A stretch of DNA of 64,000 nucleotides from an uncultured Carboxylicivirga sp. (GTDB lineage Bacteria > Bacteroidota > Bacteroidia > Bacteroidales > Marinilabiliaceae): contig CANLLN010000009.1 of the NCBI GenBank assembly GCA_947491945.1, positions 62,001-126,000 on the forward strand. The letters run 5' to 3'. The translations under genes were made by a program, and so were the position numbers. The notes below the pieces were generated by a model. It did no database searches and had not been told where the DNA came from. It worked only from the letters and a program-made list of their open reading frames with translations. Below, one piece after another: positions 1 through 64,000 of this stretch. Within the stretch, counting starts at the first letter, position 1; the number at the start of each line of letters is the position of its first letter.

Positions 1-2
1 AA

Positions 3-1493
3 AAGGGACTGATAACGGCCATTGTTGCCGGTTTTATCATTTCCCTGTTGGGCGGAAGTAGGGTTCAGATTGGAGGGCCCACTGGCGCCTTCATCGTCAT
101 TGTTTATGGCATTGTGGCTGAGTATGGCATCGACGGACTGATTATCTCCACCATGCTGGCCGGTGTATTTCTAATTATTTTTGGTTTGTTAAAACTGGGT
201 AGCCTGCTTAAATATTTTCCGCACTCATTAATTGTGGGTTTTACAAGTGGTATTGCCCTTGTGATTTTTTCAACGCAGATAAAGGATGCGTTGGGACTGT
301 CCATCGAAAGCGTGCCCTCGGAGTTTCATGCCAAATGGATGATGTATTTTACCTCACTGCACACAACTAATCTAACGGCTCTTGCCATTACAGTGGTGAC
401 CATCCTCATCACCGTGTTTTCAAAACACCTGACCTCCAAAATACCGGGCTCCTTCCTGTCCATCATCATTATTACTCCTTTGGTGTATTTCCTAAAGCTT
501 GATGTACCCACCATCGAAACTTTCTTTGGAGCCATTCCCAATAGTTTTAGCATCACCATCCCTTCCTTCGAGTTGGGTGATTTGCAGAATTATATTGCGC
601 CCGCCATCACCATCGCCCTGTTAGGGGGTATCGAGTCTTTGCTGTCGGCTGTAGTATCGGATGGTATGATCAGTGGCAAGCATCGTTCCAACACCGAACT
701 GATTGCCCAGGGAGTAGCCAATATTGTAACACCATTCTTTGGTGGCATACCGGCAACAGGTGCCATTGCCCGTACGGCTACCAATGTTAAAAATGGGGGT
801 CGCACACCTATTGCGGGCTTGGTACATGCCATCACCCTTCTCCTGATTATGCTGTTTCTGGGTAACTGGGCCAAGCTGATCCCCATGTCGTGCCTGGCAG
901 GTATTTTAATTGTGGTGGCCTATAACATGAGTGAGTGGCGTTCTTTTGTTTCCATACTGAAGGGCTCTTACTTCGATATTCTTATTCTGCTCACCACATT
1001 TTTTATCACTGTGTTTTTCGATCTTACCCTCGCCATCCAAATCGGTGTGCTGTTATCGGCTGTATTGTTTATGAAACGCATGGCAGATATCAGCGATAAA
1101 CGCATTGAAAATGTGGTGGATAATGATCTGCTGGAAAACTATGGTGATCTGCCTGACAGTGTCAAAATCTACGAGATCAGTGGACCCTTGTTTTTCGCCT
1201 CGGCAAGGCGCTATTCCGAAGCTATTGAAGAGATAGGATTAAAGTGTAGTGTGTTAATTATTCGCATGCGTCATGTAGCTTTTATCGATCAAACGGGCGT
1301 GCACAACCTGAAGGATACCTTGAGGATATTAAATGATAAACACATCCACGTGATCTTATCGGGCGTAAATGAAGAAGTTAAAGAGAAGATAAAAAAGTAT
1401 GCACTGACTGATTATATCGGAGAGGAATGTATCTTTGACAATTTCAGGGATGCAAGCCAGAAAGCCTTGGACACTGTGGCGGCTAAGGCATAA
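3..1493 (+). CDS. SulP family anion transporter with STAS domain (5' end outside window)
   Basis: Inner-membrane anion permease of the SulP family (sulfate or bicarbonate, usually proton- or sodium-coupled). The frame is open from the first bases of the window, so the true start lies upstream. The visible 496 residues carry the family's conserved QIGGPTGAF segment early, a series of hydrophobic helices to about residue 360, and a C-terminal cytoplasmic STAS domain with the FIDQTGVHNL turn. A beta-carbonic anhydrase begins 47 bases after the stop. SulP proteins paired with or fused to carbonic anhydrases are known and are thought to move bicarbonate, so bicarbonate is a reasonable but unproved substrate here. 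Confidence 0.9.
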   Translation, partial: KGLITAIVAGFIISLLGGSRVQIGGPTGAFIVIVYGIVAEYGIDGLIISTMLAGVFLIIFGLLKLGSLLKYFPHSLIVGFTSGIALVIFSTQIKDALGLSIESVPSEFHAKWMMYFTSLHTTNLTALAITVVTILITVFSKHLTSKIPGSFLSIIIITPLVYFLKLDVPTIETFFGAIPNSFSITIPSFELGDLQNYIAPAITIALLGGIESLLSAVVSDGMISGKHRSNTELIAQGVANIVTPFFGGIPATGAIARTATNVKNGGRTPIAGLVHAITLLLIMLFLGNWAKLIPMSCLAGILIVVAYNMSEWRSFVSILKGSYFDILILLTTFFITVFFDLTLAIQIGVLLSAVLFMKRMADISDKRIENVVDNDLLENYGDLPDSVKIYEISGPLFFASARRYSEAIEEIGLKCSVLIIRMRHVAFIDQTGVHNLKDTLRILNDKHIHVILSGVNEEVKEKIKKYALTDYIGEECIFDNFRDASQKALDTVAAKA

Positions 1494-1540
1494 ACAATGC
1501 GTCCCGAAAATGGTTTTAATGGGTAGTTAATCAATACTAT

Positions 1541-2167
1541 ATGAAGATAAAACAAGTATTTGAAAACAATAAAGCATGGGTTAAGAATAAGTTGCGGCAC
1601 GATGCCAACTACTTTAAAAACCTTTCTTTGGGGCAAAATCCGGATGTGCTGTATATTGGCTGTTCGGACAGTCGTGTAACTGCCGAGGAGCTGATGGGCT
1701 TTTCTCCGGGTGAGGTTTTTGTACACCGCAATATTGCCAATATGGTGCCCAATACCGATTTAAGTATTATGTCCATTATCGATTATGCGGTGCTGCACCT
1801 CAAGGTTAATTACATAGTAGTGTGTGGTCATTACTACTGTGGTGGTGTAAAAGCGGCCATGCAATCCGAGGATTTGGGCATACTGAATCCCTGGCTTCGT
1901 AATATTCGCGATGTGTATCGTATGCACAAAGATGAACTTAATGCCATCGACGATGAAGATAAGCGTTATAAGCGACTGGTGGAGCTGAATGTGCAGGAGC
2001 AGTGCATCAATGTAATTAAAACTGCCGAGGTGCAACGCGCTTATCGCGATCGGGGTTTAAAAGTTCACGGATGGGTGTTTGACATTCATTCGGGTGAGTT
2101 GATCGATTTAAAGATTAATTTCTCCAAAATTCTGGAGGACATCATGCAAATTTATCGTCTTAAGTAA
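1541..2167 (+). CDS. can: Beta-class carbonic anhydrase
   Basis: Cytoplasmic zinc enzyme interconverting CO2 and bicarbonate. The 208-residue length is normal for beta-class enzymes. The zinc site is complete: Cys41 in CSDSR (with the Asp43/Arg45 dyad), His97 and Cys100 in GHYYCGG. It lies between the SulP transporter and the GNAT-nitrilase gene, which starts two bases after its stop, so the three are probably one transcript. The pairing with SulP suggests coupling of bicarbonate transport to CO2 hydration, which is inference. Confidence 0.94.
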   Translation: MKIKQVFENNKAWVKNKLRHDANYFKNLSLGQNPDVLYIGCSDSRVTAEELMGFSPGEVFVHRNIANMVPNTDLSIMSIIDYAVLHLKVNYIVVCGHYYCGGVKAAMQSEDLGILNPWLRNIRDVYRMHKDELNAIDDEDKRYKRLVELNVQEQCINVIKTAEVQRAYRDRGLKVHGWVFDIHSGELIDLKINFSKILEDIMQIYRLK

Positions 2168-2169
2168 TT

Positions 2170-3723
2170 ATGGATTCAAATAACGATCTTCATTCTATCG
2201 AGAACATAGAACTGGTACACTTAACAGAAAATGATTATCCGGCTATTAAAGCAGCCATGCAAGAGGCTTATGCTAAAATGCCGGATGCCTACTGGAAAGA
2301 GCATCATATTAAGGCCCTTATTAAAAAGTTCCCGGAAGGACAGGTGGGGATTAAGGTGGATGATGAACTGGCGGGCTGTGCCTTGTCCATCATCGTGGAT
2401 TATGCCAAGTTTGAAGATCGTCATACCTATGCTGAAATTACCGGAGGCTCTACCTTTCGTACTCACACCGATGATGGTGATAAGCTTTATGGGATTGATG
2501 TTTTTATCCGTCCTAAATTCAGAGGGATGCGGCTGGGGCGTCGTTTGTATGACTACCGTAAGGAGCTGTGCGAGAAGCTCAACCTCAAGGGAATAGTATT
2601 TGGTGGGCGCATCCCCAAATATCATCAGTATGCATCGGAGATAACACCGCGCGAATACATTAATAAGGTACGCATGAAGGAGATCCATGATCCGGTGTTG
2701 GATTTTCAGATGTCCAATGATTTTCATCCGGTGCGTGTTTTGAAGGGCTACCTCGAAGGCGATAAGGAGTCGCAGGAGTATGCTGTGCTGCTGGAGTGGG
2801 ATAATGTGTATTACGAAAAGGCCACTGATCGGGTAAGTCTGAATAAGTCTACAGTGCGTTTGGGTCTTGTGCAATGGCAAATGCGTTTGTACAAGGATTT
2901 TGAAGAACTGATGCAGCAGGCTGAGTATTTTATTGATGCCGTATCGGGTTATCGTTGCGATTTTGCCTTGTTTCCCGAGTTCTTTAATGCCCCGCTCATG
3001 TCGAAATATAACCATCTTTCAGAGCCTGAAGCCATTCGCGAGCTGGCTGGCTTCACCGAGGCGATCACACGCCGCTTTGCTGAATTGGCTATCACCTACA
3101 ATATTAACATAATAACAGGTAGTATGCCTGAGTTGGTGGATAATACGCTTTATAATGTGGGTTACCTGTGTAAGCGCGACGGTGGCATGGAGCGTTTTGA
3201 AAAGTTGCATGTTACCCCTGATGAGGTGAAAGTGTGGGGCTTAAAAGGGGGAAATACCTTGAAGGCTTTTGATACCGATTGTGGTCGGGTGGGTGTTCTA
3301 ATCTGTTACGACATTGAGTTTCCCGAATTGAGCCGCTTGTTGGCGAAGGAAGGAATCGACATTCTTTTTGTACCTTTTTTAACCGATACACAAAATGGTT
3401 ATGCCAGGGTGCGCCATTGTGCGCAGGCGCGTGCCATCGAAAATGAATGTTATGTGGCCATTGCCGGCAGTGTAGGCAACCTGCCCAAGGTACATAATAT
3501 GGATATTCAGTATGCCCAGTCGGTTGTGTTTACGCCCTGTGACTTTTCTTTTCCGACCAATGGTGTAAAGGCAGAGGCTACACCCAATACAGAGATGATA
3601 TTGATTGCCGATGTGGATATTGACATGCTGCGCGAACTGAGTCAGTTTGGTAGTGTGCGTAACCTTAAGGATCGGCGGAATGATTTATATACCGTTACGC
3701 ATCACAATCAGAACAATGACTGA
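2170..3723 (+). CDS. GNAT acetyltransferase - nitrilase-family amidohydrolase fusion
   Basis: Two-domain cytoplasmic protein of 517 residues. Residues about 13-210 form a GNAT acyltransferase fold, with the acetyl-CoA pyrophosphate-binding loop RGMRLGRRLY at about 119-128. Residues about 228-510 form a carbon-nitrogen hydrolase (nitrilase superfamily) with a complete catalytic triad: Glu270 (FPEFF), Lys345 (FEKLH) and Cys379 (LICYDIEFPE). This fusion is a recognised family in many bacteria, but its substrate is not established. It is translationally packed behind the carbonic anhydrase gene and followed by a strong terminator, so it ends the operon. Confidence 0.9.
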   Translation: MDSNNDLHSIENIELVHLTENDYPAIKAAMQEAYAKMPDAYWKEHHIKALIKKFPEGQVGIKVDDELAGCALSIIVDYAKFEDRHTYAEITGGSTFRTHTDDGDKLYGIDVFIRPKFRGMRLGRRLYDYRKELCEKLNLKGIVFGGRIPKYHQYASEITPREYINKVRMKEIHDPVLDFQMSNDFHPVRVLKGYLEGDKESQEYAVLLEWDNVYYEKATDRVSLNKSTVRLGLVQWQMRLYKDFEELMQQAEYFIDAVSGYRCDFALFPEFFNAPLMSKYNHLSEPEAIRELAGFTEAITRRFAELAITYNINIITGSMPELVDNTLYNVGYLCKRDGGMERFEKLHVTPDEVKVWGLKGGNTLKAFDTDCGRVGVLICYDIEFPELSRLLAKEGIDILFVPFLTDTQNGYARVRHCAQARAIENECYVAIAGSVGNLPKVHNMDIQYAQSVVFTPCDFSFPTNGVKAEATPNTEMILIADVDIDMLRELSQFGSVRNLKDRRNDLYTVTHHNQNND

Positions 3724-3747
3724 ATTGATCCTGAATGATATTAATAA

Positions 3748-3780
3748 AAAAACCGTTGGCTTCTCAGTCAACGGTTTTTT
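3748..3780. terminator. Bidirectional rho-independent terminator
   Basis: A perfect inverted repeat, AACCGTTG (3751-3758) against CAACGGTT (3769-3776), is flanked by A-runs on the left and a T-run on the right. It lies between the convergent nitrilase-fusion gene and the S9 peptidase gene and can serve both. Confidence 0.85.
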
Positions 3781-3795
3781 GCTATTTGGGCAATG

Positions 3796-5883
3796 TTATT
3801 TTAAGTAGGTATCCAGCCAGCGGAAGAATTCGCGCTGCCATAGTATACCGTTGTGGCACGACAGCACCCAGTGATTTTCTTCGGGGAAGTACAGAAAGCG
3901 TGCTGGTACACCACGCATCTTGGCTACATTAAAGGCACCCATGCCCTGCGTGTAAGGTATGCGGAAGTCTTTGGCACCATGTATCACCAACATTGGCGTA
4001 TCCCAGTTCTGAACAAATTTATGGGGGGAGCTGGCATAGCTGCGCATGGCTGTTTTATTGCTTTTGTCCCAGTAGTTACCTTTATAATCCCAGTCTACAA
4101 AAAACATTTCCTCAGTTGTGCTGTACATCTGCTCAAAGTTAAAGATACCACAGTGGGATATAAAGGCTTTGAAGCGCTTATTGTGGTTACCGGCCAGCCA
4201 GTACACCGAATAGCCACCATAGCTTGCACCTACTGCTCCCAGGCGGTTTTCATCAATAAAGGATTCTTTAGACAGGGCATCGATGGCCGAGAAGTAATCC
4301 TTCATATTTTGTCCGCCATAATCACCGCTTATCTGTTCATTCCATTCCTGGCCAAAGCCCGGGAGGCCGCGACGGTTAGGCGCTACAATAATATAATCGT
4401 TGGCTGCCATCATCTGAAAGTTCCAGCGAAGACTCCAGAACTGACTTACCATACTTTGAGGGCCGCCACCGCAGTACAATAGTGCCGGGTATTTCTTGTT
4501 TTTATCAAAGTTGGGCGGATAGATAACCCACACCAGCATATCCTTGTTATCGGTGGTTTTGATCCATCGTTTTTCAACATCGCCCATGGTCAGTTGCGAC
4601 AAGAGTGGTTCGTTCACCTTCGAGATGTTTTTGCCGGCTCCCGTTTGGGGGTTCACACTGATGATTTCTGTGGGGTGCTTCATGGATGTTTGCGTAGCGA
4701 TAAGTTCCTTGCCGGCAATCGCCACCGAGTTGTAGTTATGAATGCCCTCTGTTACTTGTGTAATGCTGTTATCCGCCATATTGAAACGGAAAATCTCATT
4801 GGATCCTTTGTCCTCACTTGTAAAGTAGATGTGCTTGCTATCGGGGGTCCAGCTTAGGCCATGCACATTTTGATCGAAATCCGCCGTATAGTCTTTCTTG
4901 TTACTGCTGGCCAGATCCATAATGAAAAGGCGGTTCTGATCAGCTTCATAACCATCGCGTGCCATGCTTTCCCATGCCATGTACTTGCCATCGGGTGAGA
5001 AAGTAGGGGCAATGTCATAGCCCATCATGCCTTCCGTCAGGTTATTGGTGGTTTTAGCAGAAATATCATACAGGTAAATATCACTGTTGGTAGAGAAGGC
5101 CGATTCCATGCCGGTCTTTTTCTTGCAGGTATAGGCAATTTGCTTTCCATCAGGAGTAAAGCTTACCTGTTCCATGCCACCAAAGGGTTTCAGAGGAGAG
5201 TGGTAACGCTCGCCTTCCATAATATCGGTGGCTTTACCTACGGTGGCACCGTTGGCATATTGGATATGGAAAATATGCGAATAGGTAGGATCTACCCAGT
5301 GATCCCAGTGGCGATACATAAGGTCGTCTTCGATGCGGGCATTGGCATGCTTCAGATCGGGATAAAGATCCTGAACCGTCTGATCCAGCTTCACCGACTT
5401 GGCGAATGCGATGCGATCCATGGTTGGCGCGTATTGATAGCCTTCAATACCTCCTTTTACCTTTGTTACCTGCTGCTTCTGTGTACCATCAGGATTCATC
5501 TCCCATAACTGCACATCGCCCGATGCCGTTGATAAATAGGTGATCTTGGCTCCGTCGGGGCGCCAGCGGACATCAAATTCGCCTTCTTTCGTAAAAGTAA
5601 TTTGTGTGAGTTCTCCACCGGTAGTAGGCAAGGTGTAGATGTCGGTATAGGTTTTGTTCTCCTCAATTTTGGTGTAAGCAATGGTAAAGGCCACTGTCTT
5701 TCCGTCGGGCGATACGGCAACGTTGCCCACTCGGCCAAAGGACCAGAGCACTTCGGGCGTCATAATATCGCTTTCTACCTTTAAATTGCGGTTGGTAAAG
5801 GTGTTTGCAGCATCATTTTTTTGCGGCTCTGAGCAGGCCCCAAATACCATGATTGCCAATGCTAAAAAAGCAAGTTGTTTCAT
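3796..5883 (-). CDS. S9 family peptidase (prolyl oligopeptidase/DPP-IV type), lipoprotein
   Basis: Serine peptidase that releases short peptides, often after proline. I place the start at 5883 because it opens directly on a lipoprotein signal, MKQLAFLALAIMVFGAC; the frame stays open upstream to 5937. Of 695 residues, about 40-420 form a WD40/PD40-type beta-propeller and the rest an alpha/beta hydrolase. The triad is Ser554 (GASYGGY), Asp639 (HGAKDFRIP) and His671 (ENHWV), with an oxyanion segment GGGPQS before it. It probably sits in the periplasm or on the cell surface, anchored through its lipid. It is a single-gene transcript between two terminators. Confidence 0.92.
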   Translation of the reverse strand: MKQLAFLALAIMVFGACSEPQKNDAANTFTNRNLKVESDIMTPEVLWSFGRVGNVAVSPDGKTVAFTIAYTKIEENKTYTDIYTLPTTGGELTQITFTKEGEFDVRWRPDGAKITYLSTASGDVQLWEMNPDGTQKQQVTKVKGGIEGYQYAPTMDRIAFAKSVKLDQTVQDLYPDLKHANARIEDDLMYRHWDHWVDPTYSHIFHIQYANGATVGKATDIMEGERYHSPLKPFGGMEQVSFTPDGKQIAYTCKKKTGMESAFSTNSDIYLYDISAKTTNNLTEGMMGYDIAPTFSPDGKYMAWESMARDGYEADQNRLFIMDLASSNKKDYTADFDQNVHGLSWTPDSKHIYFTSEDKGSNEIFRFNMADNSITQVTEGIHNYNSVAIAGKELIATQTSMKHPTEIISVNPQTGAGKNISKVNEPLLSQLTMGDVEKRWIKTTDNKDMLVWVIYPPNFDKNKKYPALLYCGGGPQSMVSQFWSLRWNFQMMAANDYIIVAPNRRGLPGFGQEWNEQISGDYGGQNMKDYFSAIDALSKESFIDENRLGAVGASYGGYSVYWLAGNHNKRFKAFISHCGIFNFEQMYSTTEEMFFVDWDYKGNYWDKSNKTAMRSYASSPHKFVQNWDTPMLVIHGAKDFRIPYTQGMGAFNVAKMRGVPARFLYFPEENHWVLSCHNGILWQREFFRWLDTYLK

Positions 5884-5950
5884 AATAAGCATGATTTTAC
5901 ACGATGTTTTATATTGATGATTTTTTTTTGTTCGCACTAAGGTAATAAAA

Positions 5951-5980
5951 ATGCCGCTTACGAAGATTCATAAGCGGCAT
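5951..5980 (-). terminator. Terminator of the DEAD-box helicase gene
   Basis: Perfect 10-bp stem ATGCCGCTTA (5951-5960) / TAAGCGGCAT (5971-5980) with a 10-nt loop. Read on the minus strand it is followed by a U-rich tract (complement of 5941-5950), placing it 24 bases after the helicase stop codon. Confidence 0.85.
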
Positions 5981-6003
5981 TGGTAATTTTATGGGAGTGT
6001 AGC

Positions 6004-7662
6004 CTATCGGCGTTTATTTTTACGCTTCGAAGGCTTAGGCGACGCTACTTCTAAGCTTACCTTTTTACCCTTCAGTTTTGTTTTATTCAGCCTTTTAACC
6101 AGCTCTTGCTCATATTCTTTATCTACTTCTACAAATGAGAAGTTGCGCAGTAACTCAATTTTACCAATCTTTACCGTAATACCCTTCATGTTATTGTTAA
6201 TCAAGCCAATTACTTCACCTGAAGTCAACTTATCGGTCTTACCCAGGTTAAGGAATAGACGGCTGAAATTAACATTTCCGCGCTCGCGACGTCCCTTTTT
6301 GCCACCCTCTTCCTTGTAGATATTTAAGTCGGGTGCATCCTTATAATACTCCATGAAACGGTTGAATTCAGCCGCCACAAACTGTTTAATCAACTGCTCC
6401 TTATCCATCTCTGCCAGCTTTTCATACACGGCGGGCAACAGGGCATTCACAGGTGATGATTCCTCGAGTTCGGTTTGTCCAACGCGTTCCAGAAAGTGGA
6501 AAAGCTGCTTTTCGCAGATCTCATCGGCTTTTGGAACCATTTTGCGCTCAAATGATTTCTTGGCAATTCTTTCGATTGCTTTGATGCGGTGCATCTCGCG
6601 CGAATGTATAATGGCTACCGAAATACCTTCTTTACCTGCGCGTCCGGTGCGTCCACTGCGGTGGATGTACACTTCAATATCATCGGGCAAATTGTAGTTG
6701 ATTACGTGGGTAAGATCATTCACATCAATACCACGTGCTGCCACGTCGGTGGCCACCAGCAGCTGCAAGTGCTTCTTGCGGAAGCGGTGCATCACCAGGT
6801 CACGCTGTGCTTGCGACAGGTCTCCATGTAGCGCATCGGCATTATAGCCATCAGCCATCAGCTTGTCGGCAATATCTTTGGTTTCCTGGCGGGTACGACA
6901 AAAGATGATGCCATACACATCGGGTGTTACATCCACCACGCGCTTAAGGGCACGGTAGCGATCGTGCGCCTGTACCATGTAATAGTGGTGTTCTACCTTT
7001 TCAGCTCCCTGGTTTTTTGTGCCTACGCTGATCTCAACCGGATCATGCATATAGTTCTTCGACATACGGGCGATTTCCGGTGGCATGGTGGCCGAGAATA
7101 GCAGGGTTTGGCGCCATTCCGGTGTCTGCGCCATAATGCTTTCCAGGTCGTCTTTAAAGCCCATGTTAAGCATTTCATCAGCTTCATCCAGAATTAACCA
7201 GCGTACATCACCCAGCTGAATGGCCTTGCGGTTAATCAGGTCATTCATACGACCGGGCGTACCCACTACAATATGTGTACCTCGCTTCAGTGATTTAATC
7301 TGCGTACGAATTTCAGTACCGCCATACACCGGTGTGATGTATAAATCGCGGTAGTTTCTGGCGTAGTCTTTCAGGTCTTTGGTAATCTGGAGACAAAGCT
7401 CGCGTGTAGGGCAGAGGATAAGGGCCTGTACTTTTTTCTCTTCCCGCTCAATTTGCGGTATCACCGGTAGGCCAAAGGCACCTGTTTTACCCGTTCCGGT
7501 TTGTGCCAGCGCAATCAGGTCGTTTCCATAGTTTAAAATCTCAGGAATAGTTTTGCTCTGTATAGGCGTAGGTGTTTCGTAACCCATCTCACCAATGGCA
7601 CTCAGGATTTCCTCAGGAAGTCCCGTTTCTTTAAATGTCTGCATAATTTGCTTTTTATCCAC
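6004..7662 (-). CDS. deaD: DEAD-box ATP-dependent RNA helicase (DeaD/CsdA-like)
   Basis: Cytoplasmic RNA helicase, 552 residues, likely acting in ribosome assembly or mRNA turnover. All core motifs are present: Q motif (YETPTPIQ, 29-36), Walker A (AQTGTGKT, 53-60), DEAD box (159-162), SAT (190-192) and HRSGRTGR (334-341). After the helicase core, about residues 460-530 match a DbpA/CsdA-type RNA-binding domain, followed by a Lys/Arg-rich tail. The leader between the predicted promoter and start codon is about 90 nt and GC-rich, so post-transcriptional control, as known for cold-shock helicases elsewhere, is possible. Confidence 0.93.
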   Translation of the reverse strand: MDKKQIMQTFKETGLPEEILSAIGEMGYETPTPIQSKTIPEILNYGNDLIALAQTGTGKTGAFGLPVIPQIEREEKKVQALILCPTRELCLQITKDLKDYARNYRDLYITPVYGGTEIRTQIKSLKRGTHIVVGTPGRMNDLINRKAIQLGDVRWLILDEADEMLNMGFKDDLESIMAQTPEWRQTLLFSATMPPEIARMSKNYMHDPVEISVGTKNQGAEKVEHHYYMVQAHDRYRALKRVVDVTPDVYGIIFCRTRQETKDIADKLMADGYNADALHGDLSQAQRDLVMHRFRKKHLQLLVATDVAARGIDVNDLTHVINYNLPDDIEVYIHRSGRTGRAGKEGISVAIIHSREMHRIKAIERIAKKSFERKMVPKADEICEKQLFHFLERVGQTELEESSPVNALLPAVYEKLAEMDKEQLIKQFVAAEFNRFMEYYKDAPDLNIYKEEGGKKGRRERGNVNFSRLFLNLGKTDKLTSGEVIGLINNNMKGITVKIGKIELLRNFSFVEVDKEYEQELVKRLNKTKLKGKKVSLEVASPKPSKRKNKRR

Positions 7663-7760
7663 CCGCTTCCACGTCCAAGCAGCTGTTACCCGGATTAAGC
7701 TATTACGCTACGACTGTGCTACCGAAAGTGACCGGAGTGGTCCTTATTTTTAATGAGGCG

Positions 7761-7768
7761 CAAAGATA
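7761..7768 (-). promoter_or_regulatory. Predicted -7 element of the helicase gene
   Basis: On the minus strand this reads TATCTTTG, a full match to the Bacteroidota -7 consensus TAnnTTTG. No convincing TTG box is visible at the usual 19-21 base distance. The 7663-7906 gap holds this element, the helicase leader and the tail of the receptor gene's downstream region; nothing else stands out. Confidence 0.45.
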
Positions 7769-7906
7769 AAGCGATTTTTTAACATTTTGACGCTGTAGTG
7801 CGCTTCACAGGCTATATTTTGTGATTAATTAACGTTCGGAGGCTCGATTCTCATCATTTTACTTGTAGATTCTCTTGTCAGGTCTCAAATTTAATGCAGA
7901 ATGTTT

Positions 7907-10315
7907 TTAGAGTGCCACCCGCAGTGAGATGGTGTAGTTACGTCCTGGAGCCGTAATGCCGGATGAATAGCCGCGGTAGCGTTGGTCAGTGATATTATCA
8001 ATACCTGCTGTGATAATGGTTTTACCCAAAGCATACTGTGCCTTAAAATTGAGGGTGGTCCATGCAGGAGAGTAAGGGCGCCCCATGGCATCGATTGCGT
8101 ACAGGTTCTCCTTGCCCGCCTCGGAAGGCGGCATATCATCGGCCGTCACCTCACCATTATAGTGCGCGTAAACATCCATTTTTAGCTTTTTGTTTTGGTA
8201 GCTCAGGCGTGTTGAACCAAACCAGGGAGCGGCATGGCGCAGGGGTGAATAAGTGCCGTTTTCTAACTCTTCCTTACCCTTTTGGTAGTTAAAACGCGAG
8301 GTCACGCTTAGGCCCTTTATCCACTTATATTCCAAACCGGCCTGAACACCGTAAACGTAGGCGTGTGATGCATTTTGTATGGCTTGTACCTGGCTCATCT
8401 CACCATCATAAAGGATGCTGTCCTGTCCGTTGAACCAATAATCGCGCCGCACCATGGCATTACTGAGGTGGGTGTAGTAGGCGGCCATATCAATTTTTAG
8501 CTTTTCAAGTGCAATTACTGCGGCGCCTATTTCACCATTAATAGCGTACTCGGGCTTTAAATTTGGGTTGGGTACGACCACAGCGCCCGGTTCTGAGTCG
8601 AATATCTTTCCCACATCATCAATATTAGGCGCCCTGAACCCGGTGGATAGCGATGTGCTGAGCTGCCACTTGTTGGTAGGATTATGAATCAAACCCAGGC
8701 TGCCGGTGTGGGCACCTGTGTTAATTTGTGCTTTGTTAAAGGGAAAGTTGTAGTGTTCGTTATCGAAGGTAGCGTGTAGGTAAATATAATTATAGCGCAG
8801 ACCTGCCTGCAGGTTAGTCGTGGCACTTAAGTGTCGTAAATAGCTGCCATACAAAGCGGCGGAAAGCCACTTGGATCCATCGGGGTAGCGCGAAGGGGCA
8901 TCATATAATGTGCCATCACTTAGGTTCTCTTTAAGCGCAAGGGAACCTACCTTATTTCCAATGAATTCAACCCCATAGAAAAGTTTATGTCCTTCTTTCC
9001 ACAGCTTCTCAAAATCTATGTTAATGTTAAAGGCATTCACGCGTTCTGTTCTTCGGGTAATATTGGGCTGATGAAGTTTGCGGCTGTGACGGCTCTCTTC
9101 AAAAAACTGATGGGCAACAACGATTTGCAGATGATTAAAATAGGGATGGTTGGCGGTGTGCTGCACGCTTAAGTTGTTCATTATCCACTGTTGCGGTCCG
9201 TAATACCAGTCACCATATTTAAGGCTATCATTATTATTTAGCATTATTAGTCGATCGTAACGAGGAACATCTGATAGTTTAGAGTAATGAAAACCATAGT
9301 TCATTTGCCAGCGCTCATTGGGCGAATATTTGAATTTTTGCATCAGGTTGAGCTGATGATAGGCGCTGGGCGTTTGCACGCGTGGGTTAGCATTGCTGAC
9401 AATGATGTCTTTGTGATCGATGCGTTGCACATACTCCGGTCGCAGGTACTCGTCAGGGCCGTGGCTGCCCATCTTCAGGTCACCAAAGTCTGAGTAGGTG
9501 ATGGAGGTGAAGCTTGCCCATTTATCAAAACCCAGGTTGAAATCAGCATGACCTGTTTTTTCTTTGTTGGCCGATGAATAGCGCACCACGGCATTGGTGT
9601 TGAGCGCTTGTGGGTTGTTGTTTCCCAGTTGAGGATCGAAAGAGTAAAAGCCCATTACCCCACCAATTGCATCGCTGCCATAGATGACCGAGCCGGGGCC
9701 GAATATTACTTCTGCGCGATGGGTTGAAAAAGGGTCGAGCGAAATGATATTTTGGATGTTGCCACTTCTGAAGATGGCATTGTTCATGCGCACCCCATCC
9801 ACAGCTATAAGAACACGGTTAGTGGCAAAGCCTCGAATCATAGGACTCCCTCCGCCCATCTGACTCTTCTGAACATACACATCACCCGTCATTTCTATCA
9901 TATCAGCTGCTGTTTGTGGGTTAAGAAAGTTCACATCCCGCGGTTTGAGGACTGAGATTTTGGCTGGTGTTTCCCGTCGCCCTTGTTTCCATCGGGTGGC
10001 CGATATGATGACTTCATCCAGTGAGAGGGCATCCGGTGTTAGGTATATCACGAACTTGTGCCGTTTCAGTGTTTGATAGTTAAGGGTAATGGTTTGATAT
10101 CCCATAAGGCGAAAGGTGATTTTCTCCAGACCCTGAAAAGCATATATATTACAAGCTCCCTCTGTATTGGTAATGGTGTTAATGAGTTGATCGTCCGAGA
10201 AAATGGTTACGAGTTCCAGTGGTTCATGGGTCTCACTGTCGAGTACTCTCAGGTTTTGTCCGTGAGCAGTCAAAAATACGAAAGGTAAAAGCAGGATAAA
10301 GAATATTTTAATCAT
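7907..10315 (-). CDS. TonB-dependent outer-membrane receptor
   Basis: 802-residue outer-membrane active transporter. A signal peptide (MIKIFFILLLPFVFLTAHGQ) is followed by a carboxypeptidase-like regulatory domain (about 22-105), then the plug with PAKISVLKPRDVNFL and the conserved VRIDGVR-like segment IAVDGVRMNN, and a long beta-barrel ending in aromatic-rich strands. The layout is that of metal-chelate, vitamin or siderophore receptors rather than SusC, since no SusD partner is adjacent. The substrate cannot be read from sequence. It stands alone with gaps of more than 200 bases on both sides. Confidence 0.88.
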   Translation of the reverse strand: MIKIFFILLLPFVFLTAHGQNLRVLDSETHEPLELVTIFSDDQLINTITNTEGACNIYAFQGLEKITFRLMGYQTITLNYQTLKRHKFVIYLTPDALSLDEVIISATRWKQGRRETPAKISVLKPRDVNFLNPQTAADMIEMTGDVYVQKSQMGGGSPMIRGFATNRVLIAVDGVRMNNAIFRSGNIQNIISLDPFSTHRAEVIFGPGSVIYGSDAIGGVMGFYSFDPQLGNNNPQALNTNAVVRYSSANKEKTGHADFNLGFDKWASFTSITYSDFGDLKMGSHGPDEYLRPEYVQRIDHKDIIVSNANPRVQTPSAYHQLNLMQKFKYSPNERWQMNYGFHYSKLSDVPRYDRLIMLNNNDSLKYGDWYYGPQQWIMNNLSVQHTANHPYFNHLQIVVAHQFFEESRHSRKLHQPNITRRTERVNAFNINIDFEKLWKEGHKLFYGVEFIGNKVGSLALKENLSDGTLYDAPSRYPDGSKWLSAALYGSYLRHLSATTNLQAGLRYNYIYLHATFDNEHYNFPFNKAQINTGAHTGSLGLIHNPTNKWQLSTSLSTGFRAPNIDDVGKIFDSEPGAVVVPNPNLKPEYAINGEIGAAVIALEKLKIDMAAYYTHLSNAMVRRDYWFNGQDSILYDGEMSQVQAIQNASHAYVYGVQAGLEYKWIKGLSVTSRFNYQKGKEELENGTYSPLRHAAPWFGSTRLSYQNKKLKMDVYAHYNGEVTADDMPPSEAGKENLYAIDAMGRPYSPAWTTLNFKAQYALGKTIITAGIDNITDQRYRGYSSGITAPGRNYTISLRVAL

Positions 10316-10487
10316 GATATGTGTAGGTCTGTTTTTATGGTCGCGTCATAACAAAAATCATGCGAAAATATCCTTTTTAACTTAAGAAACAGACATCATT
10401 TATCATGTGCGTCGCCAATTGTATGCTGATTAGGCTTAATAATTAAGTTGGGTGGCGCCATTGGGTTATGGTTAGATAATAACTAAA

Positions 10488-10511
10488 GGCAGAAGCATCA
10501 CTGCCTCTGCC
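10488..10511 (-). terminator. Possible hairpin downstream of metallophosphoesterase gene
   Basis: Inverted repeat GGCAGA (10488-10493) / TCTGCC (10506-10511). On the minus strand it lies about 45 bases after the phosphoesterase stop, but the following bases are only weakly U-rich. The rest of the 10316-10554 gap shows no clear feature. Confidence 0.3.
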
Positions 10512-10554
10512 GTGTGTCATTTGCCTTTTGCCTCCTTTGAAATATTAATTCCTA

Positions 10555-11718
10555 CTATTGAAAGTTCACGATGATCTCCAGGATCTCGGGGCGATTACCG
10601 GTTCGTACCGGAGGACCCCAGGTGCCAAAGCCTGTGCTGACGATAAAGTGACTATTGCCTTTTTGCTTGTAACCCCGGCTTACTTCAAACAGGTAATTGG
10701 TAATATACCCGAAGGGCCATAACTGCCCGTGGTGGGTGTGACCTGAAATCTGCAAATCAACCCCGGCTTCCTGAACCCGATTAAGATGGTAGGGCTGATG
10801 GTCAAGCATGAGCATGGGTTTGTTTTTGTCCAGCGGCGCCATTAGCTCGTCAAGGCTAAGTCGTGGCTTTCCTCTGTGGTTTGCATGCAGGTCTTCGCGA
10901 CCGATGATATAAAAATCATCTTTGATCAGGGTTGTTGTATCTCTCAGTACCCGTATCCCGTGTTCTTCCAGGTATTTGACTGAACGATCGGCGCCACCAA
11001 TATATTCGTGGTTACCGGTGGCAGCAAAAACACCTAAGGGAGCCTTCAGTTGACGCAGGCTCTCGCCTAGATTTTGTCGAATAACAGGACCTACATCTTC
11101 ATCTACCACATCGCCTGCCAGCAGGATGATATCGGGCTGAAGCCCGTTGATAGAGGCCACCAATTTGCGTGTTTTACGGGGCCCGATGATAGAACCCAGG
11201 TGAATGTCAGAGGCTGCCACTACCCGCACTTGCTTTGCGCCTTTAACGGTTTTGTTAATGTTTAGCTCCAGTTGATGTACCCGTGGGTGCCAGGCATTTA
11301 TAAAGCCGCCGCTCACAATGAGGGTTCCCAGGGCAACAATAATAAGTCCTGCGTATTGTTTCATTTTAAAATAGGTAGACGAATCGGTGCGGGGCAGAAA
11401 GTGAAAAAGCATGTTACTAAGCCGTATAATATCTGTGGCAAAAATAAGCAGGGTGAAATATAACATGCCGGCAAACCAAAATGCCCCTATCCAATGCAGC
11501 GTATTGGCTGCAGGGCCATACCAGATGCGCTCCAGGAAGCGGCCAGCCGGATAGGCTATGACCAGAATCAGCATTGTAATGCGGAAGGCTGTTTTTAAGG
11601 ATGGCATGGTTTCAAGCCATTGAATGCCCCGGTAGTAAATGTAAAAATTGACAAGGAAATGAATGGTCAATACGGTGATGAGAAATATCATAAGAGTAGA
11701 ATTTTTCATTGCTTGCAT
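10555..11718 (-). CDS. Membrane-anchored calcineurin-like metallophosphoesterase (YaeI-like)
   Basis: 387 residues. The N-terminal 140 hold about four transmembrane helices, followed by a metallophosphoesterase domain with every metal motif: Asp171 and His173 (SDIHLG), Asp203 (AGDVVDED), Asn236-His237 (GNHEY), and GHTHHGQ with His327 and His329. Relatives include YaeI-type lipid A or lipid pyrophosphate phosphodiesterases, so an envelope phospholipid substrate is possible but unproved. Two starts are possible, 11718 and 11709; the second gives MKNSTLMIFL, a more typical opening of the first helix. Confidence 0.88.
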   Translation of the reverse strand: MQAMKNSTLMIFLITVLTIHFLVNFYIYYRGIQWLETMPSLKTAFRITMLILVIAYPAGRFLERIWYGPAANTLHWIGAFWFAGMLYFTLLIFATDIIRLSNMLFHFLPRTDSSTYFKMKQYAGLIIVALGTLIVSGGFINAWHPRVHQLELNINKTVKGAKQVRVVAASDIHLGSIIGPRKTRKLVASINGLQPDIILLAGDVVDEDVGPVIRQNLGESLRQLKAPLGVFAATGNHEYIGGADRSVKYLEEHGIRVLRDTTTLIKDDFYIIGREDLHANHRGKPRLSLDELMAPLDKNKPMLMLDHQPYHLNRVQEAGVDLQISGHTHHGQLWPFGYITNYLFEVSRGYKQKGNSHFIVSTGFGTWGPPVRTGNRPEILEIIVNFQ

Positions 11719-11891
11719 TTGTAAAAAATGTTCTGCTTAGTATAAAGTATTTGCCGGACACTTTGTTCGGGTATCATGGCAAAAATACCTCGTGTGAAGC
11801 CCGCGAAAGGTACTTATTTCTGTTCAGGAAGCTATTTTATTGCTGAACCATTTATATTGCAGGCTGTTTGTTTGATAAAGATACAAGTACT

Positions 11892-12251
11892 ATGGATAAG
11901 ATTAAATATTTAATTATGCTCGGCGGCTCATTAATTCTTCTGGGCATCATTTTTAAAATAATAGGTTTAGGCGGGCCATGGGCGGCCATTAGCTTTAGTG
12001 TTGGAGGTACGCTTAAGTTGCTTTATTTGGTATTGGGTACGCGAAGCGGATTAATTAAGCCCGGTGCTGAGATGGGGCTCCTTGCACTTGGCTTAGTGCT
12101 TATTTTTGCCGCTGTATATTTGCGCAAAACCGAGCAGGTGCTTTATTTGTATGGATGGTTGCTGTCTGCCGGTATTCTAGTAAAAATCCTCTTTGTAATT
12201 TTGTTTATTCGTAAGCAAAAGCGTTATCGCAAGGAATTAGCTGTGGAATAA
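11892..12251 (+). CDS. Small four-helix membrane protein, GldL-like transmembrane pattern
   Basis: 119 residues, almost entirely hydrophobic, with about four transmembrane helices and a basic tail (RKQKRYRKEL). I chose the start at 11892 (MDKIKYLIML), because the upstream in-frame codons form no helix. The segment LILLGIIFKIIGLGGPW resembles the first transmembrane hairpin of the gliding/T9SS motor protein GldL, but the long cytoplasmic tail of GldL is missing. Function is unknown; the resemblance is by eye only. It lies upstream of a secreted small protein in the same direction. Confidence 0.65.
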   Translation: MDKIKYLIMLGGSLILLGIIFKIIGLGGPWAAISFSVGGTLKLLYLVLGTRSGLIKPGAEMGLLALGLVLIFAAVYLRKTEQVLYLYGWLLSAGILVKILFVILFIRKQKRYRKELAVE

Positions 12252-12316
12252 TTTCCTCTTTAAATTCGAAAATGATATGTTTACAGGTATTTTTTTAAAA
12301 AAGATAACACACTTAC

Positions 12317-12781
12317 ATGATCAGAAAAATCCTTGTGCTGATGGTTATTGGTATTGTAGGGGCAAATCTTACGGCTCAAATACCGATTGTTTATAAAGAG
12401 TTAGCCCTTGATCCGAAGCTTTGCTGGCAGATCAAAAATTTTGAGGTGGTGCACTCTTTGAGTGAATTAAAAGATATTCCTTTAAAGTATAAAGCGCCTT
12501 GTGAAACGCTAAATTATGGTAAGATAAACTTTGACACTCAAAGTGTAATTATTTGTAGTCAGTATGTGCGTAATGGTGCCGAGGGGATCAAATCAACGCG
12601 CGTGGAAGTGTTACGCAATGACAAACGTAAACGTATTGACGTTTTTTTTGCAGCCTTCGGTAGTGCTATTGTGCAGCGCCCCGGTAAGGTGTTCGAGAAT
12701 AGAAAAGTATTATTGCTACCCAAGTTTCCCGCCGATTATAAGGTAGAAGTTCATTATTCTCTTAAGGTACTTGAATTGTAA
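12317..12781 (+). CDS. Small secreted protein of unknown function
   Basis: 154 residues with a clear signal peptide, MIRKILVLMVIGIVGANLTAQ, so exported to the periplasm or beyond. The mature part has two cysteines early (LCWQI, PCETL) and alternating beta-type segments, with no family motif I recognise. It follows the GldL-like membrane protein after a 65-base gap and may share its transcript. Confidence 0.7.
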   Translation: MIRKILVLMVIGIVGANLTAQIPIVYKELALDPKLCWQIKNFEVVHSLSELKDIPLKYKAPCETLNYGKINFDTQSVIICSQYVRNGAEGIKSTRVEVLRNDKRKRIDVFFAAFGSAIVQRPGKVFENRKVLLLPKFPADYKVEVHYSLKVLEL

Positions 12782-12848
12782 GGAGGATAAAAAATAGTAT
12801 TGCCTCATTTGACTGGGCTGTCATAAGTAATGATGCATTTAAAAAGAA

Positions 12849-12873
12849 AGAGGCGAGTTATAAACCCGCCTCT
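12849..12873 (-). terminator. recA terminator
   Basis: An 11-bp stem (AGAGGCGAGTT / AACCCGCCTCT) with a 3-base loop. On the minus strand the only imperfect pair is a G-U wobble and the hairpin is followed by a U-rich tract; on the plus strand the same pair is an A-C mismatch. It therefore fits recA best, 10 bases past its stop. Confidence 0.85.
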
Positions 12874-12883
12874 CTTTATAAAA

Positions 12884-13912
12884 TTATTTGCCTGCTGCGG
12901 CTCCTTCTTTAATGGCAGCCATAATCTTTTGTTCCAGCTCCTCAGCCAGTTCCGGATTGTCTTTGATGACTTCCTTCACGGCTTCGCGTCCTTGTCCTAG
13001 TTTGGTTTCGCCGTAGCTAAACCAAGATCCACTTTTCTTAACGATGTTGAGTTCAACACCCATGTCGAGTATCTCACCTACACGCGAGATGCCTTCGCCA
13101 TAGCGAATTTCAAATTCTGCTTTTTTAAACGGAGGCGCCACTTTGTTTTTCACCACTTTAACGCGGGTGTGGCTGCCCACTACATTTTCACCGTCTTTAA
13201 TTTGTGTCACCCGACGAATATCGAGACGCACCGATGCGTAGAATTTGAGGGCGTTACCACCTGTTGTAGTTTCCGGATTACCAAACATCACACCAATCTT
13301 CTCGCGCAGCTGGTTGATGAAAATACAGGTTGTGTTGGTTTTGTTAATGGTGGAGGTGAGCTTTCGAAGTGCCTGTGACATCAGGCGTGCCTGCAGACCC
13401 ATGCGTGAATCCCCCATGTCGCCTTCAATTTCGGCCTTGGGTGTAAGGGCAGCAACCGAGTCAATTACAATGATGTCGATGGCAGAAGAGCGGATGAGCT
13501 GATCAGCAATTTCCAGGGCTTGCTCGCCATTGTCAGGTTGTGAAATCAAAAGGTTTTCCAGGTCAACCCCCAGCTTTTCGGCGTAAAAACGATCAAAAGC
13601 ATGCTCGGCATCAATAAATGCAGCGATGCCTCCTGCTTTCTGCGCTTCAGCAATGGCATGTATGGCCAAAGTGGTTTTACCGGACGATTCAGGGCCATAA
13701 ATTTCAATTACCCTTCCGCGGGGAAATCCGCCAACGCCCAAGGCCATGTTTAAGGCGATAGAACCGGTGGGTATCACAGGTACTGCCTCAATGGAAGTGT
13801 CGTCCATTTTCATGATGGTACCCTTGCCGTAGGTCTTATCGATTTTATCCATGGTTAGCTGAAGTGCTTTCAGCTTCTCCTGATTCACATTATTATCTTT
13901 TTTTTCTGCCAT
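12884..13912 (-). CDS. recA: Recombinase RecA
   Basis: ATP-dependent strand-exchange protein for homologous recombination and the SOS response. The 342-residue length is normal. Walker A is GPESSGKT at 73-80, and the family-signature region [14 protein letters not shown] is intact, as are loops L1 and L2 ([37 protein letters not shown]). It lies 38 bases downstream of bcp on the same strand, so a bcp-recA transcript is likely. Confidence 0.98.
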
Positions 13913-13950
13913 TATATTTATTTTAACTGTTTCGCGGTCTGTAATGAGGC

Positions 13951-14409
13951 TTAAAGGTTTAGCTCCTTCATAATTTGGTTGCTGTGATCCTTTGTTTTAA
14001 CCTTGTCGAATATCTTCATGATAGTGCCTTCCTCGTCTATAACAAATGTTTTACGAAGCACACCCATATATTCTCTTCCATACATTTTTTTTAGTCCCCA
14101 GGCATCATATTGCTGTAGGATTTCTTTTTCGCTGTCGGCAATAAGGTTAAATCGCAGATTGTGTTTGGCAATGAAACGTTGGTGCGACGCAATGCTATCC
14201 GGGCTCACACCGATTACTTCAAAGCCTTTGGCGCTCAGGTCATCGTAATTATCACTAAGGTTACATGATTCAGCTGTACATCCCGGAGTATTATCCTTGG
14301 GGTAGAAATAAAGGATTACTTTTTTACCTTTAAAGTCCATTAGGCTGATCTCTTTCTCATCTTGATTAATCCCTTTGAAAACGGGAGCTTTATCTCCTTC
14401 TTTAAGCAT
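13951..14409 (-). CDS. bcp: Thioredoxin-dependent peroxiredoxin (Bcp/PrxQ)
   Basis: Cytoplasmic peroxidase that reduces hydroperoxides with electrons from thioredoxin. 152 residues, standard length. The active-site block is [16 protein letters not shown], with peroxidatic Cys44 and resolving Cys49 in the CxxxxC arrangement of the Bcp/PrxQ class. It is the first gene of a probable operon with recA. Confidence 0.95.
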
Positions 14410-14463
14410 TACTTAATTGTTTTAAAGCGCAATAGGGTGTGTTGTTGCCCCTATTCCTAATTA

Positions 14464-14491
14464 CAAATATATTATAAATAAGAACGAACAA
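14464..14491 (-). promoter_or_regulatory. Predicted bcp-recA promoter
   Basis: On the minus strand the -7 element is TATATTTG (14471-14464), a full TAnnTTTG match, with a TTG box at 14491-14489. The spacing is 17 bases, slightly short of the usual 19-21. It places transcription start about 45-50 bases before bcp. Confidence 0.45.
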
Positions 14492-14652
14492 GAATGCGCT
14501 TAGTTCAAAAGTTATTAACAGAAGCAAAAGCGTTCAGATCGAGGGGATGTGTGAGTGCCGTAACGATGTTTTTTTTACCTTAAAAAAGAGTCTGTACTTG
14601 CTGTGTTATTAATATTTTCAAGAGTACACTTAGCTTTTTAGTTGGTATTGTT

Positions 14653-14660
14653 TAATTTTG
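14653..14660 (+). promoter_or_regulatory. Predicted -7 element of the SPOR-protein cluster
   Basis: TAATTTTG matches TAnnTTTG and lies 34 bases before the start codon at 14695. No good TTG box is seen upstream. Confidence 0.4.
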
Positions 14661-14694
14661 GGTCAATCAAAAACCACTAGAAACATTCTGCCTT

Positions 14695-17196
14695 ATGTAT
14701 TATTTGAGGTCAATTATATTTGTAATGATCATCGTTATGACTGCTTTCTCCATTCCGATGAATGGCCAGGAGAAAGCATATACTGCCAAAGAGGCACTTG
14801 CTCTTTTTAAAGAGGGAGATTACCGGCAGGCGGAAGAAGCCTATGCCTACCTTATTAAGTTGTACGATCGTAATAGTAAATACAATTATTACTATGGTAT
14901 ATGTCTTTTGCAGAATAATAAGGACATACCGCAGGCTGTAAAGCGACTGAAGTATGCTAGTCTTAAAGGGGTGAGTCGCGATGCTTATTATTATCTTGGA
15001 AGGGCTTATCAATTGAGTTATCAGTTTAATGAAGCTAAATATCAATATAATCGTTTTCTGAAATATGCAACAGCCTCTGATATTCGTAATGAAAAGGCTG
15101 AGCAGTATATTCGTGAGTGCGAGTTTGGGCTTCAACAATCGGCAAAGATTTATAAGCTCGATGTTTATGCGCGCGACACCGTTGCAAAAGAGGATTTTTT
15201 AAGTGCCTACAAGCCTGCTCCCGATGTTGGGAAAGTGGCACATAATAGTGAATTCTTCGAGTCAGGTCTGGATCCTGAAGGCGTCTTGTACCTCACTGAG
15301 CGTGGAGATGAGGTGTACTTCTCTATGCCTGATGAAGAGCAGGGGGAAGGTATTTATAAAATGGAAAAGCTATTGGATGGATGGAGCGATAGCCAGTTAA
15401 TAGCCGGAATTGAGTCGCCTCGTGATGAGCTTCACCCATTTCTGCTGATTGATGGCTCTACTATTTTCTTTTCATCGAACCGAGCAGGTGGAATGGGTGG
15501 TTATGATCTATACAAGGCTAATTATGATGCCGAGAGTAAATCATTTATGCAGCCTGTTAATTTGGGAATTCCTTTTAACTCACCCAAGGATGACTACCTT
15601 TTTGTTGCTGATCAGTTCAATGCTTTGGCCTGGTTTGCTTCCAATCGCGAAACAAATGATTCTACACTGTTGGTTTATACGGTTAAGTGGGACGATTCTG
15701 TGGTTAAGAATTTCGTGGAAGATGAGAATGAGGTAGCTGCAGCAGCGGCCCTGCCACTCACAAATAAGGGTGCTTGGAGCCATAAACCCAGCAGGCAGGA
15801 TGATGAAGATGAAAAAAGAAAAGATTTGTTTCAATTTGTAGTGGCCGACACCCTCGTATATAGTCAGTTTGAGCATTTTAAAAGTGAGGAGGCGCGCGCA
15901 ATTTTTATGCGTGGCTTTAAGCTGGCAACCCAGAAGGATAGTCTTTCGAATCTGATGAAGGAGAAGAGAGCTGCCTATGCGCGTAGTTATTCCGAAACGG
16001 AGTTAACCCGACTTGTAAATGATATTATTGCCCTTGAAAAGGAGGTGTATGGTCTCGATGATAAAATACAGCGAAGCTTTTACCATGCAAGGGTAATTGA
16101 GGTGAAGCGCATCAAAGAGATGGTGGAAGCCGGTGTGTATACATCATCAAAAAAAGTGCAGGTAGAGCAATCAAAGATTGATAACCTTGATGATATTTTG
16201 ATCCCGGATGAATATGCTTTTTATACTGATGATGAGTTTGCACGTCATTTGGATGAGTTGGAGGGTATGTACAAAACATTGTTCACACCTGCTGAGCAAG
16301 CACAGCTACATCGAGCGGATTCGTTTTATATATGGGGTAATATATTGAGTTTGGAGGCTTCTAAGTTGTTGGCAACTGCCAGCGATGCACCGGCTCAGAA
16401 AGAAGATCTACTTTCTATTATTCGTCAGAAGGATAGTGTGGAAGAAGAGACTGTTGTGCAGTCACAGGCAGAAAAGGCAGGTGACTTAAAGATTACTTCC
16501 TTAAGGCTGTATCACGAGTCGTTGGATAGCAAATATCGTATGTATAAAAAGAAGATGACCGAGATTCAAATGACCAATTCCGTTGATGATTTAAGTGATA
16601 TTAAGGAGGCTCAAGTGGTTGGTCAGGACTATTTCAAAGAGGCAAGAGCTTTAAGCGACCCCATTAATGGTTTCGATATATTACGTTACGAAAAGGCTGG
16701 AACGATTAAGCGAAAAGGGGTGAGCATCCAGGAAGCTGCATTGATGCGTTATGCCGCACGCACAATTGATAAGGGTTCACAGCCGGCTAAAGTACAGCCG
16801 AGTGTGCCTAAAACCTATCAGGAGCTGCAAGGGTTTAGTGCCGACGATTACAAGGAAGAGGCGAAGGTTGAGAAGCAGGTTGTAACGGAAAAGGCGCCTG
16901 CCAAAGTTGTGCAAGAGGCCTTTAAATCTGCGCCAAAGTCTACTTTGGTTTACAAGATTCAGATTGGTGTGTTCAGGAACGAGCCCAATGCTTCGGCAGT
17001 AGCCCAAATACCGCCGATTTCAAAAGTAGACATACCGGGGAAGGAACTCACCAAGTACTTTGCCGGGGAGTACAAAAGCTATGCAGCGGCACAGCAAGAT
17101 ATTGATAGAGTTCGGGGTGCCGGTTTCAGTGGGGCTTTTATTGTTGTTTTTAAAGCAGGTAAGCAGGTTAAACTTACCGAAGAACTGAAGCATTAG
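14695..17196 (+). CDS. TPR / PD40 beta-propeller / SPOR-domain envelope protein
   Basis: 833 residues. A signal peptide (about 1-24) is followed by TPR-like helices (about 28-140), PD40/WD40-type propeller blades (about 190-335, including HPFLLIDGSTIFFSSNRAGG), a long helical and acidic middle (about 370-690), and a C-terminal SPOR domain (about 755-830, YKIQIGVFRNEP), the peptidoglycan-binding module that recognises denuded glycan strands. The TPR plus propeller combination recalls T9SS-associated envelope proteins such as PorE, but the OmpA-like domain is replaced by SPOR. A periplasmic or septal role is likely, and the exact function unknown. It heads a same-strand cluster with clpS, nfeD and floA. 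Confidence 0.8.
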   Translation: MYYLRSIIFVMIIVMTAFSIPMNGQEKAYTAKEALALFKEGDYRQAEEAYAYLIKLYDRNSKYNYYYGICLLQNNKDIPQAVKRLKYASLKGVSRDAYYYLGRAYQLSYQFNEAKYQYNRFLKYATASDIRNEKAEQYIRECEFGLQQSAKIYKLDVYARDTVAKEDFLSAYKPAPDVGKVAHNSEFFESGLDPEGVLYLTERGDEVYFSMPDEEQGEGIYKMEKLLDGWSDSQLIAGIESPRDELHPFLLIDGSTIFFSSNRAGGMGGYDLYKANYDAESKSFMQPVNLGIPFNSPKDDYLFVADQFNALAWFASNRETNDSTLLVYTVKWDDSVVKNFVEDENEVAAAAALPLTNKGAWSHKPSRQDDEDEKRKDLFQFVVADTLVYSQFEHFKSEEARAIFMRGFKLATQKDSLSNLMKEKRAAYARSYSETELTRLVNDIIALEKEVYGLDDKIQRSFYHARVIEVKRIKEMVEAGVYTSSKKVQVEQSKIDNLDDILIPDEYAFYTDDEFARHLDELEGMYKTLFTPAEQAQLHRADSFYIWGNILSLEASKLLATASDAPAQKEDLLSIIRQKDSVEEETVVQSQAEKAGDLKITSLRLYHESLDSKYRMYKKKMTEIQMTNSVDDLSDIKEAQVVGQDYFKEARALSDPINGFDILRYEKAGTIKRKGVSIQEAALMRYAARTIDKGSQPAKVQPSVPKTYQELQGFSADDYKEEAKVEKQVVTEKAPAKVVQEAFKSAPKSTLVYKIQIGVFRNEPNASAVAQIPPISKVDIPGKELTKYFAGEYKSYAAAQQDIDRVRGAGFSGAFIVVFKAGKQVKLTEELKH

Positions 17197-17247
17197 AAAT
17201 TAGTTTTTCACGAAAAAATATAGTTTATTTATAGAAACTTTTAAGAT

Positions 17248-17523
17248 ATGGTTTCATTTAGTAAACGAAGCGAAGAATTCAACAATGAGGGCAATGGTAA
17301 CGAAGTGCGTACATTGACTTTGCATAATGACGATGAGAATTCATTTGATCATGTGATTGACGTGCTGTGTTCTGCTTGCGACCATGACGCTATACAGGCC
17401 GAGCAGTGTGCTCTTCTTACGCATTACACAGGCTCTTGCCAAATCAAATCGGGCAGTATTGATGATTTGATGCCCATTAAAGAGCAGTTGATAGATGCAT
17501 GTTTATTGGTAACAATTGATTAA
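17248..17523 (+). CDS. ClpS-like Clp protease adaptor
   Basis: 91 residues. From about residue 22 it follows the ClpS fold: the LTLHNDDENSFDHVI opening is the ClpS signature (LHNDDxxxxxxVV), then the QAEQCALLTHYTGSC helix and the LMPIKEQLIDACLLVTI end. ClpS delivers N-degron substrates to ClpAP/ClpCP. The Asn-Asp-Asp recognition turn is present, but the sequence is short and divergent and no clpA or clpC lies nearby. It ends four bases before nfeD. Confidence 0.75.
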   Translation: MVSFSKRSEEFNNEGNGNEVRTLTLHNDDENSFDHVIDVLCSACDHDAIQAEQCALLTHYTGSCQIKSGSIDDLMPIKEQLIDACLLVTID

Positions 17524-17527
17524 GCCT

Positions 17528-17995
17528 ATGTCTGCACTGGTTATTGTACTGATTATCCTGCTTGGATTATTTCTTTTGATTCTGGAGTTTTTTGTTTTTC
17601 CGGGTGTCACATTCGCTGGTATTGGTGGTTTTATCTTTACTGCCGGGGGTATATTTCTGACCTATCAGGTCTATGGAGCCTCCTATGGTCATATAGCCCT
17701 TGTGGCCACGCTTTTTGTCGGTTTGCTTATATTGTTCTTTTCTTTTCGCTCAACAACCTGGAATCGTATAATGTTACATTCTCAGGTGCAAGGAAGAGTG
17801 GAAACCGTTGAGGCATTGCGTATTCAGGAGGGAGATGAAGGTATGTCCCTAACGCGATTGAATCCCATTGGTAAGGTCATGGTAAATGGCGAAGTGATAG
17901 AGGGAAAGTGTCCGGGGCATTTTATTGATGAGAATAGCCCCGTTATTGTCAAGGAAGTATTTAAAACGTATATTATTGTCAAACCCAAAAATTAA
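17528..17995 (+). CDS. NfeD-family membrane protein
   Basis: 155 residues: two to three transmembrane helices (about 5-75), then a soluble OB-fold domain (about 95-150) with the NfeD pattern LNPIGKVMVNGEVIEG. NfeD-type proteins are partners of flotillins, and here floA follows after four bases. I start at the ATG at 17528; an in-frame TTG at 17516 overlaps the preceding gene and is less likely. Confidence 0.85.
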   Translation: MSALVIVLIILLGLFLLILEFFVFPGVTFAGIGGFIFTAGGIFLTYQVYGASYGHIALVATLFVGLLILFFSFRSTTWNRIMLHSQVQGRVETVEALRIQEGDEGMSLTRLNPIGKVMVNGEVIEGKCPGHFIDENSPVIVKEVFKTYIIVKPKN

Positions 17996-17999
17996 TTAA

Positions 18000-18983
18000 A
18001 TGGCAGGTTTAGCTCCCATATTTTTGATTGCGGCGGTCATCGTCGTTGTCTTTTTGTTTTTGTATTACGTGCCCATCTTATTGTGGTTCTCGGCCTTGGT
18101 TTCGGGGGTTCGTATTTCGTTGATTCAGCTTGTGCTGATGCGCATCCGTAAAGTGCCTCCCGGAGTAATTGTAAGGGCATTGATAGAGGCTTCTAAGGCT
18201 GGGTTAGATGAAGTAAAGCGCGATGAACTGGAGGCCCACTACCTGGCCGGCGGTCATGTAGAGAATGTGGTTCACGCCCTGGTGTCGGCAGCCAAAGCCA
18301 ATATTGACCTAAATTTTCAGATGGCCACTGCCATTGATTTAGCGGGTCGTGATGTATTTGAGGCCGTGCAGATGTCAGTAAATCCAAAGGTGATTGATAC
18401 TCCACCCGTAACGGCGGTTGCCAAAGATGGTATTCAGTTAATTGCCAAAGCAAGGGTTACCGTGCGTGCAAATATTAAACAACTGGTTGGTGGTGCCGGA
18501 GAAGAGACTGTACTAGCCAGGGTAGGTGAAGGAATAGTATCCTCAATAGGATCTTCCAGTTCACACAAGGCAGTGCTCGAAAATCCGGATTCTATTTCAA
18601 AGCTTGTGCTTGGTAAAGGATTGGATGCTGGTACAGCATTTGAGATACTATCTATTGACATAGCTGATATTGATATAGGTAAGAACATAGGAGCCGGTTT
18701 GCAGATTGATCAGGCAGATGCTGATAAAAATATTGCCCAGGCCAAGGCTGAAGAGCGTAGAGCCATGGCAGTGGCGCTGGAGCAAGAAATGAAAGCTAAA
18801 GCCCAGGAAGCACGTGCCAAGGTAATCGAGGCCGAGGCAGACGTACCCAAAGCCCTTGCTGAAGCATTTCGCAGTGGTAATTTAGGCGTTATGGACTATT
18901 TAAAGTATAAAAATATTGAAGCCGATACGGCCATGCGGGATTCAATTGCCAAGCCAGGCAGTAAGCCGCCAAAAAATGATTAA
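18000..18983 (+). CDS. floA: Flotillin-like protein FloA
   Basis: 327 residues. An N-terminal membrane hairpin (about 5-35) is followed by an SPFH/flotillin domain and a coiled, Ala/Glu-rich region (about 235-285, [18 protein letters not shown]) ending in a Pro-rich tail. FloA organises membrane microdomains and affects membrane fluidity. The gene pair nfeD-floA is widely conserved, which supports both calls. It closes the cluster before a strong terminator. Confidence 0.94.
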
Positions 18984-18990
18984 TCTTTTT

Positions 18991-19017
18991 AAGCTACCTT
19001 CGGGTAGCTTTTTTTTT
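18991..19017 (+). terminator. floA terminator
   Basis: Perfect 8-bp stem AAGCTACC / GGTAGCTT around a TTCG tetraloop (18999-19002), followed by seven Ts. Confidence 0.95.
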
Positions 19018-19087
19018 GATCGATAATCATTTAGCCCTGCCTGGTGAAAAAAGCCGGAAAAATAGTGCTTCTTTTTTACGTTTTAAT

Positions 19088-19118
19088 TTTGGAGGTTTAA
19101 TTCTATTTGCTACTTTTG
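19088..19118 (+). promoter_or_regulatory. Promoter of the tRNA cluster
   Basis: TTTG (19088-19091), 19 bases, then TACTTTTG (19111-19118): a textbook Bacteroidota sigma-ABfr promoter. It would start transcription about 70 bases upstream of tRNA-Ser. Confidence 0.8.
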
Positions 19119-19194
19119 CAATCGCAATCGCAAAGGGGACGAGGGTTAGAGAAGATGAAGCGGTTGTCTCTCTTTAATGAAAGAGATTAAATCT

Positions 19195-19281
19195 GGAGAG
19201 ATGGGTGAGTGGCTGAAACCACCAGTTTGCTAAACTGGCGTACGGGTAACCGTACCGGGGGTTCGAATCCCCCTCCCTCCG
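19195..19281 (+). tRNA. tRNA-Ser (GCT)
   Basis: 87-nt class II tRNA with a long variable arm. The anticodon stem-loop is CCAGT-TTGCTAA-ACTGG with anticodon GCT (codon AGC/AGU); T-arm GGGGG-TTCGAAT-CCCCC. The acceptor stem pairs except for one A-C mismatch at position 5-68. No CCA is fully encoded. Confidence 0.93.
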
Positions 19282-19294
19282 CACAGTATTATTT

Positions 19295-19369
19295 CGGGGT
19301 GTAGCGCAGTCCGGTTAGCGCACCTGGTTTGGGACCAGGGGGTCCCAGGTTCGAATCCTGGTACCCCGA
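19295..19369 (+). tRNA. tRNA-Pro (TGG), copy 1
   Basis: 75-nt cloverleaf: acceptor CGGGGTG/TACCCCG, anticodon stem-loop CCTGG-TTTGGGA-CCAGG with anticodon TGG, T-arm CCAGG-TTCGAAT-CCTGG. Thirteen bases after tRNA-Ser, so cotranscribed with it. Identical to the copy at 19484. Confidence 0.96.
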
Positions 19370-19376
19370 CAAGAAT

Positions 19377-19406
19377 AAGAGCTAGGAAGATGTTTTTAGC
19401 TCTTTT
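19377..19406 (+). terminator. Terminator after tRNA-Pro copy 1
   Basis: Stem AAGAGCTA (19377-19384) / TAGCTCTT (19397-19404) followed by Ts. It separates the two tRNA-Pro copies, so the second needs read-through or its own promoter. Confidence 0.75.
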
Positions 19407-19483
19407 ATTTTGAATTTATTGAAGATAGGGGGTAGGTTATTTTAATTCCTACTAAAACTTATCACATGTTATTAATGTTGTTT

Positions 19484-19558
19484 CGGGGTGTAGCGCAGTC
19501 CGGTTAGCGCACCTGGTTTGGGACCAGGGGGTCCCAGGTTCGAATCCTGGTACCCCGA
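19484..19558 (+). tRNA. tRNA-Pro (TGG), copy 2
   Basis: Base-for-base identical to the copy at 19295-19369, including three bases before (TTT) and a few after (CA). It is the last chromosomal-type gene before the ICE integrase. A tRNA 3' end is a common integration target, but no duplicate of this tRNA's 3' end was seen at the right of the conjugation genes. Confidence 0.96.
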
Positions 19559-19582
19559 CAGAGTAATAATCAATTACAATCA

Positions 19583-19617
19583 AAAGCTCGTGAATCGTAC
19601 GGTTTACGGGCTTTTTT
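19583..19617 (+). terminator. Terminator after tRNA-Pro copy 2
   Basis: 12-bp stem with two G-U wobbles (AAAGCTCGTGAA / TTTACGGGCTTT), loop of 8 and a run of six Ts. Confidence 0.85.
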
Positions 19618-19672
19618 CGTTTTATTTATATTGTTTAGTATCAAATAAAACCATAATTCTCGGGACCTATTC

Positions 19673-19820
19673 GGTGACCTTTTTTTCTTCTTATATTTAT
19701 TTAGTCATTTTGTAACTGTCAGATCATCAGGATTTAATATGGTGTCGTTTGACGTATTTTAACATTTTTTAAGTGACCCATGTGGGTGACCTCACTTTCT
19801 ATTTAACCGGTTGGTCACCC
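19673..19820. repeat. Repeated GGTGACC-type sites before the integrase
   Basis: Four related heptamers: GGTGACC at 19673-19679, GTGACCC at 19773-19779, GGGTGACC at 19784-19791, and its inverted copy GGTCACCC at 19813-19820. The middle pair also lies inside a larger dyad (AGTGA ... TCACT). Spaced direct and inverted short sites beside a tyrosine recombinase gene resemble arm-type binding sites of integrase or excision factors; that role is inference. The rest of 19618-19964 is AT-rich leader without a gene. Confidence 0.6.
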
Positions 19821-19824
19821 AGAT

Positions 19825-19839
19825 TCTGTAAGTTACAGA
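19825..19839. promoter_or_regulatory. 15-bp palindrome upstream of integrase gene
   Basis: TCTGTAA-G-TTACAGA is a perfect palindrome with one central base, about 125 bases before the integrase start. It is a plausible operator or recombinase/Xis site. Confidence 0.5.
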
Positions 19840-19964
19840 TATATAGACTATAATAAAATGGCTAAAATATTATTAAAATGTTAAATGAGTTGTAAATATA
19901 TATTATGATGCAGATCTAAATGGGTTAATTGAATTCAAATTAAATCATTTAATAATACATTCGT

Positions 19965-21209
19965 ATGAGAGATAAAGGGAATACTTTAGGCGTTGGTTTT
20001 ATTGTTAAAAAGCATAAAGCAAAAAATGGAGAAGCTCCACTTTACTTAAGAATTACAGTGAATGGCAAACGAGCAGAGCTATCTATGAAGACAATGGTTG
20101 ATATTGAAAAGTGGGATGTTGGTAAAGGAATGTATGCAGGCTATTCTAATGACGTTAAACGATTAAATACCCAATTAGAACAAATTAGGGGACACGTTAC
20201 TGACTGTTATCACCAATTGGAAGCCAGGCGGGAGCTTATAACAATAGATGCGGTAAAAAATCTTTACCTGGGGGTTGAAAAGTCTGAATATACATTGATG
20301 AAGCTTTTTGACTATCACAATGAGGAGATGAAGGAAACGCTTCGTTGGGGAACTTTGAAAAACTATTATACCACACAGAAGTATTTCAAAAGGTATGTGG
20401 TTAAAAAACTTTTTGTTCGTGATATTCCACTTTCACAATTGAAGTACGGGTTTTTAACTGGCTTTGAAAAGTTTATGAAAGAATCCAATTCCATCAATCC
20501 TGATAAGCCATGTAACCACAACACGATTATGAAGCATATTGAACGCCTGAAGAAAGTCATTAACCTGGCGGTGCAAAATGAGTGGTTGGAAAAAGATCCT
20601 TTTTCACAATTTAAGCCTTCGTTCCTTAAAAAGGAAATAGCTTACCTAAATGAGTATGAACTTGAGCGTATTGAAAATAAGTTATTCAGCATCCCACGTT
20701 TGGCTTATGTTCGGGATTTATTTGTGTTTAGCTGTTATACTGGGTTATCGTATTCTGATGTGTATGCGCTAATCCAGGATAACATTCAGCTTGGTATTGA
20801 TGGCGAAAAGTGGATTGTAACGAATCGTATTAAAAACAATCAACAGGTAAGAGTGCCTTTACTGCCGAAAGCTGAATACATCATTGATAAGTATGAGGAA
20901 AATGAAAGAAATAAAGTTACCGGTAAGCTACTCCCTGTATTCAGCAATCAGCGGATGAACTCTTACTTAAAGGAGATTGCTGATTTATGTGAAATTGAGA
21001 AGCATCTGACTTTTCATGTAGCACGACATACTTTTGCGACGACTGTAACTTTAAACAATGGAGTGCCTATTGAAACAGTTTCAAAATTACTCGGGCATAG
21101 AAGTGTTTCAACAACACAAATATATGCCCGAGTCATTGATTCCAAACTTAGTCACGACATGAAGAAGTTGAGGGAAGTATTGCCAAAGAAGAAGTTAAGA
21201 AATGGATAA
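19965..21209 (+). CDS. int: Tyrosine recombinase/integrase of the IntDOT family
   Basis: 414-residue site-specific recombinase that integrates and excises the element. It has an N-terminal arm-binding domain (about 8-95), a SAM-like core-binding domain (about 108-215) and a catalytic domain. Catalytic residues seen: Lys290, His351, Arg354 (HVARHTF), His378 (LLGHRS) and Tyr387 (TTQIYARV). The first catalytic arginine is replaced by Ser262 in CYTGLSYSD, as is known for CTnDOT integrase, so the change is not a sign of decay. It converges with rteC, 16 bases apart. Confidence 0.95.
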   Translation: MRDKGNTLGVGFIVKKHKAKNGEAPLYLRITVNGKRAELSMKTMVDIEKWDVGKGMYAGYSNDVKRLNTQLEQIRGHVTDCYHQLEARRELITIDAVKNLYLGVEKSEYTLMKLFDYHNEEMKETLRWGTLKNYYTTQKYFKRYVVKKLFVRDIPLSQLKYGFLTGFEKFMKESNSINPDKPCNHNTIMKHIERLKKVINLAVQNEWLEKDPFSQFKPSFLKKEIAYLNEYELERIENKLFSIPRLAYVRDLFVFSCYTGLSYSDVYALIQDNIQLGIDGEKWIVTNRIKNNQQVRVPLLPKAEYIIDKYEENERNKVTGKLLPVFSNQRMNSYLKEIADLCEIEKHLTFHVARHTFATTVTLNNGVPIETVSKLLGHRSVSTTQIYARVIDSKLSHDMKKLREVLPKKKLRNG

Positions 21210-21225
21210 TTGCTGAATAAGTAGG

Positions 21226-22089
21226 TTAATTTATATCCTCTTCTATCTTAATGTTTAGTCGTTTTTTCAGCTTATCTAAATAAATAGTTTGGTTATCGCG
21301 GAGGCGGATATCCAGATAAATACGATAAAAGTCCAAGTCATCAATATTAAATAAGAGGCAAAAATATTTAGCCAACTCTTTAATTTCAACATTGCCATTA
21401 TTGATACTGCCAGAATAAGTAATTGCATAGATGATTTCTGTTATTGCAGCTTTCGAATCAGTCCAATGGAAAGGTGATTTTGTCAACCATTCTTCTAATG
21501 ATTTAAAGCGTTTCTTCTTGAGGGCCTTTAGTTTGAATAACTCACTTTCCAGAAAATGAATTATCTTTTCATGAGCTTTGAACTCTGCAAATAGATAATC
21601 TTTGCTGGTTGCAAAATCACTATCAACAATCGAATATGGGTGATAGCTGTATTCTTCGATTTTAAGATTGCAACGAACAAAATAGTATTCATCTATTCTT
21701 TGAGTACCTTCAGAATTATAGTAGGCGTAACATTTGTAGTTTTTTTTCAGAAAATGGTTGAATTTTTCCAGTTTCTTAGTCAGGAACTCTTCTTGCACAT
21801 AAATGGTACAGATAGGCCTGTGTTCATTGGTGTTTTTTAGGTAACAATAAAATAATAAATCACCAAGAACTGTAGGCTTGATATACTTAAAGAAATAGAT
21901 TTCATCTTCTTCAGATTTGATACATCCATCCATAACCTTTTGTCGAAGTCTTTGCAAGTAGGTTTTACAGATACGTATGCCATTATCAACAAGTGTTTTT
22001 AAATCATCTTTCTCAATGTTTAAGTTACTGATTTCTTTTGAGTACTCATCCAGAATAGCTTTACAGTCTTCGTTTAACTGATTTTTCAT
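21226..22089 (-). CDS. rteC: RteC-family regulator of ICE excision/transfer
   Basis: 287 residues, cytoplasmic. The C-terminal third carries the RteC pattern: FHWTDSKAAITEIIYAI, the SINNGNVEIKELAKYF segment and the ending DNQTIYLDKLKKRLN. In CTnDOT, RteC is a winged-helix-type protein that activates the excision operon after induction through RteA/RteB. No rteA or rteB is seen here, so its own control must differ or be supplied from elsewhere. It is read away from the helicase-loader module, with a 289-base shared regulatory region. Confidence 0.85.
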   Translation of the reverse strand: MKNQLNEDCKAILDEYSKEISNLNIEKDDLKTLVDNGIRICKTYLQRLRQKVMDGCIKSEEDEIYFFKYIKPTVLGDLLFYCYLKNTNEHRPICTIYVQEEFLTKKLEKFNHFLKKNYKCYAYYNSEGTQRIDEYYFVRCNLKIEEYSYHPYSIVDSDFATSKDYLFAEFKAHEKIIHFLESELFKLKALKKKRFKSLEEWLTKSPFHWTDSKAAITEIIYAITYSGSINNGNVEIKELAKYFCLLFNIDDLDFYRIYLDIRLRDNQTIYLDKLKKRLNIKIEEDIN

Positions 22090-22173
22090 AAGGTTTGGTT
22101 TAAATATTTGGTACTGTTATCAAGCCGTAAAAATAAGTGACTAAGAATAGGTAGAGTTGAACAAATGTTGCGT

Positions 22174-22227
22174 TTGGATGAATGGATAAATAATTCAGAT
22201 TAAAATGGAACAAAAATTGGATGAATG
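22174..22227. repeat. Direct repeat in rteC upstream region
   Basis: TTGGATGAATG occurs at 22174-22184 and again at 22217-22227, 43 bases apart, in the divergent region between rteC and the HTH gene. It may be a regulator-binding pair. Confidence 0.5.
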
Positions 22228-22228
22228 A

Positions 22229-22248
22229 TACTTATCTACTGATAAGTA
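22229..22248. promoter_or_regulatory. Palindromic operator candidate, rteC/HTH intergenic
   Basis: TACTTATC-TACT-GATAAGTA: perfect 8-bp arms, 4-base spacer, directly after the second direct repeat. It fits a dimeric DNA-binding protein site. Confidence 0.5.
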
Positions 22249-22294
22249 GTGCGCAAGCAATTGAACTATTGTATCATTTTGAATAAAAATTTTA

Positions 22295-22347
22295 TCCCAA
22301 GTTGGGAACAGGTTGGTAATTTTATTCAAAACTCCTTCTGAACTTAG
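22295..22347 (+). promoter_or_regulatory. Operator-promoter block, copy 1 (upstream of HTH/helicase-loader genes)
   Basis: A 13-bp palindrome TCCCAA-G-TTGGGA (22295-22307) is followed by GGTTG, the shared ATTTTATTCAAA and GAACTTAG (22340-22347). The same order and spacing recur at 25140-25192, with GAACTT(A/T)G exactly 39 bases from the palindrome centre in both. A common repressor or activator site over a shared promoter is the simplest reading. Confidence 0.65.
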
Positions 22348-22378
22348 CTGCATTCATTTTCAACCAAATTAAATTGCT

Positions 22379-22714
22379 ATGACACTAAAATCAGAACAAG
22401 AAATGAGTTATGAACATGCGCGGATGTATCGTAATCAGATTGTGACCATCGGTGACCTGAAAGATTTCAAAGAAGATTTATTGCAACAACTGAGCAAGGT
22501 GGTGGCCGAAAATCTAAAACCCACTAAAAAATGGATGAAAAGTGCCGAAGTCAGGAAGCTATTGAGTGTTTCACCAGGCACGCTTCAAGGTATGCGTGAT
22601 AGGGGTGAGCTATCCTATACCAAGGTAGGTGGTATTATCTTTTATGAGGTCAAAGACATCCAAAAAATGATTAGCAAAAACAAAGTATCTGCCATCACAC
22701 GCTTTGCCCAATGA
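22379..22714 (+). CDS. Small helix-turn-helix protein (excisionase/MerR-like fold)
   Basis: 111 residues. The C-terminal half (about 54-102) is a winged HTH of the excisionase/HTH_17 type: WMKSAEVRKLLSVSPGTLQ, then MRDRGELSYTKVGGIIFYEV. The N-terminal half is helical. Such proteins are regulators or recombination directionality factors in Bacteroidota ICEs. Its stop overlaps the start of the next gene by four bases, so the two are translationally coupled. It lies behind operator-promoter copy 1 and could be the protein that binds it. Confidence 0.8.
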   Translation: MTLKSEQEMSYEHARMYRNQIVTIGDLKDFKEDLLQQLSKVVAENLKPTKKWMKSAEVRKLLSVSPGTLQGMRDRGELSYTKVGGIIFYEVKDIQKMISKNKVSAITRFAQ

Positions 22715-23550
22715 ACTACATCCGGCACCTGAACCATGTATTGGAAAGCTTTATAGAGGATGAGCGCATTATACCCCGTCATGTCAGGATGTATATGGCG
22801 CTGTTTTTCCTGTGGAATAAACTGAAGTTCCCGGAAATCATTCATATTGTGCGGAGTGAATTGATGCTCTTATCCAAACTTGGCTCCATGAAATTCTACC
22901 ATTTAACCTTGCGGGAACTGCATGAATGGGGCTATATCGATTACCGGCCATCCAAGAGTTGTTACAGATGTTCAGGTGTTAAAATGCACACATGTTTCAA
23001 TAGTGATACAAGTAGTGATACAAGTACTGACACATCCGGTGAAACAACAACTGCATGTTCCACTGCTACAAGCACTGAAACAAGCAGTGCACCATCTAGT
23101 GCTACGAGCAGTAGTACAAGCAGTGGAACAACTAGTGAAGCCATTAATATAAACAGTAATAAAACAATTATAAACCATACAAACAGTAAAGAAACAATAG
23201 AAAACAAGAGTGAGCACGCACGCGATGCTCACCCCACCCACATTCAAAATGAAGAGAGCTCTTTGGATAAAAAAGACGAAGCTAGGCCCAAGGGTTTTCA
23301 AAAGCCCACATTGCACGAGTTACAAGATTATTTTGAAGACAGGGAAGCCCCGACTGCAGAAGCTCAGCGCTTTTTGAACCATTTTGAATCCAACGGCTGG
23401 AAAGTCGGCGGTAAGAGCCCCATGAAAGACTGGAAAGCAGCAGTGCGTAACTGGATACTCAACATGCAAAAATATCAGAGAGGAAAAGCAGAACACGAGC
23501 AAAACCCCTTATCGACCTTAAATGACAAAGACTATGGCGAGCCCCTCTAA
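22711..23550 (+). CDS. Replication protein: winged helix, Ser/Thr repeat linker, DnaD-like C-terminus
   Basis: 279 residues in three parts. About 1-80 look like a winged-helix replication initiator domain. Residues 98-141 are eleven tetrapeptides of S-x-T-S type. About 195-255 match the C-terminal tail of DnaD/phage replisome organisers (RFLNHFESNGWKVGGK, MKDWKAAVRNW), which contacts a helicase loader or single-stranded DNA. The next gene, overlapping by up to 29 bases, is a DnaC-like ATPase, the expected partner. Together they suggest that the ICE loads its own replicative helicase. Family membership is by motif only. Confidence 0.65.
   Translation: MNYIRHLNHVLESFIEDERIIPRHVRMYMALFFLWNKLKFPEIIHIVRSELMLLSKLGSMKFYHLTLRELHEWGYIDYRPSKSCYRCSGVKMHTCFNSDTSSDTSTDTSGETTTACSTATSTETSSAPSSATSSSTSSGTTSEAININSNKTIINHTNSKETIENKSEHARDAHPTHIQNEESSLDKKDEARPKGFQKPTLHELQDYFEDREAPTAEAQRFLNHFESNGWKVGGKSPMKDWKAAVRNWILNMQKYQRGKAEHEQNPLSTLNDKDYGEPL
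23002..23133 (+). repeat. 12-bp minisatellite coding for S-x-T-S repeats
   Basis: Eleven imperfect 12-base units of the form AGTGNTACAAGC in frame with the replication protein, coding for SDTS, SDTS, TDTS, GETT, TACS, TATS, TETS, SAPS, SATS, SSTS and SGTT. Unit number may vary between strains by slippage without shifting the frame. Confidence 0.85.
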
Positions 23551-24199
23551 TAGCATTCGATGGCAAAAAGATGGCTGGATACACTACAGCTTTAATGCCT
23601 CACTGGCCTGGATAGAAGCCGCTGGCAAGAAACGTTATGGCGAGCATTTTAAGTTGCAGAAAAAAGACCATGCCATCATTTACAAGCTACTGGTCTATGC
23701 CATTGGCGACAAGGAAAACATGCAAAAGCAAGGCTTGCATCCTGATAAGGGAATCTTGGTGTCAGGGCCTGTGGGCTGCGGAAAAACAAGTTTGATGCAC
23801 TTAGTGAATTACTTTTTCCCGCTTGAGAAACGCTTTACCATCCTATCAGCGCGGCAGCTGACCTTTAGCTTTGTGCGTCAAGGTTACCAGGTCTTGCACA
23901 AATACAGCAGTGGTTCCTACCAGTTTCGATGCAGTGGCTACCATCCCAAAACCTACTGCTTTGATGATATCGGCATCGAACGTCCGGTGCACTACTTTGG
24001 CAATGAATGCAATGTAATGGCTGAAATACTATTGAGTCGTTACGACCATTTTATCCATAAAAAGATGATGACTCACCTGACCACCAATCTCTCGGCCTCT
24101 GAGTTGGAAGGTTTATACGGCAACCGCCTAAGAAGCCGCATGCGTGAGATGTTTAACCTGGTGAGTTTCGACCGTGCATCGGGTGATAAACGGCAGTAG
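23522..24199 (+). CDS. DnaC/IstB-like AAA+ ATPase, probable helicase loader
   Basis: 225 residues. Walker A is GPVGCGKT (82-89), Walker B CFDDIG (146-151), a sensor-1 segment THLTTNLS, and an arginine-finger region YGNRLRSRMREMFN near the end. This is the DnaC/IstB-type loader layout. Two starts are possible, 23522 and 23534; both overlap the preceding gene, so coupling is likely. With the DnaD-like protein it forms a replication module of the element. Confidence 0.82.
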   Translation: MTKTMASPSNSIRWQKDGWIHYSFNASLAWIEAAGKKRYGEHFKLQKKDHAIIYKLLVYAIGDKENMQKQGLHPDKGILVSGPVGCGKTSLMHLVNYFFPLEKRFTILSARQLTFSFVRQGYQVLHKYSSGSYQFRCSGYHPKTYCFDDIGIERPVHYFGNECNVMAEILLSRYDHFIHKKMMTHLTTNLSASELEGLYGNRLRSRMREMFNLVSFDRASGDKRQ

Positions 24200-24231
24200 A
24201 AAAACTCAATAATACTTACTATTTTTGCCCC

Positions 24232-24540
24232 ATGAATGAAGCGAGCGATGATATTAGTGGGATAGTCAAACAGCATATACAGGCCATAGACCTGAAGGCT
24301 GAGGTCATCCTTTTATTTCCTCAGGGCAAGAGTCACAAAGAAGAGATACAAATTTATGTACTGACACCTCAAAAGGTGGATTTTGAAACCGAGCAAAAGT
24401 ATCTTAAAGCCTGCTATCAGGTAGAGTTAGCCTCAAAACTGAACCTATCCATTTACATCTACTTCAAAGAAAAGTGGCACCAACAACTATCGGGAACACC
24501 CATTTACCGAAAGGTCAGTAGTGAGGGCATCCTTTTATAA
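24232..24540 (+). CDS. Degenerate nucleotidyltransferase-like small protein
   Basis: 102 residues. The order of segments follows small MNT-type nucleotidyltransferase proteins of Bacteroidota: an AEVILLF strand, an IQIYVL strand where D-x-D is expected, a KWHQQLSGTPIYRKV segment and an SEGILL end. The catalytic Gly-Ser pair after the first strand and the two metal-binding aspartates are missing (PQGKS and IQI instead). It is probably not an active transferase. Role in the ICE unknown. Confidence 0.5.
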   Translation: MNEASDDISGIVKQHIQAIDLKAEVILLFPQGKSHKEEIQIYVLTPQKVDFETEQKYLKACYQVELASKLNLSIYIYFKEKWHQQLSGTPIYRKVSSEGILL

Positions 24541-24679
24541 GGGCACTTCCCCGGGCCCATTGGGAAAGACAGAATGAAAGTAGGTAAGTAAATAGTGAGA
24601 GCCTTTTAGCCACCATTCCCCAAAGCGCCCTGACGCAAAGGCCTCCCCATTATAGGCCTAATCGTTTCATCGGCTCGCT

Positions 24680-24755
24680 TAGCCTGCCTTAAACCCGCAA
24701 TATTTATTATAAACTTGATTACGCATTGCGGGTTTAACCCATCCTAACCAGGCTA
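24680..24755. repeat. Nested inverted repeat
   Basis: Outer arms TAGCCTG (24680-24686) and CAGGCTA (24749-24755); inner perfect 13-bp arms TTAAACCCGCAAT (24689-24701) and ATTGCGGGTTTAA (24725-24737), loop of 23 bases. The inner stem is strong enough to fold in RNA or single-stranded DNA. Confidence 0.8.
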
Positions 24756-24824
24756 TGCTCGCCTTTTCAACAACCAGGCCTGTTTCGTAAGCTATTTATC
24801 AGTGATGCCCTTTTTTAAGCCATT

Positions 24825-25110
24825 GCATTAGATATCGCGCCCGCAAAGGTGTGACGGGAGGTGTGATGTGCAAAAGCGATTTTTATGCAGAAAAATTGAT
24901 GCGCATGCTTTGTATCAAGCGGGTGAAACACAGGTGTATTTCCATAGGTTTTCAAGTCAAATATCAATGGTTTTCTTTAATTGCAGAAATACACCTAAGT
25001 TTCCCACCTCAAGCGGTTATGCCCATCAATTTTTGCTTTCTGCAAAGAATTTCCTTTTGCAAATGACACCAATCCCTATTCATAAAGTGGCTTACGCGAT
25101 ATCAAAATGC
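24825..25110. repeat. 286-bp imperfect inverted repeat
   Basis: The left arm 24825-24942 reappears, reversed and diverged, as 24986-25110, around a 43-base centre. Perfectly paired blocks from outside in: GATATCGCG/CGCGATATC, GGTGT/ACACC, TGCAAAAG/CTTTTGCA, AAAATTGATG/CATCAATTTT, AGGTGTATTTC/GAAATACACCT. No transposase or terminal duplication is visible. Confidence 0.8.
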
Positions 25111-25139
25111 CCCATACCATATCATTTGAAAAGAATTTA

Positions 25140-25192
25140 TACCAAGTTGGGAACAGGTTGTGTATTTTATTCAAAGAGGGGTTGGAACTTTG
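25140..25192 (+). promoter_or_regulatory. Operator-promoter block, copy 2 (upstream of tra operon)
   Basis: TACCAA-G-TTGGGA (25140-25152, one arm mismatch relative to copy 1), then GGTTG, ATTTTATTCAAA and GAACTTTG (25185-25192) at the same 39-base offset as at 22295. It lies about 65 bases before the first tra-region gene. Confidence 0.65.
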
Positions 25193-25255
25193 TCATGTTC
25201 ATTTTCTGAAAGCAGAATAGAGCCGTTAACACATTGTTTCATTAACACAAAACCC

Positions 25256-25639
25256 ATGTTCGGATTAGAAACGATTAGCCATTGGCAATTTATCAAAGCC
25301 ATCGCCTTGTGTCTGGCCGGTTACTACATCATTTTACTGCTGTACCTGACTTTGAAAAAAGTGAATGAGTCACAGACCAGCAGTTTTGAAGCCGAAGCAC
25401 TACAAGCCAATAAGGCGGGTTTCGATAGAACAGAAGAACCAAGTACCAAATCAATCAGAGCCAGCGATTATCCCTCTGTAGCCACCAGCTATGTGGAGCA
25501 GGATGAGCAAGACCTGAGAGTCACCATGAACCAGGAGCCGGACTACAGCGGTTATGCTCTGGATGCCATCCAAAATACCCAGATGGCCGATAAAGACGCC
25601 TTCTTGAATAACATCGAATACGAACTGCAGCACAGCTGA
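25256..25639 (+). CDS. ICE membrane protein at head of tra operon
   Basis: 127 residues: one transmembrane helix (about 10-33, FIKAIALCLAGYYIILLLYL) and a charged, soluble, probably disordered remainder. I start at the ATG at 25256; the frame is open upstream without a signal. In position it corresponds to TraD or a similar small protein ahead of TraE in CTnDOT-type elements, but I see no motif that proves that. Confidence 0.6.
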   Translation: MFGLETISHWQFIKAIALCLAGYYIILLLYLTLKKVNESQTSSFEAEALQANKAGFDRTEEPSTKSIRASDYPSVATSYVEQDEQDLRVTMNQEPDYSGYALDAIQNTQMADKDAFLNNIEYELQHS

Positions 25640-25678
25640 TTTCTAAACACACAAATACTCATTAAATACCATTGCACC

Positions 25679-25987
25679 ATGAAACGACAAAACATTCTTA
25701 GAAGAAGCTTACTAATTTTATTTTTGCTAGCACTGCCCATCAGCACCTTATTGGCGCAATCGGCACAAGGCATCGATCAGGCCACCTCCGAAGTGCAATC
25801 CTACGTAGACCCCATTGCCAATCTGATTATAGCCATTGGCGCCGTGGTGGGACTCATCGGTGGTATTCGCGTCTACATCAAATGGCAGAGTGGCGATCAG
25901 GATACCCAGAAAGCCTTGATGGGTTGGTTTGGAGCCTGTCTCTTTCTCATTTTGGTAGGAGTTGTAATCCGGGCATTTTTCGGTTAA
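25679..25987 (+). CDS. traE: TraE-like conjugation protein (DUF4134, VirB2-type pilin)
   Basis: 102 residues: signal peptide ending at LLAQ (about 27), then two transmembrane helices (about 46-63 and 82-100). Size and pattern are those of DUF4134/TraE, the presumed VirB2-like subunit in Bacteroidota conjugation systems. It is followed four bases later by traF. Confidence 0.85.
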   Translation: MKRQNILRRSLLILFLLALPISTLLAQSAQGIDQATSEVQSYVDPIANLIIAIGAVVGLIGGIRVYIKWQSGDQDTQKALMGWFGACLFLILVGVVIRAFFG

Positions 25988-25991
25988 AAAT

Positions 25992-26312
25992 ATGAAGGGC
26001 CAACAAATGTATCGCATCAGCAAGGTAGATACCCGCATCTATGTCAAAGGCTTTAGTGGCGTACTTGTGTACAAAGCCATGTATGCCATCTTAATGGCGC
26101 TTGGTGTCTTTGTAGGGCTCTACCTGCTGACCAGCCCTTTTGTCGCCCTTTTAGTAGTGATGCCAGTACTAATGATGGTACTGTATCGACTCAGTAAAAT
26201 ACAACAAACCCTTGGGCCGGAAGGCTTCCAAAAGCAACAAAGTGCAAAGAAGCTGCCCCATTTTATCAGCATCAAACAAGAGCTCAGTCAATTTATCAAT
26301 CTTAAAAGCTAA
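25992..26312 (+). CDS. traF: TraF-like conjugation protein (DUF4133, VirB3-type)
   Basis: 106 residues with a paired transmembrane hairpin (about 28-65) preceded by YRISKVDTRIYVKGFSG, typical of DUF4133. VirB3-like proteins associate with the VirB4 ATPase, encoded five bases downstream. Confidence 0.85.
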   Translation: MKGQQMYRISKVDTRIYVKGFSGVLVYKAMYAILMALGVFVGLYLLTSPFVALLVVMPVLMMVLYRLSKIQQTLGPEGFQKQQSAKKLPHFISIKQELSQFINLKS

Positions 26313-26317
26313 GCACC

Positions 26318-28708
26318 ATGAAAGTCAAAAGTATCACAGACACCTTGCCTGTACTCGGTTTCGATGGCGATATCCTCTTATCCAATAATCTGGATATGAC
26401 CATTGGCTTGCAGCTTCAGTTGCCTGAGCTGCTGGCTTGCAGTGAAGAGGCGCTGGAACGAATGCACGATACCTTTCGACGACTTATTGCCATGCTGCCG
26501 GCCGGTACGCTCTTACACCGTCAGGATTATTTTATTGAAAAGACCTTCCAAAATCAGGAAGCGCAAGCTTCTTTTTTAAGCCAATCCTACCTGAAGCATT
26601 TTACAGGCAGAAGTTACCTGCAACATGAGGCCTATTTGTTTATCTCCCTTATGAACACCGGACTCTTGAAAAGCTACCTGTGTTCCAGCCTGATTCAGCC
26701 GACTAATACCAAGAAAAAGTCCCATCATCAAGCAGACAAGCTGGAAGAAGTGCGGGACAATGTGATAGCACAACTCAAACAAGCGGGTATTCCAAGTCGG
26801 GTGCTCAAGGCAGAGCAACTGACCAACTTGATGCAAAACTACCTGAGCATGGAGTTTCAGAACGAGCCATCGATGCTGGGTAATCTGGATTTTCGTGATC
26901 ATCTGAAAGTGATGAATCATTTTGTGGAGTGCTACAGTTTGAGCGACTACAATCATGTACCCTCAGAAGTTAGTTTTTCATCGACTCATGCCGGTACTAA
27001 GCTACCTGTTTCCATGATATACCCCATTGCTTTTGGACTGCCATTTTCGCACATCACCAACTGCTTTATCTACAAAGGCCATCAGAATATCTTAAAAACC
27101 CAGTTGGAGCAGGCACACAAGAAAATCTACTCCCTGAGTAAATTTTCAACTGAGAACAAGCTTAATGCAGAACTCATCAGCCGATTTTTGGAAGACGTGC
27201 AGCAAGGAGGTGAACCCATCGTGCAGCTACATGCCAACCTGATGCTCTTTGATGAGTCACTGCAAGGCTTAAAGCGCAAACGCAGTGAAGCCAGCACTGC
27301 CTTTTCACAGATGAACTGTTTGCCTTACCGTCATAGCTTTGACCTGCCCCTGATGTATTGGGCAGCCATGCCGGGTAGTACGCAACTACCCGAAACGGAG
27401 TTGATGTTGATGCAAAGCGCAGAAGCCTGCTGCTTTCTGAACTTTGAAGGCGCCATCCAAAGCAGTGATTCACCTTTTTATATGCATTTTTCTGACCGGC
27501 AAAGTGGCTGTCCGGTCCGGGTTGATATCTCGGATGAGCCCATGGCGAAACACCAGATTCATAACCGCAATAAATTGATTATTGGTGGTTCCGGCTCGGG
27601 CAAATCCTTTTTGACCAATCACCTGATGCGCCATTATGCCGAGAGTGACAACTGCCATGTGGTATTGCTGGATGTGGGCCGTAGCTATGAACTGTTGGTG
27701 CACTATCTGAATGACCACCTCAAGGATAAAGGTGGAGCCATGCATGTGGAGTTTACCGAAGAGACCCCCATCTCTTTTAATCCTTTTGTGCTGACCGATG
27801 GCTTGAGCACCGAACGCAAGCAAACCATCTTATCTGTTTTGTACACCATCTACAAACCCAACTTGTCGGAGATTGATAAGGACGTGATTGCCCAATCACT
27901 GACCGCTTATTATAAAAAGCATAGCAACAAGCATAGTTTTAACAGCTATTATGAGTTTGTACAAAGGTGGATACCCCAGTTGGTGAAGGACAAAGGTCTG
28001 ATGTTTAACTGTGGTGAGTTCTTTTTTATCCTGAGTAAATACTACCGGGGAGGCGAATACGATTACCTTTTGAATAAACAGATGCAGACCGATGAATTTT
28101 TCCGCTGTCCTTTTATTGTGTTTGAGCTGGATAACATCAAAGACCATCCCGTGATTTTCCCGGTGGCCACCCTGATTATCATCGATATCTTTATGCAGAA
28201 GATGCGCCGGCTGAAAGGCACCCGTAAAGTTATCTGCATTGAAGAAGCCTGGAAAGCCATTGCCACACCCCAGATGGCCGATTACATCAAGTACTTTTTC
28301 AAGACCATCCGTAAGTTTTTTGGTGAAGCCCTGGTGGTGACTCAGGAGATAGAAGATGTGTTATCCAGTCCTATCATCAAAGACGCCATTATCAACAATG
28401 CCGATACCAAAATCTTGTTGGACATGCGTAAGTTTGCCAATAAGTTTGAGACCATCAGCCAGGTGCTGGGATTAAGCCCCTTTCAGAAAGAGCAAATATT
28501 GTCGGTCAATAATAACCTGCCGACCAAACGCAAACTCAAAGAATGCTTTATTGGGCTAGGTACCTATTCCCGGGTATTTGCTGTGGAAGTGAGCCGGGAG
28601 GAATACTATTGCTATACCTCTGAAGAAAAGGAGAAAGAGCACATCAAGGAACAACTGCAATACTACGACAGCTTTATAGAGTTTCTGCAAAGCTATTCAA
28701 GCCCCTAA
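26318..28708 (+). CDS. traG: TraG, VirB4-family conjugation ATPase
   Basis: 796-residue cytoplasmic ATPase that powers assembly of the mating apparatus. Walker A is GGSGSGKS (423-430) and Walker B VICIEEA (638-644). Residues 1-400 form the VirB4 N-terminal domain. The length agrees with TraG of CTnDOT-type systems. The stop codon sits in the loop of a small hairpin (AGCCCC 28700-28705 / GGGGCT 28715-28720), which may reduce read-through into traI. Confidence 0.93.
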   Translation: MKVKSITDTLPVLGFDGDILLSNNLDMTIGLQLQLPELLACSEEALERMHDTFRRLIAMLPAGTLLHRQDYFIEKTFQNQEAQASFLSQSYLKHFTGRSYLQHEAYLFISLMNTGLLKSYLCSSLIQPTNTKKKSHHQADKLEEVRDNVIAQLKQAGIPSRVLKAEQLTNLMQNYLSMEFQNEPSMLGNLDFRDHLKVMNHFVECYSLSDYNHVPSEVSFSSTHAGTKLPVSMIYPIAFGLPFSHITNCFIYKGHQNILKTQLEQAHKKIYSLSKFSTENKLNAELISRFLEDVQQGGEPIVQLHANLMLFDESLQGLKRKRSEASTAFSQMNCLPYRHSFDLPLMYWAAMPGSTQLPETELMLMQSAEACCFLNFEGAIQSSDSPFYMHFSDRQSGCPVRVDISDEPMAKHQIHNRNKLIIGGSGSGKSFLTNHLMRHYAESDNCHVVLLDVGRSYELLVHYLNDHLKDKGGAMHVEFTEETPISFNPFVLTDGLSTERKQTILSVLYTIYKPNLSEIDKDVIAQSLTAYYKKHSNKHSFNSYYEFVQRWIPQLVKDKGLMFNCGEFFFILSKYYRGGEYDYLLNKQMQTDEFFRCPFIVFELDNIKDHPVIFPVATLIIIDIFMQKMRRLKGTRKVICIEEAWKAIATPQMADYIKYFFKTIRKFFGEALVVTQEIEDVLSSPIIKDAIINNADTKILLDMRKFANKFETISQVLGLSPFQKEQILSVNNNLPTKRKLKECFIGLGTYSRVFAVEVSREEYYCYTSEEKEKEHIKEQLQYYDSFIEFLQSYSSP

Positions 28709-28725
28709 GACAATGGGGCTTCAGG

Positions 28726-28756
28726 AAAACTCTGCGCCTCTCAGTCTCTGTGTTTA
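28726..28756 (+). repeat. Dispersed CTCTGCG-type intergenic repeat, copy 1
   Basis: ACTCTGCGCCTCTCAGTCTC followed by TGTGTTTA, between traG and traI. It is closely related to 31249-31283. Sequences of this kind are scattered between genes in some Bacteroidota genomes. Confidence 0.5.
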
Positions 28757-28787
28757 ATCTATTTATCAACGAAATAAATCATTCACC

Positions 28788-29441
28788 ATGAAAATCATCC
28801 ACACCTTTATTCTATCAACCACCTTATTGTTATTAGCCAATCAACACCTAAGTGCTCAGGCACCTGTTACGGATGTAGGGGCAGGTATTCAACGCGAAGC
28901 CCTCTGGACACAGGAAAAGGGTATCCTGAGCAAGATGAATTGGTATAACCTGCTAATCAAAGCTCTGAATGGCGATATAAAAGGATTGACCGGGGAGCTA
29001 TTGGGCATCGACCAACAACTGCTGGATGCAGTGGAGAACGTCTCCGGCCTTATAAAAGACTACAAGCGTATACAGGAAACGCGGCAGATGCTCAGCAAGA
29101 TATTGGATATCTACACCGATAAAGTGCCCATGTTGATAAGGGACAACAACTTTACACCCCAGCAAGCGGCAGCCATCCTGCAGGCTTTCGATATCATTCT
29201 GACCGACAGCCGTGACCTGGTCACCGAAGTGCTGAATACCATCACCATCGACAAAGCCTTTATAATGGATGATAAAGCGCGCTATGATGTGATAAACGGC
29301 ATCTACCGACAGGTACATCGTCACTATGGTACCATCTGCTACCTCTACAATAAAATCCTCTATGCCTCTTATATGAAGAGCTACCAACTAGGGGACCTCA
29401 AGACCTTCGCCTTTTACTACAGCCTGTATGAAACCAATTAA
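28788..29441 (+). CDS. traI: TraI-like conjugation protein (DUF4141, VirB5/TrbJ-type)
   Basis: 217 residues with a signal peptide ending near HLSAQ (about 23), then largely helical. The segment ISGLIKDYKRIQETRQMLSK-like block and periodic helices fit the TrbJ/VirB5-type secreted protein family placed after TraG in CTnDOT-type operons. It probably acts in the periplasm or on the pilus. Confidence 0.75.
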   Translation: MKIIHTFILSTTLLLLANQHLSAQAPVTDVGAGIQREALWTQEKGILSKMNWYNLLIKALNGDIKGLTGELLGIDQQLLDAVENVSGLIKDYKRIQETRQMLSKILDIYTDKVPMLIRDNNFTPQQAAAILQAFDIILTDSRDLVTEVLNTITIDKAFIMDDKARYDVINGIYRQVHRHYGTICYLYNKILYASYMKSYQLGDLKTFAFYYSLYETN

Positions 29442-29451
29442 ATTATCAGTT

Positions 29452-30171
29452 ATGAGAATAAGGAATATAATCACGCTATTAATACTTCTATTAGTCATAT
29501 GCGCAAGCCTCACTGAAGCTCAAAGTGCTTTTGCCATAAAGAAGTGGAAAGGCCGTTATCCACGTATGAACAACGACTACCCTGTGTCCTTTGTTTGTTG
29601 GAAAGGCTGGCTACCACCCGTACCACACTTTTTTGTACGTATCTACCCAACGCACTATTACTACTATCTGAATTCATTACCGGTTTATGATGCCAAGAGC
29701 TATTTAAATATGGGGCTTTATGATGGGCTTAAACTGGTGCTAAAAAACATTGATAAAGAAGCTCTTCAAAAATCCATGGAAGAGGTGAGTGGCATCCAAG
29801 TAAATCAGCTCATTCATCAAGGCATAGAGGATGTCTTGCGACAAAGTCGACTAACTGCCTTACCCGATATCTATCAAACAAGTGCTGTTTTCTACGAGGC
29901 CATTCAAGCATTGGATGGACTTAAACAAGCTAATGTTTCGGAAGACATCACTGAAGGCTTTGAACGAGATATTCAGAATTATCTGGAAGAATTGCTGTTA
30001 ATTAATCAGCTGGATGCTGAACAAGGGGGTAAAGTACAAGCCATGGCAGACATTAATCAGTCCCTTCGACAACTCACGGGCACCATTCATTATACAGCAC
30101 ATAAAATCGCGAGTTATCAACAGCAGAGTCAGCCATGGACTTCTAGTCTAAGTTTCTTAGGCAGTTTATAA
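29452..30171 (+). CDS. Secreted protein of unknown function inside the tra operon
   Basis: 239 residues. Started at the ATG at 29452 because it gives a clean signal peptide, MRIRNIITLLILLLVICASL, ending at TEAQ; the frame is open to 29428, overlapping traI. The mature part begins with an aromatic, proline-rich region (about 40-75) and continues as helices. The helical half loosely resembles TraI-type proteins. It has no counterpart I know in CTnDOT between TraI and TraJ. Confidence 0.65.
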   Translation: MRIRNIITLLILLLVICASLTEAQSAFAIKKWKGRYPRMNNDYPVSFVCWKGWLPPVPHFFVRIYPTHYYYYLNSLPVYDAKSYLNMGLYDGLKLVLKNIDKEALQKSMEEVSGIQVNQLIHQGIEDVLRQSRLTALPDIYQTSAVFYEAIQALDGLKQANVSEDITEGFERDIQNYLEELLLINQLDAEQGGKVQAMADINQSLRQLTGTIHYTAHKIASYQQQSQPWTSSLSFLGSL

Positions 30172-30232
30172 TATCCTAAATGCTGCTGAAAAAGGCCATC
30201 TCAATAGCAAGTAAACTAAAAACACCAGCACC

Positions 30233-31168
30233 ATGAATATTGAAAACTTCTTTGAATTCACCGATAGTCTGATACAAATAGGCATTGACCATGCGCGCTT
30301 GTTGGTGGATATGGCCAGAGCCATAGGCGGCATAGCGGCCTTTTTGTATATCGCCAAGCGCATCTTTGAGCAGCTGATAGCTGACAACCCCATTATGATA
30401 CTACCGCTCTTAAGGCCTTTTGCCCTTGTACTGGTCATCACCTTCTGGGGTGCTTTTATTCAGGTTCTGTTAGTGCCTACGCAAGGGCTGACGAACCTTT
30501 CGGAAGAAATATACAGCGGGCAGCAGCCACTGGTGAGTGAAAAACTGCAGGAGAAGCAAAGGGCCATCCTGATGACCGACCTGCCACTTTTTATGGAAAA
30601 CGAAGAGAAAGAAGCCGACCTCTGGGATAAAGGCATCAACGTGCTGCTCACCACCTATAACATTGTGAGTGGACGTGCCCTGAGAAACCAAATCAGTTAT
30701 TACATCATGGAAGGGTTGCGGCAGGTCACCGAAGTTGCCTTTGAAGTGGTGGTCTACCTCATTGCCTTTTTGCGCACCATCTTCTGTGTGCTCTTGGTCA
30801 TTTTTGGCCCTTTGGTGTTTGCAGTATCCATCTTTGATGGTTTTCAGGATAGCTACCTGCAGTGGATAGCCCGTTTTATCAATGTGAACCTTTATCTGCC
30901 CATTGCCTTAATCATCCTGTCCTTGACACAGCACCTGCTTATCTACGTGCTGGACTTTGAAATTAACCTGATTAATTCCATGGGCATGTACCAGTCTTCC
31001 CTCTTTTTTGTGTCTGGCCTCATTGTGCCGGTATGTGGTATCTGTGGGCTGGTGATGGTACCTAAAATTGCTACCTGGGTGGTTAATGCTTCAGGCACCA
31101 ACACAGGAGGTGGACGAATGCTTCGCACCGCCGCCATGATGGCCGTCTCCAAAGGTGCGCTAAAGTAG
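30233..31168 (+). CDS. traJ: TraJ, VirB6-like inner-membrane conjugation protein
   Basis: 311 residues with about six transmembrane helices: two early (about 28-48, 55-80) and a block at 165-275. A signature-like ending, GLIVPVCGICGLVMVPKIAT, leads into a Gly-rich basic tail. Position after the TraI-like genes and topology match TraJ. Confidence 0.88.
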   Translation: MNIENFFEFTDSLIQIGIDHARLLVDMARAIGGIAAFLYIAKRIFEQLIADNPIMILPLLRPFALVLVITFWGAFIQVLLVPTQGLTNLSEEIYSGQQPLVSEKLQEKQRAILMTDLPLFMENEEKEADLWDKGINVLLTTYNIVSGRALRNQISYYIMEGLRQVTEVAFEVVVYLIAFLRTIFCVLLVIFGPLVFAVSIFDGFQDSYLQWIARFINVNLYLPIALIILSLTQHLLIYVLDFEINLINSMGMYQSSLFFVSGLIVPVCGICGLVMVPKIATWVVNASGTNTGGGRMLRTAAMMAVSKGALK

Positions 31169-31248
31169 GGGCGAGGCGCCCCGGCCAATCATTGATTTAC
31201 ATGATGGGAAAAGGGAGTGTAAAACCTGGAGAAATGCTCATAAGGAAT

Positions 31249-31283
31249 AAAAACCTCTGCGTCTCAGTGTCTCTGCGTTCAAA
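31249..31283 (+). repeat. Dispersed CTCTGCG-type intergenic repeat, copy 2
   Basis: AACCTCTGCGTCTCAGTGTC then TCTGCGTTCAAA, between traJ and traK. The following 40 bases contain several TCTAA words, and the rest of the 156-base gap shows nothing else. Confidence 0.5.
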
Positions 31284-31324
31284 CTTCTAAATGTCTAATA
31301 TCTAAGAATCTATTAATCTAAAAG

Positions 31325-31951
31325 ATGAAACAACTCATCCATATCCAACGCCAGTTTCGTTACACTGTTTATGTACTGCTGGTGACCACCATCCTGTCCA
31401 TCGGGGCAGGTATTTATACTTATGTGACATCACTGCAATTGGTGAAGCAGTCGCGCCAGAAAATCTATGTATTGGATAACGGGCAATCCCTCTTACTGGC
31501 ATTGAGAGCAGATATCTCAGAGAACCGCTCGGCAGAAGCCCGTCATCATGTCAAGCGCTTTCATGAGCTGTTCTTTACCCTGGAGCCGGACAAGGCCTAT
31601 ATCGAAAGCAACATTCGGGAAGCTCTTTATCTGGCAGATAAAAGTGCCATGAAGCAGTATCGCACCTTCAAGGAGAATAACCTGTATAACCGGGTGATAG
31701 CCTCAGATATCAGCATGACCCTGCAGAGCGACTCTGTGACAGTGGATTTCTCCACCTATCCCTATCGCTTTAAGTATTACGGCAAGCAGAAGATCGTGCG
31801 TAAATCCAATACCACCATCCGTCAATTGATATGCAGGGGACAGCTTCGAAACATCTCCAGGACCGATAACAATACCCATGGCTTTTTAATCGAAGGCTGG
31901 GTGATTGAAGATAACAGTGACTTGCAAACCACCAGACGAGCTAATTTTTAA
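31325..31951 (+). CDS. traK: TraK, VirB8-like conjugation protein
   Basis: 208 residues: short cytoplasmic start, one transmembrane helix (about 14-35), periplasmic domain. The motifs SLLLALRADISENRSAEARHHVKRFHELFF and FSTYPYRFKYYGKQKIVRKS are hallmarks of TraK proteins in Bacteroidota ICEs. Inner-membrane scaffold of the secretion channel. Confidence 0.9.
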   Translation: MKQLIHIQRQFRYTVYVLLVTTILSIGAGIYTYVTSLQLVKQSRQKIYVLDNGQSLLLALRADISENRSAEARHHVKRFHELFFTLEPDKAYIESNIREALYLADKSAMKQYRTFKENNLYNRVIASDISMTLQSDSVTVDFSTYPYRFKYYGKQKIVRKSNTTIRQLICRGQLRNISRTDNNTHGFLIEGWVIEDNSDLQTTRRANF

Positions 31952-31973
31952 GAATAACCATAAAGAAAATACC

Positions 31974-32285
31974 ATGAAGACTGATATTAAGCATAAGGTA
32001 AAACGCCTGATTCAAAAAGTAGACCAGCAGGATAAAGGCCTCAGTCAGCATAGGCGGAAAGTCAAATGGATAGCCATTCTGGGCACACTCTTTACGCTCT
32101 ACCTGCTGTCGTTTATGAAATCCCACTTACGGATGGCGCATCAAGTAATGAAGATAACTGGGAAAAGCATAGTAAGTGATTCGCTAGAAGTCGATAGCAC
32201 ACAATTATCTAACAGCCCTTATTCCATGCCTGTCGATTCCTTTGAACAACTATTAAACCAACACATCCATGAAAACGCAGATTAA
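31974..32285 (+). CDS. traL: TraL-like small membrane protein
   Basis: 103 residues with a basic N-terminus and one transmembrane helix (about 33-52), in the TraL position between TraK and TraM. The start at 31974 gives a standard-size protein; earlier in-frame codons overlap traK. The stop overlaps the traM start by 17 bases. Confidence 0.75.
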   Translation: MKTDIKHKVKRLIQKVDQQDKGLSQHRRKVKWIAILGTLFTLYLLSFMKSHLRMAHQVMKITGKSIVSDSLEVDSTQLSNSPYSMPVDSFEQLLNQHIHENAD

Positions 32286-33426
32286 AACAAACAAAGCACT
32301 CTTTATCCTGCCGCTGGGACTCTTGCCCTTTGTCGTGCTGATATTCTATATTCTGGGCGGTGCGAGTGGACAGAACAAGCAAACAACTCCTAATGATAAT
32401 GGCGGTGCCAACTATCAGCTGCCTGATGCCAATCGTAACATTGCCATAATGGATAAGCAGGAAGCGTATGAGCAGATATCAGCTGAAGAACCACAAAAGC
32501 CTGTCAAGCTAAATATTGACACCACACAGGTATTAACGCCATTGGAAGTAACGGAAAAGGTGCCAGCAGTGAATGTGAATGAAGTCTTGCTGGCTCATGT
32601 GAAAAGACAAGAACAATTATCCAGACAAGCTCTGCAAAATCAAACGCAAGGCATCCATCAAAAGAGGGAAGAATCATTAAGTGAGGCAACTAAAACGCAT
32701 TCTCAAATATCAGGCAACTCAGTAAGACGTCAAGTAAGAAAACAAACCATTAAGAGAACATCACCCTCAAAAGTGAGCATGGGTGATGGTTCAAGCATTG
32801 AGTTGGAAGAATTAACTGAGCTGGTAGATGCACATGAACGACTGATGCAGCAAAACGATTCCTTAAGTCGGCAACTGCATCAGGCCCAAATCATCGTGAA
32901 TCAGCAATCTCAAAAACAAACTTTTTTTGAAGTCCAAATCTTATCCAGCGGTGGTTTTGAACCAAGAGAATTGCTAAGCTCCAGTATCAAAGCACAAGTG
33001 GTAGAAGACAGCAAAGTGCTAAGCGGAAACCGGGTGATGCTGCGCCTCTTAAACGATACATACATCAATGGGAAAATCATCCCTACAGGCACTTTGATTT
33101 ATGGCCTTTGCAAAACAGATAATGAACGACTGCAGCTATTGGTTTGCAGTGTGCCTTATCAGGATGAATTTTTGCCAGTCAGTTTAAGTGCCTATGACCT
33201 GGATGGTATTCGTGGCCTTTATGTCCCGGATAATGTCAATCTCAGAGTTTACAAAGACGTCGCTGGAGATGTCAATCCATCCATTTTGATGACGCCATCG
33301 GATAATCCCTTGTCTTATATGGGTGTCAGTGCTGCGGCGGACCTGAGTAAGACCATGATTAAACGCGTCAAACTAAAGCGTGTCTACCTCCGGAAAAATA
33401 CTGTGCTGATTCTAAAAAATGATTAA
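32269..33426 (+). CDS. traM: TraM, VirB10-like conjugation protein
   Basis: 385 residues: one transmembrane helix (about 11-31), a long low-complexity periplasmic linker rich in Gln and Lys (about 35-215), then a C-terminal domain (about 220-385) with the TraM pattern NRVMLRLLNDTYINGKIIP, GTLIYGLC and DLDGIRGLYVP. VirB10-type proteins bridge inner and outer membrane. Confidence 0.92.
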   Translation: MKTQIKTNKALFILPLGLLPFVVLIFYILGGASGQNKQTTPNDNGGANYQLPDANRNIAIMDKQEAYEQISAEEPQKPVKLNIDTTQVLTPLEVTEKVPAVNVNEVLLAHVKRQEQLSRQALQNQTQGIHQKREESLSEATKTHSQISGNSVRRQVRKQTIKRTSPSKVSMGDGSSIELEELTELVDAHERLMQQNDSLSRQLHQAQIIVNQQSQKQTFFEVQILSSGGFEPRELLSSSIKAQVVEDSKVLSGNRVMLRLLNDTYINGKIIPTGTLIYGLCKTDNERLQLLVCSVPYQDEFLPVSLSAYDLDGIRGLYVPDNVNLRVYKDVAGDVNPSILMTPSDNPLSYMGVSAAADLSKTMIKRVKLKRVYLRKNTVLILKND

Positions 33427-33446
33427 TCCTATTAAAAACTACAACA

Positions 33447-34247
33447 ATGAAAACGCCGATTATTACAATACTGCTACTGTCCCTATTTATCAGCCTAAAG
33501 GCCCAAAATCACATTCAGGTAGCTGAACACTCAACGGTTCATCTACTATGTCCGGTAGCGGTGAGTTATGTGCAAGTAGGCAGTCATGCCAAACTAATGG
33601 CTGAGCCAGTTCCTGACTATCCACATGTGCTGCGCATTAAAGCCGTTGAAACATTTGCAGATAGTACTTCACTAACGCTTGTGTGCGGCAATCAATTGTA
33701 TGCTTTTCAAGTCAGTTACAACAGTCAGTGCCCTTTGCAGCTTAAACTCTATGACTTTAAAGGGGAGGGACTAAAAGAACAGCCCAATACCAACATGCCC
33801 TTGCATCAACTGTTGGCCTGCATGCACCAGCTACAGATTCAACAAGCAAGTAATAGGCCAATTCAAAGCCTTAAAAAGCACCGTATTGAACTATCCTTGG
33901 ATGATATACGCGTTCGACAGGGTTTGCTCTTTGTCAGGCTCACCATTTTTAACCACTCCAATCTGATTTATAATACAGAGGTCCCAAGCCTATTGATGCG
34001 TGATAAAAAGCCTAAGAAGGCGGCCAATGTGCAGGAATATGGCATCGAGCCTATCCGTACATCATCATCCGAACTAAGCATTCAACCGCAGAAAACACAA
34101 ACGCTGGTATTGGTATTTAAAAGCTTCTCCATTCCCAAACACAAAGAGGTGGAAATAAGCCTGCGGGAGCAAGTGTCTGGGTTTACCGGCCGTGACCTTA
34201 GTCTTAGGTTTGGACGAAAAGCCATTGATAAAGCCAAGGCACTTTGA
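33447..34247 (+). CDS. traN: TraN, VirB9-like conjugation protein
   Basis: 266 residues with a signal peptide ending at LKAQ (20). Two beta-rich domains: DSTSLTLVCGNQLYAFQV in the N-terminal half and LFVRLTIFNHSNLIYNTEV in the C-terminal half, as in TraN proteins. Outer-membrane-associated part of the channel. It is the last mating-pair gene seen; traO, traP and traQ are not present. Confidence 0.88.
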   Translation: MKTPIITILLLSLFISLKAQNHIQVAEHSTVHLLCPVAVSYVQVGSHAKLMAEPVPDYPHVLRIKAVETFADSTSLTLVCGNQLYAFQVSYNSQCPLQLKLYDFKGEGLKEQPNTNMPLHQLLACMHQLQIQQASNRPIQSLKKHRIELSLDDIRVRQGLLFVRLTIFNHSNLIYNTEVPSLLMRDKKPKKAANVQEYGIEPIRTSSSELSIQPQKTQTLVLVFKSFSIPKHKEVEISLREQVSGFTGRDLSLRFGRKAIDKAKAL

Positions 34248-34311
34248 TGAGTCAGGCATGACAGCCATAAATACCCAAATTAAACAGTAATCTAAAAACA
34301 GAACAAACACC

Positions 34312-36231
34312 ATGTCACAAACAGAAGGAAACCAACTGATTCGCCTGCATGAAGCCTTTCGCTTTATCAGCTACTTCTTGCTCTTGCTGTCTTTTTACCT
34401 GACCTGCATGGACTTTTTTGTGGCACAGGACTTCTATTTAGTGGGTTTGGAGTTTGTATTCACAAGGTTGATGCAACTGACCTTTCTCTCAGAAATTATT
34501 CCATCCAAACTATTAACCCTGGGCATGTTGCTAATTACCTGCATGGGCACCAAAGCACAGAAAGAACCGGAGCTCAAAGTAGCGACCATTGTTTTACAGA
34601 TTCTATCCGGCTTAAGCATTTATTGGGGGAGTCTGTACTTTTTACCGGACTACGTATTGGCTTACCTATTGACTTCCCTCATCGCTTTTGTGATGGTGAA
34701 TGTGGGCTTTGATAATGTGAGCAAGCTTATTAGTGTCAACCTGATGAAAGACCGCTTTAATACTGGCAACGAAAGCTTTTGGCAGGATGAAGCGCTTAGA
34801 AGTAACGACTACTCCGTAAACCTACAAAGTGAGTATATCTACAACGACAAACGTCGTCAGGGCTGGATCAATGTGGTCAATCCCTTTCGTGCCAGCATGG
34901 TGATTGGGACGCCCGGCTCCGGTAAATCATTTGGCGTGGTACAGCCTTTTATCTCGCAACACCTTCGAAAAGGTTTTTCCATGTGCGTCTATGACTTTAA
35001 ATACCCTGATTTATCAGCCTTGGCCTATACGCAATACCAACGAGGCAGAGTCAATGGTCTATTGCCGGTACACACGCAGTTTTGTGTGATCAACCTGGAT
35101 GATATCACCAAGAGTCTGCGTTGCAACCCACTGGCGCCAGAACTGATGGATAGCCCCATTGATGCCTTCGAAGCTTCAAGAACTGTTCTGTATAACCTGA
35201 ACCGAGAGTGGATACGCAAACAAGGGGAGTTCTTTTCCGAGTCAGCAGTGACCTTCTTTGCCGCTGTTATCTGGTTTTTAAAACGCTATGAAGAAGGGAA
35301 GTTCTGCACCTTGCCCCATGCCATTGAACTTTTGCAACTGGATTATGATGACCTCTTTGAAATCATGGCCACCGAGCAGGATGTGGTGAATATCATCAAC
35401 CCTTTTATCAATGCTCATCAACGAGGAGCCAGTGAACAGTTGGAAGGCCAGTTGGGCAGTCTGAAGATCGCCATCTCAAAAATCATCACCCCAGAAATTT
35501 ACTGGATATGTTCAGGTAATGATTTTACTCTGGATATTAATAATCCCGATTCACCCAAGGTGCTCTGCCTGGCCAATAACCCTTTGCGCATTGAAATCTA
35601 TGGAGCCGTGCTGTCCCTGTTTATCACGCGCATGCTGAAAATCATCAATAAGAAAGGGCAACGGCCTTCTTCTCTTATTTTTGATGAGCTACCTACCATT
35701 TACTTTAGAGGTTTGGATACCTTGATAGCCACCGCACGGAGCAATAAGATATCAACTCTTCTGGGTATCCAAACCATTGACCAATTGGTGCGGGATTACG
35801 GCAAAGAAGCGGCCAATGCCATCCTGACCAATATAGGCAATGTGTTTTCCGGTCAGGCCACAGGTGATACAGCCCGATACATCCAAAGCCGTATGGGGAA
35901 AGTGTTGCAAGAACGCCAATCGGTGAGTATCAACCGGGCTACTCAGTCATCCACCATCTCCACCCAAATGGACTACCTGGTGCCGGAAGGCAAGATAGCT
36001 ACACTGCCACAAGGTTATATGGTGGGGCAGGTAGCCGATAGTTTTGAACAGCCCATCCCCAAAAAAAGCTTTAACGCACTTATTAAACCAAGTCTTATCA
36101 ATACTCAAAAAGAACTAAGTATGCCCGACTACTACCACTTTGATGATAAAGAGCAAGTGATGGAAGGGAACCGACTGCGCATCCACAATGACATCCAGGA
36201 AATCTGTCAGCAGCGGATGCGACCGAGCTAA
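34312..36231 (+). CDS. mobC: Type IV coupling protein (MobC/TraG-VirD4 family)
   Basis: 639 residues. Four transmembrane helices in the first 135 residues anchor a hexameric ATPase that brings the relaxase-DNA complex to the channel. Walker A is GTPGSGKS (199-206) and Walker B SLIFDELPTIYF around residue 455; the family segment SNKISTLLGIQTIDQLVRDYG follows. In CTnDOT nomenclature this is MobC. Confidence 0.93.
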   Translation: MSQTEGNQLIRLHEAFRFISYFLLLLSFYLTCMDFFVAQDFYLVGLEFVFTRLMQLTFLSEIIPSKLLTLGMLLITCMGTKAQKEPELKVATIVLQILSGLSIYWGSLYFLPDYVLAYLLTSLIAFVMVNVGFDNVSKLISVNLMKDRFNTGNESFWQDEALRSNDYSVNLQSEYIYNDKRRQGWINVVNPFRASMVIGTPGSGKSFGVVQPFISQHLRKGFSMCVYDFKYPDLSALAYTQYQRGRVNGLLPVHTQFCVINLDDITKSLRCNPLAPELMDSPIDAFEASRTVLYNLNREWIRKQGEFFSESAVTFFAAVIWFLKRYEEGKFCTLPHAIELLQLDYDDLFEIMATEQDVVNIINPFINAHQRGASEQLEGQLGSLKIAISKIITPEIYWICSGNDFTLDINNPDSPKVLCLANNPLRIEIYGAVLSLFITRMLKIINKKGQRPSSLIFDELPTIYFRGLDTLIATARSNKISTLLGIQTIDQLVRDYGKEAANAILTNIGNVFSGQATGDTARYIQSRMGKVLQERQSVSINRATQSSTISTQMDYLVPEGKIATLPQGYMVGQVADSFEQPIPKKSFNALIKPSLINTQKELSMPDYYHFDDKEQVMEGNRLRIHNDIQEICQQRMRPS

Positions 36232-36263
36232 AAAAGACAATTATTAACCCCTTAAATATAGAA

Positions 36264-36947
36264 ATGATGGAACAAAAAACACGTTATGGACTCAATGAAG
36301 TGCCCCTGGAGAAACTCGAAAAAATGGGCATCAAACGCGACTTTGTCGATAAGATGGAGAAGAAAGAACTGACCGACTTCCTGAATGGTTTTCGCTCCCA
36401 GAAGCTGTACACGGTCAGTGCAAAGATTAACGATGAGAACTACCGCATTCCGGCTAAGATTCGTCTTCAAAAGGAAGAGGGCGAGATGAAGGTACGCATT
36501 CATCCCATTCAACGATTACACATCCCGGATAGCTTTATGGGGCATGCATTCTCCAAAGAAGAAAAAGCGGCCTTGCTGCAGGATAAAAACATTGGCAAAG
36601 CCATCGAGCTGCAGGATTTTAATGGCAAGAAGGATAAGTATTACATCGGCATCGATGCCAAGACCCATGAGATTATTCCGCTGAAGCAAAAGAATATCCA
36701 GGTGGCCGATAAAATCAAGGGTGTTACTCTGACAGATGCTCAGAAAGAAAAGTTATCCAACGGGGAGAAAGTGCAACTCAAAGGCATGACCGGACGCAAT
36801 GATAAGAAATTCTCAGCAACACTTCAGATTAACCCGGCTGAGCGTAACATAGGTTTTAGCAATTTCAAACAGGAGAAAGCGGCGACTCAGAAGCAAGAAA
36901 AATCCGAAACACAGAAGCAAGGAAAAATTGCCAAAGTGGGTGGCTGA
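36264..36947 (+). CDS. DUF3945/DUF4099-type mobile-element protein
   Basis: 227 residues. It opens with the DUF4099 pattern NEVPLEKLEKMGIKRDFVDK and continues with a DUF3945-like module (about 90-195) containing GHAFSKEEKAALLQDKNIGK and GVTLTDAQKEKLSNGEKVQ. The tail is Lys/Gln-rich. Such proteins are common on Bacteroidota ICEs; the function is not known. Here it sits between coupling protein and relaxosome genes. A start at 36267 is equally possible. Confidence 0.85.
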   Translation: MMEQKTRYGLNEVPLEKLEKMGIKRDFVDKMEKKELTDFLNGFRSQKLYTVSAKINDENYRIPAKIRLQKEEGEMKVRIHPIQRLHIPDSFMGHAFSKEEKAALLQDKNIGKAIELQDFNGKKDKYYIGIDAKTHEIIPLKQKNIQVADKIKGVTLTDAQKEKLSNGEKVQLKGMTGRNDKKFSATLQINPAERNIGFSNFKQEKAATQKQEKSETQKQGKIAKVGG

Positions 36948-36968
36948 TTATCGCTAATTCATTGTCGG

Positions 36969-37004
36969 AAAAGGAAAAGTAGAAACGTTTGCTTTTCCTT
37001 TTTT
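36969..37004 (+). terminator. Terminator after the tra/mobC operon
   Basis: Perfect 11-bp stem AAAAGGAAAAG (36969-36979) / CTTTTCCTTTT (36992-37002) followed by Ts. Confidence 0.85.
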
Positions 37005-37140
37005 AATGCTGATTCTCTCTGAAAAGAGAATTAAGAAATGACTCTTACGAAGTGGATGCAAGATGTGTTTTTTAGTGCCTAAAAAACGAAAGTACTTGCC
37101 CGGTGGGACTAAAATAAAACAGAGCTAAAAATTAAGAAAT
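37005..37140. other. Candidate origin of transfer
   Basis: Noncoding stretch directly upstream of the relaxosome genes. It has dyads ATTCTCT/AGAGAAT (around 37012-37031) and a perfect TTTTTTAG (37068-37075) / CTAAAAAA (37079-37086) with a 3-base loop, followed by ACTTGCCCGGTGGGACT (37094-37110). An inverted repeat followed at short distance by a conserved single-strand region is the usual layout of oriT with nic, but the nick site cannot be proved here. Confidence 0.45.
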
Positions 37141-37148
37141 TATTATTG

Positions 37149-37526
37149 ATGGCACACAAAAAATCCAAGGAGCAGCGACGCACGATTCAGTTTAAGATAC
37201 ACCTAACTACAACGGAAAAGAAACAGATTCTAGAAAGCGTCAATCAGGAGAAATACAACTCCATCAGTGATTATGCCCGTGAACGCCTTTTGAAAAAACG
37301 CTTGGCAAAACGGATTACTGTCAGTGATGATTACATCCGGATATTTAAAACGATGGATTATAACCTGACGAAGATAGGCACCAATCTCAATCAGATAGCT
37401 CATAAGCTCAATGCGTACAATACCTATGTATTAACTGAAGATGACCAGCAAACCTTCAAAGCGTGTTTTGAGCAATTGAAAAGTTGCTATCAGGTTTTGG
37501 GAGAGCACCTTCGAAAAATCAAATAA
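37149..37526 (+). CDS. mobA: MobA-like relaxosome accessory protein (MobC-Pfam family)
   Basis: 125 residues. An N-terminal ribbon-helix-helix-like domain (RRTIQFKIHLTTTEKKQIL, SISDYARERLL) is followed by the family's NLTKIGTNLNQIAHKLNA motif. These proteins bind oriT and assist the relaxase encoded next. I start at the ATG 37149; a TTG one codon earlier is less likely. Confidence 0.85.
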   Translation: MAHKKSKEQRRTIQFKIHLTTTEKKQILESVNQEKYNSISDYARERLLKKRLAKRITVSDDYIRIFKTMDYNLTKIGTNLNQIAHKLNAYNTYVLTEDDQQTFKACFEQLKSCYQVLGEHLRKIK

Positions 37527-37530
37527 AACA

Positions 37531-38964
37531 ATGGTGATAAAAATTCATCAGACCGAATCAACAAAAGATGCCTTCTATTATAATGAGCAAAAGGTGGAGG
37601 AGGATCATGCCCGATTTCTTCATAGCAGGAATACCAATGAATTGACACCTTTTGTTTATTCCCAATCTCAACGCTTGGAGCAATTATTAGCCATCGAAAA
37701 CGGTAATACACGTTGTCGAAATAAGTGTTTTCATGTATCGGTCAACCCAACGCCAAAGGAACTCGAAAAGTTAACAAAAGCTGGCATTAAAAAAGAAATT
37801 GATGCCTTTATGAAAAACATGGGCTATGGCCATCAGCCTTATTTTGTGTATGAACATGCAGATTTAAAGCGCACGCATTTTCATATTGTATCTACCCGCA
37901 TTGATGCAAATACAGGAAAGAAGATTAGTGACAGCAACGAAAAACGAAAAGTTAGTCAGTTTATACAAGAGTTGCAGCAACGATATCAATTGGAAACAAG
38001 TAAAATAAAGCCTGAGAAGGTACAACTGATACCAACTGTTAACAATACTAATATGCATGAAAGTATTCAGCAGGTAATTAAACTTCTGAATCGTTCCAAT
38101 GTCGCTAACCAGCAAGAATACCTGGATATACTTAAAGCTTTTAACCTGGAACTCTATCAATCAGAGCAAGGGCAATCTATATTAGTTAAGGACCAGGATG
38201 GACGAACCTTACGCCATCCTATTTCATTATCCCAATTTAAAGAATCACCGAACTTAAAAGACACTCTAACATCTGAAACCAATGAACAACTACAACAAGA
38301 ATTGAAACTGAAGACAGAACGGATACTTAAGGAGCTGAATAAAAGTTATCGATTCTACACTAATATAGAATTACGAGAGGCTTTTATCAAGCACAATCTA
38401 TTACCCTACAAACTCACAAAGAATGGCAATATAAACATCTATTCGCCCTTGGATAAGACAGTAGTTGATGCCCAATTTTTGCTGAAGAAAAATAAGATGC
38501 GTTTGCAGCAATTTACCCTCAGTAATGATCGGTTTTATGGAATCATTCGGGAATTAACAGAGCAGAGGCAGCAGGCAAATTATGCTGGTGTTGAGGCTTT
38601 AATTGATATAGAAAAATCAGTTTTGAATAATGGTGAGAATAGAAAAATAGTTCTAAAAGAGCTGGATTTAGAAGCTTGTGAAATATACAACCAACTGGCA
38701 TCTCAGTTTGATGTTAAGGAGCAAAAAACAGTTAAAAAGGCAATACAGTCACACTTAGAATATATAGCAGTTAAAGCCATGGATAAAGTACAGAATCCCT
38801 CAAAATCATATCAAGAAAAACAAAGCAGGAGTTATTGGGAAAAGCTGAACTACCAGTTTATGATAGAGCTTTTGAATTATCAGGATTGGCAGAGAGGAAA
38901 GGGCAGCAATAAAAGAAAAAGTATTAAAAATCACCAGCAAAGACGAAAATGGAAGCGATTTTAG
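37531..38964 (+). CDS. mobB: Relaxase/mobilisation nuclease (MobB-like)
   Basis: 477 residues. The N-terminal relaxase domain (about 1-180) has a candidate nicking tyrosine in the AFYYNEQ segment (Tyr17/Tyr18) and the metal site HADLKRTHFHIV with His109, His116 and His118. The rest is helical and Gln/Lys-rich with a basic tail. It starts four bases after the accessory gene, so the two are coupled. Last recognisable gene of the ICE. Confidence 0.92.
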   Translation: MVIKIHQTESTKDAFYYNEQKVEEDHARFLHSRNTNELTPFVYSQSQRLEQLLAIENGNTRCRNKCFHVSVNPTPKELEKLTKAGIKKEIDAFMKNMGYGHQPYFVYEHADLKRTHFHIVSTRIDANTGKKISDSNEKRKVSQFIQELQQRYQLETSKIKPEKVQLIPTVNNTNMHESIQQVIKLLNRSNVANQQEYLDILKAFNLELYQSEQGQSILVKDQDGRTLRHPISLSQFKESPNLKDTLTSETNEQLQQELKLKTERILKELNKSYRFYTNIELREAFIKHNLLPYKLTKNGNINIYSPLDKTVVDAQFLLKKNKMRLQQFTLSNDRFYGIIRELTEQRQQANYAGVEALIDIEKSVLNNGENRKIVLKELDLEACEIYNQLASQFDVKEQKTVKKAIQSHLEYIAVKAMDKVQNPSKSYQEKQSRSYWEKLNYQFMIELLNYQDWQRGKGSNKRKSIKNHQQRRKWKRF

Positions 38965-39204
38965 TTTTATGAAACCACTGTTTGGTGAGACATTTAATTC
39001 CTCCGTAACAAACATTGTCATTGACAGTCTCATAAACTGGCTTTATTAATGGTGTAGGTCTTCAGCTTAATTTGGACAGATTGGTATAAAAGTTAAGAGA
39101 TGAATTCCTATTTTATAAACCAATAAAAGTTCAATAATGAAACAGAAGAAGCAGATTGTACAATTGAAGATATTGGAAACGAAAAAAGAGACGACATTGA
39201 AAAA
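38965..39204. other. Intergenic region after relaxase; possible right boundary zone
   Basis: About 240 bases of AT-rich sequence. I looked for a repeat of the tRNA-Pro 3' end and of the GGTGACC sites and saw neither. A 30-codon open frame at 39137-39229 runs through the terminator and is probably not a gene. Confidence 0.5.
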
Positions 39205-39237
39205 AATAGCCCCTAATGGTTATCAATAAGGGCTATT
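39205..39237. terminator. Bidirectional terminator between relaxase and sulfatase genes
   Basis: Stem AATAGCCC (39205-39212) / GGGCTATT (39230-39237), extendable inward, with A-rich left and T-rich right flanks. It serves the minus-strand sulfatase operon and possibly the relaxase operon. Confidence 0.8.
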
Positions 39238-39270
39238 GTAATTTTTTATCTTAGTCTTTTTCTGTTTGTT

Positions 39271-40833
39271 TTAGTTAAACACTTCGTCAGGCCATAAAGC
39301 TTCTTTTCCACTTTCTTTAAAACTAGGTCGTTGAGCTTCTACGCTACGTAAGTAGTCAGCTAGTTTTTTTGCCAGTTCATGGGTTTTATCTGGATTGGAT
39401 GAGTTAAGATTATTGGTCTCTCCAATATCCTCTTTAATATTATATAATTCGAAATTGCCAGTTTTATACCAGTAAATCAGCTTCCAGTCATCCTCCCTGA
39501 TTGTACTACATGTACCAATTCCAGGACCACTGTGACCCCATTTATTTGGATAGTGCCATATCAGAGCGCGGTTATTGCTGGTGTTACCATTTTGTAATAA
39601 CATGGGTACGAAGCTAAGGCCATCAATTGTTTGTTTAGTTTGGTAATCGATAACATCTGCCATCTCAAGAATTGAAGGATAGAAATCTTCAATCATTAAG
39701 TAATCGTTACAAACAGAGCCTGCCTTCACTTTACCAGGCCATTTAACGAGCATGGGTTCTCGAATACCACCTTCGTAGGCCGAGCCTTTTCCACTTTTTA
39801 AGGGTGCGTTCTGAGTGTGCAATACACCACCCCTATCGTGAGCGCTAAGGCCGCCATTATCTGACATAAATAATACGATGGTGTTATCGGCAATTCCCTT
39901 TTCTTCCAGGTAATTCATTAAATCTCCTAAACTAGCATCCATACCTTCCACCATTGAAGCGTATTTGGCCTCGACATTGTCAAGACCTTTGTCAAGGTAT
40001 TTTTGGTAATAACGATTATCAGCCTCAATTGGAATATGAACGGTGTAATGCGACATGTATAGGAAAAAAGGCTTCTCTTTGTTTAGTGCACTGTCCATGG
40101 CTATTTTAGCCTCAATGGTTAATGCTTCAGTCAGGTTGATGTCTTTTCCATGATACTTTTCCAATCCTGGAACTGCCCAATGATTGATTGGTTTCCCATT
40201 TTTATCATGTCCAAAGTTTTTTAAACCTTGAAAGGAAGCTGGTGCCCCCGCTGCATGACCAGCAATATTAACATCGAAACCTAATGCCATTGGGTTTTCA
40301 GATGGTGTACCAATGGCTCCAAAATGTGCTTTACCTGAATGAATGGTATAATAACCATTTTCCTTTAATACCTGCGGTAAAGGAGTAACAGCTACTGTAT
40401 TTTCAATAGAGTCACAGGCTTGAACTCCATTTACATTCCATTTAGGAAAATCCAAAACATCATCTTTTGCATCAGGACCGGCATTACGCTTTAAGGTCCA
40501 GTTAGTCACCTTGTGACGTGCAGCATTCATTCCGCTCATCAAGCTAACACGTGTAGGGGAGCAGACAGCACAGGCATAAGCTTGTGTAAACTTCATTCCA
40601 TTGGCAGCTAATTTTTCCATATTTGGTGTATGGTACTTTTCATTCAAAGGGGTTTTCTCAGTCCAAAATGGTACCGATGTATCCTGCCAACCCATGTCAT
40701 CAACCAAAAACATGATGATGTTAGGTTTTTTTGCCACTAAGTTGGCCTTTTTAGAAGAGCAGGCCGATAAAAGCAAAGCGATGAGAATGAATGGTACTAA
40801 CTTGAGGTTTCTGTTGTATTTAATGTGTTTCAT
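39271..40833 (-). CDS. S1-family sulfatase, lipoprotein
   Basis: 520 residues. Lipoprotein signal with Cys25 (ALLLSAC). Formylglycine motif CSPTR at 91-95, in CAVCSPTRVSLMSG, needs maturation by an anaerobic or FGE-type enzyme. Metal ligands Asp45-Asp46 (VDDMG) and the SDNGG segment are present, with the typical KSGKGSAYEGGIREP and C-terminal FELYNIKEDIGET. It removes sulfate esters from a sugar, with subfamily and position not readable by eye. It follows GH20 by 30 bases on the same strand. Confidence 0.93.
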   Translation of the reverse strand: MKHIKYNRNLKLVPFILIALLLSACSSKKANLVAKKPNIIMFLVDDMGWQDTSVPFWTEKTPLNEKYHTPNMEKLAANGMKFTQAYACAVCSPTRVSLMSGMNAARHKVTNWTLKRNAGPDAKDDVLDFPKWNVNGVQACDSIENTVAVTPLPQVLKENGYYTIHSGKAHFGAIGTPSENPMALGFDVNIAGHAAGAPASFQGLKNFGHDKNGKPINHWAVPGLEKYHGKDINLTEALTIEAKIAMDSALNKEKPFFLYMSHYTVHIPIEADNRYYQKYLDKGLDNVEAKYASMVEGMDASLGDLMNYLEEKGIADNTIVLFMSDNGGLSAHDRGGVLHTQNAPLKSGKGSAYEGGIREPMLVKWPGKVKAGSVCNDYLMIEDFYPSILEMADVIDYQTKQTIDGLSFVPMLLQNGNTSNNRALIWHYPNKWGHSGPGIGTCSTIREDDWKLIYWYKTGNFELYNIKEDIGETNNLNSSNPDKTHELAKKLADYLRSVEAQRPSFKESGKEALWPDEVFN

Positions 40834-40863
40834 TTGTATTGGTATTTTTAATTAAGCGAGAAA

Positions 40864-42807
40864 TTAGTTAATGGTGTAAGCATCCATTACTGGCTTAAAT
40901 TTCTCTAAACTTTGCTGTAAGCCACCCGGACGGTTACGCTCAAGCCATAGGAGCTGATAATCGTGCAGGATTGATTTTAAATCACTTTGCAAATCATATT
41001 TTACCTTATCTGAGGCCTTTGATATTTTATTATCATGTAAAGTAAGTCTTGCCTTTGCCTGCAATGCTGTATGTTTTGCAAATTGGGCAGCCACCATAAG
41101 TTCTTTTGCCAGCAACTCATCTTCCTGATTGTATTTGTTACAGTTTTCGAGCACCTTGATGATAGTGGTTAATTTATCTATAACCTTGTGTGTTTTTTTG
41201 AGGTTGACATGAGCAAATCGCTCTGTTGTAAGCAGGCTGTCAGGTTGTAATAGCATTTCATAAAACGTATTAACATACCTTCTTAGGTCTTCATCGTACA
41301 GTTTATAAACATGCCCCAGTTCTATAAGTTGATGAGCTATTTCTTTATTGCCACTTTCAATAGCATGGTTAGCTACAGCTTGCTCAATGTTTAGTTCCAT
41401 GTTTTCGTTAACACTCCAGCTTAAAGCGGCCCCGTACATCAGCGGAGGATAACTAATAGCATACGGTTGCCAATGCCCATGATCCCCCCAGTCGGTGTTT
41501 AAATAACCGATGGCACCGTGTTGTTTTCCGGCTATGGCTGCCTTCTGTTGGTTTTCAAGGGCATTGGGCAAACGTCCTATAAATGATCGCCAGCTGGAAG
41601 TTCCTGGGCAAACATAGAATGGTACGCCAGCTTTTTTCATTTTCTCGCAATTTTTATCAAACGGATACCAATAACGATAACCCCATACCATGCATGTGAT
41701 GTTATCAGGAAGACGGTGTAAATCTTTAGGGTAGTTTAAAATGATATCAGCCCACATTTGTGGTTCATAGCCTTTGTCATTCAGCGTTTGTGTGATTTCA
41801 GACATGTATGACAGATAGACTTCTGATTTGCCGTGTTTATCACATTCTTCTTTTGAGCGACCATAACCAAGTTCCCATGGTTCGTCACCTCCAATATTTA
41901 CACTCTTTGAACGGAAGTTAGGTAGTAGTTCATCATATAACCCATTGACTAGCTCCAGTGAGCCTGGATCTACCGGATTAAATGTCGTCCGTTTCCTTTC
42001 ATGTCTTTCGCCATTAGGTACCACATGTACTAATTCGGCCAAGTGTTGATACTCTTTGTGGTCAAACCACTTTTCCATGTGCCCAAGAGAGTTCTGATTA
42101 GCAATCAATTCAATGAAGTTAGCATGGCAATAGGCATCAATGGCAATTATATCCTCAGCAGTATAAGGCGAGTAACCTTTCCATACCTTTTCGTGATTTT
42201 GATAGGCAAAGGTATGCTCGGTATACAACTGAACCTGATTAATTTTCCAAGAAGCAAATTGGTCGATGTATTTAAAAAGAGTGGTTAAAGTTGGAACTTT
42301 ATCGCGGCTGATATCAAGCATGATACCACGATTGGTATAATCCGGATGGTCTTCAATATGCAATTGCGGAATGGCACCAAACTGCTTGGCATAGTCAATG
42401 ATTTGTTCCAAGGTTTTAATGCCGTTATTAAGTCCTTTCACATCATTACCTGTTAAACGAATGCCAGACGCATCAATATCAATTTTGTATCCTTGAGTTG
42501 GAGCATCCTTCTTATTCAAAATGGCTAACTCAAGTAAAGGCTTTTCACCATTAGCCAATTGATGAGTTAATTCGCATGATATGCCAATGTCAGATAATTG
42601 CTGTTTAACTTTTCTTGCTAAGTTAGTAATTCTGGCATCCTTTATTTCTGGAGATATAAGCATGCGACCTTTTACGATTCCCAAATTACCTTCGTTGCAC
42701 GAAATGTGTTTTGGCACAGGCATCAAGTATTCAGTAAGCGGTACTTTGGCCGAGGATGAGATAATGCAGGCGTACAGGGCTGCAACTATTAATACAAACT
42801 TCACCAT
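40864..42807 (-). CDS. GH20 family beta-N-acetylhexosaminidase
   Basis: 647 residues. A signal peptide (about 1-20) is followed by a GH20b-type alpha/beta domain (about 25-155), then the TIM barrel starting at DYTNRGIMLDISRDKVPT. The catalytic pair is Asp308-Glu309 in NIGGDEPWEL. Such enzymes release terminal GlcNAc or GalNAc. Cotranscribed with the sulfatase, suggesting that desulfation and HexNAc release are coordinated. The C-terminal 200 residues are helical. Confidence 0.9.
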   Translation of the reverse strand: MVKFVLIVAALYACIISSSAKVPLTEYLMPVPKHISCNEGNLGIVKGRMLISPEIKDARITNLARKVKQQLSDIGISCELTHQLANGEKPLLELAILNKKDAPTQGYKIDIDASGIRLTGNDVKGLNNGIKTLEQIIDYAKQFGAIPQLHIEDHPDYTNRGIMLDISRDKVPTLTTLFKYIDQFASWKINQVQLYTEHTFAYQNHEKVWKGYSPYTAEDIIAIDAYCHANFIELIANQNSLGHMEKWFDHKEYQHLAELVHVVPNGERHERKRTTFNPVDPGSLELVNGLYDELLPNFRSKSVNIGGDEPWELGYGRSKEECDKHGKSEVYLSYMSEITQTLNDKGYEPQMWADIILNYPKDLHRLPDNITCMVWGYRYWYPFDKNCEKMKKAGVPFYVCPGTSSWRSFIGRLPNALENQQKAAIAGKQHGAIGYLNTDWGDHGHWQPYAISYPPLMYGAALSWSVNENMELNIEQAVANHAIESGNKEIAHQLIELGHVYKLYDEDLRRYVNTFYEMLLQPDSLLTTERFAHVNLKKTHKVIDKLTTIIKVLENCNKYNQEDELLAKELMVAAQFAKHTALQAKARLTLHDNKISKASDKVKYDLQSDLKSILHDYQLLWLERNRPGGLQQSLEKFKPVMDAYTIN

Positions 42808-42911
42808 GATTTTATTTTATTAATTGATTAACGTATCGTGTATAATTGTATTCGTTGTAGAATATAGAATATGGTAAGGTTAGTCGTGTAATAGTGGTTT
42901 TGTAGCTATCT

Positions 42912-45503
42912 TCAATTATGATTGATCATTAGTTTTGATGAAACTGCTTTTCCCTCATTGAGTGTAGCTTTTACAATGTATAAACCGCCAGATAATGCAG
43001 AAACATTAATATTGCTGATATGATTAACGTTTGAATAATGTCGGTTAAAAACCGTTTCGCCGTTTTGGTTAATGATTCGTACTTGTTTAATAGAACTTGC
43101 TGAATCAATACTAAAAGATTGGTTAGCATGATTGGGATAAATAGTTAGATTGTTATTATCAATGTTAGTAATACTTGTTGGCTGGTTTGTTCCTTTTAAC
43201 TCTAGCTGAGTAATCGTAGAATCAACATTGGCGTTGATAATGGTATTTAATCCTCGGAGTAAACATTTTGAGTTATTATAATCTAAATCAGTGGCTGAAT
43301 CCCAATACATAACGCCTGCACAATTATTATTGCGAGCAAATAGTGTTTTTTTAATGATTGTTTTCTGGCCGTTAAATATGACTTTCTGAAGCTGATCATT
43401 CATTATTATTTCAGCTTCGTCAGCTTCTGGATTAATATCCGGGATTTGCTTTAAAACCGTATTGTAACCAACTTCTGTATGGTCGGCTGCATTGCCATAA
43501 AACGGTAAGCCTATCACCAGTTTATTGGCAGGTATACCATAATTGGTTACTGTTTGAAAATCCTGTTCTGTCCGTTCGTAGGGAAACAGATGGTTTTGTG
43601 GCCCGTATACTTGAATGGAAATGAAGTCACAAGCGTCAATTGCAGGCTGGCTAAGCTTATAAAAGAATGAATGTAAGGAAACGCTCAGGCATTTGTCAGC
43701 CGGTAAAACAGCATCAATTGCTTCAATCGTTTTACTATAGTTGGCCCACTCATCTGGCGATTCACACCATTCAAAATCCAGATCGATACCATCCAACTCA
43801 TAGGTTTCAACCATTGTTTTTACATTATTAGCAAAAGTTTCACGTGTCGCCGATGTTTTGATCATTTCTTTCCATTGCTCTTTGCCCATAATGCTAAAAC
43901 GCACTTGAACATCGCTCAGCTCTTTCACAGCTTGTTTTAATCGCTGTAAGTCATATTTGATGTTTTTTATATCTTTAGCTGGTGTGATGCGGTTGTTTAC
44001 TTGCCAATAGCCTGTTAATAAACTGTATTCCCACCAATGACTTGGTACTTTTTTATACATTAACTTGGTAATTGCTTCAGGTGTTTGTGCTATTTTCCAC
44101 AATCTGATTTCATCGATTTTACCCTTAAAATTTTCACCAATAATAAAGTCCCCTTCAATTTTGGGGCAATTGGTAGCAACTAAACCATTATTTCTGTTGA
44201 ACCAGTGCTTAACAGGTACAGCATCAATGCATATCTCAAATTGCTTAAATGCGCCGGCGCTTCCATTGTAAGCTACCGCAATGTGATGCCATTTGCCGGT
44301 CGATAATTTATTATCTGCAACAGCGTAGGTATTGGTTCCGTTGTTAACGTGGATGTTTATAGATTTACTGGCTTCAGTTCCTAAACTAAGCGATGTTTTA
44401 TTAAGCCAGTCCAGTGTTTTATGGAAGATGAAGCTTCCCTCCACCCATTCATCAATGTATACCCATGCTTCGAATGTAAATTGCTTAGCTCCTACATTGG
44501 CTGCCTGATATAGAAGCCCTTCACCGCAATTAACTTTTGAGTTTTGCCCATTAAACTGAAGCACACCACTTCGTCCATCAAATTGATCCAGATAATTAAC
44601 GTTCGAAAGAACACCATCATTATCCGGGTATTCGTTATAGATACCACCATCTTTTTTTACTGTAGTTGTACCAATAAAAAGGAGGTCATTATTATTATGG
44701 AGATATTCATCGCTTATTTGTCCTGTTTGAAAGCGATTTTGGCGAACGTAACTGCTGACAATTCGGTATTTAAAATTAGGATTGTTGCTTACAATATTTT
44801 TTGCAACATTCCCAAAAGCTCTTGCGTGGTAGTTCCCAGTGTAATCGTAAATATTGGTCAAAAGATCTTGATCACCTCGATAATAAACTTTGAGCTTATC
44901 ATACAATTGATGGTATTTGTTTATGGTGTTATTGAAATCTAACTGTTCAGCAGTTAGGGATGTATTCCAAACTCTGAATTCGTCGATTTGGCCATTAAAT
45001 CGACTGCCAATTTCCAGGTTTCCATTAGTAGTAGGAGTAGTTGATGGTAAGGAGTTGTTAACGGTAGAGTACCATTTATTGCCGGACTGCTCACCATCGA
45101 TAAAAACGGTTAACTGCTCTGTTGAATCACCCTTATAAACAACAGCGACATGGTGCCACTTGTTAACAGAAATAGACGAGTTATCCAGGGCCATATAGGT
45201 ATTTGTACCATTTGACACATGTAGATAGATACGTTTGCTGGCATCAGGCCCCAGCGTCATACTTATCTTAGTTTTCCAGTCTGCACCCTCCTTTTTAAAA
45301 AGTATAGCGCCTTCGTTCCATTGATTGATAAGTATCCAAGCCTCAATGGTAAAAGCAGAGGTGTTGTTCAATGCCGCCACATTGCCGGACGAAATTTTTG
45401 ATTCTTGCAGTCCATCAAAGCTCAGACATAAATTTTTAGTTTGGCTATTTATGTCGGTTAAAAAAGCTAAAGCTATAAGAATGAAGATTAGATTTTTTTT
45501 CAT
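42912..45503 (-). CDS. Secreted GH18 glycosidase with two LamG domains and T9SS sorting domain
   Basis: 863 residues. I start at 45503 (MKKNLIFILIALAFLTDINS, a signal peptide). Two concanavalin/LamG-type domains (about 25-190 and 320-475) precede a GH18 barrel (about 490-780) with catalytic motif DGIDLDFE, acid Glu578. The last 75 residues are a type IX secretion sorting domain (LTIYPNHANQSF, ISALSGGLYIVKA-like). GH18 enzymes cleave chitin or the chitobiose core of N-glycans (endo-beta-N-acetylglucosaminidase); the latter would fit a glycoprotein target. The barrel start is compact for the family. Confidence 0.88.
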   Translation of the reverse strand: MKKNLIFILIALAFLTDINSQTKNLCLSFDGLQESKISSGNVAALNNTSAFTIEAWILINQWNEGAILFKKEGADWKTKISMTLGPDASKRIYLHVSNGTNTYMALDNSSISVNKWHHVAVVYKGDSTEQLTVFIDGEQSGNKWYSTVNNSLPSTTPTTNGNLEIGSRFNGQIDEFRVWNTSLTAEQLDFNNTINKYHQLYDKLKVYYRGDQDLLTNIYDYTGNYHARAFGNVAKNIVSNNPNFKYRIVSSYVRQNRFQTGQISDEYLHNNNDLLFIGTTTVKKDGGIYNEYPDNDGVLSNVNYLDQFDGRSGVLQFNGQNSKVNCGEGLLYQAANVGAKQFTFEAWVYIDEWVEGSFIFHKTLDWLNKTSLSLGTEASKSINIHVNNGTNTYAVADNKLSTGKWHHIAVAYNGSAGAFKQFEICIDAVPVKHWFNRNNGLVATNCPKIEGDFIIGENFKGKIDEIRLWKIAQTPEAITKLMYKKVPSHWWEYSLLTGYWQVNNRITPAKDIKNIKYDLQRLKQAVKELSDVQVRFSIMGKEQWKEMIKTSATRETFANNVKTMVETYELDGIDLDFEWCESPDEWANYSKTIEAIDAVLPADKCLSVSLHSFFYKLSQPAIDACDFISIQVYGPQNHLFPYERTEQDFQTVTNYGIPANKLVIGLPFYGNAADHTEVGYNTVLKQIPDINPEADEAEIIMNDQLQKVIFNGQKTIIKKTLFARNNNCAGVMYWDSATDLDYNNSKCLLRGLNTIINANVDSTITQLELKGTNQPTSITNIDNNNLTIYPNHANQSFSIDSASSIKQVRIINQNGETVFNRHYSNVNHISNINVSALSGGLYIVKATLNEGKAVSSKLMINHN

Positions 45504-45661
45504 GTTAAGGGTGTTGGAGTTCAATATCAATGGTTATAGAAGACGACAGGTAATAGATATTTACTTGTATTTATTTCAATTAACGAGAGGCTTGGTATTT
45601 AAATTTTACTGATTAAAATTGCGAGAAGGCCTAAGTACTTCTCGCAAGAAAAAATAAAGGT

Positions 45662-46660
45662 TTACTCTACTAGTATCTTCTTGTAAGCTCTTTCTCCATT
45701 AGAAATTACTTCAACAATATATATTCCAGGTGTACTGGCTGTAAATGGTACTTTAGTGTGATAATTATTAAAAGCCATAGTTTTTTCTTTAATCAAAGTA
45801 CCTGTTAAACTATAAATGCGTATGCTCCCAACTCCAATCGATTCGTTTTTTATGAGTAACGTTTTCGTGGTATTGTTGTAGTATAAGTCGGCTTTTTTAT
45901 TTTTATTATCAAAAATGCTTGTGGGGGTGTTATTGAAGAACTTAATACCAGCTCCAGATATTGTACCATGTACTTTAGATGAACCGCTATCTAATACATT
46001 ATTTACGTCATCGGCGTCTTCTTCATTCATTTTCCAATTGTGAAGAAGATCATAGATATTTGGATGACTCATTGGAATGTAATCCTGATAATTATTAGCG
46101 ATGGTTGACTCATCCAAAACAGCACCCCAAACACGAATATCAGCCATTTTGCATTTCATCCCTTGATGACAAATCTGAAAATTACTTGCAAAACTACCAG
46201 GGAATTTATCTGGGGCAGGATTTGTAGAAGGATCATTTTCAACAGATAGAACACCATTAACATATAGTTTTATCGTCTTGTTTAGTCCATCAAATACGAA
46301 GGCTAAATGTTCCCATTTTGGATTATTAAAATCGTTAATTGTACCAGCATCAGTGTAAGCTACTGAGTTACCTATTGCAAGGGCTAACATATTATCGTTG
46401 GAAATCTGAATGGTAAATCCTTTATTTGTAGCCCTATCCCAGCCAAAATCAATTAATTTGCGATTGACTCCGGCAATTTCACGTAACCACCAGAATTCAA
46501 TTGTGAATGACTGCAAATCAGCATATGCTGTGCTTAAAGAAGCACCTGGGAGTGTTAGTTTAGAAGACCAGTCGTTATTAAATGAGTAACCTTTAGAAGG
46601 TTGAGCATAGCTCATTGCGCACACAAAAAGAGTGGCAATAAATAGTAATGATTTTTTCAT
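45662..46660 (-). CDS. LamG-domain secreted protein with T9SS sorting domain
   Basis: 332 residues: signal peptide (1-19), one LamG/concanavalin-like domain (about 25-220), and a C-terminal T9SS sorting domain (about 260-332, IRIYSLTGTLIKE, PGIYIVEVISNGE). No catalytic domain is seen, so it is probably a cell-surface carbohydrate-binding protein. It precedes the GH18 gene on the same strand by 158 bases and shares LamG architecture with it. Confidence 0.8.
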   Translation of the reverse strand: MKKSLLFIATLFVCAMSYAQPSKGYSFNNDWSSKLTLPGASLSTAYADLQSFTIEFWWLREIAGVNRKLIDFGWDRATNKGFTIQISNDNMLALAIGNSVAYTDAGTINDFNNPKWEHLAFVFDGLNKTIKLYVNGVLSVENDPSTNPAPDKFPGSFASNFQICHQGMKCKMADIRVWGAVLDESTIANNYQDYIPMSHPNIYDLLHNWKMNEEDADDVNNVLDSGSSKVHGTISGAGIKFFNNTPTSIFDNKNKKADLYYNNTTKTLLIKNESIGVGSIRIYSLTGTLIKEKTMAFNNYHTKVPFTASTPGIYIVEVISNGERAYKKILVE

Positions 46661-46735
46661 AATAAATCGTTTTTACTTAAAATAGATTAATTAGCGCTAT
46701 TTGCATTTCGAGCAAATAACAGAGGCAAATGTAAA

Positions 46736-46743
46736 GGCAGTAT
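46736..46743 (-). promoter_or_regulatory. Predicted -7 element for the minus-strand PUL genes
   Basis: On the minus strand TACATTTG, a TAnnTTTG match, about 75 bases before the LamG gene start. No TTG box at canonical spacing, as is common for activator-dependent promoters. The 303-base gap 46661-46963 shows no other feature. Confidence 0.4.
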
Positions 46744-46963
46744 CGAACAGTTTGAGGTGGTAAATTCTTTAAAGAAAGGCGAATAATTCGTCAGTAATGA
46801 CAGGGGATGAATTATTCAAATTTGGTATATGAAATCACCTGTTGTTCTTGCAAATATCTGATAAACAGGATTTATGGGTTGCTTTATTTCTGAGTATACT
46901 CATTCGGAAGTTTCAAATATAACACAATGGTTATTCTTGATTCTTCACTTTTGCATGTAATCG

Positions 46964-49900
46964 TTAACCATGTGTTTTGCTATATTCCGATGGTGTGATA
47001 CCAAATTCTTTGACAAAGCACTTGCGAAAATAAGCCGTATCACTGAAGCCTATTAGTTCTGAGATTTCTGTAATTGTATATTTTTTTAGTACTATGAGCT
47101 GTGCAGCTCGTTTAATTCGAATAGAACGTATAAATTCGGCAATAGATAAGCCGGTGAGTGCTTTTAATTTGCGGTAAAGACTTGGTTGACTCATGTTTAG
47201 GTTGGTTGCCAATGTTTTGGCACTAAACAGAGGATTTTGCAGGTTGTCTTCAATATGCTTAATTACCTTTTGTAAAAATTCTTCTTCATGGTGTGTTGCT
47301 TCCAGTTCGCTTGGCTCTATGGTAACTTTTTTACTGTAGTGTTCTCTTAATTTCTGTCTTGCGTTAACGAGGTTATTAACACGTGCTATTAGCATCTCTG
47401 TATCAAATGGTTTTGTCAGGTAATCGTCGGCACCATGTTCTAACCCAATTAGTTTATCCGCATCAGCTGATTTAGCTGTTAAAAGAATAATTGGAATATG
47501 CGAAGTTTTATTATCAACCTTAAGGCTTTGACATACATCTATGCCATTTTTTATTGGCATCATAATATCGCAAATTATGATGTTGGGAACGTGTTTTAAT
47601 GCTAATCTTTCTCCTTCTTTGCCATCTGTAGCTTCTATAACATTAAAGTTAGTTGAAAAAATACTTTTAATGTAACTTCGAATGTCATCATTATCTTCAA
47701 TCAATAGCATCAGCTGGTTATCACTGTTGTTCTCGCTTCTAGTTCCAGAAATCATATTCGTGCTGGTTGGGGTGTCTGGAATTTGTTCTAACGTAACTAG
47801 ATCGTTACTTTCAGTATCTGACAACTCTTTCTCCGTAAAATGTTTGTTACCCAATAAAAAACTTAATGTGAATTCGGAGCCTTTATTGACTGAGCTTTTA
47901 ACTTTTATCTGGCCTTTGTGAAGTTCAACAAGTTCTTTAACAAGCGCAAGTCCAACACCTGTTCCTGGTTTTACAGATGATTGTGCATCAGGAACCTGGT
48001 AAAATCTGTTAAATATTTTTTCAATGTGTTTTTGACCGATGCCTTTACCGGTATCTTTAATAATGATTTGACAATGCTTTAAAGCTTTATCATCTGGCAA
48101 TGAAAGGCGAACCTCCATAGTAATACTTCCTCCCTGAGGTGTATATTTAAAAGCATTAGAGAGGATATTAGTTATGATCGTCTCCATTTTTCTGGTGTCA
48201 TACCACAACCTAATTGATTGGTTTTGACAAATAAAAGTATACTCAATCTTATTTAATCTTGCTAAATCTTTAAATGAGTTGAAAATTGCTTTGCCAAATG
48301 GAACGATATTATTTTTCGAGGCAAAAGTATTCATTTCCTGAGTTTCAATTTTTCTTAAATCAAGCAATTGATTTACCAGAGTCAATAGTTTTTCAGCATT
48401 TTTATTAACTAAAATAACGCGTTGTTTTAAACCTGTTGGTAGTTGTTGCGATTGAATGATGTCTTTTAATGGTGCAGTAATTAGCGTCAATGGTGTTCTG
48501 ATTTCATGCGATATATTCATAAAAAATCGCGATTTCATAGTGCTAAGCTCCTGCTCTTTTTTGTGCTTAATTCGAGCAATCTTAAGGTTGTTTTTCAATT
48601 CAGTTTGCTGCAGGTCGTGCTGCTGCTGTTTTATTAAACGATTTAGTCGTAACCTAAAAATACCAAATATAAAAACGAATAATAGAATCGCTTCAAGTGT
48701 AAAGGCCCACCAAGTGCCCCACCACGGAGGCAATATTGTTATTTTAATAGTTGTGGGTACGCTATTCCATTTTTCATCGTTATTTGATGCTTTTACCTCA
48801 AATATATAATCGCCAGGTCTGAGGTTATTGTATGTTACATACCGCCGTTTATCATCGGTAAAAACCCAATTGTCATCAAAATTTTTAAGGCGGTAGGCAT
48901 ATTTATTCTTCTCCTGATGAAGGTATGATAAGGCTATGAATTCGAGTGTAAAATTATTCTCTGTATGTTTTATTGTCAATTCTCTTGTATAGCTTATCGA
49001 TTGTTCTATAACTGGTTTATTATTTGCTTGTTTAGTAGATGCCGATATGTTTTTAATTTTAAGGTCTGAAATAACGACTGGTGGAATAAATTCATTTTTA
49101 ACAAACCTTTCAGGATTAAAAACTAATAAGCCACGGTTGTTTCCAAAATAGATATTGCCCTTAGAATCAGTGTAGGCAGTGCGATTGTTGTTATTAATGT
49201 AGTAATTGGTAAACGATTCATTTTGTTTATTAAAACGCGCAATGCCGGAGTCAGTGCCGAGCCACAAATGGCCTTGCGAGTCCTCAGTAATACATGTGAT
49301 AAAGTTATCGCACAAACCATCGCGTTTGGTATAAAACCGGAGTTTCCCTTGCATAGGAATATACTTACCTAAACCACCACGATAACCAATCCAGATTGTT
49401 CCGGAAGAATCTTCATAAAGGGACCAAACTTCCTTGCTTTTTAGCTGTTCTATTGGTGTATAGATATCATTAAAGTGATTAAAACGAAAAGAGTCACGTT
49501 CGTGATAAATTAATTTATTGAGACCATTATTTGTGCCAATCCATATATTACCTTCAGCATCCTCCAGTATGGTTCTGATATAATTAGAATTAAGTGTTAG
49601 TTTTGCTTTTGTTTGCCTTGTAACTCGATGAAAAAGATCTTCTTTTCTATCATAAAAGACTAAGCCATTGTTAGTGCCAATCCAGAATCTATGTTTCGAA
49701 TCGATGTAAATGTCTTTAATTTTCGGCTGGGTACCATTTTTTTTAGTGTTAGTCAAAATATTAGTAAAGTCTTCCGTTTTTGCATTATATAAAGACAAAC
49801 CACTGCCTTCATGAGCAAACCACAAGTTGTTATCTTCATCCTTGGCACTTGCTACCACAACATTTGAAGCAATGGAGTTAGAGTGCCTATCGCTATGCAG

Positions 49901-51121
49901 GAACTCTTTAAATTCGTTCGTATTTATTGCTCCGGTTTGTGCTGTGGTTCTCTTTATTCCACCATGCCAGGTCGATACCCATAAATACCCACTTTCATCT
50001 TCAACGATATCTTTTATTTCCAAGTGGTTTTGCTTTGGTGAAGAATCAAAGTTAACTCTTCTGAAATTCTGATGACCGAGGTTAACTTTCACTACACCAC
50101 CACCAAAAGTTCCAATCCACATAACTCCAGAGCTATCAAAGAACAATGCACTTGTTCTGTTCTCTAACTTATCTCTAAATTGAGGATGATTCCAGTTGTA
50201 ATGGGTAAAATGTGGTTTGTTTAACCGTTCGTTGGAAGATTCAGTAACATCAACGCCATTCCATGTGGCCAGCCAAATATTGCCTAAATTATCTTGAGAT
50301 ATGGCATATATGTCAGTGTGAATTAGGGAATTAATTGCAGTGTGATTGTATGTGAATTGCTCAACGTTGGCAGAGGATTTGTTAAATCGCAGGACACCAC
50401 TGCCCAGTGTAGCCAGCCATAGATATTTGTCATTCTCGGCAAATATTTTTTGTATAAACTTAAAATTATTGGCTTTGTGTTTGGGTAAGAGTGTAAATTC
50501 CTCAACCTCATTGGTAAAGGGATTGAATCTAATCAAATGGTTTTCATACGAGCCAATCCAAATCAGTCCATCACCATCTTCATATAAATCTGTAAAGTTG
50601 ATATACGGCTGTCCATTCTTTTTTTTGATGATATGATTTAAGAACGTAACCTCATTGGAGTTATTTATCGTCATGTAGGATAAGCCTTGATTGGTAGTCA
50701 GCCATAGTCCACCTTTTTGTGCTATATGTATTGAACTTACTTTTGTACCAGGCAGACTATTCATATCTTTTGGATTGTGAGTGTAATGTGATACAAAGCT
50801 TTCGGTAATTGGGTTAAAATGATACAAGCCATTGGAGCAAGCTATCCAGAGGGTTGAATCACTGCTTTGTTCAATGTCCAGTATATGCATTACTTCGCCA
50901 TCGGGATTAAAGGACTTTATTTGACTTCCATCATATCTATTTAATCCATCGTTAGAACCAAACCACATGAAACCTGTAAAATCTTTATAAATACAGTTGA
51001 TGGTGTTATCCGACAGCCCATCTTCAATAGTAATTTGCTCAACCGAAAAGTTAGTTGATTGAGCATACGAAATAATGTGACCGGCAAGAATGAATACTAA
51101 TATTTTGAAGGTTCTCAGCAT
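46964..51121 (-). CDS. Hybrid two-component system regulator (HTCS)
   Basis: 1385-residue inner-membrane sensor and transcription activator in one chain. A signal peptide is followed by a periplasmic two-propeller sensor of Reg_prop repeats (about 25-690, repeated W-IGT-x-GL units), a Y_Y_Y domain (about 715-800), one transmembrane helix (about 805-825), HisKA with His872 (ISHEIRTP), HATPase (about 985-1095, GTGVGLALVKEL), a receiver domain with Asp1185 (CDIMMP) and an AraC-type HTH at the end. It senses an oligosaccharide released from the target glycan and should activate the flanking genes. Confidence 0.96.
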   Translation of the reverse strand: MLRTFKILVFILAGHIISYAQSTNFSVEQITIEDGLSDNTINCIYKDFTGFMWFGSNDGLNRYDGSQIKSFNPDGEVMHILDIEQSSDSTLWIACSNGLYHFNPITESFVSHYTHNPKDMNSLPGTKVSSIHIAQKGGLWLTTNQGLSYMTINNSNEVTFLNHIIKKKNGQPYINFTDLYEDGDGLIWIGSYENHLIRFNPFTNEVEEFTLLPKHKANNFKFIQKIFAENDKYLWLATLGSGVLRFNKSSANVEQFTYNHTAINSLIHTDIYAISQDNLGNIWLATWNGVDVTESSNERLNKPHFTHYNWNHPQFRDKLENRTSALFFDSSGVMWIGTFGGGVVKVNLGHQNFRRVNFDSSPKQNHLEIKDIVEDESGYLWVSTWHGGIKRTTAQTGAINTNEFKEFLHSDRHSNSIASNVVVASAKDEDNNLWFAHEGSGLSLYNAKTEDFTNILTNTKKNGTQPKIKDIYIDSKHRFWIGTNNGLVFYDRKEDLFHRVTRQTKAKLTLNSNYIRTILEDAEGNIWIGTNNGLNKLIYHERDSFRFNHFNDIYTPIEQLKSKEVWSLYEDSSGTIWIGYRGGLGKYIPMQGKLRFYTKRDGLCDNFITCITEDSQGHLWLGTDSGIARFNKQNESFTNYYINNNNRTAYTDSKGNIYFGNNRGLLVFNPERFVKNEFIPPVVISDLKIKNISASTKQANNKPVIEQSISYTRELTIKHTENNFTLEFIALSYLHQEKNKYAYRLKNFDDNWVFTDDKRRYVTYNNLRPGDYIFEVKASNNDEKWNSVPTTIKITILPPWWGTWWAFTLEAILLFVFIFGIFRLRLNRLIKQQQHDLQQTELKNNLKIARIKHKKEQELSTMKSRFFMNISHEIRTPLTLITAPLKDIIQSQQLPTGLKQRVILVNKNAEKLLTLVNQLLDLRKIETQEMNTFASKNNIVPFGKAIFNSFKDLARLNKIEYTFICQNQSIRLWYDTRKMETIITNILSNAFKYTPQGGSITMEVRLSLPDDKALKHCQIIIKDTGKGIGQKHIEKIFNRFYQVPDAQSSVKPGTGVGLALVKELVELHKGQIKVKSSVNKGSEFTLSFLLGNKHFTEKELSDTESNDLVTLEQIPDTPTSTNMISGTRSENNSDNQLMLLIEDNDDIRSYIKSIFSTNFNVIEATDGKEGERLALKHVPNIIICDIMMPIKNGIDVCQSLKVDNKTSHIPIILLTAKSADADKLIGLEHGADDYLTKPFDTEMLIARVNNLVNARQKLREHYSKKVTIEPSELEATHHEEEFLQKVIKHIEDNLQNPLFSAKTLATNLNMSQPSLYRKLKALTGLSIAEFIRSIRIKRAAQLIVLKKYTITEISELIGFSDTAYFRKCFVKEFGITPSEYSKTHG

Positions 51122-54720
<3,599 letters not shown>

Positions 54721-54878
54721 TTACAATAGTGTGTGTATAAATACCTATCGGATAGTGTGATGGTGATTTTGAAGTTGAATGTGTCATGGTAGAATGAACG
54801 ATTAATCATCCTGATTTCTGAACGATTATTACACATGTAATGATTAAAATGATGATGGAAGTTTAATTGTATCACAAC

Positions 54879-54886
54879 TATTTTTG
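54879..54886 (+). promoter_or_regulatory. Predicted -7 element ahead of GH16-susC-susD
   Basis: TATTTTTG (TAnnTTTG), about 95 bases before the GH16 start, within a 261-base gap. No matching TTG box. Confidence 0.4.
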
Positions 54887-54981
54887 AAACACAAAATTAA
54901 CTATCAGTAAGTTCATATTATGCAAAAAGGAATTGTTTGATAGTATTCATCTAAAGAAATAGTTAAAGATAAGTTTAAGTT

Positions 54982-57381
54982 ATGAAAAAAGGATTATTTA
55001 AAGCGCTTAGCTATTTGCTTGTGGTTACCGGTTTGCTGGTGGTTGCATGTAATGAGGATATTGAGGAGCAACGCATCCCTTATTTTAGCGCTACTGCAGA
55101 GTATTTCACTGATGAAACCACTTTACAGGTTGGTGTTGATTCAATGGAGATTAATATTGAAACCAACTCGTATTGGGAAATTCAATTGGATGAAGAGGTT
55201 GATTGGGTAAGCGTTACACCGCAAAAGGGAACTGGTGATAATGTTGCATCTGTAGAACTTACACCTAATACAAGTGTTTATGAGCGAAGTGCCTATGTTT
55301 ATTTTAATGCCTATGAGTTAAACGACAGTATTAAAATTCAACAGGCAGGTAGTATAATTGCTTTATCCGAAAGCTCTTTGACTGATGTACCGTGGAATGG
55401 CGAAGAAATTTCTATAAACCTTGCTTCTGCCGTAAAGTGGAAGTCAGAGCAATCCGAAACCGGAACATGGATTAATGTAGAGCCACAAAAGGGTGACGAC
55501 GGAACTACAGAGATTATATTAATGATTGATGAAAACGATAATAAATCAGCACGTCTTGATTCTGTCTTATTCATTAGCGCGACGGAAGATGATTTGTCAA
55601 AAGTATGGTTAAAAGTAGCCCAGAATGGTAATGAAAATGCAGGTAAATCCATTATTCTCTCACAATCCAAAGTTGAGAAAATTGATGCTGCAGGTTTAAC
55701 GCATACTATAGAACTTACGGCAATTAAAAACTGGAAAAGTAGTCAATCAGCCACCGGAAATTGGATAACGGCAAAACCAGGTAATGGAGAAGCCGGCAAA
55801 ACCAGTGTGGATATTATTATTGCTGAAAATACATCAACAGAAGTTCGAACTGACTCAATTTTATTTAATGACAACGAGGCGGCCTATAATGTTTGGTTTA
55901 AAGTAAGCCAAGAAGCATTTGAACCGCTAATAGAAGCTACAACATCAATTGATCAGGTAAGTTCAGAAAGTGGTTCGTTAACAATTGAATTAAGTAGCAA
56001 TGTCGACTGGGAAGCGTCTTGTGAAATAGAAGGTGTTCTATTTGAACCTGCTAATGGTATAAAATCAAATGAAAAGCAAAATATTAAGGTTACATACCCT
56101 AAAAATTCAGAAACTGACGCGCGTAATATTGAACTAAATATTATAGGTATATCTCCATATAATGATATTGTTCAGACCATCACAATAGCTCAGCAAGGTA
56201 GTGAGGGGCCTAGTTTTGAGGTTGAAAAAGAAAATATTAGTATTGATGGCTCAAATCAGGATTTTGAGATTCAACTTAACCTAGCTGTTGAAGCATGGGA
56301 AGCTGTTTCAAGCAATTCGAAGTTTCGCATTATCGAAAATGAATCGGGCAATGCCAGTACAACACCAATTGTTATTAAAGTAAATGCAGCTGATAACAAG
56401 AGTTTGAGTAATGTAGAAGGCATAATCGAGATAAGAAGTGTAGCAAATCCCGACAATAAAATTGAAGTGAATATATCGCAGGGATTACATCCTATGAATG
56501 ATGAAACTCTTGTATATACCATTCCATCTCAAAAAGCTAATGAATTAGGTTTAGATCGTGGAGTAAATCATCCTACAAAAGAAGGTTGGAAATTCTGGAA
56601 TGCCAATGAATTTGAGAATGGTCAATCAATGGATTGTTTCTGGAATTTTAATACCGCAAATGGAATTAAAAATGCCACTTTTAATAAAGATTTAAAAATT
56701 AGAACAGCTGAAGGAACACTAAAGCTTAAAACCATAAAATTAACAGAGGAAACTACCAATCAACATGGTGAACCAGCATTCTTTGAAACTGGTGCAGCTA
56801 TTTATAGCAAACGCCATCATCAAGGTGGTGATAAATGGGTAAAGTTTACAGAGAACATGCGTGTGGAAGTTCGCTTTAAAAACTCGGGCATCCATGGTTT
56901 CAATGAAGCTATCTGGTTTATGGGACAAACCAACTACGATAGTTATAAAATTAATTGGCCAGATTGCGGTGAGTTAGATTTGGTTGAAATGCCTTTTCCT
57001 AACGAAGCACACTGCTCATTGCATACACAAAATTTTTCATCTAATACAGGTAATGCCGAAACGGCTCATGTGACTTTAGCCGATGAAACTAAGTGGAATA
57101 TATATTGGATAGAAGTTTTAGAGGATCGCATAATTGGCGGCGTTAACGGTCACCAATACTTTGAGCATATCAAAGGAGAAGGCGGTAATAATGATTGGCC
57201 ATGGGATCACCCGTCAGGAATGATGTTAATTGTTACACCAGGTATTGGTGCCTGGTCGGGTGTAATGCCAAATATGACAGCAGGTCAAGAGGCAAATATG
57301 GAGTTAGATTGGATTAGAGTATATGTTAATGACCAGTTTGACGAGTCTAGTCAAGATGGACACAATGCCAAATATTATTAA
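54982..57381 (+). CDS. Surface lipoprotein with five BACON-like domains and a GH16 endo-glycanase
   Basis: 799 residues. Lipoprotein signal with Cys23 (LLVVAC). Five successive BACON-like Ig domains are seen at about 45-123, 127-214, 223-311, 317-405 and 411-501, each ending in a xxxVSQxx/IQQAG-type strand. The GH16 domain (about 510-790) has the catalytic motif ELDLVE with Glu664, Asp666 and Glu669, the E-x-D-x-x-E beta-bulge form found in laminarinases, agarases and mucin/keratan-type endo-beta-galactosidases. It is probably the surface enzyme that cuts the polymer for SusCD. The BACON stack may hold it away from the membrane or bind glycan. Confidence 0.88.
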   Translation: MKKGLFKALSYLLVVTGLLVVACNEDIEEQRIPYFSATAEYFTDETTLQVGVDSMEINIETNSYWEIQLDEEVDWVSVTPQKGTGDNVASVELTPNTSVYERSAYVYFNAYELNDSIKIQQAGSIIALSESSLTDVPWNGEEISINLASAVKWKSEQSETGTWINVEPQKGDDGTTEIILMIDENDNKSARLDSVLFISATEDDLSKVWLKVAQNGNENAGKSIILSQSKVEKIDAAGLTHTIELTAIKNWKSSQSATGNWITAKPGNGEAGKTSVDIIIAENTSTEVRTDSILFNDNEAAYNVWFKVSQEAFEPLIEATTSIDQVSSESGSLTIELSSNVDWEASCEIEGVLFEPANGIKSNEKQNIKVTYPKNSETDARNIELNIIGISPYNDIVQTITIAQQGSEGPSFEVEKENISIDGSNQDFEIQLNLAVEAWEAVSSNSKFRIIENESGNASTTPIVIKVNAADNKSLSNVEGIIEIRSVANPDNKIEVNISQGLHPMNDETLVYTIPSQKANELGLDRGVNHPTKEGWKFWNANEFENGQSMDCFWNFNTANGIKNATFNKDLKIRTAEGTLKLKTIKLTEETTNQHGEPAFFETGAAIYSKRHHQGGDKWVKFTENMRVEVRFKNSGIHGFNEAIWFMGQTNYDSYKINWPDCGELDLVEMPFPNEAHCSLHTQNFSSNTGNAETAHVTLADETKWNIYWIEVLEDRIIGGVNGHQYFEHIKGEGGNNDWPWDHPSGMMLIVTPGIGAWSGVMPNMTAGQEANMELDWIRVYVNDQFDESSQDGHNAKYY

Positions 57382-57394
57382 ATCGGGAAATAAA

Positions 57395-57417
57395 GGGGGC
57401 GTTGTTCTAACGCCCTC
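57395..57417 (+). other. Hairpin between GH16 and susC genes
   Basis: GGGCGTT (57397-57403) / AACGCCC (57409-57415), 5-base loop, extendable by two pairs. No U-run follows on the plus strand, so it is a poor terminator. It may process or stabilise the transcript between GH16 and susC. Confidence 0.45.
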
Positions 57418-57536
57418 TTAAAAAACTCTTCATATATGTGTGATTATACCTATATGAATAAGGATTTTAAAAAGTAAGAACTTGTGTTTTTTAGCATAAA
57501 CTCTTGCTAGTAATTAGAATATTTAAAAACAGAATA

Positions 57537-60500
57537 ATGAAAAGTATAAATAAATTCTGGTTGGCATTAATGTTATTTTGCTTTATTGGAATAAATGCTT
57601 TGGCCCAAAGCAATAATGTAACAGTCAAGGGGGTTGTTGTTGATGAGACAGGCGAACCTTTGCCAGGTGTTAATATTGTTTTACAAGGAACCACCAATGG
57701 AGTTATTACTGATTTTGACGGTAATTACAAAATTAATTTCGAGTCGACAGGAAAAGAGGTCTTAATTTATAGCTTCATTTCTTTTGAAAATCAAATATTT
57801 GAAATAAAAGAAACCGGAACTATTGAAAACAACGTAACTCTTCGTTCAGATTCAGAAGATTTGGATGAGGTTGTAGTCGTTGCTTTTGCAACGGTAAAAA
57901 AAGAAAACCTAACAGGTTCGGTTAGCCAGGTGAAAGCTGAAGTGTTGGAGTCACGTCCTGTAGCCCAGGCTTCTCAAGCCTTACAAGGTGTAGTTCCTGG
58001 TCTTAATATCAGTAATGATATGGGAGGTGAACTCGATGGAAGTATGAATATTAATATTCGTGGAGCCGGTACCATCGGGCAAGGATCATCAGGAAATCCT
58101 TTAGTATTGATTGATGGGATTGAGGGAAGTCTGAATGAAATTAATCCCAATGATATAGAATCTATTTCTGTATTAAAAGATGCAGCTGCAGCATCTATAT
58201 ATGGTTCGCGTGCACCATTTGGTGTTATTCTTGTAACAACCAAAAAGGGATCAGGTGGAAAAACAACAGTTAATTATAGCAATAACTTACGTATTTCAAC
58301 GCCTATTAATATTCCAGATCGGATGAATTCTTTAGATTTTGCCTATTATTTAAATGATTTATATCAAAATACGGGATTAAACCCGGTGTACAAGGAAGCA
58401 CAAATCCAACGAATTACTGATTTTCAAAACGGTGATTTGGCATTTGGTACGCAACCAAATCAAAGTAACACAGGGTGGTTATCGCTCTACGAAAGTTATG
58501 GTAATACCGATTGGTATGATGTACACCTGAATGATATTAGCTTTGCTCAAGATCATAACTTAAGTGTAAAAGGTGGAACTGAAAAAGTGAATTACTATAT
58601 TTCTGGTGGTTATTTAGATCAGGAAGGTTCATTCCGTTTTTCAAATGAAACCTTTGGACGAAAGACATTAAGTACAAAGATTGGTGCTCAATTGCATGAA
58701 AAAGTGACCTTGAATCTAACTTCAAGATTTATTCGTAAAGAATTGGATAAGCCAACTGCTCAGGATGCTATGTTTTATCATAACTTGTCCCGTCGTATTC
58801 CTACAACTGCCTTGTATACTCCTTATGGCGATTACACTCAGAAGTCATTAGTTAACCAGCTAGTAGATGGAGGTCGAACTGTCGATCAGAAAGATTATCT
58901 GTATAATAAAGCACAGATTAAATTTGAACCAATTAAAAACTGGAATATTTTTGGTGAAATTAATTCACGTATTGAAAATCATGATAACACCAAACACATC
59001 GCAAAAGTATCCATAACTCAACCTAATCGCAATGATGAGTATATTCCTGTTTTTGAGGGATACGTACCGCAAATTGAAGCAAGGCAGCATGGTATTTATG
59101 CCATAACAGCCCCTGGACAGAATTATTTCCAAATTGGATCACGTCAGATTAACTATACAGCCTTTAATTTTTATACCGATTATTCGAAGTCAATAAAGGA
59201 GCACAACTTTAAGTTTTTAACTGGTGTTCAAAATGAACTATTTAAATCAAAATTATCATATCTGGGAACAGATAATCTTGATTCCGATGAACGTCCATTT
59301 ATTTCTCAAAACGGCGAAAAGTTTGTTTACGAAGCTAAAGGAGAATGGAGTAACCTAGGTATTTTTGGCCGAATCAACTACAATTATAAACAGCGATATC
59401 TGGTAGAAGTTAATATGCGTGCCGATGGAGCATCACGATTTCCTGAAGACGAACGTTGGGGATTTTTCCCATCAGCATCTGCTGGTTGGAATATGTCGCA
59501 TGAATCATTTTGGAAACCTATTTCGCATGTCGTTGGTAGTTTTAAAATTCGTGGTTCATGGGGAGTCTTAGGAAACCAAAATACCAATAGTTATTATCCC
59601 TATTTTCAGAATATGAGTATTGCTAATGGAAATTGGGTTGTTGATGGAGATGTCCCTTCTGAATTACCAGCACCAGCACCTTATAGCTCATCTATTACTT
59701 GGGAAAGCATCGAAAGCTATAACTTTGGTTTCGACATGGGGCTGTTTAATAATCGATTAACATCCACATTCGATTTATTCAACCGAACCACTTCTGACAT
59801 GATTGGCCCGGCACCTGCAAAACCAGGCTCTTTTGGTGCAACAGTACCAAAAACCAATAATGCCGAATTGGTTACACGCGGTTGGGAATTTGAAATTGGC
59901 TGGAGAGACAACGTGACAAATGATTTTTCGTATGACGTTAAAGTGGTATTGAGTGATGCTAAATCAGAAGTAACACAATATAGTAACCCTGAAAATTTAT
60001 TGTTTGCCGGTAATACTCAACAGTTTTACGAAGGTATGCAATTAGGTGAGATATGGGGGTATGAAACAGTAGGTATTGCACAATCAGATGCGCAAATGAA
60101 CGAATGGCTGGTGAATAATCAACCATCTTTTGGAAGTCAATGGGCAGCTGGTGATATAATGTATCGCGATTTAAATGGTGATAATGTCATTGACGCAGGT
60201 GCACAGAAACTGAATGATAGTGGTGATATGAAAGTTATTGGTAACAGCACACCTCGTTATTCGTTCGGAGTTAATGCTGGTTTTAATTACAAAGCTTTCG
60301 ACTTTAGTTTATTTATTCAGGGCGTTGGTAAGCGTGATGTTTTGCTTTCGGGCGGAGCCTTTTATCCTGGTATCAACCAATGGCAGGTATCACCATATAG
60401 TGATCACCTTGATTATTTCCGTCCGGCAGGAAGTTCACTTGGCGAAAATATGGATTCGTATTACCCACGACCATTTATTGGCGATAAAAATTACAAGTCA

Positions 60501-60752
60501 CAAACTCATTTCTTGCAAGATGCTTCATATGTGCGTTTAAAGAATGTGCAGATTGGTTACTCTTTACCACAAACACTCTTGAGTAAGGTAGGTGTTTCTA
60601 ATTTACGTGTATTTGTATCAGGTGAGAACCTACTGACGCTAACAAACCTGATGCTGTTTGACCCTGAAGGATTAGCTGATTTAATTAATGGTAGCGGTAA
60701 AACCTACCCTATGTCTGCCGTATATTCGGCTGGTTTAAGTCTTACCTTTTAA
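57537..60752 (+). CDS. susC: SusC-like TonB-linked outer-membrane glycan transporter
   Basis: 1071 residues. I start at the ATG 57537, giving the signal peptide MKSINKFWLALMLFCFIG; the upstream TTG is unlikely. A carboxypeptidase-like domain (about 25-100, TGEPLPGVNIVLQG), TonB box/linker (DEVVVVAFATVKKEN), plug (AAAASIYGSRAPFGVILVTT) and barrel follow. It imports oligosaccharides cut on the surface, capped by the SusD protein encoded nine bases downstream. Confidence 0.96.
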   Translation: MKSINKFWLALMLFCFIGINALAQSNNVTVKGVVVDETGEPLPGVNIVLQGTTNGVITDFDGNYKINFESTGKEVLIYSFISFENQIFEIKETGTIENNVTLRSDSEDLDEVVVVAFATVKKENLTGSVSQVKAEVLESRPVAQASQALQGVVPGLNISNDMGGELDGSMNINIRGAGTIGQGSSGNPLVLIDGIEGSLNEINPNDIESISVLKDAAAASIYGSRAPFGVILVTTKKGSGGKTTVNYSNNLRISTPINIPDRMNSLDFAYYLNDLYQNTGLNPVYKEAQIQRITDFQNGDLAFGTQPNQSNTGWLSLYESYGNTDWYDVHLNDISFAQDHNLSVKGGTEKVNYYISGGYLDQEGSFRFSNETFGRKTLSTKIGAQLHEKVTLNLTSRFIRKELDKPTAQDAMFYHNLSRRIPTTALYTPYGDYTQKSLVNQLVDGGRTVDQKDYLYNKAQIKFEPIKNWNIFGEINSRIENHDNTKHIAKVSITQPNRNDEYIPVFEGYVPQIEARQHGIYAITAPGQNYFQIGSRQINYTAFNFYTDYSKSIKEHNFKFLTGVQNELFKSKLSYLGTDNLDSDERPFISQNGEKFVYEAKGEWSNLGIFGRINYNYKQRYLVEVNMRADGASRFPEDERWGFFPSASAGWNMSHESFWKPISHVVGSFKIRGSWGVLGNQNTNSYYPYFQNMSIANGNWVVDGDVPSELPAPAPYSSSITWESIESYNFGFDMGLFNNRLTSTFDLFNRTTSDMIGPAPAKPGSFGATVPKTNNAELVTRGWEFEIGWRDNVTNDFSYDVKVVLSDAKSEVTQYSNPENLLFAGNTQQFYEGMQLGEIWGYETVGIAQSDAQMNEWLVNNQPSFGSQWAAGDIMYRDLNGDNVIDAGAQKLNDSGDMKVIGNSTPRYSFGVNAGFNYKAFDFSLFIQGVGKRDVLLSGGAFYPGINQWQVSPYSDHLDYFRPAGSSLGENMDSYYPRPFIGDKNYKSQTHFLQDASYVRLKNVQIGYSLPQTLLSKVGVSNLRVFVSGENLLTLTNLMLFDPEGLADLINGSGKTYPMSAVYSAGLSLTF

Positions 60753-60761
60753 TTGAATGCA

Positions 60762-62678
60762 ATGAATAAGTTATGTAAATATTTTAGTAGTGTGGCAATC
60801 ATAGCAGTAATGACTGTATTTACAAGTTGTGAAGATTTTCTACAACGTGAGCCGCAAGATTTCTTATCTGAAGAATCATATTTTAATAAACCGTCAGATT
60901 TGGAATTGTTTGTCAATAAGTTTTACGCATCATTTAAAGTAACTGATGTGTATGGACAATATTCACTATATTCGGTTGATAATAATAGTGACAACCAAAT
61001 AGGAGGTTCAGCTGATATAAACCTGGTAAAGGGTTATAAGCTAGTACCCGCTTCGGCAGGTAAAAAGGTAGGCGATTGGTATTTCAACAATATTCGTGAG
61101 TGTAATTACTTTATCGAAACAGTTGAAAGTCGAATTAATGAAGGAGTTCTTGATGCAGATCATGGAGATGTTCAACATTTCAGAGGGGAAAACTATTTCT
61201 TTAGAGCCTGGTTTTACTTTAACAAATTACAAGCTTTTGGCGATTTTCCAATAATTAAAACTGTATTGGCAGATGATACCGAAACTTTAAGTAAGGCTAG
61301 TAAGCGTGCTCCACGAAATGAGGTAGCAAGGTTTATTCTGGATGACCTTTCAAAAGCTATTGAATTATTAGACGATGGCCGTTCTAAAAATCGAATTAGT
61401 AAATCAGTTGCTTACTTATTAGCATCACGTGTTGCATTATTTGAAGGCACTTGGCTAAAATATCATAAAGGTACTGCCCGTGTACCGGGAGGCGAAGGAT
61501 GGCCAGGAAGCGCCTTGTATCCTGATTTTTCATTCAATGCCGGAAGTGTTGATGACGAAATTAACTTTTTTCTTGATAAGGCAATGAGCTTTGCAAAGCC
61601 TGTAGCCGATAATGTTGAGTTATCTTCAAATTACCAGGAAATGTTTGTTTCAACAGCCTTAGAGTCGGTTGATGAAGTACTACTATTTAAAACATACAAT
61701 GTTGGAACAGTAACCGGACATGGAGCTACGCATTACCTGCAACGAACTGGTGGTGGTAGTGGTTATACTCGTTCGTTGGTTGAATCATTTCTGATGAACA
61801 ATGGTCTGCCGATTTATGCAAATGGTTCCAATTATCAAGGAGATGTTAAAATATCTGATGCTGTTACAGACCGAGATATGCGATTCCAACAATCTGTATT
61901 ATCCGAAGGCGATGTCCGTAAAGTCAATTCTAATGGTTCAAAAGAATATTTTGATTACCCGATGCTATTGTTAGGATCTGGTTGGCAAGGGGTTTCGTCA
62001 GGGTATCAGCTGGAGAAATGGATGAGTACCGATCCACAGCAGGCTCTTTCATCCACAGCAGGAATTACTGATTGCCCAATTTTTAGAGCTGCAGAGGCTT
62101 ATTTAAATTACATCGAAGCGGCCTATGAACGAAATGGCAATCTGAATGCCACTGCCACTGCCTATTGGCATGACATCAGAGCACGTGCCCAAGTTGATAC
62201 TGACTTTCAAAAAACAATAGCAAATACAGATTTATCGAAAGAACGTGATTTGGCAACTCATTCAGGCGAAGCTCAGGTTGATGCAACTTTATACAATATT
62301 CGTCGTGAACGACGTAGTGAATTTATAGCTGAAGGGATGCGTTTAATGGATCTTTATCGTTGGCGTTCTTTGGACAAAATGGAGAATTATATTGTTGAAG
62401 GCTATAACTTCTGGGACCATTATTATACCGATTGGGATGGTATGCTTGAAGAAGGAGATAATATCTCTTATTCGCCAGAGAATGGAGGTTCAAAATACTA
62501 TCAGCCATTCCGTCGCTCTGAAACAAATATCGCTTTTGAGGGATATACGTTTCCGCAAGCACATTATTTGAGTCCAATACCTCTTGACCAATTTGCGTTA
62601 ACCAATTCAATTCGCGATGATGGAGTTTTATATCAAAATCCAGGATGGTCTAAAATTGCTGCAGCACCCGCTGAATAA
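60762..62678 (+). CDS. susD: SusD/RagB-family glycan-binding lipoprotein
   Basis: 638 residues. Lipoprotein signal with Cys23 (TVFTSC). The SusD/RagB N-terminal TPR-like region includes FLQREPQDFLSEESYF and FRAWFYFNKLQAFGDFP; the C-terminal domain holds RRERRSEFIAEGMRLMDLYRW, a hallmark near the end of the family. It forms the lid over SusC and binds the glycan. Start at ATG 60762; a TTG three codons earlier touches the susC stop. Confidence 0.96.
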   Translation: MNKLCKYFSSVAIIAVMTVFTSCEDFLQREPQDFLSEESYFNKPSDLELFVNKFYASFKVTDVYGQYSLYSVDNNSDNQIGGSADINLVKGYKLVPASAGKKVGDWYFNNIRECNYFIETVESRINEGVLDADHGDVQHFRGENYFFRAWFYFNKLQAFGDFPIIKTVLADDTETLSKASKRAPRNEVARFILDDLSKAIELLDDGRSKNRISKSVAYLLASRVALFEGTWLKYHKGTARVPGGEGWPGSALYPDFSFNAGSVDDEINFFLDKAMSFAKPVADNVELSSNYQEMFVSTALESVDEVLLFKTYNVGTVTGHGATHYLQRTGGGSGYTRSLVESFLMNNGLPIYANGSNYQGDVKISDAVTDRDMRFQQSVLSEGDVRKVNSNGSKEYFDYPMLLLGSGWQGVSSGYQLEKWMSTDPQQALSSTAGITDCPIFRAAEAYLNYIEAAYERNGNLNATATAYWHDIRARAQVDTDFQKTIANTDLSKERDLATHSGEAQVDATLYNIRRERRSEFIAEGMRLMDLYRWRSLDKMENYIVEGYNFWDHYYTDWDGMLEEGDNISYSPENGGSKYYQPFRRSETNIAFEGYTFPQAHYLSPIPLDQFALTNSIRDDGVLYQNPGWSKIAAAPAE

Positions 62679-62687
62679 ATAAAATAC

Positions 62688-62725
62688 AAACAAGAGTACT
62701 TTATCTGAAGTGCTCTTGTTTTATT
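62688..62725 (+). terminator. Strong terminator after susD, just before the sulfatase-like gene
   Basis: 14-bp stem with one G-U wobble (AAACAAGAGTACTT, 62688-62701; AAGTGCTCTTGTTT, 62708-62721), 6-base loop, followed by TTATT. The next gene starts 15 bases later, so its expression must depend on read-through or an internal start. Confidence 0.85.
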
Positions 62726-62739
62726 CATTACCCTCTTAT

Positions 62740-63996
62740 ATGTACAATTACTCTTATACTTCTTTTTTCTTTTTACTACTTCTCCCGCTCTTTCTATCAG
62801 GATGCAATAAGAAGAACAGGCAACCAAATTTTCTTATTATAATATCGAATACGCATGATACTAAAATGTTCAGTATCTATGATAATCGATTTATAGAAAC
62901 ACCGAACTTAGATAAACTAGCTAAAGATGGAGCGGTTTTTCGAAATGCATTTATAAGTAACTATAATGTAGACTGTAATAAGGCAGCTTTATTAACAGGT
63001 AAACATATACTATCGAGTCATCATTTATTCGATAATGATGATGCCGGTAATAAACAGGCTTCATTTCTTAAAGTACTTAAGGATGTAGGCTATCAAACAA
63101 TGGTTTTTGGGCAATGGTATCCCGAAGGTCAGTCTTTAAAATATGACACTTTTGATATATCTAAAGTTAGGCGTGAAGATGTACGAAGTCATCAATGTAA
63201 CAATGACCTAATTACTAGAAAGGCTATAAACTGGTTGAGCAATAAAGGTCATTCGCAACCGTTCTGCCTGATTGTTAATTATGATAGCGGTTTTCTAAAT
63301 CATAAATCATCAAAAGGGGGATCGAACAATCAAAGTTTATCTTCTTCAATGGCTGACGAGTCTAAATCGAATCTGGAAATCGGTAATTCTTATCAGGAGT
63401 ATATTGCTTCAATTGACAAAAATATTGGCAATATTCTAAATTACATGGATAATGGAGGAATGATTAAGAATACGGCTATGCTATATACATCCCTTCAAGG
63501 TAATACAATAAATGACGTAAAAGCAAAGGAACATCATGTTAAGCATGAGCAAACAATGCGCATACCTTTAATTATTAAATATTCTGAATTAATTAAACCA
63601 ATTGATATTTGCGAACTGGCCCAAACTATTGATATTGCACCAACTCTTGTGGATTTGGCGGGCCTAGAAGTGCCTTCAGTAATGCGAGGTATGTCATTAA
63701 GACCTCATTTAGAATATAAGTCTGCTAGTTCAAGAAACGAAATCTACTTTCATTATTCTGATAGCTGCAATATAAATAATCCTGTGTTACATTATGGAAT
63801 TCACACAGGTAGATATAAATTAATATACTACAACCATTCGAATCAATGGGAACTATATGATCTTGAAAATGATCCCGACGAATTGAAAAACTTATATGAT
63901 GACGACAATTCTCAGGTATTAATTAAACATCTTAAGGTAAGGTTACACAAAATTAAACGTGATTATTCTATGCAGAATGATAAGCGGATAATATAG
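62740..63996 (+). CDS. Sulfatase-fold lipoprotein lacking catalytic residues (probable pseudoenzyme)
   Basis: 418 residues, started at ATG 62740 for its lipoprotein signal (LLPLFLSGC, Cys22). The fold is clearly sulfatase: TPNLDKLAKDGAVFRNAF near the start, IDIAPTLVDLAGLEVPSV, and the ending YKLIYYNHSNQWELYDLEND. The formylglycine motif C-x-P-x-R is VDCNK (77-81): the catalytic Cys is Val, Pro is Cys and Arg is Lys. The Asp-Asp metal pair is replaced in IIISNTHD, and the SDNG/SDHG segment reads TSLQGN. The frame is intact to its stop four bases before the window end. It may have become a glycan-binding protein; alternatively it is a decaying gene. Confidence 0.8.
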   Translation: MYNYSYTSFFFLLLLPLFLSGCNKKNRQPNFLIIISNTHDTKMFSIYDNRFIETPNLDKLAKDGAVFRNAFISNYNVDCNKAALLTGKHILSSHHLFDNDDAGNKQASFLKVLKDVGYQTMVFGQWYPEGQSLKYDTFDISKVRREDVRSHQCNNDLITRKAINWLSNKGHSQPFCLIVNYDSGFLNHKSSKGGSNNQSLSSSMADESKSNLEIGNSYQEYIASIDKNIGNILNYMDNGGMIKNTAMLYTSLQGNTINDVKAKEHHVKHEQTMRIPLIIKYSELIKPIDICELAQTIDIAPTLVDLAGLEVPSVMRGMSLRPHLEYKSASSRNEIYFHYSDSCNINNPVLHYGIHTGRYKLIYYNHSNQWELYDLENDPDELKNLYDDDNSQVLIKHLKVRLHKIKRDYSMQNDKRII

Positions 63997-64000
63997 AATA

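Follow-up and report, generated by a model that had tools for sequence, protein, structure and literature searches.

A conserved hairpin of Bacteroidota mobile elements as a candidate single-stranded DNA promoter

The locus described here raises the question of what a long hairpin does between a helicase-loader module and the tra operon of an ICE. The window, i.e., the whole 64,000-nt stretch of DNA from an uncultured Carboxylicivirga sp. that was analyzed, was compared with related elements in the genus and the class, and the results make it fairly probable that the hairpin is a Frpo/ssi-like promoter for single-stranded DNA that suits the RNA polymerase of Bacteroidota.

The hairpin and its mobile elements

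To the left of the hairpin lies the HTH-p5-loader-p7 module (22379-24540), and to its right the tra operon, whose first ATG is at 25256. The ICE to which both belong carries an integrase gene next to tRNA-Pro as well as an RteC gene, and it encodes Tra proteins of the Bacteroidota type, a NikA-like protein, and a MobA/VirD2-like relaxase. No end of the ICE was revealed in the window when direct repeats (at least 16 nt) of the tRNA end were sought. The main parts of the element and the base of the hairpin are as follows:

22379..24540, top strand: HTH gene, p5, AAA/DnaC-like loader, and p7, a module that ICEs and several mobilizable elements have to the left of the hairpin; the domain matches of the loader fall short of the Pfam cutoff
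24825..25112, bottom strand: hairpin, proposed from folds and 33 family hairpins to act as folded bottom (transferred) strand
24831..24839, bottom strand: left side of the base stem, GATATCGCG, pairing with 25095-25103; group W has a different sequence (CATGC/GCATG)
25256..36947, top strand: tra operon, opening with a gene that starts at ATG 25256 and continuing with TraE- to TraN-like genes and a coupling protein of the MobC type
37054..37099, bottom strand: oriT core (GGATGCAAGATGTG, inverted repeat, CTTGC), with a bottom-strand nick proposed at a predicted position between 37059 and 37058
37146..37526, top strand: NikA/MobC-like relaxosome protein
37531..38964, top strand: relaxase (MobA/VirD2-like; PF03432 82.5 bits, cutoff 24.6)

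Folding confirmed the imperfect inverted repeat with a 43-nt centre that had been reported in the preliminary description, the arms pairing inward from 24825/25112, with seven further pairs outside these positions in the RNA fold. Three nested arm pairs were resolved by repeat search (24828-24839/25095-25106, 24891-24906/25019-25034, and 24925-24942/24986-25003), the last with 43 nt between its arms. Folding as both RNA and single-stranded DNA, which the same description had proposed as a check, placed the hairpin far below shuffled sequences: as RNA it reached -103.4 kcal/mol versus -74.3 (sd 4.7) for 100 shuffles (z -6.17), and as single-stranded DNA the z-scores were -5.43 for the top and -5.33 for the bottom strand, the observed energy being reached by no shuffle in any of these comparisons. 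One listed ORF overlaps the hairpin (24868-25209, 113 aa, GTG start, no Pfam match).

Several features nearby were recorded separately. A 59-bp stretch right of the hairpin (25120-25175) recurs with 85% identity at 22272-22330 upstream of the HTH operon and is probably a duplex regulatory site common to both places; no second hairpin was found before the HTH operon, where 22080-22380 folds at z -1.37. A separate inverted repeat with 23-nt arms (24679-24747), part of which recurs many times in other Carboxylicivirga genomes, may represent a dispersed palindromic repeat or a terminator. The product of p7 (24232-24540), which is conserved beside the hairpin, has a predicted fold weakly like that of MNT nucleotidyltransferases (best E 4e-3).

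By DNA comparison, the same genome has one more whole copy of the hairpin, and copies were also identified in four other genomes. Nine copies were used to build a covariance model, which was run over 71 genomes of the family and had matches in 10 of them, all belonging to Carboxylicivirga (14 genomes of this genus were in the set). After removal of reverse-strand matches to the same hairpins, 33 hairpins were obtained for the genus, five of them in this genome, in which the best other copy is 72% identical and the remaining three were detected whole only by the covariance model. Sixteen of the 33 were weak (29-54 bits) but had the CAAAAG/CTTTTGC stem and the GTGGCTTA(A/C)GC strand, and GCAAAAG/CTTTTGC is nearly invariant throughout, its left arm being altered in L036 and L134. 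When plasmids were searched with the window hairpin, no matches were found.

Consensus folds were calculated for three sequence groups (9, 15, and 10 rows, with L030 in two groups). The CAAAAG/CTTTTG stem and the inner stems are common to all three, and the outer base stem is present in two, the consensus of group M having no outer stems. Within groups, RNAalifold covariation was weak or absent (terms -1.64, +1.31, and -0.3), and four weak hairpins of group W had z-scores above -1.2 (20 shuffles). The arm sequences differ among the three groups, and 32 of the 33 left arms (60 nt outside the anchor stem) folded better with their own right arm than with the mean of the right arms of other groups, L147 being the exception. 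Such compensatory change between groups, for which the preliminary description had suggested looking, is strong evidence that the arms are kept.

The contexts of these hairpins in the genus, called by matches to ICE proteins within 6 kb, comprise ICEs, mobilizable elements, and islands without a recognized relaxase. Copies in other ICEs thus exist, their absence, together with that of compensatory changes, having been named in the preliminary description as grounds for dropping its proposal. The hairpin precedes a tra operon in the window, L030, L032, and L140, as well as in L144, whose contig stops inside the first gene. Four loci (L138, L139, L141, and L143) combine it with all or part of the HTH-p5-loader-p7 module, an oriT-like stretch, and an integrase gene at a tRNA, without tra genes, and further hairpins adjoin oriT and mob genes. 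In the islands L029, L033, L034, and L035, the only recognized parts are the hairpin, oriT, and integrase; apart from the integrase gene and the tRNA or attachment side, all that they have in common with the ICE is the hairpin and the oriT-like stretch immediately upstream of the NikA-like gene. It was at first considered that tRNA, integrase, oriT, and hairpin formed a complete element of only 2 kb. This reading was dropped, because the genes left of the island hairpins were found at 95-100% identity only where the genome also has the hairpin in the same position (3 of 14 genomes in one case, 2 of 14 in the other), two further genomes giving a 71% match to the first set of these genes; the loci are probably cargo islands. 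A repeat of the tRNA end was represented by a single 13-nt AT-rich match in one of nine loci, and a wider look at two loci revealed none. The tRNA-Arg islands L029, L034, and L035 carry genes matching GH2 glycoside hydrolases (Pfam scan in L029) beside the hairpin, oriT, and integrase, and are nearly identical in three species. In L131 (1262-2306), a single oriT lies between two hairpins of different groups, which possibly reflects the fusion of two elements.

Patterns of the core stem led first to five matches in a genome from a different family and then across the class, Bacteroidia. With one mismatch allowed, TTTATTCCGNTTCCTTTTGC was found at 34 places in 27 of 395 class genomes, versus five for the reversed control pattern, several of the matches not being hairpins; an exact left-arm 19-mer occurred at 16 places in 12 of 395 phylum genomes, its control giving none. 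After matches without a matching partner had been dropped, 44 loci yielded 30 distinct two-armed hairpins. Two of them lie in an IMG/VR contig (L176) with a terminase-like gene, judged by eye; one class-wide hairpin searched against phages gave no matches, and the matches of one to 47 plasmids (40 of Xanthomonas) are probably due to chance, the best places listed sharing one 53-nt piece. Seven loci (L207, L208, L209, L214, L216, L219, and L220) adjoin a DUF6943-like gene, which may be the marker of a mobile element (Pfam scan in L209 and L176 only). Flavo-1 RNA matches lie left of the hairpin on the opposite strand in L176 (2439-2520) and L201 (1193-1260), one above and one below the gathering score.

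Promoter boxes, transferred strand, and neighboring genes

The bottom strand of the hairpin carries sequences resembling a Bacteroidota promoter, and the features concerned are as follows:

24844..24851, bottom strand: -7 box CACCTTTG, which differs from TAnnTTTG by one base and lies in an internal loop; P(paired) 0.22
24871..24876, bottom strand: -33 box CTTTTG, 19 nt from the -7 box, in duplex with 25054-25059; P(paired) 0.99
25054..25060, top strand: CTTTTGC, right-arm partner of the -33 box, nearly invariant among the 33 genus hairpins
25087..25097, top strand: conserved right-arm strand GTGGCTTACGC, opposite the -7 box (template side)
25097..25255, top strand: predicted start (about 25097) and leader of a rightward RNA templated by the bottom strand, placed from the box positions

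The sigma-ABfr consensus is TAnnTTTG/TTTG (PMC7366714), and the -7 box of the window has the form CAnnTTTG. In the left arm, TTTG-N17-21-[TC]AnnTTTG was present on the bottom strand of 26 of the 33 genus hairpins and on the top strand of none. A -7 box 17-21 nt from the anchor stem was found in 27 hairpins and was missing in six, versus a shuffle mean of 0.14 and maximum of 2 (counts that treat related hairpins as independent); 11 of these 27 boxes are strict TAnnTTTG (shuffle mean 0.06), and L036 has the -7 box at this spacing but an altered -33 box. Among the class-wide hairpins, the same spacing occurs in 7 of 30 (shuffle mean 0.26), the other 23 having the box elsewhere or lacking it. When the bottom strand was folded, the -33 box was more paired than the -7 box in all 27 hairpins (mean P(paired) 0.98 versus 0.39), with P(paired) of the -7 box varying from 0.22 to 0.70 and two values above 0.65. 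Because recognition of the -7 box by sigma takes place on the non-template strand, only the bottom-strand hairpin presents the consensus properly; sigma geometry was also used in placing the start at about 25097.

An oriT-like core, ATGCAAGATGTG-TTTTTnAGTACCTnAAAAA-...-CTTGC, was aligned in 19 elements, and the bottom strand of GGATGCAAGATGTG reads CACATCTTGCATCC, which resembles MOBP nick regions. The strict core was present in the examined stretch for 23 of the 33 hairpins (22 distinct oriT copies), always in the same orientation as the hairpin (23 of 23), to its right in 21 cases and on the other side in two, and at a distance of 46-961 bp in 20; for the other ten, the strict core was not in the examined stretch, L034 having one by BLAST. 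Relaxase genes typically lie in the lagging region (PMC11541004), and the relaxase gene of the window is right of oriT, suggesting that the leading region extends to the left and that the bottom strand would be the transferred one. Transfer of the top strand was considered from the order of inverted repeat and CTTGC and would put the hairpin at the trailing end, in the manner of an sso that precedes a dso. This reading was given up because both boxes are on the bottom strand only, because ORFs are found on the right, and because relaxase genes typically belong to the lagging region. The main oddity of the window hairpin under the single-stranded DNA promoter reading is its distance of 11.9 kb from the oriT core (37054-37099), which, rather than the hairpin, is adjoined by the relaxase genes; the hairpin would therefore enter late.

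In duplex DNA the sigma-ABfr-like boxes point left, whereas most neighboring ORFs start on the right. ORFs of at least 100 aa starting within 300 nt of the hairpin numbered 12 on the right and one on the left in the genus (n=33), and 18 and four, respectively, in the class-wide set (n=30); these are mechanical ORFs, some apparently spurious, and several loci are related to each other. A Pfam scan of the first right-hand genes at 15 of the 30 class-wide loci gave SSB, ParB, DUF932, and RadC in three cases each, DUF1281 and DUF6943 in one each, and none in one, so that SSB, ParB, DUF932, DUF1281, or RadC is the first right-hand gene of 13 of 30 hairpins (oriT mapping covered the genus elements). 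ParB, DUF932, DUF1281, and RadC genes are known from leading regions. The same has been described for ssb (PMC9849209, PMC11541004). A leftward duplex promoter and rightward ORFs can be reconciled if the hairpin acts in the transferred bottom strand: once this strand is folded, the template leads out of the hairpin base to the right, and promoter and genes agree.

The proposed sequence of events is that the bottom strand would fold when the element enters a recipient, with the -33 box of its 3' arm held double-stranded and the -7 box placed in an internal loop, an arrangement that would imitate an opened promoter. Host RNA polymerase with sigma-ABfr would begin near 25097 and copy the transferred strand rightward, and the resulting RNA could prime synthesis of the complementary strand. 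Priming would be the sole evident use in islands whose right side has, as far as recognized, only oriT and a convergent integrase, and an early-mRNA role might be added where genes lie there, such as the tra operon in the window and ssb, parB, DUF932, or radC genes in other elements. In the window, the hairpin would thus serve the tra operon, second-strand priming, or both.

Competing explanations

A single-strand initiation site working without RNA polymerase, at which the hairpin would load primosome proteins (the loader and p5 of the element, or host factors) comparable to a PAS or RSF1010-type ssi, seems rather unlikely. The HTH-p5-loader-p7 module lies directly left of the hairpin in ICEs and several mobilizable elements, and p5, which has a poor predicted structure model and no family match, has conserved C-terminal columns reminiscent of DnaD-type replisome organizers. 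However, in islands no such module was recognized up to 6 kb from the hairpin, and the promoter boxes and rightward ORFs would be left unexplained.

Similarly doubtful is a structured top-strand RNA, either a tra leader or a 6S-like RNA trapping RNA polymerase. The long stems around an internal loop are like those of 6S RNA and the compensatory change fits an RNA too, but Rfam, including its 6S models, gave no matches in 22000-27000 (E<=5) or in hairpins of 14 class-wide loci (E<=1). In addition, a scan restricted to the sigma-ABfr type detected no TTTG-TAnnTTTG promoter within 120 nt left of any of the 33 hairpins (shuffle mean 0.31), and TAnnTTTG alone was likewise found there in 0 of 33, versus a shuffle mean of 4.0. 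In islands in which the hairpin is followed by oriT and a convergent integrase, it is also not evident what a leader would act on. The functions offered in the preliminary description are affected differently by these results: a single-strand origin or second transfer-related structure pointed in the right direction, as the hairpin recurs beside oriT in otherwise different elements, whereas a long structured RNA is made less probable by the lack of a sigma-ABfr-type promoter on the left. A double-strand origin received no support from this indirect evidence.

It is very unlikely that the hairpin is a second relaxosome site, a transfer-termination site, or part of an extended oriT. Its proximity to the oriT core in 20 of 23 cases would suit such a role, but the separation in the window ICE and the class-wide copies preceding SSB, ParB, or DUF932 genes (the oriT search being confined to the genus) argue against it. 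An ordinary duplex promoter firing leftward, with incidental arms, would account for near-consensus boxes pointing left and is even so highly improbable, given the compensatory change that keeps the arms and the scarcity of left-hand ORF starts (1 of 33 and 4 of 30 in genus and class). An inserted MITE, named in the preliminary description among the findings that would overturn its proposal, or a decayed element is hardly credible despite several copies per genome, because the copies have diverged widely and hold to a single orientation relative to oriT, the other ones in this genome sitting in mobile contexts of their own.

A wider family and its known counterparts

Beyond the single locus, we tentatively propose, as a possibility somewhat weaker than the promoter reading itself, a class-wide family of Bacteroidota single-stranded DNA promoters defined by the core stem CAAAAG-ACT-ACGGCATAAA ... 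TTTATTCCG-TTTCCTTTTG and sigma-ABfr boxes, which would be an exchangeable module of ICEs, mobilizable elements, relaxase-less islands, and perhaps phages, with att sites, oriT, and promoter as the cis set that a parasitic island requires. The finding provides a defined sequence with a proposed strand and start site, and the hairpin would mark leading regions in this phylum, a major one of gut and marine habitats. The islands without recognized transfer genes offer a natural dissection: they retain oriT and hairpin, suggesting that a start site on single-stranded DNA may be as much a requirement for mobility as oriT.

Starts of RNA polymerase on single strands are known mainly from E. coli plasmids, and the hairpin is most likely a Bacteroidota counterpart. 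A literature search found no paper on Frpo or single-stranded DNA promoters in Bacteroidota and, among titles and the beginnings of abstracts, none on how Bacteroidota elements, once a single strand has entered, begin to make the second strand or to express early genes from it. Frpo is described as a stem-loop in which -10/-35 boxes are rebuilt and which lies upstream of ssb and other leading genes (PMC9849209, PMC11541004). A 2024 survey (PMC11541004) screened for Frpo/ssi sequences already known and for boxes of the E. coli consensus; no word in its main text begins with 'bacteroid'. The Frpo/ssi of F, ColIb-P9, and relatives share with the present hairpin a long stem-loop of the transferred strand (here, the predicted one) that rebuilds promoter boxes, in part of the class-wide copies a position upstream of genes such as ssb, and the presence of more than one copy in some elements. 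They differ in having TTGACA/TATAAT instead of Bacteroidota -33/-7 boxes and in their conserved core, and the hairpin occurs in ICEs, mobilizable elements, and islands, preceding the tra operon in the window ICE.

The sso of rolling-circle plasmids and ICEBs1 is folded single-stranded DNA where host RNA polymerase primes the second strand, its signals including RNA polymerase-binding and CS-6-type ones. The hairpin would resemble it in the priming function, as judged by description, whereas many hairpin copies have ORFs downstream. With 6S RNA it would share the mimicry of an open promoter, but it has no Rfam match, no sigma-ABfr-type top-strand promoter was seen, and its orientation to oriT is fixed. 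SXT-mobilized MGIs have an integrase and an ICE-like oriT with no recognized relaxase (PMC5704250); the Carboxylicivirga islands are built in the same way, but also possess the hairpin, a second cis element of the ICE.
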